Virus record (IMG/VR): IMGVR_UViG_3300020469_003502
Location: 1-53,797 of that record
DNA length: 53,797 bases
Reading direction: 5' to 3' (one strand)
Origin: a virus
Shown here: piece after piece, positions 1-53,797 of the stretch
How the letters are laid out: each line of letters starts with the position of its first letter
Position numbering within the stretch: the stretch's first letter is position 1
Program-made: the position numbers and the translations under genes
Notes under the pieces: generated by a model
What the model was told of the DNA's origin: nothing
The model's input: only the letters and a program-made list of their open reading frames with translations
Database searches by the model: none

Positions 1-629
1 GATAACTGTAACAGTGCATGACTACGCATTTCATCTACATAAGTGTATCCACGCCAATTGCTACGCATACTGTATCGTTCACACAGTTTAATAAACATCT
101 TTGCTAGATTATTGCTAACAGATCCATGCTGTACATTAAACTTTCCATTATCAAATCCACCTTCCCAATGACTGCGAACTACTTCTGTTAGTTTGCCGTC
201 TTTGTAAGCAAGGTGTTTGAATGGTGGAAAATTACATTTTGCATGATGATCAGCAGTTGTTTTTGGTTTGCTTTTTCTACCTGGCTCTAATGGTACATGT
301 TCAAATGTCATTAATCTAAAAATTAAATCTTGTTCGTTTATTGTGTCTGGACTTATCTTATAGTTGATCTGTTTTGGTTTTTGGCTAGCTTTTCTACTAG
401 TCTCTCCATGCCAGGCCCAATAAGCATCTTCATATGCCTGATTGCTTAACTGAGCGGCTCTATTTTCTTTTGCTAACTGAATTATTTCTTCGTTGTTTAT
501 ATGTTCGATATCTTCAACAATTACATCAAATCTTGTGTAATCATCATCAACAACACTACAAAAACTTAATTTGCTTTTGTGTATTTCTTTCAACATGTCT
601 TTGTTGTTTAAATAATTTTGTTTCCTCAT
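1..629 (-). CDS. 55: T4-like late sigma factor gp55 (C-terminus cut off by window edge)
   Basis: This is a reading frame of 209 codons without a stop, running from ATG at 629 to the window edge. The protein starts MRKQNYLNNKDMLKEIHKSK. Near residues 175-209 it has the run NLAKMFIKLCERYSMR followed by WRGYTYVDEMRSHALLQL, which resembles the sigma region 2-like core of T4-type gp55. gp55 replaces sigma70 on host RNA polymerase and recognises late promoters of the TATAAATA type. Such promoters lie upstream of several genes in this window, which supports the call. An AAGGAA ribosome site (635-640) sits just before the start. The gene is divergent from the baseplate block and has its own sigma70 promoter. 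The C-terminal end, with the clamp-binding tail expected in this family, is not in the window. Confidence 0.85.
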   Translation of the reverse strand, partial: MRKQNYLNNKDMLKEIHKSKLSFCSVVDDDYTRFDVIVEDIEHINNEEIIQLAKENRAAQLSNQAYEDAYWAWHGETSRKASQKPKQINYKISPDTINEQDLIFRLMTFEHVPLEPGRKSKPKTTADHHAKCNFPPFKHLAYKDGKLTEVVRSHWEGGFDNGKFNVQHGSVSNNLAKMFIKLCERYSMRSNWRGYTYVDEMRSHALLQL

Positions 630-651
630 TGTTATTCCTTTAATTTCTAAT

Positions 652-680
652 AGTATATGCTCGATATTACGATATGTCAA
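652..680 (-). promoter_or_regulatory. sigma70-type promoter for gene 55
   Basis: Read on the minus strand, TTGACA (675-680) is followed after exactly 17 bases by TATACT (652-657). This is a perfect -35 with a 5/6 match at -10. Transcription would start near 645 and leave a short leader containing the AAGGAA ribosome site before the gene 55 ATG at 629. Host holoenzyme should therefore make the late sigma factor before late genes can be read. Confidence 0.85.
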
Positions 681-701
681 TAACTACCCATTTATTTCTA
701 C

Positions 702-709
702 TATAAATA
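702..709 (+). promoter_or_regulatory. Late promoter TATAAATA for the baseplate block
   Basis: This is an exact T4-type late promoter octamer. In T4 the octamer lies about 6 to 13 bases upstream of the start site, so transcription would begin near 715, 13 bases before the ATG at 728. It is divergent from, and close to, the sigma70 promoter of gene 55. Confidence 0.8.
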
Positions 710-722
710 TAACTATAGGAGA
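707..722 (+). repeat. 16-bp leader repeat, copy 1
   Basis: The 16-mer ATATAACTATAGGAGA overlaps the end of the late promoter and supplies the ribosome-binding site of the next gene. An identical copy occurs at 25304-25319 in the same position relative to the start of the next gene block. It is probably a conserved late-leader and ribosome-binding element. Confidence 0.7.
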
Positions 723-727
723 TCATA

Positions 728-1312
728 ATGAAATATGCACAATTGACAGAAGACGTAGCTACAGACATTGCTGTGTTTTATGGCGGGAGATTTCAGCCTA
801 TGCATAAAGGTCATCATAAAGTCTATATGGATCTGGTGGAACAGTTTGGTTCCTCTAATGTATTTATCGCTACTACAGTTAGCAAAACTGCTACACCTGA
901 GCGTGATCCGTTCAGCTTTGATGAAAAGAAACAAATTATGAATAGTATGTTTAACATACCAATAGATAAAGTTGTTCAAACACAACCTTACAGACCAGAC
1001 GTAACAATGACCGGAAAAGATCCAAACAAAACCGCAGTAGTACTAGTTTTCAGTGCCAAAGACGCTGGTAGATTAAAGCGTGGAGGTTTCCTCAGAGATT
1101 ACGAACCTGGTGTTGAAATGGTACCTAGTGACCAAGGAGCATACATTTATGAAGTGCCAATACAAGAAGGTGGTATGAGTGCAACCGACTTTAGAACAGT
1201 AATGAAAAATGATAGTTTAAATGATAATCAAAAGATGATGCAGTTTAGAGAATTTTTTGGCAGTATTAATCCTGAGATGTTTGCTTTTATAAAGGACAAA
1301 TTAAATGCCTGA
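728..1312 (+). CDS. Cytidylyltransferase-like nucleotidyltransferase
   Basis: The 194-residue protein has the nucleotidyltransferase (HIGH-superfamily) signature GGRFQPMHKGHH at residues 19-30 and a late SATDFR motif at 151-156, equivalent to the ISxTxxR motif of NMNAT and cytidylyltransferases. Members of this fold transfer a nucleotidyl group from NTP to a phosphorylated substrate such as nicotinamide mononucleotide, glycerol phosphate or pantetheine phosphate. The true substrate here is unknown. It is the first gene after a late promoter and overlaps the next structural gene by 8 bases, so it is made with the virion proteins, which is unusual for a metabolic enzyme. The start is fixed by the AGGAGA ribosome site. 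A second, shorter member of the fold is encoded at 44945-45334. Confidence 0.75.
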   Translation: MKYAQLTEDVATDIAVFYGGRFQPMHKGHHKVYMDLVEQFGSSNVFIATTVSKTATPERDPFSFDEKKQIMNSMFNIPIDKVVQTQPYRPDVTMTGKDPNKTAVVLVFSAKDAGRLKRGGFLRDYEPGVEMVPSDQGAYIYEVPIQEGGMSATDFRTVMKNDSLNDNQKMMQFREFFGSINPEMFAFIKDKLNA

Positions 1313-1928
1313 AGCACAAGGAATTAAAGCTGACAATAGAGCACTGCTACAACTTAAACCAGGAGCGATTGGAACTTATATAACGGGTAACGATCTACTT
1401 CGTCCTTTACAACCTCACAGAGGTATAATGTTTCCTTATCAGCCTGACATTACATTTAGTCAGAGTGTAAGCTACAGTCCATATGATATGACACATACAA
1501 ATTATACATTTAACGCATACAGAAACACGCCCAGTCCGAGCATACAAATGAATGCACAATTTGCAAGTGTAACAGCAGAAGAAGGCAGATATACATTAGC
1601 TTGTATACATTTTTTGAGAAGTGTATCTAAGATGTTTTTTGGTATAAACGATTTAGCAGGTTCGCCTAAAGCTGGTACTCCGCCACCTGTTTTAGTTTTT
1701 AGTGCATTTGGCCCACAGTCATTTAATAGAGTACCTGTAGTAGTTACAGCGTTTAGCACCAACTATGACAGTCAAACTGATCTTAAAGATATAGACGGAA
1801 CCAATCTTCCTGTGTTAATGAATATGTTTGTTGAATTAAGTATTCAGCAGAATCCAGACAGACAGAAGAATGTTTACAGTACAAGCGGTTTTATAAACGG
1901 TAGTATGTACAAAGAAGGATTCATTTAA
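1305..1928 (+). CDS. Baseplate/tail-tube junction protein (gp48/gp54-like, tentative)
   Basis: This 207-residue protein has no enzyme motif. Its central part (residues about 40-110) reads as a beta-rich segment with FPYQPDITFSQSVSYSPYD followed by a helix around HFLRSVSKMFFG. I recognise this arrangement from tail-tube or tube-cap proteins next to the baseplate of marine T4-like phages. Its position directly before a gp53-like gene, the hub and the spike fits the gp48/gp54 role, capping the baseplate hub and initiating tube growth. T4 gp48 and gp54 are larger (over 300 residues), so the exact equivalence is uncertain. It overlaps the upstream gene by 8 bases and the downstream gene by one. 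Confidence 0.55.
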   Translation: MPEAQGIKADNRALLQLKPGAIGTYITGNDLLRPLQPHRGIMFPYQPDITFSQSVSYSPYDMTHTNYTFNAYRNTPSPSIQMNAQFASVTAEEGRYTLACIHFLRSVSKMFFGINDLAGSPKAGTPPPVLVFSAFGPQSFNRVPVVVTAFSTNYDSQTDLKDIDGTNLPVLMNMFVELSIQQNPDRQKNVYSTSGFINGSMYKEGFI

Positions 1929-2227
1929 TGCTAAAATATCGAAACAGTAGTAACTATGCCAATACAGTAGTAAACAGAAAGTTTTTAGAATTATATAATC
2001 CGACTATTAATATAGACAATCTAAGTGATAGAACAATTTCAATGACACTACAATCAAAATATGATAGACGACCTGACTTACTAGCACAAGACATGTATGG
2101 AAACAGTAGACTATGGTGGGTGTTTGCACACTATAATAGAGATAAACTAAGAGATCCTATAATGGATTTTAAAGCAGGATTAGAGATAGAAGCTCCAAAA
2201 GAATACAAGCCATCAGGGGTTAACTAA
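1928..2227 (+). CDS. Baseplate wedge protein, gp53-like (small)
   Basis: This 99-residue protein has the pattern RPDLLAQDMYGNSRLWWVFA followed by NRDKLRDPIMDF. This is the typical 'position, tryptophan-pair, asparagine, aspartate-proline' signature of gp53-type baseplate proteins with a LysM-like fold. gp53 joins wedges around the hub in T4. It is about half the usual length, so only the core domain is present. It sits between the tube-junction protein and the hub, and its stop overlaps the next ATG. The call rests on motif recognition and gene order. Confidence 0.65.
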   Translation: MLKYRNSSNYANTVVNRKFLELYNPTINIDNLSDRTISMTLQSKYDRRPDLLAQDMYGNSRLWWVFAHYNRDKLRDPIMDFKAGLEIEAPKEYKPSGVN

Positions 2228-5010
2228 TGCCGCCACCAGGATATAAAGATAGACGAAAGTTCACTGAATACTATCAAGACAATGTTTTAAACAAATACGA
2301 TTCCTATACCTACAAGTGGAAGATGATGATGGTACATCCGGATCAAGCACATCAGTTTGAAGAGCTTGCCAAACCAGATTCAGATAGAGTTGTAGTAATG
2401 GCTGAATCAGGTGTTGAAGCAGAGATCAATATACAAGGTGTAAACCAATCCTTAGTACTAGCATTCAAAAAGAACAGAGACAGAAGTGGCTTAGCTAATA
2501 TGTTTTCGTTCAATTTAGTTGAGCCAGGCGGCGCAACATTTTTTAACAGAATAATATTAGCCGCAAATAGATTAGGAATAGAAAATCATCTACATGCATG
2601 TTATCTATTAGAACTTAAATTTATAGGATATAATCCAGACGGCACAGTTGACGAAGATATGGTTGGACCATTTTACTATGTTTGTTCAATGACTGGACTA
2701 ACATTTGATTATACAGATGGTGCTACATCATATAGAGCAGATCTAATTGAAACACATCAAGAAGCATTTAAGCCTCAAAATTTGCATTTAAAGCAAGATA
2801 TGGGTACGTTTAGTGCAAGCACATTTGGTGAATTTTTACAAATATTTCAAGAAAGATTAATGGAACAAGAAAGAGGTAGAGTAGCAAGAAATCCTCAGCA
2901 ATCATATCCAACTGAATACAAGTTTGGAGTAGACGACGGTGATGAAGAATGGCTAAAGTGGGAATTTGGTTCAAGTGCTCAAGGCGGTTCAAGCACAGAC
3001 CTTGGAGGCACAAGTGTTACAGGTAATGGAACACTGTCATTTACATTTGAAAAAGGAACCGCAGTAAGTGATGCTATTATTGTTGCACTACTGCACACAG
3101 ATAACATGAGAAAACTTCCAACTGCAAAAGGAGGATTTCACAAAGATGCCGCAACTGATGGACAAGCTAAACCACAAACATTTGCAAATCTGAGCAAGTG
3201 GTACGTTTTTCGCACAGAGACAAAATATCTATTTTATGACTTTGTAAGCAAACGATATCAAAAAGAAATTACATACAAGATGAAATCTCATGTAGTATCT
3301 GAGCTTGTACATGATCCTGTAAGCTTCAATGATGTTGTGAAAAATCCTAGTCTACAAAAACAACGTATCGGTGAAATTTTTAGGAACGGATATCTAGCAA
3401 AAAGATTTGATTATACCTATACTGGATTAAACACAGAGGTGTTAAATTTAGACATCAGTCTGCAAAATACTTACTTTCAATTACAAGCATTGAATCACGG
3501 TCATATGCTGTCGAGAATTCAAAATGTATCTGCAGAAGGCGGACCTAACGAACAGTTGAACCTGTTAAAAGGACAACTAGATGACCTAACAAATCAAATG
3601 AGAAAACTTAATGGTGAAGTTGCAAAACAACAATCAGAGTTAGAAAAAATAGATAACCTTGTCGGAAGTGGAATGTCTCCTGGTAGGATTCAAGCACAAT
3701 ACGGCAATCAAGATGCTCTATCAGGCAGAAGAGCTGATCTACAAACTAGCATTACACAAAAGCAATTAGAAACAAAAAGACTAGCAGAAAAATTTTCTAA
3801 AACAGAAAAACTTTGGAACAACGAATATAACGAAAGAATATCTCAAGGAACCGCTAGACAGTTAAGTCCTGTTGCAAAGCGTTACATTACACAAAGTGAA
3901 TTACTCGGCGGCACACAACCCGAAGATTCAGCAAATGTTTTACCATTGACTTTTGACCAAAATCAAATAAAATCTAAAGCTACAGGAGATGCAACACCAG
4001 ACAGTAAAAACCAAGGTGCTTTTATGTTAGGTGCTGTAGAAATTAATTTAAATTCGCTTGCAGATTTAGTACAACAAATGATTACAATAAGAGGAGACCC
4101 TTATTGGTTAGGTGCACCTAAAGGTATGAGAACAAGCACTGAAGGAGCAAACTACGCTACTGGAGGAGTTCATTACTTTTTAAATCTTAATTTTCCTACC
4201 TATCCTAATCAAGAGTCGGGACTTATGGATGTTGCTGAACAAAATTTTGGCATAATTGGAATGTATAGAGTAACAAGAGTAGATGCAACCTACAGTGATG
4301 GTCAATTTACAATGACACTACAATCATTCAGAGATGTCAACACCAATGTAGGTTTTACAATTGACGAACTTATGAGTGGGCGGGTAGAAAATACTAGTAT
4401 AAGAAGCCAAGCTGACCAATATAAGAATCAAGAAGAAAAAACTGATAACGGTGATGGTGAAGACAATCAAGCAGTAATAGAAGAATCAACTGGTGATCAA
4501 TCTGATCTAGGTCCCGTAGATGGATTAAATGGAGGTGCGTCTGGCACGTATTCAGAAGATCAATCAACTATTGCAGGAATTAGAAAGAACCCTGTTGCTT
4601 CGGATCTAGCACAGATGTTAACAAATGTAGCGGCTGAAACAGGAGTAGATATACAAGTACGCAGTGGCGGACAAGATGATACAACTGGCAGACCGGCTGG
4701 TGCAAGCAATAGACATACCAACGGACATGCGGCAGATGTTGCATTGTATATAGGAACCGGAGCAAATAGAAGAAGACTAGACTCTTCAAAAACTGAGGAT
4801 TTACCTTATATCCAAGCAGTTTTTGAATCAGCTAGAAAACAAGGTGTAACAGGATTTGGAGCAGGCAACGGTTACATGGGCAACAATGTTTTCCACTTGG
4901 ATAATGCGGCTAAGTACGGACAAGGAACTGTAGCTGTTTGGGGAGGATATGCTAAAAGACGTGTAACAGCTCCACAGTGGTTACAAACATTTGGGAAAAA
5001 ATTAACATGA
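2227..5010 (+). CDS. Baseplate hub protein with C-terminal M15-type peptidase domain
   Basis: The 927-residue protein has several parts. Residues about 55-190 form a beta-rich hub-like region. Residues about 435-540 are strongly heptad-patterned with many Lys, Glu and Gln and probably form a coiled coil. Residues about 590-720 form a second beta-rich region, followed by an acidic linker (about 735-770). The C-terminal domain (about 780-927) shows HxxGxAxD, with H830 and D837, and later FHLD with H890. This is the zinc-ligand pattern of M15 peptidases (VanY/D-Ala-D-Ala carboxypeptidase and phage L-Ala-D-Glu endopeptidases). I infer a gp27-like hub that carries its own peptidoglycan-cutting domain, whereas T4 puts lysozyme on gp5. 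It abuts the spike gene in an ATGA overlap. Confidence 0.75.
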   Translation: MPPPGYKDRRKFTEYYQDNVLNKYDSYTYKWKMMMVHPDQAHQFEELAKPDSDRVVVMAESGVEAEINIQGVNQSLVLAFKKNRDRSGLANMFSFNLVEPGGATFFNRIILAANRLGIENHLHACYLLELKFIGYNPDGTVDEDMVGPFYYVCSMTGLTFDYTDGATSYRADLIETHQEAFKPQNLHLKQDMGTFSASTFGEFLQIFQERLMEQERGRVARNPQQSYPTEYKFGVDDGDEEWLKWEFGSSAQGGSSTDLGGTSVTGNGTLSFTFEKGTAVSDAIIVALLHTDNMRKLPTAKGGFHKDAATDGQAKPQTFANLSKWYVFRTETKYLFYDFVSKRYQKEITYKMKSHVVSELVHDPVSFNDVVKNPSLQKQRIGEIFRNGYLAKRFDYTYTGLNTEVLNLDISLQNTYFQLQALNHGHMLSRIQNVSAEGGPNEQLNLLKGQLDDLTNQMRKLNGEVAKQQSELEKIDNLVGSGMSPGRIQAQYGNQDALSGRRADLQTSITQKQLETKRLAEKFSKTEKLWNNEYNERISQGTARQLSPVAKRYITQSELLGGTQPEDSANVLPLTFDQNQIKSKATGDATPDSKNQGAFMLGAVEINLNSLADLVQQMITIRGDPYWLGAPKGMRTSTEGANYATGGVHYFLNLNFPTYPNQESGLMDVAEQNFGIIGMYRVTRVDATYSDGQFTMTLQSFRDVNTNVGFTIDELMSGRVENTSIRSQADQYKNQEEKTDNGDGEDNQAVIEESTGDQSDLGPVDGLNGGASGTYSEDQSTIAGIRKNPVASDLAQMLTNVAAETGVDIQVRSGGQDDTTGRPAGASNRHTNGHAADVALYIGTGANRRRLDSSKTEDLPYIQAVFESARKQGVTGFGAGNGYMGNNVFHLDNAAKYGQGTVAVWGGYAKRRVTAPQWLQTFGKKLT

Positions 5011-6392
5011 CAGATAATTTAAATAAACCTGGATTTACTACACAAGCACCAAAAGCATTTACAGATGAACCAATTGCTGGTTTGAATCCATACAGAGGTG
5101 TAAAACTTGCAACTGTGGTCGATGTTGTAGACGACAGATACGAAGGTTATATGTATGTAGATATGGTTGGTAGCGGAAGATTAGGAAAAGTAGACAGCAA
5201 AGAGGAAAGACAAAAATACACAAGAGTAAGACGTTTACAACCTTATGGTGGTTCTTACCAAGCTAGCGATCATACTAGAAGTTATGGTATGAATAGTCAT
5301 CCTCCTGCTCCTGGTACAGAAGTATTGGTTGCGTTTACAGGACATGATCAAGAAGGTATAATCATAGGCGTTTTACCTGATGCAACAAGAAATAGTAGTT
5401 TTCCAGACAATGCAGTTAGTTTTGTAGAAGGTGAATCAAAATCAGCTGGACCTACATTTGATGCTGGAGTGCAAAAAACACAAGAAAAGAATTCAAGACC
5501 CAGACATCCTCTTGCTGGTACATTAGGAAAACAAGGACTAGGACTTGACAGTGTAAGAGGTTTGAGCAGTAGTAGTGCAAGAAGAGAATCTCCTAGTAAT
5601 GTATTTGGGTTTAATACTCCGACTGGGCATAGTTTTGTTATGGATGATGGCACAGTTAGTAAAAGCGATCAAAGTTTAGCACCAGATGAAAGTAGAGAAG
5701 CTGGCGATAGTAACCTCGTAAGATTACGCAGTGCTGGTGGTGCTCAAATGCTGTTCAATGACACAGCAGGTATAGTATATGTAATCAATCAAGCAGGTAA
5801 CAGTTGGGTTCAGCTCAGTGCTGATGGTAAAATAGACATTTACAGTAGCGGTGATATCAGTATGCACACAGAAAATGATATGAACATGCATGTAGGAGGA
5901 GACTTTTCTTTAGATGCAGATGCTGTTAATATCAAAGCAAGAGGCAGTGACGGAATTCAATTAGAAACAGCAACAGGTGAATTTAATTTACACTCAAACA
6001 AAGATATCAAACTTACAACTGATTTGAATATGCATTTAAAAGCTGTTGGTAATAGTAGAACCACTGCCGCACTAATAGATTTAAACGGCCCTACAGCATC
6101 AGAAGCTTCTAAGACTACAAACAACAATATAAGTGTTAATAGAACTGTAAAACAAAGTATTACAAGTAGAGTTCCAGAAGCAGAACCTTGGGGAGGACAT
6201 ACAGAACAACAAACTAAAATTGCAAGTGCCGCCAGCAGTGATTTAAATCTAGCAGGTAAAGACATAGACATGTCAAAGGTAGAAAATAATAATCAAAATG
6301 CTCCTAATAATCCAAAAAGCAGTACTACTCAAACTGGAGGATATGAAAAACCTAATAGGAATACCAATCCAAGAAATGGGAGTGCGTTTTAA
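5007..6392 (+). CDS. 5: Central spike protein, gp5/VgrG-like, without lysozyme
   Basis: The start at ATG 5007 (461 residues) overlaps the hub stop as ATGA. An upstream in-frame GTG at 4977 lies inside the hub gene and is less likely. Residues about 20-120 look like the OB-fold of gp5/VgrG, with PPAPGTEVLVAF and GIIIGVLPD. Residues about 200-360 are regular short beta repeats (ADGKIDIYSSGDISMHTEN and following), the pattern of the triple-stranded beta-helix needle. No lysozyme catalytic domain is present between them, unlike T4 gp5. A Ser/Asn/Thr-rich tail follows. The protein should form the trimeric membrane-puncturing needle under the hub. Muralytic activity appears to be supplied by the neighbours. 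Confidence 0.8.
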   Translation: MTDNLNKPGFTTQAPKAFTDEPIAGLNPYRGVKLATVVDVVDDRYEGYMYVDMVGSGRLGKVDSKEERQKYTRVRRLQPYGGSYQASDHTRSYGMNSHPPAPGTEVLVAFTGHDQEGIIIGVLPDATRNSSFPDNAVSFVEGESKSAGPTFDAGVQKTQEKNSRPRHPLAGTLGKQGLGLDSVRGLSSSSARRESPSNVFGFNTPTGHSFVMDDGTVSKSDQSLAPDESREAGDSNLVRLRSAGGAQMLFNDTAGIVYVINQAGNSWVQLSADGKIDIYSSGDISMHTENDMNMHVGGDFSLDADAVNIKARGSDGIQLETATGEFNLHSNKDIKLTTDLNMHLKAVGNSRTTAALIDLNGPTASEASKTTNNNISVNRTVKQSITSRVPEAEPWGGHTEQQTKIASAASSDLNLAGKDIDMSKVENNNQNAPNNPKSSTTQTGGYEKPNRNTNPRNGSAF

Positions 6393-7291
6393 TGACCTTA
6401 GATATTGTAGCAAGGCGTTATCAAACCGTATGGGATGACTTTGTGGTACAAAGTCATCATTTGTATCATACACAATTAGAAATAGATAGCGTAAATGCAA
6501 GTGATACATGCGAATCTATTGCACTTAACTTTGCTAGATATATAGGTTATAATGGGTTTGCTTATGGAGAAAGTAGTGTAGATACTGGCATAACTGAACA
6601 ACAAGCATATGATGCGTGGATAACAGAATTTAATAAACAACAAAAACTAGTAAAAGATCAACTCGAAGCAAATGGAATAAAACTGATTAGTCAAAGTGTT
6701 TTCGACGGCATTGTTTTATTAAATTGGGCTACGGGTAAAATATTTTATGTAGATGCAGTAGAAGGACAATACAATTTATTATCACATCTCAAAGCAAAAG
6801 CGTATGACACAGTAGCTGATATGATAAAACGCAGTGACATAAACAATGAAAAATGTATTAAAGCGGCTACAGTACTACGTCTTGCAGACTATGGTAAAAC
6901 AAAAAATAGATCATGGATGAGAACAAATGGCATATACAATATGCGAGATCAAAATGAAAAAAATCTACTTACAGACAGTGAATTAAGAAAAGCAAGGTAT
7001 GCATACTATGCTGAAACACTTAAATTTTTACCTTTTACCCCAGAAGGTGTAAAACGTGACATATCAAACAATTACACTCGGTCATTAATTAGACAAACTT
7101 TTACATATAGCGGTACGACTACGTTTACACTAAACAAAACACCTAGTATGACACCAGTAGAAAAGCTACAAGTAATTGTAAATGGAGACATTATACAACA
7201 CTTATTTGACTTCACAGTAAGCGGAACAACACTTACAATTACCAAAACGTTACAAACAGACGATTTAATTGAAACTATTGTTAAAATATAA
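6392..7291 (+). CDS. Baseplate-region protein with possible lysozyme-like fold
   Basis: In this 299-residue protein, residues about 50-115 (IGYNGFAYG, then TEQQAYDAW, then SQSVFDGIVLLNWATG) follow the order of a GH24 lysozyme: GYG, the 'eeA' helix, and 'qfdALvsf.fN.G'. A clear catalytic Glu in the usual N-terminal context is not obvious, so activity is uncertain. Residues about 230-299 form a separate beta domain (FTLNKTPSMTPVEKLQVIVN), of a kind common in marine phage structural proteins. Similar beta segments occur in the giant gp7-like protein. The gene begins at the spike stop (TAATG) and ends the first transcription block before a late promoter. An alternative is a purely structural wedge protein. 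Confidence 0.45.
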   Translation: MTLDIVARRYQTVWDDFVVQSHHLYHTQLEIDSVNASDTCESIALNFARYIGYNGFAYGESSVDTGITEQQAYDAWITEFNKQQKLVKDQLEANGIKLISQSVFDGIVLLNWATGKIFYVDAVEGQYNLLSHLKAKAYDTVADMIKRSDINNEKCIKAATVLRLADYGKTKNRSWMRTNGIYNMRDQNEKNLLTDSELRKARYAYYAETLKFLPFTPEGVKRDISNNYTRSLIRQTFTYSGTTTFTLNKTPSMTPVEKLQVIVNGDIIQHLFDFTVSGTTLTITKTLQTDDLIETIVKI

Positions 7292-7310
7292 ACTGAGTAG
7301 TTAATTTTGC

Positions 7311-7318
7311 AATAAATA
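7311..7318 (+). promoter_or_regulatory. Late promoter variant AATAAATA before gp25
   Basis: AATAAATA differs from the T4 consensus octamer by one base at its first position. It lies in the 32-base gap between two genes. By T4 spacing the transcript would begin around 7324, which is the A of the gp25 start codon. The mRNA might therefore be leaderless, or the real start may lie a few bases later. Confidence 0.55.
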
Positions 7319-7323
7319 TTAGT

Positions 7324-7689
7324 ATGGTAACTTATATAGGATATAGCAGTGTAGATCAAACAATCAGCAGTAAACGTCTTGAAGATGTTGATATTGCTAA
7401 AAGGGATCTAATGAATCATTTGCAAACTCGTAAAGGCGAAAGAGTTATGAATCCAAAGTTTGGTAGCATACTACCAGAATTAGTGTTCGAACCTTTGGAT
7501 ATCGCCACACAACAAGATGCATTACAGGATATAACAGAAATTGTAAACAATGATCCAAGATGGAAATACATAGAAGCTATCCTTGATAAAACAGGCGAAC
7601 ATTCTTTAGAAGTTCGTGTACGATTAGAATATATTGATACAGGAACAGCAGAAGAACTGTTTCTTACATACACAGGTGAGCAAGTATAA
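7324..7689 (+). CDS. 25: Baseplate wedge protein gp25
   Basis: This 121-residue protein is of the standard length of gp25/GPW_gp25. It shows the family pattern: the KRDLMNHLQTRKGERVMNP helix, then FGS.LPELVFEP, then an acidic helix (QQDALQDITEIVNNDPRW) and a C-terminal beta pair. gp25 links gp6 dimers and the sheath and nucleates sheath polymerisation. It is directly followed by gp6 in a TAATG overlap, the conserved gp25-gp6 order of contractile tails. It has its own late-promoter-like element. The ATG at 7324 lacks a good ribosome site upstream, consistent with a leaderless or reinitiating start. Confidence 0.9.
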   Translation: MVTYIGYSSVDQTISSKRLEDVDIAKRDLMNHLQTRKGERVMNPKFGSILPELVFEPLDIATQQDALQDITEIVNNDPRWKYIEAILDKTGEHSLEVRVRLEYIDTGTAEELFLTYTGEQV

Positions 7690-10600
7690 TGGCACAAGGC
7701 GCAAGACAAAGTAGTTTATTTGCCGCAGAAGACTTCAGCGTTGTATACGAAAGTTTCAGCGAAGCAAACTTCCAAGCATATGATTATGAAACCATAAGAA
7801 ATGCAATGGTAGACTACATAAACAAAAACTATCCAGAGAATTACAATGACTGGATCAATTCAAGTGAATTTGTAAGTTTAATAGAACTTATGGCATTTCT
7901 AGGACATAACTTAGCATTTAGAGCAGACCTAGCAAGTAGAGAAAATTATCTTAGTACAGCAGAACGCAGAGATAGCGCCTTACGCATTGCTGAATTTTTG
8001 GGATACACACCTACAAGAAATGTTGTTGCTAGTGGTTATCTTAAAATTGATAGTGTAAAAACAAACGAAAATGTATTTGACGCAGGTGGACAAAGTTTAG
8101 CTAATACTAGTGTACAATTTGACGACAGTTCAGATCCAAATAGTTATCAAAACTTTTTAACAATTATGAATGCAATATTTCAATCAAGTAGTCAGTTTGG
8201 TTCGCCTTACAGTAAGTTTAGTACTAGTGGTGCAAGCAATGAGATATACAGAACAAACAGTATTGCAAATATTGCAGTAAGAAATTTTCAAAATTTAGTA
8301 AACAATAAAAGCACATCTTTTAGTTTTCACAGTGTAAAAGCAAATACTGCAAGTCAAGTACTTGAAGAGAAAACACCAGATCCTTATGGTGTAATAGATT
8401 TATTATATAGAAATGACAACAGTGGTAATACAAGTTCAAACACAGGATTCTTTGTAGGATTTAAACAAGGTAGTTTAGAATATCAAGACTTTACCATTGA
8501 TGAAGGTATCTCAAACATTGTGCTTGATATAAACTCTGACAATGTTGCAAGTGGTAATGTATGGGTACAAACAATTGACGAAGTTGGCACAGTGCAAAAA
8601 AGTTGGACAAGAGTAGACAAACAGTTTGGTGCTAATACTATATTCAATGCAAGATCTAATAATATCAGAGATGTCTATACTATTGCAAGTAGAGAAAATG
8701 ATCAAATTAGTATTGTATTTGGAGATGGTAACTTTGGAAATATACCACGTGGTATAATTAGAGTTTGGTATAGAACAGGATTAAACCTAACATATACACT
8801 TCAACCTAGTAGCTTCAACAACACAAATTTAATTGTAGAATATGTTGGAAGTGATGGAAACAATTATAATGCAACTTTTATCTGTAGTTTAAAATCAAAC
8901 GTGACTAATGCAAGCGAACGTGAAAGTATTACAAGCATAAAAGCAAATGCTCCAAGATATTTTTCAACACAGGATAGAATGGTAACAGCAGATGATTACA
9001 GTATTTTTCCAGTTACAGTAAGTGAAAATATTAGTAAGATTAAAAGTGTTAATAGAGTTCATAGTGGACACAGCAGATTCAGAGATATATACGATCCGAC
9101 TGCAACATACAATGATGCAACACAGTATACTGATGATGCTTATGTTTATGAAAACAATGTAACCAATAGAAGTTTAATTAGTATGCCCAGCACACTAACA
9201 GGTGCACAAATTTATGATTTACACATTAAACCTTTGTTAAGCAATCCTGAACTTAAAAACTTCTATTACAATAGACAAGGATATACTAGTACTGGATATA
9301 ACAGTCAGAGTGATTTTAATAACACAACTGACGGAATTACAGTTGTAAATTCTACACTCAATGATGAAACAAATGTATTTCGTTGGAACCAAGTAACCAA
9401 AGGCGCAAACGGCTGTAGTGGATATTTTACTTACAACACAGGCGGCACAGTTTATGTGCAAAGAGTAGGACTTACTCAGACCAACAGTTTGAAAAAAGCA
9501 AGTTTAAACAGCCTAGTAGAATTTATTAGCACACCTTTTAAAACAGGTTACATCAGTGCAATTACTAGAGTAGCAGGAGGTAGCGGATATACTAGTGCTC
9601 CAACTGTAACTATTAGTGGCAGTGGCACAGGTGCTACAGCTACAGCGGTTGTACAGTCCGGTGCAGTTGACCACATTGTTGTAAACAACAGCGGAAGCGG
9701 ATATGATGAAAATACTATTGTTACTATTTCCGGTGGCGGTGGTTCAAGTGCTACAGCAACAATCACAGTATTAGATGCTCCAACACAATGGGTTAAAATA
9801 GATAGACTGTACAAAGACGGTATAGGAGATGATGATAGTGCTGGTGCTCCTACTGGTTTAGATAACGCAGGTAAAGGTGCAGTAGTACTAAGTGGAATAA
9901 TAAATGCAGGAGCAAGAGTCAACAGAATTGTTCCTGTAATTAATACTGACTTGGATAAAACTACAAAAGCAGATGTAGTTAGTAAAATAAATGCACAAAA
10001 TAGTTTTGCACTAAGATATGATGCTAATGCACAGCTATGGAAAGTAATTGAAACATCAAATATTCCTGCTAATACCATAGCAAATAACGTAGCAACTCAG
10101 TGGAGTAGACAGTACGAAGCAGACAATTCAGCTACAGGAAGAGATAACAGTTGGCTGATAAGATTAAACTACAGCTCAACACAATGGGAAGTACTCACAA
10201 GAAGAACACAAATGGTTTTCGGAAGTACACAAAAATTAAAGTTTGGTAACTTAAACTTCAATGAAACATTTAGCAGTGAAACACAAAAACCACAAAGAGA
10301 TTGTTTAAAAGTATTGAGTATGAATAAGACTACTGATACAAATGCAACACCACTAGGCAAAGATTACAAGTTCAATGTATTTGGATACTTCACATACCAA
10401 GATGGTTATACAGATCCACACAATGTTAGAGTAACAGTTGCTGATCCAGAAAACAGCGACTACCCAACTGATCCAGAAAGTTTTAACAAGGTGCTTGCTG
10501 GACAAACAATTAAGTTGGGTACAAAAACAGTTGACGGATTCGATTACACAGTATATGATTCAAACGGTACAACTACTGTAAATGGTAAAGCAAATTTACA

Positions 10601-11273
10601 CATGCAATATGATAGAATCAGTGACATAAACAACCTAATAGATCCAGCAGTAACAAATATTGTAGACACTTATGTATTGCTTAACAGCTACGACAGTGAC
10701 TTTAGAACTTGGGCAAACTATGATGGAAGAAGTGAAACAAAACCTACTCCGCCAACTATTAGTGAACTTACAAATCTGTTTACTAGTTTAGAAACTAAAA
10801 AAGCAATTAGTGATCAGGTAATTTACAGACCTGTAAAATATAAAATACTATTTGGCGATTTAGCTAGTAGTGAACTACAGGCTAGATTCAATGTAACTAA
10901 AACTTCAAATAGTACACTCAGTGATACAGAAATAAAGCAAAAAGTAATTGCACTTATTACTGATTATTTTAATATAAACAATTGGGACTTTGGTGAGGAC
11001 TTTTATTTTACAGAAATGGCGGCTTACATACACAATAACCTAGTAGGTGAAATAAGTCAAATAACAATTCAACCAGTTGGCAGTGAAACTGCGGTAAGAG
11101 ACTTGTTTGAAATAACAAGCTTCGGTGACGAGCTGTTTCTACCAGTAGTTAAATCTAATAACATAGTTGTTGCAAACAGCGTAACAGGCAACAGTACAAC
11201 CATTGCAGAAAGTGCAAGTGTTAGTGTAACAGGCGGTGGAAGTAGTTCTGGTAGTTCGGGGAGCAGTTACTAA
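7689..11273 (+). CDS. 6: Baseplate wedge protein gp6 (enlarged)
   Basis: The 1194-residue protein is nearly twice the length of T4 gp6 (660). The N-terminus (residues 20-120, with AMVDYINKNYPENYNDW and LIELMAFLGHNLAFRADLAS) is the classic gp6/gpJ baseplate wedge signature. Residues about 305-420 contain the J-like core. The C-terminal part (about 1040-1150), with DTEIKQKVIALITDYFNI and AAYIHNNLV, is the usual gp6 end. Between them is an insert. Residues about 625-700 form a Gly/Ser/Thr-rich beta module with GGSGYTSAPTVTISG that is repeated within itself and recurs in the next gene. The tail ends in Gly/Ser. gp6 forms the ring that holds the wedges and changes conformation during contraction. 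Confidence 0.88.
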   Translation: MAQGARQSSLFAAEDFSVVYESFSEANFQAYDYETIRNAMVDYINKNYPENYNDWINSSEFVSLIELMAFLGHNLAFRADLASRENYLSTAERRDSALRIAEFLGYTPTRNVVASGYLKIDSVKTNENVFDAGGQSLANTSVQFDDSSDPNSYQNFLTIMNAIFQSSSQFGSPYSKFSTSGASNEIYRTNSIANIAVRNFQNLVNNKSTSFSFHSVKANTASQVLEEKTPDPYGVIDLLYRNDNSGNTSSNTGFFVGFKQGSLEYQDFTIDEGISNIVLDINSDNVASGNVWVQTIDEVGTVQKSWTRVDKQFGANTIFNARSNNIRDVYTIASRENDQISIVFGDGNFGNIPRGIIRVWYRTGLNLTYTLQPSSFNNTNLIVEYVGSDGNNYNATFICSLKSNVTNASERESITSIKANAPRYFSTQDRMVTADDYSIFPVTVSENISKIKSVNRVHSGHSRFRDIYDPTATYNDATQYTDDAYVYENNVTNRSLISMPSTLTGAQIYDLHIKPLLSNPELKNFYYNRQGYTSTGYNSQSDFNNTTDGITVVNSTLNDETNVFRWNQVTKGANGCSGYFTYNTGGTVYVQRVGLTQTNSLKKASLNSLVEFISTPFKTGYISAITRVAGGSGYTSAPTVTISGSGTGATATAVVQSGAVDHIVVNNSGSGYDENTIVTISGGGGSSATATITVLDAPTQWVKIDRLYKDGIGDDDSAGAPTGLDNAGKGAVVLSGIINAGARVNRIVPVINTDLDKTTKADVVSKINAQNSFALRYDANAQLWKVIETSNIPANTIANNVATQWSRQYEADNSATGRDNSWLIRLNYSSTQWEVLTRRTQMVFGSTQKLKFGNLNFNETFSSETQKPQRDCLKVLSMNKTTDTNATPLGKDYKFNVFGYFTYQDGYTDPHNVRVTVADPENSDYPTDPESFNKVLAGQTIKLGTKTVDGFDYTVYDSNGTTTVNGKANLHMQYDRISDINNLIDPAVTNIVDTYVLLNSYDSDFRTWANYDGRSETKPTPPTISELTNLFTSLETKKAISDQVIYRPVKYKILFGDLASSELQARFNVTKTSNSTLSDTEIKQKVIALITDYFNINNWDFGEDFYFTEMAAYIHNNLVGEISQITIQPVGSETAVRDLFEITSFGDELFLPVVKSNNIVVANSVTGNSTTIAESASVSVTGGGSSSGSSGSSY
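9555..9770 (+). repeat. GxGYTSAPT beta module, copy in gp6
   Basis: This stretch encodes two tandem units around GGSGYTSAPTVTISG and NSGSGYDENTIVTISG (gp6 residues about 625-700). A related unit, GGTGYTSAPTIVIND, occurs in the following giant gene at about 15764-15990. The identical core GYTSAPT in two adjacent but otherwise unlike baseplate proteins suggests a mobile or duplicated decoration domain inserted in both. Confidence 0.65.
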
Positions 11274-14200
11274 TGAGCGAACGCAAATCAAATCCTAGTG
11301 TAGCACCACTAATTACAACTCCTGGTGCAAGTAAAAAATTTACTGGTACAAGAGATATTACTGGTTTACTACCTAACGTATTTCAAACAGAAGTTAATAA
11401 ACAATTCTTAGATTCTACATTAGAACAGTTGCTTTCCTCAGGAAGTCTACAACCTATTAAAAATTATGTAGGTCAAAAGTTTCTTAAAGATACAGTAAAC
11501 ACAAACTATATCGCAGACAATAGAGTAGATGACAATTATCAGTTTGTTCCTGCATTGGTTAACAAAGATGAAGCAAACAATAATGCAGTCACACAGGTAT
11601 TGCCATACAATGATTTTATCAATACACTAAAGTATAACGAAGTTGATGTAAACAATCACAATAAATTATTGGACGAAAAAGGCTATACACTTGACTTACC
11701 AATTAACTATGACATGTTTATTAACTACCATAGATACTATTGGGTATTAGATGTTCTTCCTGCTAGTAAACTACAATGTACAAGTTCATTTGATATTGAT
11801 ACTATTATTGGCGAAACTACATATACAACTCCAGTACAGAAAAATACTAGAGCATTGACATTTGAGAATGGTATGCGTGTTAAATTTGATCCACATACTA
11901 TTGATAGATTTACACAGAGTAGTGCAGTTAATACAACTTTTACAGCTACAGTAGCAAATGCTGAAACATTAAAAGTTTATAAAAATAATGTATTACAAAC
12001 ATTCATAACACATTACACATACGACAGCGTATCTGGTGTAGTTACCTTTGTTACTGCTCCAGCAGTCAATGAAGAAGTAGAAATACATACATTTTATTCT
12101 AAGAGTACAAGTGGTAATTATGCAGTAGGTGACACTTACATTGTTGATGGTGTAGGTGAACCCGGCGGAATAAAACTTACAAAGCAATTCACAAGTGGTC
12201 AAATAGAAGGCAGTTACGGTGATAGAACTTGGATAAATCATACAGTTTATAGTAGTCAAGAGCCTAGCGAATTTGACAGCGACAGGTTTGCTTTTGATAA
12301 AAGACCATTTGATTTACAAGAATATAAAATGACTACAAGAGATTACGTAGTTGAGCAAAGATACTCAGAAGATCAAAGTGCATGGGCAAGAAGTAATCTT
12401 TGGGTGCATGAACAAACTATTGCCAACAGTTTGATATACGACGGCTATGCAAACGTACAAGATAATGTTTATGCAATAGACAAATACAGAGCAGTTAGAC
12501 CAATTATTGAATACAAAGCCAGTATAGAAAAATATAACTTTGGTAAAAAACATATTGCAAATGTAACTTTTTTGATTGAAGATAATACAATCGACCCTAC
12601 TACAGCAATTGTAGGTCAAACAGCATATGATTGGAACATAAGTGGTATTAGTACTGCATGGACTCAAGGAGTCGGAGGTTCAGCAGTAGGTGATCAATAC
12701 TATGTTGACCTAGGAACTTCTCCTAATACAAAGCGTACTTATTGGCAGTGTATTAAAAATCATCCTACTGCAAGAAATCCTATTCATGGCGAGAATCATG
12801 AATATTGGAAACAAATAACGCCACAAGAACTTGAGAATGGTGATACTATTTTATTTTTGAGAAATACTAATGCAAACTACAATGAAAGAATATTCAGAGT
12901 TGGTGGTGTAGGTAGTTCTATTACACTAACAGAAATTTATGGTGCTAGCAGTACAGCAATTAGTACTAACGATAAAGTTGTTATTATAAATGGATTCAAT
13001 ACTACAAAATTCGACGATGGTGAAGAAGCAAAACCATTTGGCGGCAGTGAATGGTATTATAATGGCACTACTTGGGTTTATGGACAACAAAAAACACACA
13101 GAAGTGCAGGTATGCTTGTAGAGCTTTATGATTTAGATGGTGTGTTACTTAGTAATACAACAAAATATCCTGAGAATAATTTTACTGGTGCATGTATATT
13201 TGACTATGTACACAATGATTCTAACCCAATGGACGAAGCATTAGGTTTCAGTCCCAGCTATGCTGATTATGGAAATAGTCCAGGTCTAAATTTTAGCATG
13301 CCATTTTTAAGCACTAGACTTACATATACAAGAGTTAGTAGTGATGGATTACGCAGTCTCAATCAAGAGATACAAGGGGCATACTACTATAAAGATTTGT
13401 CTGGAGTTGCATACAATGGCTGGAGTATACTAAGAAATGGACAGCCTGTCAAGAGAACAATTAGTAAAACAGTTACAACTGAAAACAGTACTCAATCAAT
13501 GATTTTTAATTTAGGTTATACAGATTTTGCAACAGACAGACATATCACAATGTTCAAGCGTAACACATATATAGATGTTAAAACGCAAAAAGATACAAGT
13601 CTAACAAACAATATTAACGATGTCAATGGTAGACTTCCTGAATTGTTTTTTGCAACAAACACAACCTACAATATAACAACACAGTTCAATCAAGCAGACG
13701 TTGAATTTGTAAATATGGACGGTACTGCAATTGGTAGTGGATTGACACGTACAGCAGGAAGTGGAAATAACTTTACAATAGTAGTTGCTTCTCCAACTGT
13801 AAATGCAATCAAGTATAGACTATCTGCACTTCCTAATAGTTTTGGTGTAATTTATTTTAATACTATTGCAAATGATACTAATATTAAAGTATATAAAAAT
13901 AGAGAAGAAACAGATAATTATACACTGAGCAATAATATATTGACAATAAATGGCGGACTAGCAGTAGATGATATTTACGAAGTAGAGTATCATACACACA
14001 ACGCTTATAGTGATTCAGCTGAAGGATTTCAACAAGCTAGCGACACACACTTGTTTAATCCACAAAACAATAGTTTTACAAATATTACATTTGGTGATTT
14101 GATAGAACATATGCGTCAACAAATGACTGGCATTCCTGGGTTTAATGGTAGTTTCTTTGGAATCAACAATTATAGAAGTATTCCGCATGTACATGAATTT

Positions 14201-17200
14201 GGTGGAACAATTAGACAACAGCCATACAGTACTGAATTACTAAACCAATTACTTATGGATACAGATACAAACTTGTATGCCAGTATCAAACATGCAAGCA
14301 GTCACTATAGTATGTTCTTAAAGAAGTTTGCTACAAAAGCAATACAAATACACAAATCATTGGATATCACAAAAAGCACATATCAAATGGTTGACAAGAT
14401 TTTACAAGAAATGAATCTTGGCAAAAACAAAGACATGCAATTTGCACAAAGTGACATGGCAATGTACAGAGATTTTGAAAGCAAAGACTATAGTTTTCAA
14501 ACAACAATGACAAAAGTTTTTGATTTGCCACAAAGTGTTAACACCTATGACGATACAGAAAATCATGTGCAGGTTTGGGTGCAAGATGATGACGGCGCTG
14601 GTAACTTACGTTGGAGATCATTGGTAAAAGATATAGATTATACACTAGCAAGTAATAAAGTAACTATCACAGGTTTAGTAACATACCCTTCTAGTGGAGT
14701 AGCTAAAACACATATTAGGTGGTATAAGAGAGATAGTGTTAGCTTTGTTCCAAACAGTGCAGTAAAGCTAGGACTAATACGACCTTACACACCTGAATTG
14801 AGATCAGACTACAGCGTTGATAGCAACGGTACAGCTACAACTAATGTAATTGTTAGACATGACGGTAGTATACATGTTCGTAACGGAACAGAAATTTATG
14901 ATAGAAGCAGAGTAGGTTATGATCCAGTTGATGCCGCTATATTTGATTTAGAGTGTAGAATATACAATAATCTAAATGCAACATTGGATAACATAGACAA
15001 TATTAAAACATATATGCCTAATGCAAATAGAGCAAATAGATACACATGGACACAAATACAAAATAGTGTTGTAAGTGAATTTAACAAATGGAAAGTAGAA
15101 AAAAACTATACTGATTTACAAAGTTCAACTTATTATGATGGCAGTGACAAGTTTACTTGGAACTATAGCAGTGTAGGTCCTGGTATTGGAGGTTGGAGAG
15201 GACTATACATTTACCACTTCAATACAGATAGACCACATACTCATCCATGGGAAATGTTAGGACATAACAAAAAGCCAACATGGTGGGATACAAACTACAG
15301 TTGGACAAACGCTACAAAACGTACCGCATTGATAACAGCATTAAGATTTGGTAAAGTAAACGACCCAAGCGTTGATAACAACTTTGATATTAACTACAAT
15401 TATGATAATTATGATTGGGCTAACAATACATTGGTTACTAATGCTGGTGTGCTAAACGATCCAGACACAGCTAATGTTGTTGCTACACCAAGTGCGGCAA
15501 ATAGACAAAAAGATTTTGTATACGGCGACTGGGGTCCAGTAGAAGCAGAATGGAGACGTAGTCCAGAATATAAGATAGCTGAATTTTTATCTTTGGCAAA
15601 AACTAGACCATTAATTGCTGTAAACAACTATTTCAAAGTTAACGAAAGATCAACAAGAGATTTTAGTTCATCAGACAAGCCTCAGATTTACAGCACCAAC
15701 AGTAACAAACTTGACAACTTTAAAAACACTGGCGTGAGTGGTGTACTACAAACTGGTAAAATTATTGAAAGTGTTATAGTTAAAGATGGCGGCACAGGTT
15801 ATACCAGTGCTCCAACTATTGTAATTAATGATAACTTCGGTAGTGGTGCAATACTTACAGCATTTGTACAAGGCGGTAGTGTAGTAAGTGTTAGTGTTGC
15901 AAACGCTGGTAAAGATTACTACAATAATCCTAAGTTAACACTAAGCACAGGATCAGCAGTATTAGAAACAGTGCTTGCTGAATCTCCAAAAAGATACTTT
16001 GCTGGTTTACAAAATGCTGTAGTAGAGTATGCAAAATCATTGAGTACTAGTAGCAAAACAATTCAAACAAGAATGAAGAGTATGGATTACAATCCAATAG
16101 TTAAAGCAGGTGGATTTGTAAACAACAATCAAAAGTTTATGTTAGAAAGTAGCCAAGACAAAGGCAGAGTATTTGTGCCTGAAGAAAACTTTACAACAAT
16201 TTTATTCAATAGTAAACCAACTGCTGAATATTTCATTAGTGGAATTAAGATTGATAAAGTAGAATCAGGTTATAAAATAAATGGTTATGATAACGACAAG
16301 ATGTACTTTGAATACTTTGAACCAAACACAGCAAGTTCTTCTATAAAGCAAACATTTTCAGTTGATATATTCAGATACAGCGAATATAACACAACAAAAT
16401 CTATACTTAATTATAACACAATTTTTACAACAATACAAGAAGTATATAGTTTTATTTTAGGCTACGGTGAATGTCTAGCACAACAAGGCTTTACACAAAA
16501 CTGGAGAGGCAGTGCAACTAACTTTGTAAATTATGCTTTAGCTTCAGCAACAGATACACTTTATCTAATACCTGATAACAGTAAAATTATTGTTAGTGAC
16601 GGAGCAGATGGATACTTTGATAATTTAGAGTCAAAGTATGATGGTATATTCAATATTAACAATAAACTAGGACAGCGGATACAAAGCACTGATTTAATAA
16701 TTGATAGAAATTTAATGATACCCAACAGCGACACAGTGTTTAAGGTAAAACAATCAACTACACAAATATATGGACTAAGACTGTACAAGACCAGTGTTGA
16801 ACATTTAATTGTATTTGACAATACAACAAATTTCGATGATACAATTTATGATGCAAGTATTGGACAAAGACACAAACGCATACAGTGGAATGGAAGTAGA
16901 ACAAAAGACTGGAACGGAAAGTTTTATAGTCCTGGATTTATTATCAACAACAACAGTATCATTCCAAACTTTGATACAGTAGCTGAACAAACAGATCAAT
17001 ATTTGGGTAGAACTAAATCACTTACAAACAATCAAATAAGTGATGTTGCTAGATTTAATATTGGATACAATCAACCCACGTGGGCTAAAGATTTGGATCT
17101 TGATGACGATACACTTTTTGAATTTGTAAAAGGAACTTACAAGTACAAAGGTACAAAATATGCACTAGATGCATTTCTAAAAAACAAAGGGTTATTTGAC

Positions 17201-20200
17201 GGAGATAGTGTAGGAGAACTGTATGAAGAATGGGCAGTGCGTATGGGTGATTTTGGAGACACTCGTAGCAGAGATACACTAGAGTTTGAACTTACACCAG
17301 ACTTGTTAATTACAAGTCCACAGCCTGTAAGATTTTTTAACACACAAAAATATGATGTGCTAACAGACACTACAATTGATATTGACACAAAAAGTCCATT
17401 GTTAGTAACAGGTACACCAGGAGATTACTTTGATACTAGAGCAGTAAAAACATATACCGAAGCAGGCATTACACAAGAAGATGCGTTTGCAAATGACTAT
17501 GTGAGTGCAGGATTACCGTTGCTAACTGAAGCAGATTTTAAAGTTTTAAACAGAGAAGGCATGTTGTCTTTTCCAGATGTAATTAATAGCGAATATGACT
17601 TTACAGGCGATTGGCAAAAACCAACTCCTTGGGAAACTAATATAAGTTACAAGTTTAACGATCAAATTATGCACAATGGTAGCACATGGGAAATGGTAGA
17701 TCCAAAAGGATATTCAGGATTAACTAGTGCTAATCAACCCATTGAGGTAGTTGGTACAGTTAGTTTGCCTATAGTACCTGCAAGTGGAGGTACATTAATA
17801 TTAGATGGCAACACAATTAGTCTTACTAAAAGTGCAACACAAACAACACTTAATGTTATAAACAAAATAGGCACACAAGATATTGCCACTAGCAATGTAG
17901 TTACACACGGAAGTACGCTAGTATTAGGTTCAACTAGTGCTTTGAGTAGTACAATAACTTTTGCAAACAGTGTAAACAATGTTACATACAACAATATAAC
18001 CAAAGACGGAACAACAAGCAATCCTAGCTTTACAGGCAGTGCAACCAAAACATTAATCATTGATGGTAACACAATTACATTCGATGACACAGTCAGCACA
18101 ACAAACAATATCACTGCACAAACAGCATTAGAAAATGCTTTTAATGCAAACGGATTTAGTAGTGTTGCTACGCTGGCTACTAATAGAATAAATGCAATTG
18201 AATCATTGAGACTGGGTTATGTAAGTGCAAATAGTGCAAGTGCATGGACAACTTTTATGACAGACTATTTCAATCCAAGTAATGCTGGTATTGACTTAAC
18301 ACTTTTATTGAATGCATACAACACAAATCCAGCATATAAAACACAGCTGGGTTCACTGATAACCAGCGATGTAGCATTAATAAATGCTAAAACTGGAAAT
18401 AGTTATGTAGCGTCAGCAGTACTAAGTGGATCAACTGTAATTCCAAGCAGTGATATTACTGCTACACAAAATGCCGTTGATAACGGTACACACATGGCGG
18501 CACTAGCAACTTGGATTAAAGCTAATCCAACAGTTGTATTTGCAACAACTACAGTTGTTACAACAATAAGTGGAACTACATTTAAAACTTATACACTAGC
18601 AGATATAGTCAACAAGATTACAGCCGCAGGAATTGCTAACATTACTGCAAGTGCAAGCAGTAATTTTTTAAGATTAGTTAAAACAACTAGTACACCTACT
18701 GTAGCGTTTAACCTTGTAATTAGTGCAGGCACCGCAAACAGTGATGTGGGCTTTAGCAGTGTTACAGAAACTATTGCGGCAACAAGCAGTGTTACAGTAA
18801 CTACCCCAAATCTAACTATTGCACAAGTTGTACAACAAATTAATAATGCTGGTATATCAAATATTTCAGCAGTTATCAATAGTGCAAATACCAATTTACT
18901 GCAAATTAATTGTAATGCAAGTTCATTGTTTGTAGGCAGTGGTACTGCAAACAGTATTGTAGGGTTAACACAAGGTGTGACCCCAGCTGGTACTACTACA
19001 ACAACATCAAATATTGCACCGGATATAAATGATATTATTGACTCAATTAATACAGCAACCATCAGTGGTGTAACAGCAAGTAACAGCAACAATAGATTAA
19101 AGTTAACCAGTAACAATGCAATACTTGTTATAGGCGCCGGAACTAGCAATGCTAATGTAGGTCTGTCAGCACAAACTTATACAGCGTCAATCAGCACAGT
19201 TAGTAATGTGTTCAATGCTATCGTAAGTGGCGTTGAAGTGTTTAAAGAAATGACAAATGATCCTAATGTTTTTAGTATTTGGGTTGCAGACGACAGTGAG
19301 TTTGGTAGTTATAACAAAGGTTATCAAGTTTATCAAACCATGGATTTTGGAATGTATATTAGCAATGCATGTGCCGGACCAACAAATGCTGATGACGCAG
19401 AGGTTACAGTAGCACGTTCACCAAGCACGGCTACACAAGCACACAATTTGGTCTCAGGTGACTATGTATTAATTAGAGGTAGTACAACTACACCAAGCAT
19501 AGACGGAATACACAAAGTTACCACTGTAGACCTTGGTAATACAGCAAAGTTTTTCATTGATGAATATATTGAATCAGAAGGAAAACTTGGAAACATTTAC
19601 CCACTACGTCCTGTTAGATTTAACAGCAAGGCTGAACTAGATACTGTATATAATTCAAAAGTAAACGGAATATACAAATATAATTTCAACGGAGTAAGAC
19701 AGAATAACAGTTTGAATAAGATTAACATATTTGTAGATGATGATGGTTATGACAAGAGTGCAGTATACACTTGGGCAGGTGACTATACTGATGCAAACGG
19801 ACACCACAATGGTAGCTTTACCCAAGCTCGTGTAGGACAAGCACAGACAACACCTTCGACTAATTTACAAGTAAAATTATACGATGCTAGTGCAAGAACT
19901 AGTATTGCTAATTTAGAGATATGGGATCCTGCAAAAGGTATTATATTTGGCTTTATAGACAAAGAGATTGATTATAAACTAGTAAATGATATTGGTAGCT
20001 ACAACTTCAATACTCTCAACGGAGAGATGACCAACATAAATGCTTGGAAAGATGAATATGTTGGAGTGCGTTGGTGGGATTTAAGCACCGCTGTTTACCT
20101 TGATTACGAACAAAGCATTATCGAATACCAGCAAACAAACTGGGGAAGACTATTTCCAGGTGCAAGTATAGATGTATACGAATGGACAAGATCCACAGTG

Positions 20201-22543
20201 CTACCTGAATTTTGGGATCAAGCTGTTGAAGATGGAACAGTAATTGACGGACAAGAAGCAAGCGGAGAAGCATACTTTACAATAATTAATAATGAAAAAG
20301 TATACAATTGGACACAGCAAAATTATTATAATCCAAAAACAAGACGTGACGAAGTTGTATATTACTTCTGGGTTAAGAATAAACTTAACTATAGCGGTAT
20401 TAGACAATATAATGTAAGTCAGATTTCACAGATACTTAAGAATCCAAGTGCATTTAATATTGCCTGGGCGGCACCTTCATTGTCTAATCAGCTATTGTTA
20501 AACAATATAAGCAACTTCGTAACAAAAAATACTGTAGTACAAGTAACCAAAAACTATACTAATACAAACAGTATGCCATTAAATGATTGGACACTGCTAG
20601 GCGAAGATGATCCTAATTGTTACATTCCAGAATACTTGCATATTAAAATGCGTGATAGTTTAGCTGGTTTTAATAATCATACAGTTGATGCAACTTACTC
20701 AACTTGGAATAATAGCACAAGTTACTTGGTAAATGCTGTAGTAGAACGAAACGGCAAATACTACATAAGTCGACAATCATCTAATCAAAACTATGATCCA
20801 TTATTAGATTCAGCAATGACATATTGGCAACAAATTTATGATTACACATTTGATAATACCACACAAGTAGATGATATTAAAATTTGGAGAGGTCAACACC
20901 TACCAGACTATAACTTACATCCATACAATAGATACGGACATCTAGTTAGACCAAGACAAAGTTTGTTTAGAGATTTACCTGAAGCAAGACAAAATTTTGT
21001 ATACACAGTAAATGACTTACTAGGCGAAGTTAATTTAATTGACGAAGTAGTAAATTGGAAAAACTGTTTCCACGCTACATTCACAAAAGGTAACGTAACA
21101 TATAATATTAAAGATTATGTAACACTAGTTGACTGGTATCTAGTAGAAAAAGATGCAGACGGAAATGTAACATACGAATTTAATCCAAATACTATAGCAG
21201 ATTTTACTTTTGATAGTGACACAGAACGTTTAGATTTTACAGGTAACATTCCAGATGGTAGTTATATATTAATCAAGTACAATCAAGGCAACGATGGATT
21301 AAACAGACAAAGAATGCTTTTTGTAACAGGCGGATTAGACAAACTAGTAAGTATGGAGAAAGCCACAGTTAAGCTCAGTGAAGAACTTTGGTTAGAAAGC
21401 AAGTTCGGACACGGTTTTGATGCAGGCGGATTTGGTATACTTCCATATGACAGTGGAGCAAATGATGTAATAGGCAAACTAATGGATCTATTACGCAGTG
21501 AAATTTTTGTACATAGACACAAGGTAATGTATAATAAAATGTGGTTTAAATTATTATACGGTGCAATTTTACAAAACACAACGGATGATTTTGCTTTCAA
21601 AACCAGTTATGTAAAATTAAAAGTAAAACACCCACTGCTAACAAATAAAACAACATATCAGAGATATCCAATAAGTGTTGTGGAAGATTACTTTAATAGC
21701 ATCAAGCCATTCCATACAAAGCTATTAGATCTCACTGAAAGCAACACACACATAGAAGCAACTATGGCAGAAATTGACGAAGTGTCCAGACAGACTGCTA
21801 TTACTATGATATACAATGACCATACTGAGTGTGCTTGGAATGGTGATGAGATACTAGAAGGTGGACTGTTTACAACTGATATGGAAACTACTGCTAGTAA
21901 TATTGACCAAAGCGGGTTTACTACACTGGATTCAAGTTATGATAATATTGCAGATGGTGATATATTTGCTAATCCACGATATCAATACTGTGACGGTGAA
22001 TTATACAAAACTGATTTTACAGAAAATATTGCAATTGCTGTACAAACAAATGCAAGTGGAAATAGCTTGACATCTGACAGTAGAGCATATAGAATGAGTA
22101 CATACATGCCAAATAACATTCAAGTGAGTAATGTTATTGTGGATGCAAACAAAACAACTACCACAGCCGCAGTAACTGGTTTAGATACAACTATTCCCGT
22201 AGCAGATGCAACTAAACTAGATAATCCAAGTACAGTAATTGGTGTAGGCGAAATACCTGGAGTTGTTTATATAGGAAGTGAACGAATAGAATACCGTGCA
22301 GTAAGTGGAAATAACTTGCTATTTTGCACAAGAGGTACACTAGGTACTAGTGGAAAAGCACATGCTAGTGGTGCAACTGTAGTAAACAGTGGCGAAACTA
22401 CACGTATTCCAATACTGGAAAAGTTCTCTGATTACGGAGATAACTTACGAACAGCATACAATGACAGTGGTACAAGTTTAAGTGCCACAGGAATCTCACC
22501 TGAACACGCATTTATTCGAAATGCAGGGCAAGGATCGATATAA
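11273..22543 (+). CDS. Giant gp7-like baseplate wedge protein (3756 residues)
   Basis: This is the largest gene in the window, directly following gp6 (TAATG overlap), where gp7 is expected; T4 gp7 has 1032 residues. The N-terminal 170 residues, with FLPN-like and INYDMFINYHRYYWV segments, resemble the conserved start of giant wedge or structural proteins of marine myophages. Recognisable modules include a GGTGYTSAPT beta unit (about 1498-1575). Others are chitin-binding-like 'WNxxxxYxxxxVVxxNGKYY ... YWxQI' units (about 2120 and 3145, perhaps one near 470) and a Ser/Thr/Asn-rich low-complexity stretch (about 2160-2440). Three tandem flagellin-IN-like repeats lie at about 2440-2634. The C-terminal domain has IPVADATKL and VVYIGSERIEYRAV. 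The sheer size and repeat content suggest an expanded peripheral baseplate that holds the fibres. The gp7 identity is from gene order and N-terminal likeness. Confidence 0.75.
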   Translation: MSERKSNPSVAPLITTPGASKKFTGTRDITGLLPNVFQTEVNKQFLDSTLEQLLSSGSLQPIKNYVGQKFLKDTVNTNYIADNRVDDNYQFVPALVNKDEANNNAVTQVLPYNDFINTLKYNEVDVNNHNKLLDEKGYTLDLPINYDMFINYHRYYWVLDVLPASKLQCTSSFDIDTIIGETTYTTPVQKNTRALTFENGMRVKFDPHTIDRFTQSSAVNTTFTATVANAETLKVYKNNVLQTFITHYTYDSVSGVVTFVTAPAVNEEVEIHTFYSKSTSGNYAVGDTYIVDGVGEPGGIKLTKQFTSGQIEGSYGDRTWINHTVYSSQEPSEFDSDRFAFDKRPFDLQEYKMTTRDYVVEQRYSEDQSAWARSNLWVHEQTIANSLIYDGYANVQDNVYAIDKYRAVRPIIEYKASIEKYNFGKKHIANVTFLIEDNTIDPTTAIVGQTAYDWNISGISTAWTQGVGGSAVGDQYYVDLGTSPNTKRTYWQCIKNHPTARNPIHGENHEYWKQITPQELENGDTILFLRNTNANYNERIFRVGGVGSSITLTEIYGASSTAISTNDKVVIINGFNTTKFDDGEEAKPFGGSEWYYNGTTWVYGQQKTHRSAGMLVELYDLDGVLLSNTTKYPENNFTGACIFDYVHNDSNPMDEALGFSPSYADYGNSPGLNFSMPFLSTRLTYTRVSSDGLRSLNQEIQGAYYYKDLSGVAYNGWSILRNGQPVKRTISKTVTTENSTQSMIFNLGYTDFATDRHITMFKRNTYIDVKTQKDTSLTNNINDVNGRLPELFFATNTTYNITTQFNQADVEFVNMDGTAIGSGLTRTAGSGNNFTIVVASPTVNAIKYRLSALPNSFGVIYFNTIANDTNIKVYKNREETDNYTLSNNILTINGGLAVDDIYEVEYHTHNAYSDSAEGFQQASDTHLFNPQNNSFTNITFGDLIEHMRQQMTGIPGFNGSFFGINNYRSIPHVHEFGGTIRQQPYSTELLNQLLMDTDTNLYASIKHASSHYSMFLKKFATKAIQIHKSLDITKSTYQMVDKILQEMNLGKNKDMQFAQSDMAMYRDFESKDYSFQTTMTKVFDLPQSVNTYDDTENHVQVWVQDDDGAGNLRWRSLVKDIDYTLASNKVTITGLVTYPSSGVAKTHIRWYKRDSVSFVPNSAVKLGLIRPYTPELRSDYSVDSNGTATTNVIVRHDGSIHVRNGTEIYDRSRVGYDPVDAAIFDLECRIYNNLNATLDNIDNIKTYMPNANRANRYTWTQIQNSVVSEFNKWKVEKNYTDLQSSTYYDGSDKFTWNYSSVGPGIGGWRGLYIYHFNTDRPHTHPWEMLGHNKKPTWWDTNYSWTNATKRTALITALRFGKVNDPSVDNNFDINYNYDNYDWANNTLVTNAGVLNDPDTANVVATPSAANRQKDFVYGDWGPVEAEWRRSPEYKIAEFLSLAKTRPLIAVNNYFKVNERSTRDFSSSDKPQIYSTNSNKLDNFKNTGVSGVLQTGKIIESVIVKDGGTGYTSAPTIVINDNFGSGAILTAFVQGGSVVSVSVANAGKDYYNNPKLTLSTGSAVLETVLAESPKRYFAGLQNAVVEYAKSLSTSSKTIQTRMKSMDYNPIVKAGGFVNNNQKFMLESSQDKGRVFVPEENFTTILFNSKPTAEYFISGIKIDKVESGYKINGYDNDKMYFEYFEPNTASSSIKQTFSVDIFRYSEYNTTKSILNYNTIFTTIQEVYSFILGYGECLAQQGFTQNWRGSATNFVNYALASATDTLYLIPDNSKIIVSDGADGYFDNLESKYDGIFNINNKLGQRIQSTDLIIDRNLMIPNSDTVFKVKQSTTQIYGLRLYKTSVEHLIVFDNTTNFDDTIYDASIGQRHKRIQWNGSRTKDWNGKFYSPGFIINNNSIIPNFDTVAEQTDQYLGRTKSLTNNQISDVARFNIGYNQPTWAKDLDLDDDTLFEFVKGTYKYKGTKYALDAFLKNKGLFDGDSVGELYEEWAVRMGDFGDTRSRDTLEFELTPDLLITSPQPVRFFNTQKYDVLTDTTIDIDTKSPLLVTGTPGDYFDTRAVKTYTEAGITQEDAFANDYVSAGLPLLTEADFKVLNREGMLSFPDVINSEYDFTGDWQKPTPWETNISYKFNDQIMHNGSTWEMVDPKGYSGLTSANQPIEVVGTVSLPIVPASGGTLILDGNTISLTKSATQTTLNVINKIGTQDIATSNVVTHGSTLVLGSTSALSSTITFANSVNNVTYNNITKDGTTSNPSFTGSATKTLIIDGNTITFDDTVSTTNNITAQTALENAFNANGFSSVATLATNRINAIESLRLGYVSANSASAWTTFMTDYFNPSNAGIDLTLLLNAYNTNPAYKTQLGSLITSDVALINAKTGNSYVASAVLSGSTVIPSSDITATQNAVDNGTHMAALATWIKANPTVVFATTTVVTTISGTTFKTYTLADIVNKITAAGIANITASASSNFLRLVKTTSTPTVAFNLVISAGTANSDVGFSSVTETIAATSSVTVTTPNLTIAQVVQQINNAGISNISAVINSANTNLLQINCNASSLFVGSGTANSIVGLTQGVTPAGTTTTTSNIAPDINDIIDSINTATISGVTASNSNNRLKLTSNNAILVIGAGTSNANVGLSAQTYTASISTVSNVFNAIVSGVEVFKEMTNDPNVFSIWVADDSEFGSYNKGYQVYQTMDFGMYISNACAGPTNADDAEVTVARSPSTATQAHNLVSGDYVLIRGSTTTPSIDGIHKVTTVDLGNTAKFFIDEYIESEGKLGNIYPLRPVRFNSKAELDTVYNSKVNGIYKYNFNGVRQNNSLNKINIFVDDDGYDKSAVYTWAGDYTDANGHHNGSFTQARVGQAQTTPSTNLQVKLYDASARTSIANLEIWDPAKGIIFGFIDKEIDYKLVNDIGSYNFNTLNGEMTNINAWKDEYVGVRWWDLSTAVYLDYEQSIIEYQQTNWGRLFPGASIDVYEWTRSTVLPEFWDQAVEDGTVIDGQEASGEAYFTIINNEKVYNWTQQNYYNPKTRRDEVVYYFWVKNKLNYSGIRQYNVSQISQILKNPSAFNIAWAAPSLSNQLLLNNISNFVTKNTVVQVTKNYTNTNSMPLNDWTLLGEDDPNCYIPEYLHIKMRDSLAGFNNHTVDATYSTWNNSTSYLVNAVVERNGKYYISRQSSNQNYDPLLDSAMTYWQQIYDYTFDNTTQVDDIKIWRGQHLPDYNLHPYNRYGHLVRPRQSLFRDLPEARQNFVYTVNDLLGEVNLIDEVVNWKNCFHATFTKGNVTYNIKDYVTLVDWYLVEKDADGNVTYEFNPNTIADFTFDSDTERLDFTGNIPDGSYILIKYNQGNDGLNRQRMLFVTGGLDKLVSMEKATVKLSEELWLESKFGHGFDAGGFGILPYDSGANDVIGKLMDLLRSEIFVHRHKVMYNKMWFKLLYGAILQNTTDDFAFKTSYVKLKVKHPLLTNKTTYQRYPISVVEDYFNSIKPFHTKLLDLTESNTHIEATMAEIDEVSRQTAITMIYNDHTECAWNGDEILEGGLFTTDMETTASNIDQSGFTTLDSSYDNIADGDIFANPRYQYCDGELYKTDFTENIAIAVQTNASGNSLTSDSRAYRMSTYMPNNIQVSNVIVDANKTTTTAAVTGLDTTIPVADATKLDNPSTVIGVGEIPGVVYIGSERIEYRAVSGNNLLFCTRGTLGTSGKAHASGATVVNSGETTRIPILEKFSDYGDNLRTAYNDSGTSLSATGISPEHAFIRNAGQGSI
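15764..15990 (+). repeat. GxGYTSAPT beta module, copy in giant wedge gene
   Basis: This stretch encodes DGGTGYTSAPTIVIND and a degenerate second half (NAGKDYYNNPKLTLS) at residues about 1498-1575 of the giant protein. It is homologous by eye to the module in gp6 at 9555-9770. Confidence 0.6.
18593..19168 (+). repeat. Three tandem flagellin-IN-like protein repeats
   Basis: Three units begin with TLADIVNKITAAGI (18593), TIAQVVQQINNAGI (about 18811) and DINDIIDSINTATI (about 19021). Each then shows a '..IT/SAS..NxLxL' strand and closes with '..GTANSxVGxS/T' or '..GTSNANVGLS'. This is the pattern of the flagellin hook IN motif found in FliD and flagellins. The units are diverged at the amino-acid level, so they are old duplications rather than recent DNA repeats. 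Confidence 0.6.
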
Positions 22544-22546
22544 ATA
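22539..22546 (+). promoter_or_regulatory. Late promoter TATAAATA before the fibre genes
   Basis: This is an exact late-promoter octamer overlapping the stop codon of the giant wedge gene. The predicted transcript start is near 22552, giving a leader of about 16 bases with a GGAAAAG ribosome site before ATG 22568. It would drive the three fibre-region genes. Confidence 0.75.
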
Positions 22547-22567
22547 TTATAAATTGGAAAAGATAAA

Positions 22568-23167
22568 ATGAGTTTAGAACAAATTGAAACACCACTAATA
22601 GGCATTGAAGGACACATTAAAATATGGGATCCTGAATCAGGTGAAGTTATGGTTCGTAGACGAAATGCTGTAAACTTTGAAAATATGAGTGTATCACTCG
22701 CAGGTTTACTAGCAAATGAATCAGGATCAACAAGCACTTATGAGATTAAAACAATGCGTTTTGGAAATGGTGGTACAAGCATAGACGGATTAGGTGCAGT
22801 AACTTATAAAGCAACTAATACAAACAGTGCAAGTGGAGCACTATATAATCAAACCCACAGCACAATAATAGACGAAACAATAAGTGGTAGTGCTGATAAC
22901 AGTGTTGAAATGAGTCACACAAGTCCTAATACACACAGTGATGTAATTGCAACATGCACATTAGATTACGGAACGCCATCAGGACAAGACACAACAGACA
23001 CAGCAACAAATATGAACGATACATATGTGTTCGATGAACTAGCACTATACACAGCTAATGACACACTACTAACACATGTCATTTTCCATCCCGTACAGAA
23101 AAGTGCGAATAGAAAAATACAAGTTGTTTATACACTAAGGATAAGAAGTTCGTTTGCGGACTTATAA
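22568..23167 (+). CDS. Baseplate/tail-fibre connector structural protein, function not certain
   Basis: This 199-residue protein opens with EGHIKIWDPESGEVMVRRRN followed by AVNFENMSVSLA. This 'K.wD..tGE.....NAvn.eN' start is seen in small fibre-associated proteins of marine T4-like phages. It is followed by a beta-rich body (FGNGGTSI, FDELALYT, VIFHPVQKSANRKIQVVYT). There is no catalytic motif. It is the first gene after the third late promoter and precedes two fibre genes, so a connector or fibre-base role is likely. It takes the place of T4 gp8 to gp10 in gene order, but I cannot match it to any one of them. Confidence 0.6.
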   Translation: MSLEQIETPLIGIEGHIKIWDPESGEVMVRRRNAVNFENMSVSLAGLLANESGSTSTYEIKTMRFGNGGTSIDGLGAVTYKATNTNSASGALYNQTHSTIIDETISGSADNSVEMSHTSPNTHSDVIATCTLDYGTPSGQDTTDTATNMNDTYVFDELALYTANDTLLTHVIFHPVQKSANRKIQVVYTLRIRSSFADL

Positions 23168-23179
23168 AAGGAAATAGAG

Positions 23180-24100
23180 ATGCCATATACAATAGATTAT
23201 AGCACAAGTAGCAAAACAGCAATTGTAGTAAACGACGGAACAGTTGACACCACTACAAGTCTTAGTTTAATTGGAAAAAATTATACTAACTTTGGTGAAC
23301 TGTTAAACGAAGATTTACTACACATGTTAGAAAATTTTGCTAATGCAAGTGCTCCAACTAATCCAACTGAAGGTCAACTTTGGTACGACACTGCGAACAG
23401 TGTTTTAAAACTTTATGACAATGGTCAATGGTACACAATGGGTGCACCAGCTGGCACAACTAGAATAGAGTATAGGAATAGACAAGATACAGCAGGTGTT
23501 TATCACAAAACAATTGAATTAATTGTTGACAACAACATTGTTTCAATCACAACAGATGATACTACAGTTTGGACACCTCATGCAACAGAATTTTTAGAAG
23601 ATGGAACAACTGCCTTAACTACACAATTTGCAACTATTCAAGCAGGCATCCAAATGAATAGCACAGCAAACTACAAGTTTAGAGGTACAGCAACCAGTGC
23701 AGAATATGCTGACTTGGCAGAGCGTTATGCCGCAGACCAAGAGTATGACCCAGGTACAGTTGTTAGAATAGATAGAGGTGATGCTGAAATTACGCAAACA
23801 ACTGAAGAAGCAGATATAAATGTATTTGGAATTATCAGTACTGCACCAGGATTTGAAATGAACGCAGGGGCAGGTACAGATGCTACACATCCGTTTGTAG
23901 CATTATCAGGTCGAGTACCATGTAAAGTAGTTGGAACTATACACAAAGGTGATAGACTAGTTACTAGTAGTATACCAGGCACCGCAAGAATAGCCAATCC
24001 TACAGAACTTGCCGACTATAGAAATATTATTGGTAGGGCAATGGAAACAAAAACAACTGAAGAAGTTAGTTTAATTGAAGTAGTGGTAGGAGCAAAATAA
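23180..24100 (+). CDS. Tail fibre-like structural protein
   Basis: The 306-residue protein has an N-terminal segment (about 30-80) of NYTNFGELLNEDLLHMLENF then PTEGQLWYDT, a trimeric fibre attachment unit frequent in cyanophage and pelagiphage fibres. The C-terminal domain (about 165-300) carries ATSAEYADLAERYAAD and YDPGTVVRI. This 'yADLAE.Y..d..y.pGtVv' domain ends many phage tail fibres and resembles receptor-binding tips. A clear AAGGAA ribosome site precedes the ATG. It ends directly at the start of the next structural gene. It probably recognises or positions against the host surface. Confidence 0.75.
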   Translation: MPYTIDYSTSSKTAIVVNDGTVDTTTSLSLIGKNYTNFGELLNEDLLHMLENFANASAPTNPTEGQLWYDTANSVLKLYDNGQWYTMGAPAGTTRIEYRNRQDTAGVYHKTIELIVDNNIVSITTDDTTVWTPHATEFLEDGTTALTTQFATIQAGIQMNSTANYKFRGTATSAEYADLAERYAADQEYDPGTVVRIDRGDAEITQTTEEADINVFGIISTAPGFEMNAGAGTDATHPFVALSGRVPCKVVGTIHKGDRLVTSSIPGTARIANPTELADYRNIIGRAMETKTTEEVSLIEVVVGAK

Positions 24101-25267
24101 ATGGCTGTTAGTGCAAACCAATTAGCTGAAGCATCTCATTACAATACTGTAGCAACAACTGTCAACAAAGTTTTTGGAGACAATTATAGTACAGCCGCTG
24201 TAACAGATGCGTCAAGAATCGACACACACAAATTTGGTTGGGGAGCAACAAATGTAGCAGATGCTTTAACAGCAGGTACAAGTATAACAGCCGTAAGATT
24301 GCAAGACTTAGTTGAAAGAGCGAATGTTAGTGTAGATCATATTAATGTTACTGACAGTAATTTAGTTTTTGTAGTACCTACAAATAGATCTAATGTAACT
24401 GCGGCTACACTTGTGAGAGCAGAAGACCTAAACGTAGTAGAAGATAAATTTACCAATACAATTATAGCGAATGACGCACACGCAACAATGGATGCGGCTA
24501 ATGCTAGTGCATTAAATGCAACACCTACCAGTGGTGGCCCTTATACACGTAGTTCAACATGGAACGGACAACTAGTTGGTGAACACAAATGGACTTGGGG
24601 AAGCTACAACAAAGCAAGATACTTTTTTAATGCTGGCGGACAAGTAAGACTAGCTCTTGCAATGAGTGGTGGTAGTACAGCAGGTTATTATAACTGGAGT
24701 GATGTGATCAATGAAATGGGTGTAATGAATCTATTATGGAACAACTTTACACAAAGTAATGCAACCACATCTGGAACAAGTCAAGCAAAAGGTTTTTATA
24801 ATCTAACACAGTATTATGGTGATGGCAGTGATGCTGGAGCCACAAACGAAGGCTTACTGTTTACTTCAAATGGCGTTACACTAAGCAGAACAGTTGGCGA
24901 CAGTGGAACAAGTGGTTCAGCATATGGTTATATTACTGGTCCAGGAACGTTTGCACAATGGGGTGATTGGGCCATAATCGGCGGCACACAAAGTAATACA
25001 ATTTACGTAAGTGCCTACAGTGCTTACAGTACATATCAAAACTTAAGATTTAAAATTTATGGAAAATATGCAGATGGCGGAGCAAGTGTCATGTTAAAGT
25101 TTATCTTAGATGATTCAGCACATGCAAACGTGATTGATGGTAGTATAACACCTACATTAAGTTACTTAATGCCAGACAATATTACACAAGGCGGAGCTAC
25201 ATTTAGCGTAACTCCAGCTCCCACAGTAAGTATTACTAATAATTTAACTAGCCCTGATGATTATTAA
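24101..25267 (+). CDS. Virion structural protein, probable tail fibre/adhesin
   Basis: This 388-residue protein is rich in Thr, Ser, Asn, Ala and Gly. A helical N-terminus is followed by a long beta-rich part with aromatic-glycine patterns (VGEHKWTWGSYNKARYFFNA, YVSAYSAYSTYQNLRFKIYG). It ends with a Thr/Pro segment and SPDDY. No catalytic motif is visible. It starts the base after the preceding fibre gene ends and closes the virion block just before the next promoter. Composition and position suggest a fibre subunit or adhesin. It could be one substrate of the modification genes that follow, but that is inference. Confidence 0.6.
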   Translation: MAVSANQLAEASHYNTVATTVNKVFGDNYSTAAVTDASRIDTHKFGWGATNVADALTAGTSITAVRLQDLVERANVSVDHINVTDSNLVFVVPTNRSNVTAATLVRAEDLNVVEDKFTNTIIANDAHATMDAANASALNATPTSGGPYTRSSTWNGQLVGEHKWTWGSYNKARYFFNAGGQVRLALAMSGGSTAGYYNWSDVINEMGVMNLLWNNFTQSNATTSGTSQAKGFYNLTQYYGDGSDAGATNEGLLFTSNGVTLSRTVGDSGTSGSAYGYITGPGTFAQWGDWAIIGGTQSNTIYVSAYSAYSTYQNLRFKIYGKYADGGASVMLKFILDDSAHANVIDGSITPTLSYLMPDNITQGGATFSVTPAPTVSITNNLTSPDDY

Positions 25268-25270
25268 TAC

Positions 25271-25300
25271 TTGACAAACCATACATAAATAAGTTATAGT
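25271..25300 (+). promoter_or_regulatory. sigma70-type promoter for the modification cluster
   Basis: TTGACA (25271-25276) is followed by TATAGT (25295-25300) with an 18-base spacer. An alternative -10, TTATAG, has a 17-base spacer. The late-promoter element CATAAATA lies inside the spacer. The cluster downstream could therefore be read both early, by host holoenzyme, and late. Confidence 0.65.
25284..25291 (+). promoter_or_regulatory. Late promoter variant CATAAATA
   Basis: This element has one mismatch to TATAAATA. It lies in the 57-base gap before ATG 25325, inside the spacer of a sigma70 promoter. The predicted start is near 25297, leaving the 16-base leader repeat in the transcript. Confidence 0.55.
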
Positions 25301-25303
25301 AGC

Positions 25304-25319
25304 ATATAACTATAGGAGA
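25304..25319 (+). repeat. 16-bp leader repeat, copy 2
   Basis: This is identical to 707-722 (ATATAACTATAGGAGA) and likewise provides the ribosome-binding site of the next gene. The two copies are 24.6 kb apart. Confidence 0.7.
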
Positions 25320-25324
25320 AACTC

Positions 25325-25672
25325 ATGGACGAGAGACTCGAAAATGCACTTGAGTTTGCAAATTATCGTATTACTTTAGGCAATCAGAAGAGAACAATTA
25401 GACAACGTATGACTGTTTTATCAACAGTGCAGTACAAAACAGGCGTATTTCACGCCAATCCCACTACAATTGCATTTGTGAAAGCACTCATTGATGCAGA
25501 TAAAACTAGTGCAATTGTACTAGACACAAAAGACAATCCAATCGATATTGAAGATCTTAAAGATTTCTTAGAAAATCTATTGGGTGCTTATACAGAAGCA
25601 ACAAATGAATACAAAGTTCAATTGGATAAAGTTAAAAAAGCAAGAAATATCAAGAGCTTGATGGATTGGTAA
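25325..25672 (+). CDS. Small conserved phage protein of unknown function
   Basis: This 115-residue, mostly helical, charged protein contains MDERLENALEFANYRITLGN, FHANPTTIAFVKALID and a C-terminal run of Lys-rich helix (EYKVQLDKVKKARNIKSLMD). I have an impression of similar proteins in marine T4-like phages, but I know of no function. It has a strong ribosome site (TAGGAGA) in the shared leader. It is the first gene of the long modification transcript, only 7 bases from the first glycosyltransferase. It has no enzyme motif or membrane segment. Confidence 0.7.
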   Translation: MDERLENALEFANYRITLGNQKRTIRQRMTVLSTVQYKTGVFHANPTTIAFVKALIDADKTSAIVLDTKDNPIDIEDLKDFLENLLGAYTEATNEYKVQLDKVKKARNIKSLMDW

Positions 25673-25679
25673 TACAAGT

Positions 25680-26582
25680 ATGAAAAAAGACGGCAACGGC
25701 ATATGTATGTTTGCATACAATAACGAGCAGTTAGATTATGTAAAATTTGCAACACTAGCCGCCAAATATGTTAAAAAGAATATGAAAAATAATCAGACAT
25801 GTTTGATCACGAACGAAGGTTCTTATGACTGGATGAAAACCAGCATTGGACAAAAAGAAATTGATCGCACATTTGATTATGTTGTAGTCCAAGAACTTCA
25901 AGCGGCACAAAATATGCGTGTACATTTTGATAGTCCTTGGACAGAATTTAATGCACAGTTCAGTAATACTAACAAGCACCTCATCAATGAATATACACCG
26001 TTTGAACGCACATTACTGATTGATACAGACTTTTTAGTAATGAACGATTTCTACGATTACATATTTGATACTGATGTAGATATTAGTATGCATAGATACG
26101 CAGAATATTTAGGAGGGCAACCTCCATATCAGAATGAAATTACATTGAATCCTGGTGGTATAAACCATTGGTGGAGTACTGTAGTATATTTTGATCAAAG
26201 TCCAACTAGTAAATTATTTTTTGATATATGGAGTCATGTAAAAGATAATTGGGAATACTATAGTTTATTATATCAATTCGAGAAAAGTTTATTCAGAACA
26301 GATTACTGTGTAAGCATAGCCGCACATATGTTCAATGGATTTAACAACGACGATTTTGTACATGATTTTTTAGGGTTACCTCTATTAACACAAGATCAAA
26401 AAGACGATATTGTAAAATTCAATGATATAAATGATATTGTATTTCTTAAACACAACAGAGCAGAACCGTGGAAAAACACATTGATCAGACACACAAATGA
26501 TAATCTGCATGTAATGAACAAACGTTCGTTGGATAGACAAATGAATTTTTTGATGAAAGAGTTCGGAGAAACTAATGTCTAA
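25680..26582 (+). CDS. GT-A-like glycosyltransferase (glycogenin type)
   Basis: In the 300-residue protein, residues 5-45 form a nucleotide-binding start (GICMFAYNNEQLDYVKFATL). TLLIDTDFLV (residues 111-120) carries the DxD motif (D115-x-D117) that binds metal and UDP or NDP-sugar. VDISMHRYAEY and NPGGINHWWSTVVYFD follow in the position of the acceptor and sugar-binding loops. The protein should transfer a sugar from a nucleotide donor. Donor and acceptor are unknown. It overlaps the next glycosyltransferase by 8 bases, so both are probably made together. Confidence 0.7.
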   Translation: MKKDGNGICMFAYNNEQLDYVKFATLAAKYVKKNMKNNQTCLITNEGSYDWMKTSIGQKEIDRTFDYVVVQELQAAQNMRVHFDSPWTEFNAQFSNTNKHLINEYTPFERTLLIDTDFLVMNDFYDYIFDTDVDISMHRYAEYLGGQPPYQNEITLNPGGINHWWSTVVYFDQSPTSKLFFDIWSHVKDNWEYYSLLYQFEKSLFRTDYCVSIAAHMFNGFNNDDFVHDFLGLPLLTQDQKDDIVKFNDINDIVFLKHNRAEPWKNTLIRHTNDNLHVMNKRSLDRQMNFLMKEFGETNV

Positions 26583-27444
26583 AGGATTTATAACACTAGG
26601 TATTAATACTGAAGTTAACAAAATAAAATATTGCTATGGTCTTGCACTTAGTATTAAAGGTTGTGATCCTGAAGCTGAAGTTTGTTTGGTAGTTGATAAA
26701 GGCAAAGTAGATGAAGTACCAAAAGAATATCATCATGTGTTAGATTACATAGTAGAACTACCATACGGAAATACTGCATACAAAGATGGCTTTCACGGAA
26801 TGAACTTATGGCAGTTATATCATTGTTCTCCGTTTGAAGAAAATATATATTTAGATGCAGATACATTGATGCACAATGTAAAGATTGAAGACCTATGGAA
26901 CTTGTTGAGTAAAAACGAAATGAGTATTCCAAAGAATGCATTTTCATATCGTAACTTACCAGCTGACCCCAGAATGCGTTTTGAGTTTGAGGAAACATAC
27001 GAACTACCACAATTTTATAACAATTTAATTTATTGGAAGCACGGTACTCAAACCGCTGAAGAATGGTTTAAGTTAGCTGATCCTATACTGCAAGATTGGC
27101 GTAGTGTATACAACAATTTCTTTCAAGACAAGAAACCTGATACATTTAATAAAAATGTATTGTGTAATTTAATTACACATTACGGTGACTTGAAAGAACA
27201 AGTACAATGTTTTGTAGGAAATCATTATGATATACACAGTGACAATCAAGGTGTTTGGTATGACGAAGTACCTGACAACTGGACTGAAATGATAAACTAC
27301 TGGGTAAGCGACAACGGTAAAGTACAGATAGAAAATAGTATTATAAGTAGTGGTATTATACACTATACAGATGAAAATTTTTTAACGGATGAAGTTATCG
27401 ATGTCTACAGAACTAACATTATTAACAAACAAAGCAGAACATAA
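26575..27444 (+). CDS. GT-A-like glycosyltransferase, second copy of the fold
   Basis: This 289-residue protein has a DxD motif in ENIYLDADTLMHN (D94-A-D96) after a Rossmann-like N-terminus (FITLGINTEVNKIKYCYGLAL). It then shows FYNNLIYWKHG and a C-terminal SGIIHYTDEN, where glycogenin-like enzymes have their His/metal contacts (HxxG-like). It is a separate protein from the preceding gene, with low direct identity. The start follows a good GGAG ribosome site inside the upstream gene. Role: a sugar-adding step, substrate unknown. Confidence 0.7.
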   Translation: MSKGFITLGINTEVNKIKYCYGLALSIKGCDPEAEVCLVVDKGKVDEVPKEYHHVLDYIVELPYGNTAYKDGFHGMNLWQLYHCSPFEENIYLDADTLMHNVKIEDLWNLLSKNEMSIPKNAFSYRNLPADPRMRFEFEETYELPQFYNNLIYWKHGTQTAEEWFKLADPILQDWRSVYNNFFQDKKPDTFNKNVLCNLITHYGDLKEQVQCFVGNHYDIHSDNQGVWYDEVPDNWTEMINYWVSDNGKVQIENSIISSGIIHYTDENFLTDEVIDVYRTNIINKQSRT

Positions 27445-28417
27445 AAAAGAAACCAAATGGTGTGTTTACTTTGATGAAGAAACGGGTGATGTTATCACCG
27501 TTACAAGCAAGCCACACGAGTCTGTTAAACATCCGTATCTGAGAACAGCTTCTGATGATGCACGAAAAGTACTAATGGGTATTGAAGACCCTAGGAAATT
27601 TGCCGTAGTTGATTTAAGTGAAGGTCATAAACTAATAGAACGTGGAGATGTTGTCAGACTTAGAGAAGCAGAAAACTATCTCACACATATACCAATCAAC
27701 AATAATTTGACATATGATGTTAATATTATTTTTTATGTTAACAGTTGGAAAATGGAAGTAAACTTTAGTCAAGAAACACTATACAAAATGACTGGTCGCA
27801 GAAAGTTTAGAGATGTAAAAATTAATCCAGAAAAAGAAGGTCGTTATGATAAGATAACATTATTTCTTATCAAACAAAATGATCCAAATTTTCTAATCGA
27901 TTCGATAGAAGTTGATCCTGTTGAACTTATAGTAAATGGCTATCTGTTGTTTGATATGAGCAGTTTACGCAATGTATGTGGCTTAGGCGAAGTACATGTA
28001 ATGACTAAGAAGATTTTCAAACACTACGGAGTCAAACGTAAATCGCACTTTGGACAAGCAGACTTTATTAGTAGATTAAGCAAACGCAGAAACGAAGCAA
28101 TTATAAAAGAACAATCTCAAGACATCACTACAACATTTACAGTTATTAGAAAAGATGATGACCAATATTATCTAAAGAGTAATTTTGAAAATCCACATGA
28201 AAGTAAAATTTTCAATGATATGACGCTGTATCTCATACCTAAAAATAATCCTAACCAATTGTTAGGATATGTACAGGTGCCTATTGAAGAAATAGGTTAC
28301 CAAAAAGAATATTATCTTAAAACCAACTACTCTTTAGAAAATTGTAGTTTTTTATGTAGAGAGGAAAATAACAATATAACCTTTGACTACGAAACCCAGG
28401 AGTTGAACAATGCCTAA
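27401..28417 (+). CDS. Uncharacterised protein within the modification cluster
   Basis: I chose ATG 27401 (MSTELTLLTNKAEHKKE, 338 residues). An ATG four codons earlier has a poorer ribosome-site context. The protein is beta-rich with many charged residues and two similar halves. VKINPEKEGRYDKITLFLIK (about 135) and NDMTLYLIPKNNPNQLLGYV (about 285) look like repeats of one beta domain. No catalytic or membrane motif is seen. It overlaps the upstream glycosyltransferase by 44 bases and the downstream one by 8. It might be a scaffold or a structural protein carrying the modification. I cannot assign it. Confidence 0.6.
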   Translation: MSTELTLLTNKAEHKKETKWCVYFDEETGDVITVTSKPHESVKHPYLRTASDDARKVLMGIEDPRKFAVVDLSEGHKLIERGDVVRLREAENYLTHIPINNNLTYDVNIIFYVNSWKMEVNFSQETLYKMTGRRKFRDVKINPEKEGRYDKITLFLIKQNDPNFLIDSIEVDPVELIVNGYLLFDMSSLRNVCGLGEVHVMTKKIFKHYGVKRKSHFGQADFISRLSKRRNEAIIKEQSQDITTTFTVIRKDDDQYYLKSNFENPHESKIFNDMTLYLIPKNNPNQLLGYVQVPIEEIGYQKEYYLKTNYSLENCSFLCREENNNITFDYETQELNNA

Positions 28418-29390
28418 CCTAGTACCTATAACAGAATTTGATATTGTATATATTAGTTATGATGAACCAAATGCAGAACAGAATTATGCAGACCTATTAG
28501 AAAAGTGTCCGTGGGCACAACGCAGTCATGGAGTATGGGGCAGTGATGCCGCACACAAAGCCGCGGCGGCACTTTGTGAAACAGACAGATTTATTACAGT
28601 AGATGCTGATAATATTGTAGATCCTGAATTCTTTAGTCAGATAATTGACTTAGACACAATAGATGCAGATGATATTATCAGTTGGGCAGGAAAAAATGAA
28701 GTAAATGGTTTGGTATACGGTAATGGTGGTATCAAGTGTTGGCCCGTGCATGTAGTTGAAAGAATGCGTACACATGAAGCCGCACCTGAAAGCGATAAAA
28801 GAGCACAGGTTGACTTTTGTTGGAATATGCGTTATGTACAAATGAACAATGTGTACTGTGATGTAATGAACAATGGTAGTCCACTGCAAGCATGGAGAGC
28901 TGGTTTCCGTGAAGGTGTTAAGATGGGACTAGATGGGGGTGATGTTGTAGACCCTAAGCATCTTAAAAATATACACAAAGGTAATCTTGACAGACTTTTA
29001 GTTTGGATGAGTGTAGGAGAAGATGCTGTTAATGGCTTGTGGGCTATATATGGTGCAAGATTGGGTTGTCATATGACCAATATCCAACGCAAAGATTGGG
29101 ATTGGAAAAATGTGCGTGACTTTGATTGGTTAACAAACTTCTTTAAAACAGAACTATTTCCAGAGTTTGAAGGTGGCAACGAGATGTGTGTAAACACAGG
29201 CATGACTTGGGATTGGAATAAACTTAAAGCTAAAACTGTTGAACTTGGTAAAGATATCAGAGGTGTGTTAGATTTAGAAATAAGTGACTTAGATAAAACT
29301 GCTAGTCGATTCTTTAAGACTGTTTATAAAAATCCAAGTAGGCTTGGTGCTATGGTCAAAGAAGAAAATGTGGTAGATACTATTGGCTAA
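28410..29390 (+). CDS. GT-A-like glycosyltransferase of the marine-phage DAD family
   Basis: In the 326-residue protein, residues 9-75 hold DIVYISYDEPNAEQNYADL, then SDAAHKAAAALCETDRF and VDADNIVDPEFF, with the DxD motif D65-A-D67. This layout is shared with the protein at 50929-51633, which is clearly paralogous over its whole length. The C-terminal 100 residues (WDWKNVRDFDWLTNFF and onward) have no motif I know. The 'AAHKAAA' helix before the DxD is characteristic of the pair. It is preceded by an AGGAG ribosome site and overlaps the following radical SAM gene by 8 bases. It probably transfers a nucleotide sugar. Confidence 0.65.
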   Translation: MPNLVPITEFDIVYISYDEPNAEQNYADLLEKCPWAQRSHGVWGSDAAHKAAAALCETDRFITVDADNIVDPEFFSQIIDLDTIDADDIISWAGKNEVNGLVYGNGGIKCWPVHVVERMRTHEAAPESDKRAQVDFCWNMRYVQMNNVYCDVMNNGSPLQAWRAGFREGVKMGLDGGDVVDPKHLKNIHKGNLDRLLVWMSVGEDAVNGLWAIYGARLGCHMTNIQRKDWDWKNVRDFDWLTNFFKTELFPEFEGGNEMCVNTGMTWDWNKLKAKTVELGKDIRGVLDLEISDLDKTASRFFKTVYKNPSRLGAMVKEENVVDTIG

Positions 29391-30735
29391 CTTTGATGAA
29401 ATGTACGGAGAAACATTTTGTGTTTACCCTTGGTTAAGCCTAATGGTCAATACTAGTGGTAGTATTGACTTTTGTTGTATTGCCAAACCCAGTGTACTAC
29501 GTGGCGACGATGGCAAAATTTTAGATATCAACAGTACAACACTAAAGCAAGCATGGAACGGCAAAGACATGCGTGACATACGCATGACTATGATGCAAGG
29601 TGAACAAGTTAGCAGTTGTAAACACTGTTATCTGCAAGAAGAAGTAGGTAAAAAAAGTTTTCGTCAAATGCATAATGAGGAATGGGAACGCCGTATAGGC
29701 GAAGAAGCCATTCATGAACGCATTGAAGCAAGCTATAATAACGACTTTGAACTACCAGACCATGATCCACTTTACTTGGACTTGCGTTTGGGTAATTTGT
29801 GTAATCTTAGTTGTAGAATGTGCAACAGTTTTAACAGTAGTACTATTGCTAAAGAGGATGCCAAGCTCACTGATGTTGAAGAAGATTATACTAGAATACA
29901 AGAAAAGACATACGGAAAACGCCCAGACTGGATTAACAGCAAGGAATACAGAGAAAAGTTTGATGCTGATGACTTTTGGAAAGACATATACGAATGGATG
30001 CCTAAACTGAGAAAAGTTTACATGACAGGCGGCGAGCCTACTATGATTCAAAACAACATGGAGTTTTTGAACTATGCCTCAGAACAAGGTCACAGTAAAC
30101 ATATTAATGTGTTTATGAATACAAACTGTACAAACGCAAATCAAAAGTTTTTAGATAGTATAAGCAAGTTTGAAAGTGTAGACATCAATGCTAGTTTAGA
30201 TGGTGTAGGTGTTGTGAATGAATTTATACGTGGTACTAAGAATTGGGATATTATACTGAGAAACTATCGCAGTATATTAAGTTTACCAAATGTTTCTAGT
30301 AATATAAGTCCAGTACTACAGATTTACAACCTAAATAGAATACATGAAATACTATATCTTGCAAACGATTTAAGTGAAGAATTTTATGCAGGCAAGCCAG
30401 AACTTGAATGGAAAAGCATTGGTGTTGATATATTAATTAATACACACCCTCCATATTTAGATATAAGAAATCTACCTCTTGAAATGAGACAGGATGCTAA
30501 AAATAGATTGCTCGAATTCAAAGAACAGTGTAATATACTATATGAGAAGAATTGGTTGATTAAAAATAGTGTAGACGGTATCGTTGGATACCTAGAACAA
30601 CCACAGTTAGATACATGGGAGGAACAACTACAAGATTTTGTAAAGATGACCGAAACATGGGATAGACAACGTAATACTAACTTTAGTGTCGTTGATGACC
30701 AACTGTATGAACAAATACGAGGATTGGTGAGTTAA
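29383..30735 (+). CDS. Radical SAM enzyme, twitch type with N-terminal auxiliary cluster
   Basis: The 450-residue protein starts at TTG 29383. Its first residues (MANFDEMYGETFCVYPW) align with those of the next gene (MGQDFLEDYGKKFCILPW), which favours this start over ATG 29401. The core 4Fe-4S motif CNLSCRMC has C140, C144 and C147, and MTGGEPT follows as the SAM-binding loop. The N-terminus has C13, C31-C32, C79 and C82, a twitch/SPASM-like site for a second cluster. Such enzymes generate a 5'-deoxyadenosyl radical to alter unreactive carbons in peptides, sugars or cofactors. It is followed by a homologous gene in TAATG overlap. Substrate unknown. Confidence 0.85.
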   Translation: MANFDEMYGETFCVYPWLSLMVNTSGSIDFCCIAKPSVLRGDDGKILDINSTTLKQAWNGKDMRDIRMTMMQGEQVSSCKHCYLQEEVGKKSFRQMHNEEWERRIGEEAIHERIEASYNNDFELPDHDPLYLDLRLGNLCNLSCRMCNSFNSSTIAKEDAKLTDVEEDYTRIQEKTYGKRPDWINSKEYREKFDADDFWKDIYEWMPKLRKVYMTGGEPTMIQNNMEFLNYASEQGHSKHINVFMNTNCTNANQKFLDSISKFESVDINASLDGVGVVNEFIRGTKNWDIILRNYRSILSLPNVSSNISPVLQIYNLNRIHEILYLANDLSEEFYAGKPELEWKSIGVDILINTHPPYLDIRNLPLEMRQDAKNRLLEFKEQCNILYEKNWLIKNSVDGIVGYLEQPQLDTWEEQLQDFVKMTETWDRQRNTNFSVVDDQLYEQIRGLVS

Positions 30736-32033
30736 TGGGCCAAGATTTTTTAGAAGATTACGGAAAGAAATTTTGCATACTTCCTTGGATGCATATGGCA
30801 ACTTATACAGACGGCACAGCCTTGCTTTGCTGTCTAGCTCAGCCTACTGATGACAAGAGACTTAATCTTAACAATGCAACAATAGAAGGAGTTTGGAATA
30901 GTTACTATTTCAAAAATGCAAGAAAAGAAATGCTAGAAGGCAAAGCACTTAAAGCCTGTATGCATTGTTGGAAAGAAGAAGCGGCAGGCATACGCAGTCA
31001 TAGAATGAATGAGAATAATTTATGGGCAAAGAAACTTGGTAGAGAATATATCAATGATCTAATAGCTAGTACTAAAGAAGATGGAAGTATAGACCAAGAT
31101 GTTATAACATTAGATTTACGTTTGGGCAATACATGCAACGTACAGTGTGTGATGTGTAGACCAACTGACTCAAGCAAATGGGTAAGAGATGCAGAAAAGA
31201 TAAAAGATCTAAACGCAGATAATCCTGTTGTTAAACATGATTGGGAATGGAAACTGCAAGACCATAAAAAGAATAATTATAACTGGGCCGCTGATGATGA
31301 GTTTTGGCACGAAGAAATAGCACCATTATTACCTAACATGCGTCATTTTATATTTGCTGGTGGCGAACCGCTTTATCTTAAAAATCACAAACGTTTTTTA
31401 AAACTGTGTGTTGAAAGTGGACATGCAGAACACATAGAACTACGCTATCATACCAACGGTACTCTAATGCCAGATGATATTATCGAACTATGGAGTAACT
31501 TTAAATTTGTTGAACTTATGCTTAGTATAGATGGTATAGGTGATATGAACAAATGGCTACGTTATCCAACTGATTGGAACACAGTACACAAAACACTAGA
31601 CAAAGTAGAACAAGCACCTGATAACATTATAGGCAAAGTATTGTGTACAGTAAGTGCATTAAACATTTGGTACTTGCCAGACTTTGCACAGTTCTTGTTT
31701 GATAAAAACTATAAAAAAATTGGAATACATGACCATGAAGGAATGTTTCATCCTGGAGTATTGCATTTCCCACAGTATATGTGTGCTAAAGTATTACCAC
31801 AAGGAATGAAGGATACTATAACACAAAAGATAGATGATTTTACACTAAAGTATCCAAACAAAAATAAAGTACAAGAACTTAAAACCATGACAGCATTTAT
31901 GAATAGTGAAGATCACAGTGATAAATGGCCCGCACTCAATCAGTATATAAGAACAATTGATCAGATGCGTAAAACTGATTTCAAACAAGATTTTACAGAA
32001 CTATATGAGATATGGGGTAAGTATGAAGTTTGA
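30735..32033 (+). CDS. Radical SAM enzyme, twitch type, paralogue of the preceding gene
   Basis: This 432-residue protein has the same plan as its neighbour. The N-terminal auxiliary cysteines are C14, C32-C33, C75 and C78, with the same 17-residue gap between the first two sites. The core CNVQCVMC has C134, C138 and C141, followed by FAGGEPLYL. The two proteins are clearly related but far from identical, so this is an old duplication with likely different substrates or a heteromeric pair. Stop and start codons of the two genes overlap, giving coupled translation. The second part (HYHTNGTL-like strand, SIDGIGDMN) is the usual radical SAM barrel. Confidence 0.85.
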   Translation: MGQDFLEDYGKKFCILPWMHMATYTDGTALLCCLAQPTDDKRLNLNNATIEGVWNSYYFKNARKEMLEGKALKACMHCWKEEAAGIRSHRMNENNLWAKKLGREYINDLIASTKEDGSIDQDVITLDLRLGNTCNVQCVMCRPTDSSKWVRDAEKIKDLNADNPVVKHDWEWKLQDHKKNNYNWAADDEFWHEEIAPLLPNMRHFIFAGGEPLYLKNHKRFLKLCVESGHAEHIELRYHTNGTLMPDDIIELWSNFKFVELMLSIDGIGDMNKWLRYPTDWNTVHKTLDKVEQAPDNIIGKVLCTVSALNIWYLPDFAQFLFDKNYKKIGIHDHEGMFHPGVLHFPQYMCAKVLPQGMKDTITQKIDDFTLKYPNKNKVQELKTMTAFMNSEDHSDKWPALNQYIRTIDQMRKTDFKQDFTELYEIWGKYEV

Positions 32034-33006
32034 CGTTACACTACAAAATGATCTCGGACAATCAAAAACGCTAAAATGTGATATATTTGCAGATTGGTTT
32101 CATCTTGGATTGATGAATCCACCTGATGTAATACATTGGAATGTATTTCACAAACATGATGCACTAAACAGGTTGTATAAAATTACAGAAACATTAGATA
32201 AAAAAATCAATGAATGGAACAATATTGCTGATGCATACAAAACAGAAAATATACCACTGAGTGAGATACTTGGAAATATTGTAATGAGCAGTGGCAATGC
32301 TTTTTGTAAAATAGACAACAAGTTACACAAGTTTAACCCTCTCAAAGAGTGGTATAGCATGGATAAAAAAACTATTGATCATAAGTTTGGATTGGTTGTA
32401 CATCAAGATATTCTCAATCCTATGCAAACACAAGTAATTTTAATTTATAGAGTGTTGAACGATCAGAATTTAATTACACATATTAACAAGTTAGTAGAGA
32501 TATTTCACATGATAAAAGTAATGCGAGATGTTACTACTAGTATTACACAAGAAACAAATTTACAGAACTTTGGTTTAAAGTTTCACAATGACTTTCATCT
32601 ATTAGATGACGAATGGGTTGATAGATTTAGTATGGAGCGTAACCCTGGAGAAATATTTTTGTACCCAACACAAATAGGATATGACTACGACAACATAATG
32701 ATAGAACTGTATGATGACGATGAACACAATGCAATAAAGATGACCAGTAACAGTTTTGATTTGGTAGAGCAACAAGTTTGTTACAATGGAGAACTACTGT
32801 TTTGGTGTGGTGATCCAAGAACACACGAAGACGCATTAGAACATCTAGACTATAGTCTGAACAGCTATTGGGGTGGTTATAAAATTAAAAAGACCGACAC
32901 TAGAAACAAATATGACATGCTTACTTGGGGCATGTTAAAGGTCGGAAGTTTTGATATTGTTCCTGAACCAGAATACGATACGGTAAAAAATTATGTTATC
33001 AGATAG
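32023..33006 (+). CDS. Uncharacterised protein between radical SAM genes
   Basis: I chose ATG 32023 (327 residues), which is preceded by GGGGTAAG. A longer frame to 31957 would start within the upstream radical SAM gene with no ribosome site. The protein is acidic and aromatic-rich (DIFADWFHLGLMNPPDVIHW, DDEWVDRFSMERNPGEIFLY, NSYWGGYKI). It shows no known catalytic motif, signal or membrane segment. It overlaps the next radical SAM gene by 14 bases. Its fixed position between two radical SAM genes suggests a substrate, partner or carrier for them, but this is inference only. Confidence 0.65.
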   Translation: MKFDVTLQNDLGQSKTLKCDIFADWFHLGLMNPPDVIHWNVFHKHDALNRLYKITETLDKKINEWNNIADAYKTENIPLSEILGNIVMSSGNAFCKIDNKLHKFNPLKEWYSMDKKTIDHKFGLVVHQDILNPMQTQVILIYRVLNDQNLITHINKLVEIFHMIKVMRDVTTSITQETNLQNFGLKFHNDFHLLDDEWVDRFSMERNPGEIFLYPTQIGYDYDNIMIELYDDDEHNAIKMTSNSFDLVEQQVCYNGELLFWCGDPRTHEDALEHLDYSLNSYWGGYKIKKTDTRNKYDMLTWGMLKVGSFDIVPEPEYDTVKNYVIR

Positions 33007-34030
33007 TGCAGAGCTTGTTGAAATTAAACAAAAGTACAACAAGTACTTTCATATCAATTGGAACTTGACCAACAAGTGTAACTTCAGCTGTGCATACTGT
33101 CACCCTTATAACTACGAAGGCAGTAGTCCTGCTTTTGATTTAGACACTTACAAAAACTTTGTAACACGAGTAAAAAGTTATCTCAACGAAGATGAAGAAC
33201 TAGTAATAAGTTTTACAGGCGGAGAGCCTACAGCATTGCCTGTGTTTGATGACTTTTTAACTTGGCTAGTAGAAGAGAAAGTACAAGTTGGTCTAACAAC
33301 AAACGGAAGTAAAAGTCTTAAGTTTTGGGAAAAGCACAAGGAAAGTTTTCGTTGGGTAAGTTTTAGTTTCCACAGTGAAAAAACAAACCTAAGACATTGT
33401 GTAAATGTAATTGATACACTTTGGCCTCATACGCTATTGGGTGTGCGTATTATGATGCACCCACAACAGGTATACTTTGACAAGTGTATAGAATTTTTTA
33501 ACATACTAAAAACAGAACCTTACATGGGACAATTTTTTGTTGAGAAGGTTCCTATTGTTGCAGATTGGCTTACAGAAAAAGAACGCCCGCATGTCTATAC
33601 AAAACAACAACAAGCACAGATAGATGAAAAACAAAGTTTTAAACGCAGAAGTGCTAATCCTAATGTAAACTATGAACAATATACAATGCCTATTGATGCT
33701 ACTGCAATTTATAAACTAAAGGATGGTAGATACAAAGAGGAAACTATATTTGATACAAACGGACTGTACAGTGCAAAACAAAACAAGTTTAAAGGCTGGA
33801 ATTGCTATGCAGGTATCGACGGATTGTTTGTTAACGAACTAGGATTAATAAGTGGAGCCGCATGTTTGCCTGAGGGCAAAGATGAGAACGGTACTATAAG
33901 GTGGCTTGGTAAAATAGATAATATGAAGCACTTTAGAATGAGAACAGATCCCTACATTTGTCAAAAAACAGAATGTTTTTGTAACACAGATTTGATACTA
34001 AGCAAGTTTAAAGAGGCAGTAGCAGTATGA
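32993..34030 (+). CDS. Radical SAM enzyme with C-terminal auxiliary cluster module
   Basis: This 345-residue protein has the core CNFSCAYC at C29, C33 and C36, SFTGGEPT (about 73-80), and a barrel with GLTTNGS and VSFSFHSEK. The C-terminal module has GWNC (C271), 19 residues, C291, then C323, four residues, C328, x, C330 (CQKTECFC). This would bind one or two further Fe-S clusters. The same module with the same spacings occurs in the radical SAM protein at 38211-39551, but at its N-terminus. It ends in an ATGA overlap with the first sulfotransferase-like gene. Confidence 0.85.
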   Translation: MLSDSAELVEIKQKYNKYFHINWNLTNKCNFSCAYCHPYNYEGSSPAFDLDTYKNFVTRVKSYLNEDEELVISFTGGEPTALPVFDDFLTWLVEEKVQVGLTTNGSKSLKFWEKHKESFRWVSFSFHSEKTNLRHCVNVIDTLWPHTLLGVRIMMHPQQVYFDKCIEFFNILKTEPYMGQFFVEKVPIVADWLTEKERPHVYTKQQQAQIDEKQSFKRRSANPNVNYEQYTMPIDATAIYKLKDGRYKEETIFDTNGLYSAKQNKFKGWNCYAGIDGLFVNELGLISGAACLPEGKDENGTIRWLGKIDNMKHFRMRTDPYICQKTECFCNTDLILSKFKEAVAV

Positions 34031-34578
34031 AAAAGTTATTACACATACCAAACTGTTGGCATGAACAAATTGCAAACGCATACGATTTAGAATTAGTAAC
34101 AGATAATCCTGATATTATTATACTACGTGATCCTTTTGATAGAGCTGTAGAAGCTACAGTAGATTTGTTGGACAGCGGAGGTGAAACCAATGGTTTGACA
34201 TTTGAAGAATTATTGTTTCAAGACAACAATATATATTCAAAAGCATTGAGAATCACAACTGGAACAGCAGATGAGCTGAAACAGAAAATGTTCGAGTTTG
34301 TTTGGTTAAGCAGTTATATCGTTTGGCCTAGAATAACAGGTGAACTGCACCCCAAGGAGCAGACCAAACCACTTGAAAGATTTAATTTGACCAGCACAAG
34401 TAAAAAATTAAGTGATTATCTTTCTGTGCCACATCAGCAGTTAAATGTCAATCAAAGATTTACTAGTAGTGATTTAGGTACAGCTCTACGTGGAGACTTT
34501 CAACTTGCTAACAGTATGGATTATGATCTCGTAAGAAAATTAAAAATATACACAGACAAAGGAAGATACTATGAGTAA
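34027..34578 (+). CDS. Sulfotransferase-like protein lacking the PAPS P-loop
   Basis: This 183-residue protein contains IIILRDPFDRA (residues 31-40), the 3'-phosphate-binding 'RxPxxR' motif of sulfotransferases, at an unusually early position. The N-terminal 'PKxGGTT' 5'-phosphosulfate loop seen in the next two genes is missing. The start (MKKLLHIPNCWHEQIANAYD) goes straight into the second motif. The protein is about 70-90 residues shorter than its neighbours. It may be a degenerate subunit that pairs with a complete sulfotransferase, or a regulatory relative. There is no sign of a frameshift upstream, because the preceding gene is an intact radical SAM gene. Confidence 0.55.
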   Translation: MKKLLHIPNCWHEQIANAYDLELVTDNPDIIILRDPFDRAVEATVDLLDSGGETNGLTFEELLFQDNNIYSKALRITTGTADELKQKMFEFVWLSSYIVWPRITGELHPKEQTKPLERFNLTSTSKKLSDYLSVPHQQLNVNQRFTSSDLGTALRGDFQLANSMDYDLVRKLKIYTDKGRYYE

Positions 34579-35401
34579 TGTTATTGTTTTCCCACATTGT
34601 CCTAAAACTGGCGGAACCACGCTTAAAGAACGCTACAGCAATCAAAACGAATCGTTTGCAATAACAGATTTAAATCACAATGTCAATAATAAAACCAAAG
34701 TGATATTTGGACATAATGTAAAAATTGGATATTACGAAAACGTTCTCAAAAATAACTGTGTATACATCACATGTTTACGCAATCCTGTAAGCAGAATAAT
34801 GAGCATGTATAACTTTTATAGAACACAAATCCTTTATATGAATCCAGATAGTCCAGACATTGACTTCTATCTTTGGTTCATAAACAAAGATGTTATTAGA
34901 CCTATGTCTGTAGTCAAACAGTACGAATACTTTTTATATCAGCATGCTGATCATGTAAGCTGGTTTGAAGATAAAACACTAGCAGATCCTTTTCGTTCGA
35001 ATGATATGTATCTCAATAGTGTACTATCCTGGGACGTTGAAGCAGATAAAAGTTCTGTAGACAACAATAAATTAGAAGACCGTATAAAACACAAACAACA
35101 AGTTGAACAACAGAATATGAATGTAACTTGGGATAGAGTAGTAAATAATTTTGACCATGTATTTTTTCAACATGAAGATATTGTTGATATCTTTGATAAC
35201 CTATTAGTAAAGTATGACATACAAATGCAAGTATGGAAAGAAATGATCATAACCAACGAAACAAAACATGATTTAGAAAAACATAATTTAGAATATGTAA
35301 ACTTTTACAACTTAGACGACGACTTAAAGTATCTTGTTGAGCTTGATCTAAAAGCTGATATTGACTTTTACAATAGATGCGAGGAAAAATGGAAACGCTA
35401 G
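34571..35401 (+). CDS. Sulfotransferase (Sulfotransfer_2-like)
   Basis: This 276-residue protein has the 5'-phosphosulfate-binding loop CPKTGGTTLKERY (residues 10-22), the 3'-phosphate motif CLRNPVSRIMSMYNF (68-82, with R70 and R75), and FGHNV in between. This is the layout of heparan/carbohydrate O-sulfotransferases and of bacterial glycan sulfotransferases. The reaction is transfer of sulfate from PAPS to a hydroxyl or amine, probably on a sugar. It is the middle of three sulfotransferase-like genes. An APS-kinase-like gene 10 kb downstream in the same transcript could supply PAPS. Start and ribosome site (AAAGGAAG) lie within the upstream gene. Confidence 0.8.
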   Translation: MSNVIVFPHCPKTGGTTLKERYSNQNESFAITDLNHNVNNKTKVIFGHNVKIGYYENVLKNNCVYITCLRNPVSRIMSMYNFYRTQILYMNPDSPDIDFYLWFINKDVIRPMSVVKQYEYFLYQHADHVSWFEDKTLADPFRSNDMYLNSVLSWDVEADKSSVDNNKLEDRIKHKQQVEQQNMNVTWDRVVNNFDHVFFQHEDIVDIFDNLLVKYDIQMQVWKEMIITNETKHDLEKHNLEYVNFYNLDDDLKYLVELDLKADIDFYNRCEEKWKR

Positions 35402-36135
35402 CAGTATTTCATATACTTAAAAACGGAGGTACAACTCTAGTAGATAGATACAAGCATAATGATAATTTTGTTTATCAGCGTATTCCTAGTGAAATCATAT
35501 ACAATTATCAAAGTATCACACAGCAAAGTTATCATGTTAACATGTGTGATCGTGCAACACCCAGTGTAATATTTGGACACGGTGTTACATTTGCATGGGA
35601 TAAACTCTTGCAAAATCCTGTAAAGTATGCTACTATACTAAGAGATCCAATAAAACGTATGATGAGTGCGTATAATTATTTTAGATTAGAAATGATTAAC
35701 GTACACAATCATGCATCTAATATTGATTTTGTTACGTGGCTTATAAATTGTGATAGAATGTTACCAACTCCTACATTTGCACAATATCAACAGTTTAGTA
35801 CACAAGTTTCTTTGAGAGAAGATTATGGAAGACACATTGACGGAGAATTAGAATATGAACTATACAGTACTGCTATTGAAAACGTTCAACGGCTAGACCA
35901 CATACTTTTTATAGAGGATAATTATATAGAGAAGTTCGACAAAGTAGCTAAAACATATGATGTAACACCAGATGATGCTGTAACACATCAACACGATACA
36001 GTAGTTCAGTTGCGTGAACGAAAAGAACAGTATGTCAAGTACAGTGACTTAGACGTAGTTGCACAAGACTTACTGTTACAAACTGTACAAAGAGATCAAC
36101 AGTTTTACGATTATTGCAAGGAAGAATTTGCATGA
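35389..36135 (+). CDS. Sulfotransferase, second complete copy
   Basis: The start is ATG 35389, directly after GAGGA, giving 248 residues. An upstream ATG at 35377 has no ribosome site. The 5'-phosphosulfate loop FHILKNGGTTLVDRY (residues 7-21, Lys retained) and the 3'-phosphate motif ILRDPIKRMMSAYNYF (83-98, with R85 and R90) are both present. So is FGHGV (62-66), matching FGHNV in the preceding gene. The two are recognisable paralogues with different middle parts, so likely different acceptor positions. It ends in an ATGA overlap with the MORN-methyltransferase gene. Confidence 0.8.
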   Translation: METLAVFHILKNGGTTLVDRYKHNDNFVYQRIPSEIIYNYQSITQQSYHVNMCDRATPSVIFGHGVTFAWDKLLQNPVKYATILRDPIKRMMSAYNYFRLEMINVHNHASNIDFVTWLINCDRMLPTPTFAQYQQFSTQVSLREDYGRHIDGELEYELYSTAIENVQRLDHILFIEDNYIEKFDKVAKTYDVTPDDAVTHQHDTVVQLRERKEQYVKYSDLDVVAQDLLLQTVQRDQQFYDYCKEEFA

Positions 36136-37583
36136 GAGATTATTATAGTCCAAAAAGAACTTATGTTGGACAATATACTCATGACAAACACAATACCTAT
36201 TTTGAACACGGACTAGGTTACTATAATGTTCCACTTACTGGCAAGTGTGCTGGAGAGTTTGATCACAATACTGTAACTGGTATTGCTGTAAAGACTTGGG
36301 AGCATGGTGAAACTTATGTAGGACAATACTTGTTGAATAAGAAACAAGGATTAGGTCTACATGTTTGGCCCACTGGTGCTAGATACTATGGAGAGTTTCA
36401 CAACAACAAACCTTGTGGGTACGGTATATTAGAAACAGCCCACAAAGGTGTAAAATTTATAGGTCGAGTTGATGGCATGATAGCAGAGCCACGAGAAGGG
36501 CAATGGTATCTCAACGACAAACCTTGTGGACTTGATGAAGCTGACATCGACGGGGTTGGTTGTAGAACACTAAAAGACGGCACAGTTGTAAACGCTGTGG
36601 GCGAACGCACAGAAAAATTCACTGACAAAAATGGTGAAATAGTTACAAGACATACAGAAAAGAATATAGTAACTGAAACTAGATATATAGAACCTTACAA
36701 TTTTATGTACGGAAAAAGAGATACAACACACTATGGTGATTGGATAAGAACATACACAGGACACTTTTTAAGTGGCAGGTACCATGGTAGATCTCAAGTT
36801 CAACAGCTGGGTACTCCAGACTATGAAAGCAATTGGATACTAGGTGATCCAGTACAGTTTGAAACATATAGCAGTGTAGCATTTGACGAAGCTAGTAATT
36901 ATACAAGAAGTATAGAACGTAGAATGACAAGACGCTATTGTGCAATTTATGATTTAGCAGTTAGCCATTTGTTACGTACAAACCCAATTTACAATAAACA
37001 AGATGATTTTACTATTGTAGAGTTTGGAGTTGGTAAAGGTGAACACTTACAGTTTTTACAAAAGTTATTTCCAAGAGCTACAATAATAGGTGTTGACAAT
37101 TTATCTAGTTTTAGTATTGCAAAAAATGAACTAGAGAAACAACAAATAGATGACATAAAAATTGCAAAAAGAATTCCTGGTATCCATTTAGAACTAGAAC
37201 AAGACTGTTATGATCCACAAGTAATTAAACGTCTGACAGAAAAATATGGTCCGATAGATTTAGCAATCCATGATGCAACACATACAAGTGATGCATGGAA
37301 CAAACTAGGAGCAATACGAAATGGACTACACCCCAATCGAGGCTTGTTGATATCTGAGGAGATGTGTTGTAACAATGACGCTACAGATAAAGACAGTGTG
37401 GACTGGCATCAAATAGAACTAGCAAAAGATCAAATGTGGAGAATATGGGATTTACGTCCATTGAGTTTTCATACTCACACAAATAGTTTTATAGGCGTAT
37501 GGTCTCCTGCTCCAAAACAGTTTCATGCAGGAGCATTAAGTTTGTATGAGATATACAAAGACGGGGAGAAGCAGTATGGATAG
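36132..37583 (+). CDS. MORN-repeat/SAM-dependent methyltransferase fusion
   Basis: The start is ATG 36132 (483 residues), which overlaps the upstream stop and follows AGGAAG. Residues about 5-120 carry MORN repeats: YVGQY, then GETYVGQYLLNKKQGLGL and YYGEFHNNKPCGYGIL match 'YxGxWxxGxxxGxGxx'. A degenerate MORN-like part with WYLNDKPCG and DWIRTYTGHFLSGRYHG follows to about residue 225. Residues about 290-483 are a class I methyltransferase: IVEFGVGKGEHLQFL (about 295-309), IIGVDN, DLAIHDATH, RGLLISEEM. This is closest in pattern to CmcI/cephalosporin-hydroxylase-like methyltransferases. MORN repeats usually bind lipid or act as scaffolds, so the fusion may hold the enzyme at the membrane. Confidence 0.75.
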   Translation: MRDYYSPKRTYVGQYTHDKHNTYFEHGLGYYNVPLTGKCAGEFDHNTVTGIAVKTWEHGETYVGQYLLNKKQGLGLHVWPTGARYYGEFHNNKPCGYGILETAHKGVKFIGRVDGMIAEPREGQWYLNDKPCGLDEADIDGVGCRTLKDGTVVNAVGERTEKFTDKNGEIVTRHTEKNIVTETRYIEPYNFMYGKRDTTHYGDWIRTYTGHFLSGRYHGRSQVQQLGTPDYESNWILGDPVQFETYSSVAFDEASNYTRSIERRMTRRYCAIYDLAVSHLLRTNPIYNKQDDFTIVEFGVGKGEHLQFLQKLFPRATIIGVDNLSSFSIAKNELEKQQIDDIKIAKRIPGIHLELEQDCYDPQVIKRLTEKYGPIDLAIHDATHTSDAWNKLGAIRNGLHPNRGLLISEEMCCNNDATDKDSVDWHQIELAKDQMWRIWDLRPLSFHTHTNSFIGVWSPAPKQFHAGALSLYEIYKDGEKQYG

Positions 37584-38214
37584 ACATCGTATTCCAAGAA
37601 TAAAAGATAGTTTGCAATTTTTAAAAGAATCAGGGTGTCACATTGAATATTGTTTAGATATCGGAGTACATTCAGGAACTCCGTGGTTACAGTATAGTTT
37701 TCCTAAAGCACATTATGTTTTGATTGAACCAGATACAAATCACAACAAAGCTATACATGAAAACTATAAAAACTATAGCTATGAACTTATAAATGTAGCA
37801 GTTGGCAAAACTAATCAAACACAAGCAAGTTTAAGTTGTGTACACGAAGGCAAAACTTTCGCTATAAAGTCTGATATTGTTGAACTGGATAGTTTGAAAA
37901 TAGTACCACCAAGTAATAGTTTGTGTAAGATAGATGTTGACGGATATGAGTTACAAGTAATAGAAGGTGGTAATAATACATTGGCTAACTTTGATATTCT
38001 TATAATAGAAAGTCAACTAAAAGATTTACATCATATTATATTTGAATGTGAACATACACTAAACTTCGGTCTATGGGATATTGTAAACATGGACTATGAA
38101 TATGGAAACCTACATCAAGTAGACTTAATTTTTAAAAAGAATAACTTTATACTAAATCCTGTTGATGGTTACTTGGATTATCAATTCTTTCGGCAAGGAA
38201 GCGAATTGCAATGA
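37576..38214 (+). CDS. FkbM-family SAM-dependent methyltransferase
   Basis: The start is ATG 37576 (212 residues), preceded by GGGGAG. The longer frame from 37546 lies in the upstream gene. Hallmarks are YCLDIGVHSGTPW (residues 25-37, SAM-binding loop), YVLIEPD (47-53, acidic residue for the SAM ribose) and LCKIDVDGYELQVIEGG (116-132), the signature 'KIDVEGyE..vl.G' of FkbM proteins. FkbM enzymes O-methylate sugars or polyketides, and in phage or polysaccharide clusters they cap glycans. It sits between two MORN-containing genes and overlaps both. Confidence 0.85.
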   Translation: MDRHRIPRIKDSLQFLKESGCHIEYCLDIGVHSGTPWLQYSFPKAHYVLIEPDTNHNKAIHENYKNYSYELINVAVGKTNQTQASLSCVHEGKTFAIKSDIVELDSLKIVPPSNSLCKIDVDGYELQVIEGGNNTLANFDILIIESQLKDLHHIIFECEHTLNFGLWDIVNMDYEYGNLHQVDLIFKKNNFILNPVDGYLDYQFFRQGSELQ

Positions 38215-39551
38215 GAGTAACTAAAAAAATGCTGAGAAACGGATACAGCGGTCCTGGTGAACTTGACAATGCAGTTGCAGAGTTTACTGATGGAAAACGC
38301 AACGGTTTAGGTGTGGACGATTCGGTGGCTGGCGAATATAAAGATGACAAGTTACATGGTTATGCTATTAGTAACATTACTAAAAACATCAACAGATATG
38401 AAGATGGCGTAATTGCTGAACAACTGGTCACAAGATATATGAATGGTGACATATGGGTTGGTACAAATGACGTTGGCATACTAATAAGACTAGACGGAAC
38501 AACCAGCTCAGCAAAACCTGTATATGTTGAAAATCCAGTTTATTTTATAAATCAAGACAAACAATTTAAACGCATAAGCATGGTAGATTTAAAAATGCGT
38601 GAGATTGATTTTAGAGGTTGGTATTGTCCAATTTACAAAGCTAACTTTAGCATTAATCCTGTTGGTGAAATTTGTAGTGGTGTGTGTGCTAACATCAGAC
38701 ATGTATCAAAGTTTGATCCGCATTGGAAAACTTTGGACAAGTTAGTACTAAAAGAAAATACAATGTGTAAACTAAAAGCATGCTTTTGTGATGCTGATCT
38801 ACTACAGCCCAAAGCACGAACCAAAGAGCTTTACGATTATTTCAATGAACACAATCAATTTGATGAACACCAATTAGAAGAACTACCTGTAGCCACAGAC
38901 GATGACGAAATACTTGCAATGGGCAGAGGTAGTATGATGATGAGTGAAATACATTTTCATATTGGCTTACGCTGTAACTATGATTGTGCATATTGTCCAG
39001 GTCCAGTATATGATGAAACAGGCAAACTACAAAGTGGTGTGCATGACAATTCAAGTCCGCATATGAGTGTGGAAGAATTTAAACATGGGCTAACACTGCT
39101 TGACCCTCATGTACCTCCAAAGCCTAATCGCAGAGTATATATTACAGGAGGCGAGCCAACACTTAATCCAAAAATAAAAGATCTAGTACAAGTATGTTTG
39201 GACATGGGGTTTGAACCTAGAATAAGTACAAACGGAACAGGCAGTGAAAAGAAGTACAGAGAACTACTTGACATGGATGTGTATTTAGAATTTAGTTTTC
39301 ATGTAGAATTTACTATAGATAAAGTAATACAAAAAGTTACAAATCTTATCAAAGACTATGATCCAGTAAAAATTACTGTAAAATGTATGAGTTTTGAAGA
39401 TACACCTTTTGCACAAAAAGTGCAATACATTATACCCAAAGACAAAGATATATTTTATTATCCGATCTATGGTAGAGATATTGAACACAAATATTACTAT
39501 GATAGATCAGAACAAGAAAAAGAACAAGCAGAGGTGCAGTTTAATGATTAG
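38211..39551 (+). CDS. MORN-like/radical SAM fusion with N-terminal auxiliary cluster module
   Basis: This is a 446-residue protein. Residues about 10-90 contain MORN-like units (AEFTDGKRNGLGV, GEYKDDKLHGYAI, GDIWVGTNDVG). Residues about 137-195 form the auxiliary module GWYC (C139), 19 residues, C159, then C186, four residues, C191, x, C193, spaced as in the C-terminal module of the protein at 32993-34030. The radical SAM core follows: CNYDCAYC (C255, C259, C262) and YITGGEPTLNP (310-320). The module order is thus permuted relative to its relative. The end of the barrel is short, so the auxiliary module and core may complete each other. It overlaps the aminotransferase gene by 8 bases. Confidence 0.8.
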   Translation: MRVTKKMLRNGYSGPGELDNAVAEFTDGKRNGLGVDDSVAGEYKDDKLHGYAISNITKNINRYEDGVIAEQLVTRYMNGDIWVGTNDVGILIRLDGTTSSAKPVYVENPVYFINQDKQFKRISMVDLKMREIDFRGWYCPIYKANFSINPVGEICSGVCANIRHVSKFDPHWKTLDKLVLKENTMCKLKACFCDADLLQPKARTKELYDYFNEHNQFDEHQLEELPVATDDDEILAMGRGSMMMSEIHFHIGLRCNYDCAYCPGPVYDETGKLQSGVHDNSSPHMSVEEFKHGLTLLDPHVPPKPNRRVYITGGEPTLNPKIKDLVQVCLDMGFEPRISTNGTGSEKKYRELLDMDVYLEFSFHVEFTIDKVIQKVTNLIKDYDPVKITVKCMSFEDTPFAQKVQYIIPKDKDIFYYPIYGRDIEHKYYYDRSEQEKEQAEVQFND

Positions 39552-40569
39552 AGAAGATATAAAAAAACTAAACAGACCTCATTGGGCAGGATTGCTTGCT
39601 AGAGTAGAGAAGATAGAATCAGGATATGTTAACTTGGATAGAAATGAAAACCAAGACGAAGTATTGTGTGGTCATATACAAAAAGCAATCAAACATTTCT
39701 TAGATTTATCCAGCTCAATGAAGTATGAAGATTATTATAGATACTATGAGATATTTGCAGATTACTACAACACTACCATGGACAACATATTGATAACAGG
39801 TGGGTGTGACGAAGCAATACGCTTGACATTTGAAGCAACACTAGATAAATCCAAAAAGTTTTTAACTATATCGCCCACTTACAGAGGCAGTGTAACAAAT
39901 GCTATAGATCTGACAGATAATATAATTGAATGCAGTGAAGACGAAGATGACATCACTGCTAGTATTGAACAACACAGACCAGATGTATTTTATATTTGTT
40001 CACCTAATAATCCAAGTGGTAAAGTCTACAGTGCAAAGTTTTTGGATTATATTTGCGGAGCATATCCAAACATGACTGTGCTAATTGATAATACGTACAG
40101 ACATTTTTGTACAGAAGATTATTTTGAATTGTGCAATTATGAAAATTGTTTATTAGCATTTAGTTATAGTAAAAGTTGGGGATTAGCAGGTGCTAGACTG
40201 GGCATACTACAAGGACATGCAAATACAATTAGTGAAATCACAAAGATAAGACCAATAATGAGTGTAAGCAGTATTACACTTAGACTTGCAGAATACTTGC
40301 ACAAACATCATTACATAGTAGAAAAGAGCCTAGAACGCAACAGAGAAGGCATCGAGTTTGCACATAAATATTTTAGTAATTGTAAAATATATAGCGAGCC
40401 AACGATTAATCATGTTGTGTTTGAGCCAACTGAAGATATAATCAGTAGATTAGATTCTCAAAAGATACTGTATGGCAAAGCACCAGAATTTAGTAGCACA
40501 GCTATTAGATTAACTACGTTGCCCAAGGATCAGTTTGAGAAACTTATATGTTTAAATACCTCCAAATAG
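39544..40569 (+). CDS. PLP-dependent aminotransferase (class I/II, HisC-like)
   Basis: The start is ATG 39544 (341 residues). The longer frame from 39394 runs within the radical SAM gene. Motifs are LDRNENQ (31-37), ITGGCDEAIRLTFEA (84-98), CSPNNPSGK (152-160), LIDNTYRHF (180-188, with Asp182 and Tyr185) and FSYSKSWGLAGARLG (207-220, with the PLP lysine at K210). The set matches histidinol-phosphate aminotransferase and related decarboxylases such as CobD. No other histidine gene is present, so it probably makes or uses an unusual amino acid or amino sugar for the pathway. It lies between two radical SAM genes and overlaps the next by 22 bases. Confidence 0.85.
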   Translation: MIREDIKKLNRPHWAGLLARVEKIESGYVNLDRNENQDEVLCGHIQKAIKHFLDLSSSMKYEDYYRYYEIFADYYNTTMDNILITGGCDEAIRLTFEATLDKSKKFLTISPTYRGSVTNAIDLTDNIIECSEDEDDITASIEQHRPDVFYICSPNNPSGKVYSAKFLDYICGAYPNMTVLIDNTYRHFCTEDYFELCNYENCLLAFSYSKSWGLAGARLGILQGHANTISEITKIRPIMSVSSITLRLAEYLHKHHYIVEKSLERNREGIEFAHKYFSNCKIYSEPTINHVVFEPTEDIISRLDSQKILYGKAPEFSSTAIRLTTLPKDQFEKLICLNTSK

Positions 40570-41339
40570 AAACAACAACATTTTGTAATGCAACATGTTG
40601 GTTTTGTCCAAATCATTTAGTTCCAAAAGAACACATGGAACTTGATTTAATCTATAAAATTATAGATGATACCAGAGACATGGGCATAACGTACAGACCA
40701 TTTGGATTGGGTGAGCCATTGGTTGATACAAGACTGCCAGACATAGCAAGATATATTAAAGAAGATCCTACAGCTAAAGTAGAACTTAACAGTAATGGTG
40801 AACCCATGACACTGAAAACAGAACGAAAGATTGCTCCGTTTGTTGATATAATACGTTTTAGTGTAGATGGTTTTAGTAAAAAAACTTTTGATGAAACCAG
40901 AGGTATTAGTTTTGATAGAGTATATGAAAACGTAACTAGATTTGTAGACAATCATCCTGAGATCGACTGTGAAGTAAGAATGATCAACTTACCAGATACA
41001 AAAGCAGAACAAGAAGCATTCAAAGACTATTGGAATAATGTTAGACCAGGTTGTGCAAAAATTACAGAACTGTATCAACACCCTTGGGAAGACCAAACCA
41101 AAAGTTTAAACTTGCCTTGTAAGAAAGTTGAAGACGAAGCATTCATATACATAGACGGAACAATGTATTTGTGTCCATGGGACTTTGGCAAACGCAATCC
41201 TGTTGGTCGAGTAGACATGCAAACAAGTCCTGTAGATGTATGGAACAATCATCTTTACAACAAATACAAAGGATTACTCAAGGAGGGCAAACGCTGTGAC
41301 ATCGAACTATGTAGCAGATGTAGTGCAGTCTTCACCTGA
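40548..41339 (+). CDS. Radical SAM/SPASM enzyme
   Basis: This 263-residue protein has the core motif CNATCWFC (C13, C17, C20) and PFGLGEPLVD (51-60) in place of GGEP. It has a typical small SPASM module at the C-terminus: C191, 17 residues, C209 (DGTMYLCPWDF), C250, C255 and C258 (CDIELCSRC). SPASM proteins modify peptides (as in RiPP maturation) or small molecules such as aminosugars (BtrN-type dehydrogenation). It is short for the family. It overlaps the next radical SAM gene by 44 bases, so the two are likely co-translated. Confidence 0.85.
   Translation: MFKYLQIETTTFCNATCWFCPNHLVPKEHMELDLIYKIIDDTRDMGITYRPFGLGEPLVDTRLPDIARYIKEDPTAKVELNSNGEPMTLKTERKIAPFVDIIRFSVDGFSKKTFDETRGISFDRVYENVTRFVDNHPEIDCEVRMINLPDTKAEQEAFKDYWNNVRPGCAKITELYQHPWEDQTKSLNLPCKKVEDEAFIYIDGTMYLCPWDFGKRNPVGRVDMQTSPVDVWNNHLYNKYKGLLKEGKRCDIELCSRCSAVFT
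41280..41287 (+). promoter_or_regulatory. Strong ribosome-binding site AAGGAGGG deciding a GTG start
   Basis: AAGGAGGG lies 8 bases before GTG 41296, inside the 3' end of the upstream radical SAM gene. It is the strongest ribosome site noticed in the cluster. It selects the GTG over the in-frame ATG at 41236, which has no ribosome site. Confidence 0.75.
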
Positions 41340-42567
41340 TATAGTTCCAGTTGGAAAACCTAAAGGTTGGAAGCCCAAAGGATTTAATCAAGATGACAGT
41401 CAACTTACAGCAGATGCTAAAAATTTAAATGGTAGGTACTGCGGACATTTTTTCAATAGAGCAGAAATAAGTGCATATGGCGGAGTGTTTATGTGTTGTC
41501 CGTATTGGTTGCCTGTAGTTATTGGTGACCTAAATGTGCAAACTATGGAAGAGATATGGAACGGACCTAAAGCACAAGAGGTAAGAAATCAATTGTGGGA
41601 CGGTAGAAACTGGCCCATGTGCAAACACAATACCTGTCCAAAAATACACAACGATGAACTTGTTGTTATAGATGAGATATCAAAGAGACGTAATAATGGT
41701 AACCCAAAAGACGGTGCATATCATAACTTAACTGAATATGAACTAAACGCTATTAGTACTCGAAGCACAGTAGCAGAATATCTACCACATGATATACAAA
41801 TTGGTTCAGATGAAAGCTGTAATTTATATTGTCCAAGTTGTAGAAATGAAAAAATACTACATGCAAAAGGCAATGCTTACAACAAAAGAAAACACCTAAC
41901 TGATAAATTGTTTGAAGAAATAATGAATGCACCAAAAGATTATTGGTTTGACCTTTGGATTACAGGTGGCGGAGATCCTTTTGGTAGTAAAATTTTCAGA
42001 GAACGTTTACAAGGTATGGACTTAACTGATAGACCAAATACCTACTTGCATTTTCAAACCAACGGAGTTATGCTTACGCCCAAAACTTGGGATAGTATAC
42101 AGAGAGTTCAACGCAATGTCAAGAGCATGATTTTTAGTTTTGATGCTGGTAGAAAAGATACATATGAAAAGGAAACAAGACTAGGCGGACATTGGGATCA
42201 ATTGGTAAGCAATGTTGATTATGTTTATTCACAGATGGGTAACTTTGAAAATCACGTAGCAGGCAACCAAGACTTGAGTATTACACATAACTTTGTAGTA
42301 CAAACTTGTAACTACAAAGAGATTCCAGAGTTTATACAAATGGTAAAAGATAGATGGTGGAGTGATACAAAACCCTGTAGAGCAACTTTTAGTTTGATAC
42401 TACAATGGGGACACATGTCAGATTTTGAACAACGTGCTATTTGGAAACCCACACACCCAGAACACAAAGATTTTTTACGTGTGCTACGAGATCCAAGAGT
42501 TATAGATAATAGTAAAATGTGCCATTTTGGTAACATGGGCACACTAGTTAAACAGGCTAATGCATGA
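41296..42567 (+). CDS. Radical SAM enzyme with N-terminal twitch-like module
   Basis: With the GTG start at 41296 the protein has 423 residues. Numbered from this start, the N-terminal auxiliary cysteines are C49, C67-C68, C109 and C114 (GRYCGHFF, VFMCCPYW, MCKHNTC). The gap of 17 between the first two sites equals that in the enzymes at 29383 and 30735. The core CNLYCPSC has C175, C179 and C182. The SAM loop reads WITGGGDPFGS, with GGGDP instead of GGEP. The barrel contains FQTNGVML and IFSFDAGRKDTYEKE. It is the third member with this architecture in the window and the most diverged. Confidence 0.85.
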   Translation: MTSNYVADVVQSSPDIVPVGKPKGWKPKGFNQDDSQLTADAKNLNGRYCGHFFNRAEISAYGGVFMCCPYWLPVVIGDLNVQTMEEIWNGPKAQEVRNQLWDGRNWPMCKHNTCPKIHNDELVVIDEISKRRNNGNPKDGAYHNLTEYELNAISTRSTVAEYLPHDIQIGSDESCNLYCPSCRNEKILHAKGNAYNKRKHLTDKLFEEIMNAPKDYWFDLWITGGGDPFGSKIFRERLQGMDLTDRPNTYLHFQTNGVMLTPKTWDSIQRVQRNVKSMIFSFDAGRKDTYEKETRLGGHWDQLVSNVDYVYSQMGNFENHVAGNQDLSITHNFVVQTCNYKEIPEFIQMVKDRWWSDTKPCRATFSLILQWGHMSDFEQRAIWKPTHPEHKDFLRVLRDPRVIDNSKMCHFGNMGTLVKQANA

Positions 42568-43211
42568 TTCTAATCGTTGGTTGTAGTTTCAGCAGTGGCT
42601 GGTTTTCATACAAAAATAAAACTGAAACACTACACAATGACTACTGTTGGTATGACGAACTTGATCAACCATACGAAGTTTACAGTCATCCAGGTGGAGG
42701 TATAATGGCATATGGTCAATGCTTACAACACATTGATCTCAGCAAGTATAGCAAAATACTCATACAGGAAACATTCACTCCAAGAATAGTTATACAACGA
42801 CAGTTGGAATACACAGTTGTACGTAATGGTGTATACCAATGGACAATTGATAATTATTTCAATAACAATATTCATGCTTGGAATAATGTACAAAACAAAC
42901 TGGAAGAACATTTCAAATTTGACTGGCAAAAAGGAATAAGTGATTGGTTTATAGCATTAAATGAACGGGATAGTTGGGATTATCTAAACAGTGCAAGTGC
43001 AAGTCATTTGGATTTATTAGCTAGTCAAACAAGTTTGCCCACATATAGTTTTAGCTTAACTGGAGTTAAATACCCATATAAATATATTAAATATCTAAAT
43101 GTAAATCCTGAGAATTTATTTTACAAGTTGGATTTGCACAATCCGGATTTACATTTTACTCACAAAGGCAATACTGTATTAGGACAGATGATAAAAAATG
43201 AACTACCGTAA
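42564..43211 (+). CDS. SGNH-hydrolase-like protein 1
   Basis: This 215-residue protein starts with ILIVGCSFSSGWFSY (residues 2-16). This is the block I 'GxSFxxG' form common in glycan-cluster SGNH proteins, with the nucleophile Ser in GCSF. SHPGGGIMAYG follows as the glycine block, and LHFTHKGNTVLGQMI near the C-terminus takes the position of the 'DxxH' block, with His as catalytic base. SGNH proteins in such clusters act as O-acetylesterases or acyltransferases on sugars. It overlaps both neighbours, and the next gene encodes a second member. An exact late-promoter octamer (43077-43084) lies inside the gene but may be chance. Confidence 0.65.
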   Translation: MILIVGCSFSSGWFSYKNKTETLHNDYCWYDELDQPYEVYSHPGGGIMAYGQCLQHIDLSKYSKILIQETFTPRIVIQRQLEYTVVRNGVYQWTIDNYFNNNIHAWNNVQNKLEEHFKFDWQKGISDWFIALNERDSWDYLNSASASHLDLLASQTSLPTYSFSLTGVKYPYKYIKYLNVNPENLFYKLDLHNPDLHFTHKGNTVLGQMIKNELP

Positions 43212-44043
43212 AACAGCTTTAGTATGTGGTTGTAGCTTCACCGCAGGTTCCTACAGTTGGGATCCTGAGTATATACAATACAATGAAGTACTACAAAGTG
43301 ATGGCACTACTGTTAAACAAGACAATGGATTAGGCAGAGAACGATTGGACATTAATGGAGGTTGGGTTGAACATTTGGATCCACAAGACCATTACACAGT
43401 ATATGCTATCAGTGGCGGAGGTATCGCACAGCATGCCACAGTAGTTGAACACTACTACCAAACAAATCAGCTAGCAGATTTTGATTATATTGTTGTACAA
43501 TGTACTTGGGAACCAAGACTAACTTGGAATACACCAGGTACTATTGAAGAATGTTTTTGGTACGAACATGACTTACAAGCTGAAAACATTGATATGTATC
43601 AAGGCAAAGGCACCAGCAAAAACTTTAATTTTTTAAATGCTGGCAACAAAGCCAACCTCGGTGGCAACTTTAATGATTATCCAGACTATCAGAAGAAACT
43701 TTTTGATAGTATGACCAATACAAACGTAGTTCAGTCGTGTGCAACTCTAATAGATGAGAGATGTAAACAAACTGATACACAATTGTTTTACTTTCCTTGG
43801 GCTGACTGTGGTCCAGAACACAATTTAAAATTTGAAAATGGCACACGACTACAGTTTCCATATCCTTGGGGAGTTGGTACAGGTACTATGGATATATTTT
43901 TAAAAGAAAAATATCACGTGTTTGGTCCAATCGATACAGCAATTAGTAGAGATGGAAGTGATACTTTTATTGGACACTTTAATCGAGAAGGAAATCGTGT
44001 AATAGGTGAACGTGTACGCAAAGAGTTGGATCAATACCTATGA
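43198..44043 (+). CDS. SGNH-hydrolase-like protein 2
   Basis: This 281-residue protein has VCGCSFTAGSYSWDP (residues 9-23) as block I, GGWVEHL (about 54-60) and YAISGGGIAQHAT (about 69-81) as the glycine block. It closes with GHFNREGNRVIGERV, where the His of block V is expected. FPWADCGPEHN is an additional conserved-looking loop. It is homologous by layout to the preceding protein but longer in the middle. It probably adds or removes acyl groups on the glycan. The start overlaps the upstream gene by 14 bases. Confidence 0.65.
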   Translation: MNYRKTALVCGCSFTAGSYSWDPEYIQYNEVLQSDGTTVKQDNGLGRERLDINGGWVEHLDPQDHYTVYAISGGGIAQHATVVEHYYQTNQLADFDYIVVQCTWEPRLTWNTPGTIEECFWYEHDLQAENIDMYQGKGTSKNFNFLNAGNKANLGGNFNDYPDYQKKLFDSMTNTNVVQSCATLIDERCKQTDTQLFYFPWADCGPEHNLKFENGTRLQFPYPWGVGTGTMDIFLKEKYHVFGPIDTAISRDGSDTFIGHFNREGNRVIGERVRKELDQYL

Positions 44044-44558
44044 AAATACTAGTGCTTGCAAATACAACTGAATGGCTAGAACGTTTGCCCAAAGAACATG
44101 AATACGGTGTTTACACAATTGCTTATGGAAACTACTTGAACTATTATGAGCTCTTGACATGGTTACGAATTCATAATATAATTAAACAGTACGAGTATAT
44201 ACTAGTAGAGTCATCATCAACACCAAATTTATGTTTCTATAAACGTACTTGGGTTAATAATTTAATACGTTCACAGAAGGATAATTTTGAATATTGCAGT
44301 GCTGACATTAATTTTTTAGTATGGTCAACAGATGTATTTGATACTGCTCAAGGTGATCAAATACAACATAAGTATGACATGCAATTGACCAGACCACAAA
44401 TAGACTATCTACAAAAATTAGTTGTAAATAATTCAATCGATGCAATAATGAAAGGTAGTCAAATTAGGTTAGAGAGATATTTAAAAAGATTGAACATAGA
44501 ATATAATTTAATAACGGATGTAAACAATGAAAATATTAATATTTGGTCTGCCAGGTAG
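44040..44558 (+). CDS. Uncharacterised protein after the SGNH pair
   Basis: This 172-residue protein opens with a beta strand (MKILVLANTTEWLERLP) and continues with EYILVESSSTPNLCFYKRTW. This could correspond to the 'vqcTwePR' strand of the SGNH proteins just upstream (YIVVQCTWEPRLTW). The nucleophile block GCSF is absent, and no His block is evident at the end. It may be a degenerate third member of the same family, or unrelated. It begins in an ATGA overlap and its end overlaps the APS-kinase-like gene by 32 bases. Confidence 0.55.
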   Translation: MKILVLANTTEWLERLPKEHEYGVYTIAYGNYLNYYELLTWLRIHNIIKQYEYILVESSSTPNLCFYKRTWVNNLIRSQKDNFEYCSADINFLVWSTDVFDTAQGDQIQHKYDMQLTRPQIDYLQKLVVNNSIDAIMKGSQIRLERYLKRLNIEYNLITDVNNENINIWSAR

Positions 44559-44952
44559 TGGTAAAACTACACTAGCAAAACCATTTGCAGAACTAATCGG
44601 CGGTATACACATTAATGCTGATACAATAAGAAAAAAATATGACGATTGGGACTTTAGTCCTGATGGACGTATTAGACAAGCACAACGTATGCGACACTTG
44701 GCTGATGGAGTAGAGATGGCTGGCAAAATTGCAGTTGCTGACTTTGTGTGCCCCACCGAACAAGCACGTAAAGAATTTGCACCCGACTATACAGTTTGGA
44801 TGGATACAATTAATGCAGGTAGATTTGCCGACACAAATGCTATATTTGAAAATCCTCCAAACTGCGATTATCATGTAGGCAAATGGTTTACAGATACACC
44901 AGCACAATTAATGCCAGTAGTACAACGTTGGATGGAGAAAAATAATGTTTGA
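44527..44952 (+). CDS. Adenylylsulfate (APS) kinase-like P-loop enzyme
   Basis: This 141-residue protein has a Walker A loop GLPGSGKTTLA (residues 7-17) and HINADTIRKKYDDWDFS (28-44), matching the 'DGDnvR...l.FS' APS-binding region. It also has GRIRQAQRMRHLAD (47-60), VADFVCPTEQAR and VWMDTINAGRFADTN, in the order found in CysC. It is shorter than typical CysC (about 175-200 residues). The product would be PAPS, the sulfate donor for the sulfotransferases encoded 10 kb upstream. The next gene encodes a nucleotidyltransferase that could act with it. A broader polynucleotide- or sugar-kinase role cannot be excluded. Confidence 0.75.
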   Translation: MKILIFGLPGSGKTTLAKPFAELIGGIHINADTIRKKYDDWDFSPDGRIRQAQRMRHLADGVEMAGKIAVADFVCPTEQARKEFAPDYTVWMDTINAGRFADTNAIFENPPNCDYHVGKWFTDTPAQLMPVVQRWMEKNNV

Positions 44953-45334
44953 TTGGAAGAAACCCACTGCACAAATGCTTGGACGTTGGCAACCTTGGCA
45001 TGATGGACATACTGAATTGTTCAAACGCATACTAGCAGAACACGGACAAGTTTGTATTATGATACGAGATGTATGTGGTGCAGATGCTGGTATGGGAAAC
45101 ACAGACAACCCGTTTGATTATCGTACAGTAAAGAAAAATATCATAGCAGGGTTGGAAGAACATGGTTATAAATGTGGTATTGAATATGAAGTTTTAAGTG
45201 TTCCTAATATTGTAGACATCAGCTATGGCAGAGGTGTAGGATACACATTTACTGAGCATGACTTGGATAAAGATATTCAAGCTATAAGTGCGACAAAGAT
45301 TCGTGCTGAAATGAGAGCTAAAGGCGAACTATGA
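44945..45334 (+). CDS. Small nucleotidyltransferase (cytidylyl/adenylyltransferase fold)
   Basis: The 129-residue protein has the HIGH-type motif GRWQPWHDGHTEL (13-25) and a closing ISATKIRAEMR (114-124). These are the two landmarks of NMNAT, cytidylyltransferases and, in altered form, ATP sulfurylase. It abuts the APS-kinase-like gene with an 8-base overlap. That arrangement recalls the kinase plus sulfurylase pairs that make PAPS, but the sulfurylase QxRNPxHxxHE motif is not present as such. It may instead activate a sugar phosphate or polyol phosphate to CDP- or ADP- form. It is a diverged, shorter relative of the protein at 728-1312. Confidence 0.7.
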   Translation: MFDWKKPTAQMLGRWQPWHDGHTELFKRILAEHGQVCIMIRDVCGADAGMGNTDNPFDYRTVKKNIIAGLEEHGYKCGIEYEVLSVPNIVDISYGRGVGYTFTEHDLDKDIQAISATKIRAEMRAKGEL

Positions 45335-46818
45335 TAAGTTGGGGTTGGACAGGTATGGCACATGATGCTAGTTTAGCAGTGTTTGATAACAAGCAACTGA
45401 TGTTTGCCTCTCATGCCGAACGTTACAGCAGAATAAAAAATGACAAGCATCTTAATCGTGGTATACTTATAGATGCATTGTACCATGGTGAGCCTGATGA
45501 AATATTCTTTTATGAAAGACCTTGGTTAAAGAAAACAAGACAGTTGTACGCTGGACAGTATAATTTACTTACAAAACCTTCTCCAAGAAGTGTGCTTGGT
45601 GAATTGTATACTAATCCACCACGTGTACGCACAACAACGCATCATCACAGTCATGCCGCCGGAGGTTATTTTACCAGTCCGTTTGATGATGCTGTGATAC
45701 TGTGCATAGACAGTATAGGTGAATGGGAAACAATTAGCATATGGACAGGTGAAGGTAATCAATTAAAGAAACTATGGAGTCAAAGTTATCCTAATAGTAT
45801 AGGCATATGGTACAGTGGTATGACACAGCGTATAGGCTTAAAGCCACAAGAACATGAATATATATTAATGGGTATGGCGGCTGTAGGTGATCCCAACACA
45901 TATTATGATCTAATTAAAAATGATTTTATATTAAAGATGCCCACAATGCAAGACGGTAAAACTGTATTTTTACGCAACTGTCACAGAGGTTGTATGAATT
46001 GGCAACCTTTACTAAACAGTGTACAAAATTATGCTGATATAGCCGCGGCGACTCAGCGTATATACGAAGAAATATTTCTAGGACTAATAAGACACACAGC
46101 ATACTTGACCAATGGTCGTAAAAAGAATCTGGTACTTACCGGAGGTTGTGTATTGAACTGTGTTGCAAATCCAATTGCACATACACATTTTGATAACGTA
46201 TGGATCATGCCCAATCCAGGTGATGCTGGCAGTGCAATTGGTTGTGTGCTTGCTCACAAAAGCGAACACATAGAGTGGCCCGGACCATATTTGGGACACA
46301 ATATACAAGGAGAATATCCAGTTGAAAAAGTTATACATGAACTACAAACCAACAAAATTACTGCCGTTGCGGCAGGTAGGGCTGAGTTTGGTCCTCGGGC
46401 TCTCGGCAACCGTAGTATTCTTGCTGATCCCCGCGGAGATGATGTCAAGTCGCTTGTTAACAGTATTAAACACAGAGAGTCATTCAGACCATTTGCGCCA
46501 GCAATCCTTGAAGAACATGCGTCAGATTATTTCGACGGCTTCACAGGTCCGTACATGCAATACACAGCAACGTGTAAAGACCCTGCTTCGTTTCCAGCAA
46601 TCATCCACTACGATGACACAAGCAGAGTTCAGACAGTATCTAAAGACAATAATACAGGATTCAGAAAACTGCTAGAACGTTGGTATGAACTAACAGGTTG
46701 TCCCATGCTATTGAATACAAGTTTAAACATCAAAGGTGAGCCATTGGTTAATAGTTTAGCTGACGCCGAGCGTTGGAGCGAACAATACGGAGTAGAAGTT
46801 TGCACACCCTCGGTATAG
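45331..46818 (+). CDS. Carbamoyltransferase (NodU/CmcH family)
   Basis: The 495-residue protein has both domains of the family. The N-terminal YrdC/Kae1-like part has GMAHDASLAVF (8-18), the metal-binding THHHSHAAGGYF (103-114), CIDSIGEWET (125-134), LMGMAAVGDP and LTGGCVLNCVAN (269-280). The C-terminal part has AEFGPRALGNRSILADPR (351-368), ESFRPFAPAILEE and CPMLLNTSLNIKGEP. These enzymes transfer carbamoyl from carbamoyl phosphate, through carbamoyl-AMP, to a hydroxyl of a sugar or antibiotic, as in NodU, TobZ and CmcH. All landmarks are intact, so activity is likely. The target is presumably the glycan made by the cluster. Confidence 0.92.
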   Translation: MISWGWTGMAHDASLAVFDNKQLMFASHAERYSRIKNDKHLNRGILIDALYHGEPDEIFFYERPWLKKTRQLYAGQYNLLTKPSPRSVLGELYTNPPRVRTTTHHHSHAAGGYFTSPFDDAVILCIDSIGEWETISIWTGEGNQLKKLWSQSYPNSIGIWYSGMTQRIGLKPQEHEYILMGMAAVGDPNTYYDLIKNDFILKMPTMQDGKTVFLRNCHRGCMNWQPLLNSVQNYADIAAATQRIYEEIFLGLIRHTAYLTNGRKKNLVLTGGCVLNCVANPIAHTHFDNVWIMPNPGDAGSAIGCVLAHKSEHIEWPGPYLGHNIQGEYPVEKVIHELQTNKITAVAAGRAEFGPRALGNRSILADPRGDDVKSLVNSIKHRESFRPFAPAILEEHASDYFDGFTGPYMQYTATCKDPASFPAIIHYDDTSRVQTVSKDNNTGFRKLLERWYELTGCPMLLNTSLNIKGEPLVNSLADAERWSEQYGVEVCTPSV

Positions 46819-49106
46819 TAGGAGGCGGTCGTTGGGCTAAAATAATTCAACGTGTTGCCAAAAACAATAGAATACAAACACAAATCTACAGTCGCAATCC
46901 TGACTTACCCACAGTGACTAAGTTAGAAGATTTGCGTAGCGGTTACTGTTGGATAGCCAATCAACCTGACGATCATTTTACAAGTGTAGTACACTGTTTG
47001 TCGTTGGATAAACATGTTCTAGTAGAAAAGCCAATAGTAAGAACTGTACTAGAACACAACAAGCTAGTGAAACTTGCCAAACAACTTAACCTAAATTTAA
47101 TTGTTGGCTTGGAATTAGAATATAGTAATACAATAAATGATATCGCAAGTCAAGTAGAAAATCCTAAAAAGATTGAAATAGTATGGAATAGTAAAAATAA
47201 TACTCAACGGCATGGCGAACAATATGTAAGCGATCCTACAATTAGTGTATTTGAAGATATTACACCTCATGTACTAACAGTATTACGCAAGATTGTCAAG
47301 AGCGAAACGGCAGTATTAAAAACAATTATACACAATGAAACTGGTATTGAATATACAATGCAGTTTGGTGATGCAAGCGTTGATGTTACACTAAAGCGTG
47401 ATGTAGAAAATACCAGAACTATAACTGTAGATGGTGTTGAATATGATTTCAGTACTGATGATGGTAAAAGTTTAGATAGACAATTGGAAGCATTTTACCG
47501 AGGCGATACAGTAAACAGTGCAGAGAACACCATCTGGATTACACGATTTATTGAAAAAGGCTGTCGACAACTAATACCACAACACCACGACATAGTTAGA
47601 TTCAATGATACATTTACTGCTAAAGAAATAGTAGCGTTATACACCAGCAAATCAATTATTGATTGTGGACTTGCTGTGAGTAGATATGATCCTCAATTGA
47701 TGATTGCTGTAGAACAAATATACACAATTATAAAATGTTACAGTGCCGATCCATTTGTTACACAACAATATATACAACAACAATTAAATGTCAATCGAAA
47801 AAGATTAATTCAATTGAATCAAGTTATAAAAAACACAGAGTTTATTCAAACTTGTATTACAGATGACATACGCAATCAACAGTACTGGCACAACACTATT
47901 ATACCTCTGAGTCAGAGTGGTACAATCCGTAATGTGCTCAATAATGAATACAGTTATCCGCACAGGGTAGGACTACACATTGGACAAAGCTGTATGTTTT
48001 GGTGTAGTTTTTGTGGTCGCAACATGGATACAAATGCCGCTTACAAAAAGACTGAACTAAAAGCTACAACACCTGACATTGTAAATCTGATAAAAACAGC
48101 CCCCAACGATGATCCCTATAGGTTTTATTTGAGTGGAGGATTGGAAACACTTACTAATCCTGACTTGATGAAATTGATTAGTGCAGGTTATGACAGAGGC
48201 TTTAAGTTTAGTCTGTATACAAATGGATTTATGCTTACTGAAAAGTTTGTTGAAGCTAATCAAGACTTGTTTAAACTTGAAGTATTGCGTATAAGTTTAT
48301 ATGGAAGCAATCAACAGGTATATGAACAAATAACCAAACATAAAAAAGGATTTGAACGTGTTAAACAAAATGCAATTGACTTCTTACGCTATAAGAAAAA
48401 ACACAATAAAAAACTAAGGTTTGGATTTAATTATATTATTTTACCAGGATTAGAACAAGACTTTTTAGAAGTAATTGATCTAATAGAAGAAATAAATCGC
48501 ACAGCAGGTGATCAAATTGATTTTATTACACTCAGAGAAAACTTTCAAACGCCCAATGAACTGGATACGTTTGGTGATAGAACAAAAATAAAACAAGTAT
48601 TCGCAGAGGTTGAAAAACGTAGAAACAGTGAGCATTTAAACCGTTTGCACATAGATTATGGTTATGCACTAAACGCATTAAGCAGAGGCATTGATGCTCC
48701 CACTATGCATTGTATTACAGAAGAACAGATGCTACCCAAAGGCTTTCCACAAGTAGACTTGGTAGTAGATGCATATGGTTTGGTTTATTTGTGCAGAGAA
48801 GCAGGGTTCTTAGACAGACCAGGTAATGATAGATACATAATTGGTAAGTTATCTGAAACTGACAGTTTAGAAAGTATAGTACGCAATTGGATACGCAACG
48901 GAAAACCTGTAGATATTCAAAAAGGTGATACAGAATTTATGGACAGCTATGAACACATAATTAGTTTGATGCTGAACCAATCGAACAGTGACCAACAACA
49001 TGGCATACCAGAACAATTAGGGCCAATACTTGCAAAAGCACAAGCTACGGATACAGTCAGTGTGCAAGCATTTTATCAAGGAGATCCAAATGCCAAAGTC
49101 AATTGA
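46800..49106 (+). CDS. Gfo/Idh/MocA oxidoreductase fused to a radical SAM domain
   Basis: The start is TTG 46800, 7 bases after GGAG, giving 768 residues that begin MHTLGIVGGGRWAKII. The upstream in-frame TTG at 46773 lies inside the carbamoyltransferase gene. Residues 3-110 are the NAD(P)-binding Rossmann part (GIVGGGRW, then LVEKPI at 74-79 with the family Lys). DITPHVL (153-159) matches the catalytic 'DxxxH'. Residues about 170-260 form the beta-sheet part of this family. A helical linker (about 270-380) leads to the radical SAM core CMFWCSFC (C398, C402, C405). YLSGGLETL replaces GGEP, followed by SLYTNGFML. A late CREAGF and a short C-terminus close the protein. The fusion suggests successive redox and radical steps on one sugar substrate. 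Confidence 0.8.
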   Translation: MHTLGIVGGGRWAKIIQRVAKNNRIQTQIYSRNPDLPTVTKLEDLRSGYCWIANQPDDHFTSVVHCLSLDKHVLVEKPIVRTVLEHNKLVKLAKQLNLNLIVGLELEYSNTINDIASQVENPKKIEIVWNSKNNTQRHGEQYVSDPTISVFEDITPHVLTVLRKIVKSETAVLKTIIHNETGIEYTMQFGDASVDVTLKRDVENTRTITVDGVEYDFSTDDGKSLDRQLEAFYRGDTVNSAENTIWITRFIEKGCRQLIPQHHDIVRFNDTFTAKEIVALYTSKSIIDCGLAVSRYDPQLMIAVEQIYTIIKCYSADPFVTQQYIQQQLNVNRKRLIQLNQVIKNTEFIQTCITDDIRNQQYWHNTIIPLSQSGTIRNVLNNEYSYPHRVGLHIGQSCMFWCSFCGRNMDTNAAYKKTELKATTPDIVNLIKTAPNDDPYRFYLSGGLETLTNPDLMKLISAGYDRGFKFSLYTNGFMLTEKFVEANQDLFKLEVLRISLYGSNQQVYEQITKHKKGFERVKQNAIDFLRYKKKHNKKLRFGFNYIILPGLEQDFLEVIDLIEEINRTAGDQIDFITLRENFQTPNELDTFGDRTKIKQVFAEVEKRRNSEHLNRLHIDYGYALNALSRGIDAPTMHCITEEQMLPKGFPQVDLVVDAYGLVYLCREAGFLDRPGNDRYIIGKLSETDSLESIVRNWIRNGKPVDIQKGDTEFMDSYEHIISLMLNQSNSDQQHGIPEQLGPILAKAQATDTVSVQAFYQGDPNAKVN

Positions 49107-49836
49107 AGACTATTGTCGCAATCTAACATACGGAACTGACACAGTATTTTGGTGCATGGGCGATGAAACAGTATTACCATTGACAATGAACTGGGTTGAA
49201 AACTGTAAACAGTTGGGTATAAATTTATTATATGTAGCATTGGATCTGCAGAGTTATCATGTTATGCAGAGCCGTGTGCCTACAGTACACATACCACAAG
49301 GCAACCACCATGTGTTTGTGTATAAATTTATTGTAGGACAACAGATCATGCAGTGTGGATTAAATTGGTTTTATACTGATGTTGATTGTGTAGCAAGACG
49401 AGATTTTACTGTTGGCATAAGAGAAATATTTAAAACAAAAACTGATATGGTGTGTCAAAGTGTAAAACAATATGCATGGTTAGGTGATCCAATTGATGCA
49501 CACAGTGAATACAACTGTGGTACAGGTATGTTTGGTATGAGATGCAAAACAGAAAATATTGCAATATGTGAAACAGATTATCTATATGCAAACGGCTATG
49601 ACAGTACCTGCCAAAAATTTGCCAACACACACCTAAAACATTTATCGAACAACTATATTACACTATTAGATCCTATACAGTTTCCCACTGGACATAACTT
49701 TGATATTAATGCTGACTGGAAAGTATTTCATGTAACTGGTAAGTATGCTTATGAGGATTGGGATAATACAAAAGAATACTTGGGTGATAGTGCTAAGATA
49801 GCAAGTTTAAAGCAGTTAGGACTTTGGTACCAATGA
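49090..49836 (+). CDS. Nucleotide-diphospho-sugar transferase (GT-A-like)
   Basis: The start is ATG 49090, after AAGGAG (248 residues). The frame upstream to 49030 lies in the previous gene. The core is VFVYKFIVGQQIMQCGLNWF followed by YTDVDCVARRDF, with the DxD motif D97-V-D99, as in the GT77/Nucleotid_trans family of xylosyl- and galactosyltransferases. Later EYNCGTGMFGMR and FPTGHNFDINADWKVFHVTG take the place of the acceptor and His-metal loops. Its neighbour downstream is a UDP-xylose-synthase-like gene, so UDP-xylose is a plausible donor. Confidence 0.7.
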   Translation: MPKSIEDYCRNLTYGTDTVFWCMGDETVLPLTMNWVENCKQLGINLLYVALDLQSYHVMQSRVPTVHIPQGNHHVFVYKFIVGQQIMQCGLNWFYTDVDCVARRDFTVGIREIFKTKTDMVCQSVKQYAWLGDPIDAHSEYNCGTGMFGMRCKTENIAICETDYLYANGYDSTCQKFANTHLKHLSNNYITLLDPIQFPTGHNFDINADWKVFHVTGKYAYEDWDNTKEYLGDSAKIASLKQLGLWYQ

Positions 49837-50777
49837 CAATACTAGTAACAGGAGCCGCAGGCTTATTGGGCACAGAACTGTGTAGGCAACTGCTAGCACA
49901 AGGTGAAACTGTATATGCAGTTGATAACTTTTATACTGGTTCGAAATCAAATATAGAACAATTCAAAGGAAGAAATGGGTTTTACTTTGTTGAGCATGAT
50001 ATCAGAGATCCTTACCAATGGAACAATCCCATGGGCATGTTTGATCCACTCAAACAAGTGTATAATCTAGCTTGTCCAGCTAGTCCTGTACACTATCAAA
50101 CAGATCCATGGAATACACTAATGACAAATATTGATGGTGTACGCAATATGCTTGAATTATGTAAACAACACAATTTAAGAATGTTACAAGCAAGTACCAG
50201 CGAAGTATATGGCGACCCACTTGAAAATCCACAAAATGAAAAATATTGGGGTAATGTAAATCCGTTAGGTCCACGTGCTTGTTATGATGAAGGCAAGCGT
50301 GTAGCAGAAACCATGTGTACTATTAGCAGTGTAGATACTTGTATTGCTAGAATATTCAATACATTTGGTCCACACATGGCATTGAATGATGGTAGAGCTG
50401 TTAGTAACTTTATTATACAAGCAATACAAAATCAACCAATTACTGTACACGGCGATGGCAAACAAACTAGAAGTTTTTGTTATGTAACTGACACTGTGAA
50501 AGGACTAATTGCTCTTATGAACAGTGATAACAAAGGACCAATTAATATTGGTAATATAAAAGAAGTAACACTACTACAACTAGCAAAAGAAATAATAGAA
50601 CTAGCTGACAGCGACAGTGAAATTATCCATACAGACAGTGCAGTAGATGATCCACACCAACGTTGCCCAGATATATATCATGCAATAACTAAACTGGGTT
50701 GGGCACCCGATGTTGACAGACGAACTGGACTTAAATATACTATAGACTATGTGAGGAAACAACTATGCGATGGTTAA
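49833..50777 (+). CDS. NAD-dependent epimerase/dehydratase, UDP-glucuronate decarboxylase-like
   Basis: The start is ATG 49833 in an ATGA overlap (314 residues). The NAD-binding GxxGxxG is TGAAGLLG (6-13), with D31 closing the ribose site. STSEVYGDPLENPQNE (121-136) and NPLGPRACYDEGKRVAE (143-159) carry the catalytic Ser/Thr and the Y151-x-x-x-K155 pair. The wording 'GPRACYDEGKR' is typical of UDP-glucuronate decarboxylase (UXS), which makes UDP-xylose. ARIFNTFGPHM and DGKQTRSFCYVTD are further extended-SDR landmarks. It ends 13 bases into a tiny gene. Related dTDP-glucose dehydratases are the main alternative, but the motif wording favours UXS. Confidence 0.88.
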   Translation: MTILVTGAAGLLGTELCRQLLAQGETVYAVDNFYTGSKSNIEQFKGRNGFYFVEHDIRDPYQWNNPMGMFDPLKQVYNLACPASPVHYQTDPWNTLMTNIDGVRNMLELCKQHNLRMLQASTSEVYGDPLENPQNEKYWGNVNPLGPRACYDEGKRVAETMCTISSVDTCIARIFNTFGPHMALNDGRAVSNFIIQAIQNQPITVHGDGKQTRSFCYVTDTVKGLIALMNSDNKGPINIGNIKEVTLLQLAKEIIELADSDSEIIHTDSAVDDPHQRCPDIYHAITKLGWAPDVDRRTGLKYTIDYVRKQLCDG

Positions 50778-50878
50778 TTAATTTTATATTATCACCTTGG
50801 CGCAAGTATAAACTATACAAGTGGCGTAAACAAAAAATAAAAGAATTAAAAGACAAAGATCCTTTTATATACGAGTAG
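50765..50878 (+). CDS. Tiny basic conserved phage protein (37 residues)
   Basis: This very short gene starts at ATG 50765, inside the end of the epimerase gene, and ends at TAG 50878. The protein has a hydrophobic start (MRWLINFILSPWRKYKLYKW), a Lys/Arg-rich middle and the end KDKDPFIYE. I have an impression of short proteins ending in DPFIY in marine T4-like phages, function unknown. The layout, hydrophobic then basic, fits a membrane-surface or nucleic-acid-binding peptide. It closes the long transcript, and the next sigma70 promoter begins at the base after its stop. Confidence 0.6.
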   Translation: MRWLINFILSPWRKYKLYKWRKQKIKELKDKDPFIYE

Positions 50879-50907
50879 TTGACAAACAGTTGAATGTTTG
50901 CTATAAT
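50879..50907 (+). promoter_or_regulatory. Perfect-consensus sigma70 promoter
   Basis: TTGACA (50879-50884), a 17-base spacer and TATAAT (50902-50907) form an exact consensus promoter. Transcription should start near 50914. The downstream gene must therefore start after that point, which rules out the in-frame TTG at 50890 and supports TTG 50929, preceded by CGGAG. Confidence 0.92.
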
Positions 50908-50928
50908 AAAATAATTACGGAGTCTAAT

Positions 50929-51633
50929 TTGTTAGATGTTGTACAAATCAGTTATCATGAAACGTTTGCTGATGATAACTTTGAGATATTAAAGATGTTT
51001 GCACCTCATGCCAAGCGTGTACAGGGTGTTGAAGGCATCTTTGCGGCACACAAAGCCGCGGCTGAAATAGCAGAGACCAGTCATTTTTATGTAATTGATG
51101 CTGATGCAGTTATGGACGAAGAGTTTAGTTTTAGATTTAAACCTGAATCAAACAAGTTTGTATATGAAACTGTACCAGAGACAGACTGTGTATTTGTGTG
51201 GCGTAGTCGAAATCCCATCAATGATTTATTATATGGCTATGGCGGAGCAAAACTGTTTCCTAGAAAGAAACTATTAGAAGCAGAGGATTGGAATGTAGAT
51301 ATGACCACTACAATAGGTTGTACATTTGTTCCCAAATTTCAAATTAGTAATATTACAGCATTCAACACCAGCGAGTTTGAAACTTGGAAAAGTGCTTTCA
51401 GAGAGTGTACCAAGTTAGCCAGTAGTATAATACCAAATGGTGATAGTATAGATAATATATATAGATTAAAAGTTTGGCAAGAGCGAGGTGCTAAAAGACC
51501 ATATGGTGAGTATTGTATACTAGGTGCAAAACAAGGTGCTGACTTTGGCACAGCATATAGAAACAAACCACATGTACTTACTAAAATAAATGACTTTGAT
51601 TGGTTAAAGGAAACATTCAATGACGCAGTCTAA
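50929..51633 (+). CDS. GT-A-like glycosyltransferase, paralogue of the 28410-29390 protein
   Basis: The start is TTG 50929, after CGGAG (234 residues), because the promoter occupies the earlier candidate start. The protein (MLDVVQISYHETFADDNFEI, then GIFAAHKAAAEIAETSHF and VIDADAVMDEEF, with D57-A-D59) follows the same plan as the enzyme at 28410-29390. It also shares the WRSRNPINDLLYGYGGAKLF segment and the terminal DFDWLKETF. It lacks that protein's C-terminal extension. Unlike its paralogue it is under a strong host-type promoter, so it could act early in infection. Likely role: sugar transfer, with donor unknown. Confidence 0.65.
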   Translation: MLDVVQISYHETFADDNFEILKMFAPHAKRVQGVEGIFAAHKAAAEIAETSHFYVIDADAVMDEEFSFRFKPESNKFVYETVPETDCVFVWRSRNPINDLLYGYGGAKLFPRKKLLEAEDWNVDMTTTIGCTFVPKFQISNITAFNTSEFETWKSAFRECTKLASSIIPNGDSIDNIYRLKVWQERGAKRPYGEYCILGAKQGADFGTAYRNKPHVLTKINDFDWLKETFNDAV

Positions 51634-52666
51634 TAATGATTATAAAGATTTTAAAAATGTTCCAGATGATGAACAGTATAAGCTATATCATGAAAGAATT
51701 ACTAAAGATTCTAAAGCTACTATGTCAGAGGATGGAACTCATATGGTTAATTCTGAGTTAGGAAAAAATCTACATTGGATGCATGGACTAGAAGAGTACT
51801 TGGAATATATTGACCACAAACAAAAGGAAAAATATCATGTATTAAAACGTGCAGTGATGTATGGAAATATATGGTATATAAAAGAAATAATCAGAGATGA
51901 AATTTATAGGGGCGACACAGACCTAACAGATGAATTTTTAAATATTATTCTTGCACACTACACAGGCTATGAACACATAAATCACAGAAAAGCACTACAG
52001 TATGTGGCTCACTGTATTGATAGTGACTATATAAGAAAAATTAGCAGTTGGGCTATAACTTGGCAGTATAGAGCTAACCTCAATGACCACTTTAGTAGAG
52101 GTCAAATGAAAAGTAAATTATGGCTATTAGAAGAAATGAAAAATATTATACCAAATCTTTATCTGGGCACAGTTGTACACTATGGTGGCTGGTATGCTAC
52201 AGTAGCAAAACATTTATTTGAACAATTTAAAATAAGACAGTATTACAATTTAGAGCTTGATCCTGATTGCATAGAAATTGCAGATGCCTTTAACTATGAA
52301 CAGTACTATGATAAATGGCGTTATAAAACTGTTGAAAAAGATTGTGGTGTTGTACAATACAATGCCAATGGTGAGTTTGATGTTGAAATTGAAAATGCAA
52401 ACAAGCAAAAAATAGTAACTACTGTTAAACCTGACATTATAATTAACACAAGTTGTGAACACATGAATGAAGATTGGTTCCATAATTTACCTGATGGTAT
52501 GTTGGTATGTTTGCAAACAAATGATTACTTTAGCAACGAACAGCATGTAAATTGTGTAAGCGGTATAAATGAAGCAAAAGCCAAGTACCCAATGAAAGAA
52601 GTGTTGTATGAAGGTGAGATAGATACACACTTATACAATAGGTTTATGTTAATAGGTGAAAAATGA
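51620..52666 (+). CDS. Class I SAM-dependent methyltransferase-like protein
   Basis: In this 348-residue protein, residues about 60-165 form a helical N-terminal domain of unknown role. Residues about 175-340 are methyltransferase-like: LYLGTVVHYGGWYATVAKHL (180-199) occupies the SAM loop, with YNLELDPDCIEIADAF (209-224) carrying the acidic residue. IIINTSCEHMNEDWF (about 285-300) corresponds to motif IV, followed by LVCLQTNDYF. The glycine loop is HYGGW rather than GxGxG, so SAM use is probable but not certain. It overlaps the upstream glycosyltransferase by 14 bases and the next small gene by 4. Confidence 0.65.
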   Translation: MTQSNNDYKDFKNVPDDEQYKLYHERITKDSKATMSEDGTHMVNSELGKNLHWMHGLEEYLEYIDHKQKEKYHVLKRAVMYGNIWYIKEIIRDEIYRGDTDLTDEFLNIILAHYTGYEHINHRKALQYVAHCIDSDYIRKISSWAITWQYRANLNDHFSRGQMKSKLWLLEEMKNIIPNLYLGTVVHYGGWYATVAKHLFEQFKIRQYYNLELDPDCIEIADAFNYEQYYDKWRYKTVEKDCGVVQYNANGEFDVEIENANKQKIVTTVKPDIIINTSCEHMNEDWFHNLPDGMLVCLQTNDYFSNEQHVNCVSGINEAKAKYPMKEVLYEGEIDTHLYNRFMLIGEK

Positions 52667-52884
52667 TAGAACAACTATCATTGCGTGAATTGCAAAAAGA
52701 ATCAGCAAGGGCATTGGCTACAATGCAAGCAACAAATAATAACATACATATGTTTAATAAGAAAGCACATCATAATAGTCAATTATGGTACAGTGCAGTA
52801 ATAGAATGGTATGTAAATACGTATGGAGATTTACCTAGCAAAATAAGTCCAGGTAAAGAAATCAAATTGATTATGGAGGATTAA
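52663..52884 (+). CDS. Small protein of unknown function
   Basis: This 73-residue, probably helical protein (LRELQKESARALATMQATNN and WYSAVIEWYVNTYGDLPSKI) has no motif I recognise. It is tightly coupled on both sides: an ATGA overlap with the methyltransferase, and the next gene starts at the base after its stop with GGAGG as ribosome site. It might be an accessory protein to the QueC-like enzyme that follows. Confidence 0.6.
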   Translation: MIEQLSLRELQKESARALATMQATNNNIHMFNKKAHHNSQLWYSAVIEWYVNTYGDLPSKISPGKEIKLIMED

Positions 52885-53559
52885 ATGTTATTTGAAAACT
52901 CACAAGATAATTGGGAGATTGATCTCCCGGAGAATATGAAAACCCTGGGATTGAAAATCAGTGGAGGTGCTGACAGTGCAATAGTTTGTTACATGGTTGC
53001 GAAGTATGTAACTGAAGAAAGACCTGACATAACCATTCATCCCATTACTGCGGTAGCAAGTACCAAACCATTTCAACAGATATTTGCAGACAAAGTATTA
53101 CGCAAAGTAGAATCACTAACAGGCATTGAATTTGCACCGCACCAATATAGGACAATTGATAGTACTACAGTTGAAAACTATATCAATCAACAAGCAGATC
53201 TTGTCAATGATGTTTATGCAAGTCAAGGCTTGCAAAAGCATTTCTCTGGTTTAACTGCTAATCCAACAGCTGAAGACGCTCCTGAACTTTATGATGGTAC
53301 GCATGCACTACCTGGCAGTTTTGGTCCAAATGATACTGACAGGAGTAAAGGTATAGAAAAGAAATCCAATACATTTAGACCTTTAATAAATGTTGACAAA
53401 AAAGGTGTTGCTGAACACTACGTTAGATTGAGTGTATTAGAAGAACTATTTCCATTGACCCGTAGTTGTGAAAAAGATAACGTGTATACATTTGAAGAAC
53501 ACTGCGGAGACTGTTGGTTTTGTAGAGAACGCAAATGGGGATTCGGAAGATTAATATAA
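52885..53559 (+). CDS. PP-loop ATP pyrophosphatase, QueC-like
   Basis: The 224-residue protein has the PP-loop signature KISGGADSAIV (residues 24-34, 'SGGxDS') and a C-terminal zinc site with C195, then C207, C210 and C213 (CGDCWFCRERKWGFGR). This resembles the 'C-x8-C-x2-C-x2-CxxR' end of 7-cyano-7-deazaguanine synthase, except that the first spacer is 11. QueC converts 7-carboxy-7-deazaguanine to preQ0, and phages use such enzymes to make modified DNA bases or queuosine. No folE, queD or queE gene is in this window, so the pathway is unproven. Other N-type ATP pyrophosphatases remain possible. The start is strongly supported by GGAGG. Confidence 0.7.
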   Translation: MLFENSQDNWEIDLPENMKTLGLKISGGADSAIVCYMVAKYVTEERPDITIHPITAVASTKPFQQIFADKVLRKVESLTGIEFAPHQYRTIDSTTVENYINQQADLVNDVYASQGLQKHFSGLTANPTAEDAPELYDGTHALPGSFGPNDTDRSKGIEKKSNTFRPLINVDKKGVAEHYVRLSVLEELFPLTRSCEKDNVYTFEEHCGDCWFCRERKWGFGRLI

Positions 53560-53797
53560 TTGAAACACTTAAAAGTAAAATTGAATTAAATCAATCCAGT
53601 GTTGTTAAGCAATTTAGATCATTAGTAATTGCAAATCCCAAGACTTGGCTAAAACATTATCAATCATTATGTGAACTTAATCCACACCTTGTTAAAGTAT
53701 ACAACATTAATGAACAAGGCACAGAGATTGTAATGGAAAATCTTGGCAAGATTATTACAATAGAAGACTTACTCAAAGATGCAAACTATTTTAAACT
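53535..53797 (+). CDS. Partial gene of unknown function, possibly kinase-like
   Basis: The frame is open from ATG 53535, inside the end of the QueC-like gene, to the window edge (87 codons). It begins MGIRKINIIETLKSKIELNQ and continues with VVKQFRSLVIANPKTWLKHY, HLVKVYNINEQGTEIVMENL and IITIEDLLKD. The 'lVkvy....ivMe.l......dll' run resembles the hinge between the two lobes of protein-kinase or aminoglycoside-phosphotransferase folds. The catalytic part would lie outside the window, so this is a weak suggestion. The ribosome site is poor and a later start is possible. Confidence 0.5.
   Translation, partial: MGIRKINIIETLKSKIELNQSSVVKQFRSLVIANPKTWLKHYQSLCELNPHLVKVYNINEQGTEIVMENLGKIITIEDLLKDANYFK

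Follow-up and report, generated by a model that had tools for sequence, protein, structure and literature searches.

A giant structural protein in the gp7 position of a phage baseplate locus, and the patchily distributed C-terminal beta-propeller of its relatives

Introduction

What does a protein of 3756 residues do in the place where phage T4 encodes its 1032-residue gp7? The question is raised by a single open frame, starting with ATG, that takes up 21% of one whole IMG/VR virus record (IMGVR_UViG_3300020469_003502; 53,797 bases, hereafter the window). A preliminary description had called its product a baseplate protein over three times as long as T4 gp7, with insert modules between conserved ends; it had placed the frame exactly, and the ratio of the two lengths is indeed 3.64. 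T4 gp7 is a monomer of 119 kDa present in six copies (PMC3004832). Relatives of the giant protein are annotated in public records mostly as "virion structural protein" or "hypothetical". Our literature search, which moved largely outside subscription journals, found in the accessible texts no paper on the role of the family or on a domain cassette within it, and the names of the RaK2 giant were not found by a term search of the accessible text of PMC3622015 and PMC10253068. The features discussed below are collected in Table 1.

Table 1. Positions in the window of the giant gene, its parts and its neighbours (aa, residues of the giant protein)
Feature	Position	Strand	Remarks
gp5-like baseplate hub / tail lysozyme	4977..6392	+	phrog_13211, E 1.1e-21
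gp25-like baseplate wedge	7324..7689	+	phrog_43, E 4.4e-14
gp6-like baseplate wedge	7689..11273	+	1194 aa; phrog_10646, E 2.4e-261; phrog_219, E 1.8e-22
Giant virion structural protein, gp7 position	11273..22543	+	3756 aa, about 418 kDa; phrog_10938
Indel site (aa 227-282)	11951..12118	+	missing from 10/31 near relatives
GYTSAPT beta unit (aa 1498-1557)	15764..15943	+	also in cyanophage gp7-slot giant; by profile in gp6-like protein
F..G.....GT motif (aa 1951-1970), candidate gp7-like core	17123..17182	+	predicted helix-turn-helix
Family-wide variable block (aa 2020-2740)	17330..19492	+	721 aa here; 159-1252 aa in 102 relatives
CBM5/12-like unit (aa ~2115-2161)	17615..17755	+	Pfam 18.7 bits; similar predicted fold, weaker
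Beta-alpha-beta repeats (aa ~2430-2642), first called flagellin-IN	18560..19198	+	from predicted model
Second CBM5/12-fold unit (aa 3141-3186)	20693..20830	+	Pfam 16.7 bits; predicted fold, Foldseek prob 1.00 to 2d49, 4tx8
Empty cassette site (after aa ~3593-3596)	22052..22061	+	~254-aa beta-propeller here in relatives
C-terminal beta domain (aa 3625-3708)	22145..22396	+	common to cyanophage giant, P 1.8e-6
Gene 3' of the giant, 199 aa	22568..23167	+	phrog_11259, E 7.3e-57
Sulfotransferase, weak	34571-35401		
MORN-repeat matches	36114-37583 and 38211-39551		second weak, its protein also with radical-SAM domain
Carbamoyltransferase	45331-46818		
GFO_IDH_MocA/radical-SAM fusion	46773-49106		

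The giant gene is intact and constrained

The giant gene is real and constrained. The same protein recurs at 100% identity on a second IMG/VR contig (L006) and at 91% on a third (L003). The dN/dS ratio is 0.093 over the whole gene in the comparison with L003 and 0.091 in that with L002 (0.116 and 0.100, respectively, in aa 2020-2740), and values as low as about 0.09 indicate strong purifying selection. The frame might be an assembly artefact, or its product might exist solely as fragments, as would be suggested by one relative (L052) with a stop at about aa 1601-1607 in window numbering and by a few Salmonella phage records that annotate the giant as two or three pieces. Against these split relatives stand 71 uninterrupted complete ORFs of the family. 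The identical copy on a second contig and the purifying dN/dS lead us to reject an artefact, and we assign next to no probability to this account as a whole.

An ordinary member of a large family

The profile of phrog_10938 ("virion structural protein", 3324 positions) matches the giant in four stretches with E 8.1e-220, and it matches eight of ten giant segments when each is scanned separately. Scanning IMG/VR with the giant protein gave 54 loci, and scanning with a 16-sequence alignment gave at least 574 related stretches, from which the best 80 were kept. The 71 complete ORFs, which come from the best-matching loci rather than from a random sample and include some identical pairs, range from 2835 to 5067 aa with a median of 3764 aa. 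Nine cultured jumbo phages have an orthologue of 3313-4555 aa: RaK2 (3326 aa), MIJ3 (3857), Atu_ph07 (4449), SCTP-2 (3807), Phosso (4555), CBB (3340), 121Q (3323), Vibrio 2.275.O (3771) and XacN1 (3313). Since the median is close to the length of the giant, size does not set this phage apart; the length first remarked on is ordinary among the complete relatives, and size as a sign of novelty is rejected.

RaK2 ORF070, 121Q gp582, CBB gp236 and, very likely, phAPEC6 gp245 resemble the giant as members of phrog_10938 over most of its length, lie likewise after gp6 and belong to the same size class. They differ from it in the 2020-2740 block and at the C-terminal end, and the RaK2, CBB and 121Q proteins are 22-23% identical to it. 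The conserved stretches (about aa 1-720, 880-1440, 1600-2030, 2880-3160 and 3200-3480) span most of the protein. The giant is no outlier; its family is large, has been little studied and counts hundreds of members in public data, among which it is ordinary, and a protein of three to five thousand residues in the wedge position is the rule in this group and occurs in cyanophages as well.

Gene order and virion proteomics of orthologues

In the window a gp5-like gene, one gene without assignment, a gp25-like gene and a gp6-like gene precede the giant, and the stop of the gp6-like gene shares one base with the giant start. With T4 having the order 6-7-8, the giant stands where gp7 follows gp6. 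A gene annotated as baseplate wedge, which we call gp6-like by its size and place, lies immediately 5' of the giant in RaK2, MIJ3, Atu_ph07, Phosso, CBB, 121Q and XacN1; the corresponding gene is annotated only as CBM5/12 in Vibrio 2.275.O and as a hypothetical protein in SCTP-2. Several cultured jumbo phages have a gene of ~170-240 aa within two genes after the giant. Cyanophage S-PM2 shows a comparable order: after gp25-gp6 come a structural protein of 3048 aa, a protein of 175 aa and gp8, and a relative of this S-PM2 giant is annotated as gp7 in P-SSM4.

Published proteomics places orthologues in virions. The accessible part of the CBB report lists CBB_236, which is the giant orthologue by its locus tag, with 21 peptides and 7.72% coverage (PMC5259590). 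For phAPEC6, the accessible text gives gp245 in the virion with 381.88 kDa, 17 unique peptides and 7.6% coverage, adjoining gp244, a "baseplate wedge" (PMC7247149). For the 121Q orthologue we calculate 381.87 kDa. Mass and gene position, rather than sequence, thus make it very likely that gp245 is the orthologue; the agreement is one of calculated with calculated masses, and the protein may still be processed. The stretch of CDS 170-215 in Atu_ph07 is described, in the part of that paper at hand, as rich in virion proteins (PMC6102473). The gp25-like/gp6-like/giant order and these published data together lend good support to the initial assignment as a baseplate protein. Positions 728-1312 of the window match a cytidyltransferase-like PHROG with E 2.7e-10.

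Relation to T4 gp7 and to the cyanophage giants

T4 gp7 resembles the giant in its place after gp6 and in a presumed wedge role. It is 3.6 times shorter and has no significant link with the giant in sequence or fold: the Pfam domains Gp7_helical, Gp7_5th and Gp7_6th, all matched by T4 gp7, are absent from the giant at E<=1. Profile-profile comparison of the giant family and its sub-alignments with T4 gp7, P2 gpI and Mu gp48 gave nothing significant, nor did the family profile against P2 gpJ, gpW, Mu gp47 and T4 gp6, gp8, gp10 and gp53. The same method also misses T4 gp7 against P2 gpI and against Mu gp48, which we take to be the counterparts of T4 gp7, and it has therefore little power against homology between the giant and gp7. 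No gp7 chain is listed in the fold comparisons of the models of aa 1550-3756, which excludes nothing.

The cyanophage giants (S-PM2p084, phrog_4406/phrog_2885; P-SSM4 gp7) lie directly after gp25-gp6, as does the giant. The S-PM2 giant is linked to T4 gp7: sub-alignments covering S-PM2 150-270 and T4 gp7 640-770 align over 25 columns with P 4.6e-6, and within this core S-PM2 reads FYRAKGT and T4 gp7 FYSTKGI. In the giant, the F..G.....GT motif is a candidate for this core, with F1951 conserved in 105/109, G1954 in 99/109, G1960 in 108/109 and T1961 in 107/109 sequences. In sliding windows compared with the cyanophage core, those containing the GT motif rank 1/73 and, with 121Q as master, 1/64, at P about 0.02, the motif having been noticed before the ranking. 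T4 gp7 716-752 aligns better, though not significantly, with aa 3393-3429 of the giant than with the GT motif. A candidate gp7-like core, judged from alignments, is hence ambiguous between aa 1951-1970 and aa 3393-3429. Because these alignments are not significant, we claim the gp7 position and not gp7 homology; the comparison with T4 gp7 originally made holds for the position, and the sequence and fold tests of it are negative or powerless.

Only modules align significantly between the cyanophage giants and the giant of the window, and they do so in a different order, as compared with P about 0.02 for the core. The S-PM2 giant shares a GYTSAPT-type beta unit and the C-terminal beta domain (P 4.6e-5 to 1.8e-6). 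Vibrio phage XM1 has a (gp16)2-gp17 module that, in the accessible part of the report on it, is called homologous to T4 (gp6)2-gp7 (PMC10457771).

Modules and predicted folds

Structural models cover aa 1550-3756, about 60% of the giant: aa 1550-2740 (84 sequences, mean pLDDT 80.3, pTM 0.35) and aa 2700-3756 (67 sequences, mean pLDDT 76.7, pTM 0.38). With such low pTM values, the models speak to single domains and not to their arrangement. The GYTSAPT unit named in the preliminary description is present, with its motif at aa 1509, and the region near it matches the gp6-like protein of the window by family profile (E 4.8e-11). The gp6-like protein, of 1194 aa as against 660 in T4, has at its aa 600-690 an extra domain, the one matching the giant family with this E-value, which also matches the PHROGs of the cyanophage giants.

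Two units resembling carbohydrate-binding modules of family 5/12, the chitin-binding domains of chitinases, give sequence matches at aa 2120-2140 and 3144-3175. Both stay below the Pfam cut-off of 26.2 bits, and 11 of 14 control genomes give weak CBM5/12 matches too. For aa 3141-3186 the predicted fold is like that of the family (against 9fbp, Z 6.7 and r.m.s.d. 1.2 over 45 residues), and for aa 2115-2161 it is similar but weaker; the chitin-binding-like units first proposed are two in number and agree in predicted fold, with Pfam scores short of the threshold. As to the reported flagellin-IN repeats, Flagellin_IN (PF07196) has no match within the window at E<=10 and is rejected by sequence; in the model, aa ~2190-2642 come out similar to domains of FliD and flagellin at Z ~7, a level that the tool calls common.

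The C-terminal beta domain is predicted to have a fold like domains in the VP1 capsid protein, the GP4 portal-tail complex, the Chi tail tip and the JBD30 baseplate (Z 9.2-10.1). Baseplate chains of XM1 (7kh1_A6, Z 7.5) and of Milano are also among the fold matches; their alignments fall on block 2020-2740 or on the CBM-like units rather than on the conserved body. When the PDB was searched with profiles, the three matches obtained were all chance-like (SarA at E 0.067 with query A2; imp2 and ThsB at E 0.026 and 0.043 with query A10) and none with queries P0001, A3 and A9. In the BFVD search, parts of the same family or unnamed phage proteins head the list, and cyanophage giants rank below them.

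Variable sites

Across the wider family, variation is greatest in aa 2020-2740 and at the C-terminal end, so that this end is not conserved; the region corresponding to aa 3480-3756 measures 37 to 1680 aa in 79 relatives. Within the near clade of 31 other distinct full-length proteins, the main indels are aa 227-282 and an insertion after aa 3593 in 7/31 (six of 253-257 aa, one of 126), to which L034 adds insertions at 2320-2323 and L055 gaps at 452-518. None of the modules named at the outset is an indel site among these 31 proteins, and the Ser/Thr/Asn-rich block, constant in the nearest clade, varies only across the family as a whole. The picture of inserts between conserved ends survives for the family-wide variable block and fails for the modules within the near clade and for the C-terminus.

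Pfam matches at the 2020-2740 site comprise CBM_5_12 in 37 of 69 members (E<=0.01), FG-GAP_2 in 14, a GDSL lipase in 4 and YHYH in 1; in ten whole proteins including the giant, the counts are 9/10 for CBM_5_12, 5/10 for FG-GAP_2 and 4/10 for YHYH. The suggestion of added adhesive domains accords with the CBM5/12, FG-GAP, GDSL-lipase and beta-propeller modules in the variable sites of relatives, their binding being putative. A YHYH domain lies toward the C-terminal part of some members, for example at aa 3811-4004 of L111.

A probable wedge scaffold

We consider it probable that the giant is the wedge scaffold in a RaK2-related marine jumbo phage and that it displays exchangeable surface domains. 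In the T4 gp7 position, beside gp25- and gp6-like proteins, it would be present probably once per wedge and so six times per virion. The conserved stretches would form the structural body, and the beta-rich modules in the variable sites might sit at the baseplate rim, where they would contact host glycans or other receptors on the host surface. Two variable sites are evident. One is block 2020-2740; the other, sharply defined near aa 3596, takes whole domains in relatives and would permit domain swaps without disturbing assembly.

Alternatively, the giant might be a baseplate-attached adhesin or fibre-like protein in the place of gp7, the true gp7 counterpart being another gene. Undetectable gp7 homology, the abundance of CBM-like and other surface modules, and a C-terminal domain that in the model resembles domains of tail tips, baseplates and capsids would all suit such a protein. 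However, the same gene follows gp6 directly in jumbo phages very distant from one another, as a giant does in S-PM2; a relative of that S-PM2 giant carries the annotation gp7 in P-SSM4, the core of the S-PM2 giant aligns to that of T4 gp7, and the conserved stretches are distributed over most of the length of the giant. We regard the adhesin as unlikely and prefer the wedge scaffold.

The Ser/Thr/Asn-rich block and the downstream genes

The long Ser/Thr/Asn-rich stretch is real: these residues make up 39% of aa 2140-2660, compared with 27% of the whole giant. That this block is the substrate of a downstream modification system was proposed at the start, and the window does encode downstream seven radical-SAM proteins, a carbamoyltransferase and a sulfotransferase; in XacN1 a carbamoyl transferase and a gene annotated as GT9 lie close to the giant, and Atu_ph07 and Phosso have radical-SAM genes near theirs. 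Yet the block is predicted to be folded rather than disordered (pLDDT mostly 85-95 over aa ~2210-2640), and the neighbourhoods of the RaK2 group have no such cluster in the stretch examined. The glycosylation system as described was not borne out either, with no Glycos_transf_1 in the window and a single sub-threshold Glycos_transf_2, and a downstream array of glycosyltransferases is rejected. Modification of the block by these genes seems to us very unlikely.

The seven radical-SAM domains exceed the Pfam cut-off in seven separate ORFs between 29788 and 48485, several with SPASM, a set that looks dense for a phage. Positions 52885-53559 match a QueC-like PHROG (queuosine biosynthesis) with E 1.5e-7.

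A beta-propeller cassette near the C-terminus

The window giant itself lacks the cassette that relatives carry near the C-terminus. The insertion of 253-257 aa is a repeated SGL/lactonase-like beta-propeller (SGL matches in four copies with E between 2.8e-7 and 7.1e-5, of which three exceed the cut-off). It is present in 7 of the 45 near proteins with that end covered, the window included, while the insert of L031 is another one. A tree made by a quick method from the backbones of 37 proteins, six of them with the propeller, requires six changes, which makes the distribution patchy; the close pairs L040/L039 and L008/L044 differ in the presence of the propeller.

The cassettes are often more alike than the proteins that carry them. 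In 17 of 21 cassette pairs, from lineages with 48-63% identical backbones, the cassettes are 68-87% identical, and for L008-L018 and L009-L018 the values are 78-80% for cassettes versus 69-70% for backbones. The excess could partly reflect a slowly evolving cassette; against this account, L040 and L024 agree less in the cassette (89%) than in the backbone (96%), as does a second close pair (86 vs 88%).

A scan with the cassette gave 406 related stretches, from which the best 80 were kept. Among these 80 loci, 23 have a cassette identity of at least 70%, 16 with family sequence alongside (several on the same contigs as among the 45 near proteins) and 7 in other ORFs, and all 57 with less than 70% lie in other ORFs. 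Distant members of the family (for example L252, on the L111 contig) have cassettes that are 82-84% identical and follow a VQTN motif as in the near clade, in giants that are about 25-30% identical to that of the window where compared. Horizontal exchange best explains this pattern, as far as sequences can tell.

Surface-binding domains of phage tail fibres are exchanged at fixed junctions by domain shuffling. The cassette resembles this shuffling as an exchange of surface domains at a fixed junction and differs in its carrier, which is a giant in the wedge position and not a fibre. A broader proposal, for which we see the chances as evenly balanced, is that RaK2-related and marine jumbo phages have a gp7-position scaffold with a C-terminal docking site, at which domains, usually the propeller and once another domain, would be horizontally gained, lost and exchanged between phages with ~25-60% identical scaffolds and with unrelated virion genes. 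If so, host recognition would be switched by a baseplate-wedge cassette and not only by tail fibres, and host-range prediction should read this site too where a wedge protein serves as a chassis for exchangeable domains. In L258, L259, L263-L266 and L268 the propeller (71-85% identical) occurs without adjoining sequence of the giant family, apart from a weak match in L264.
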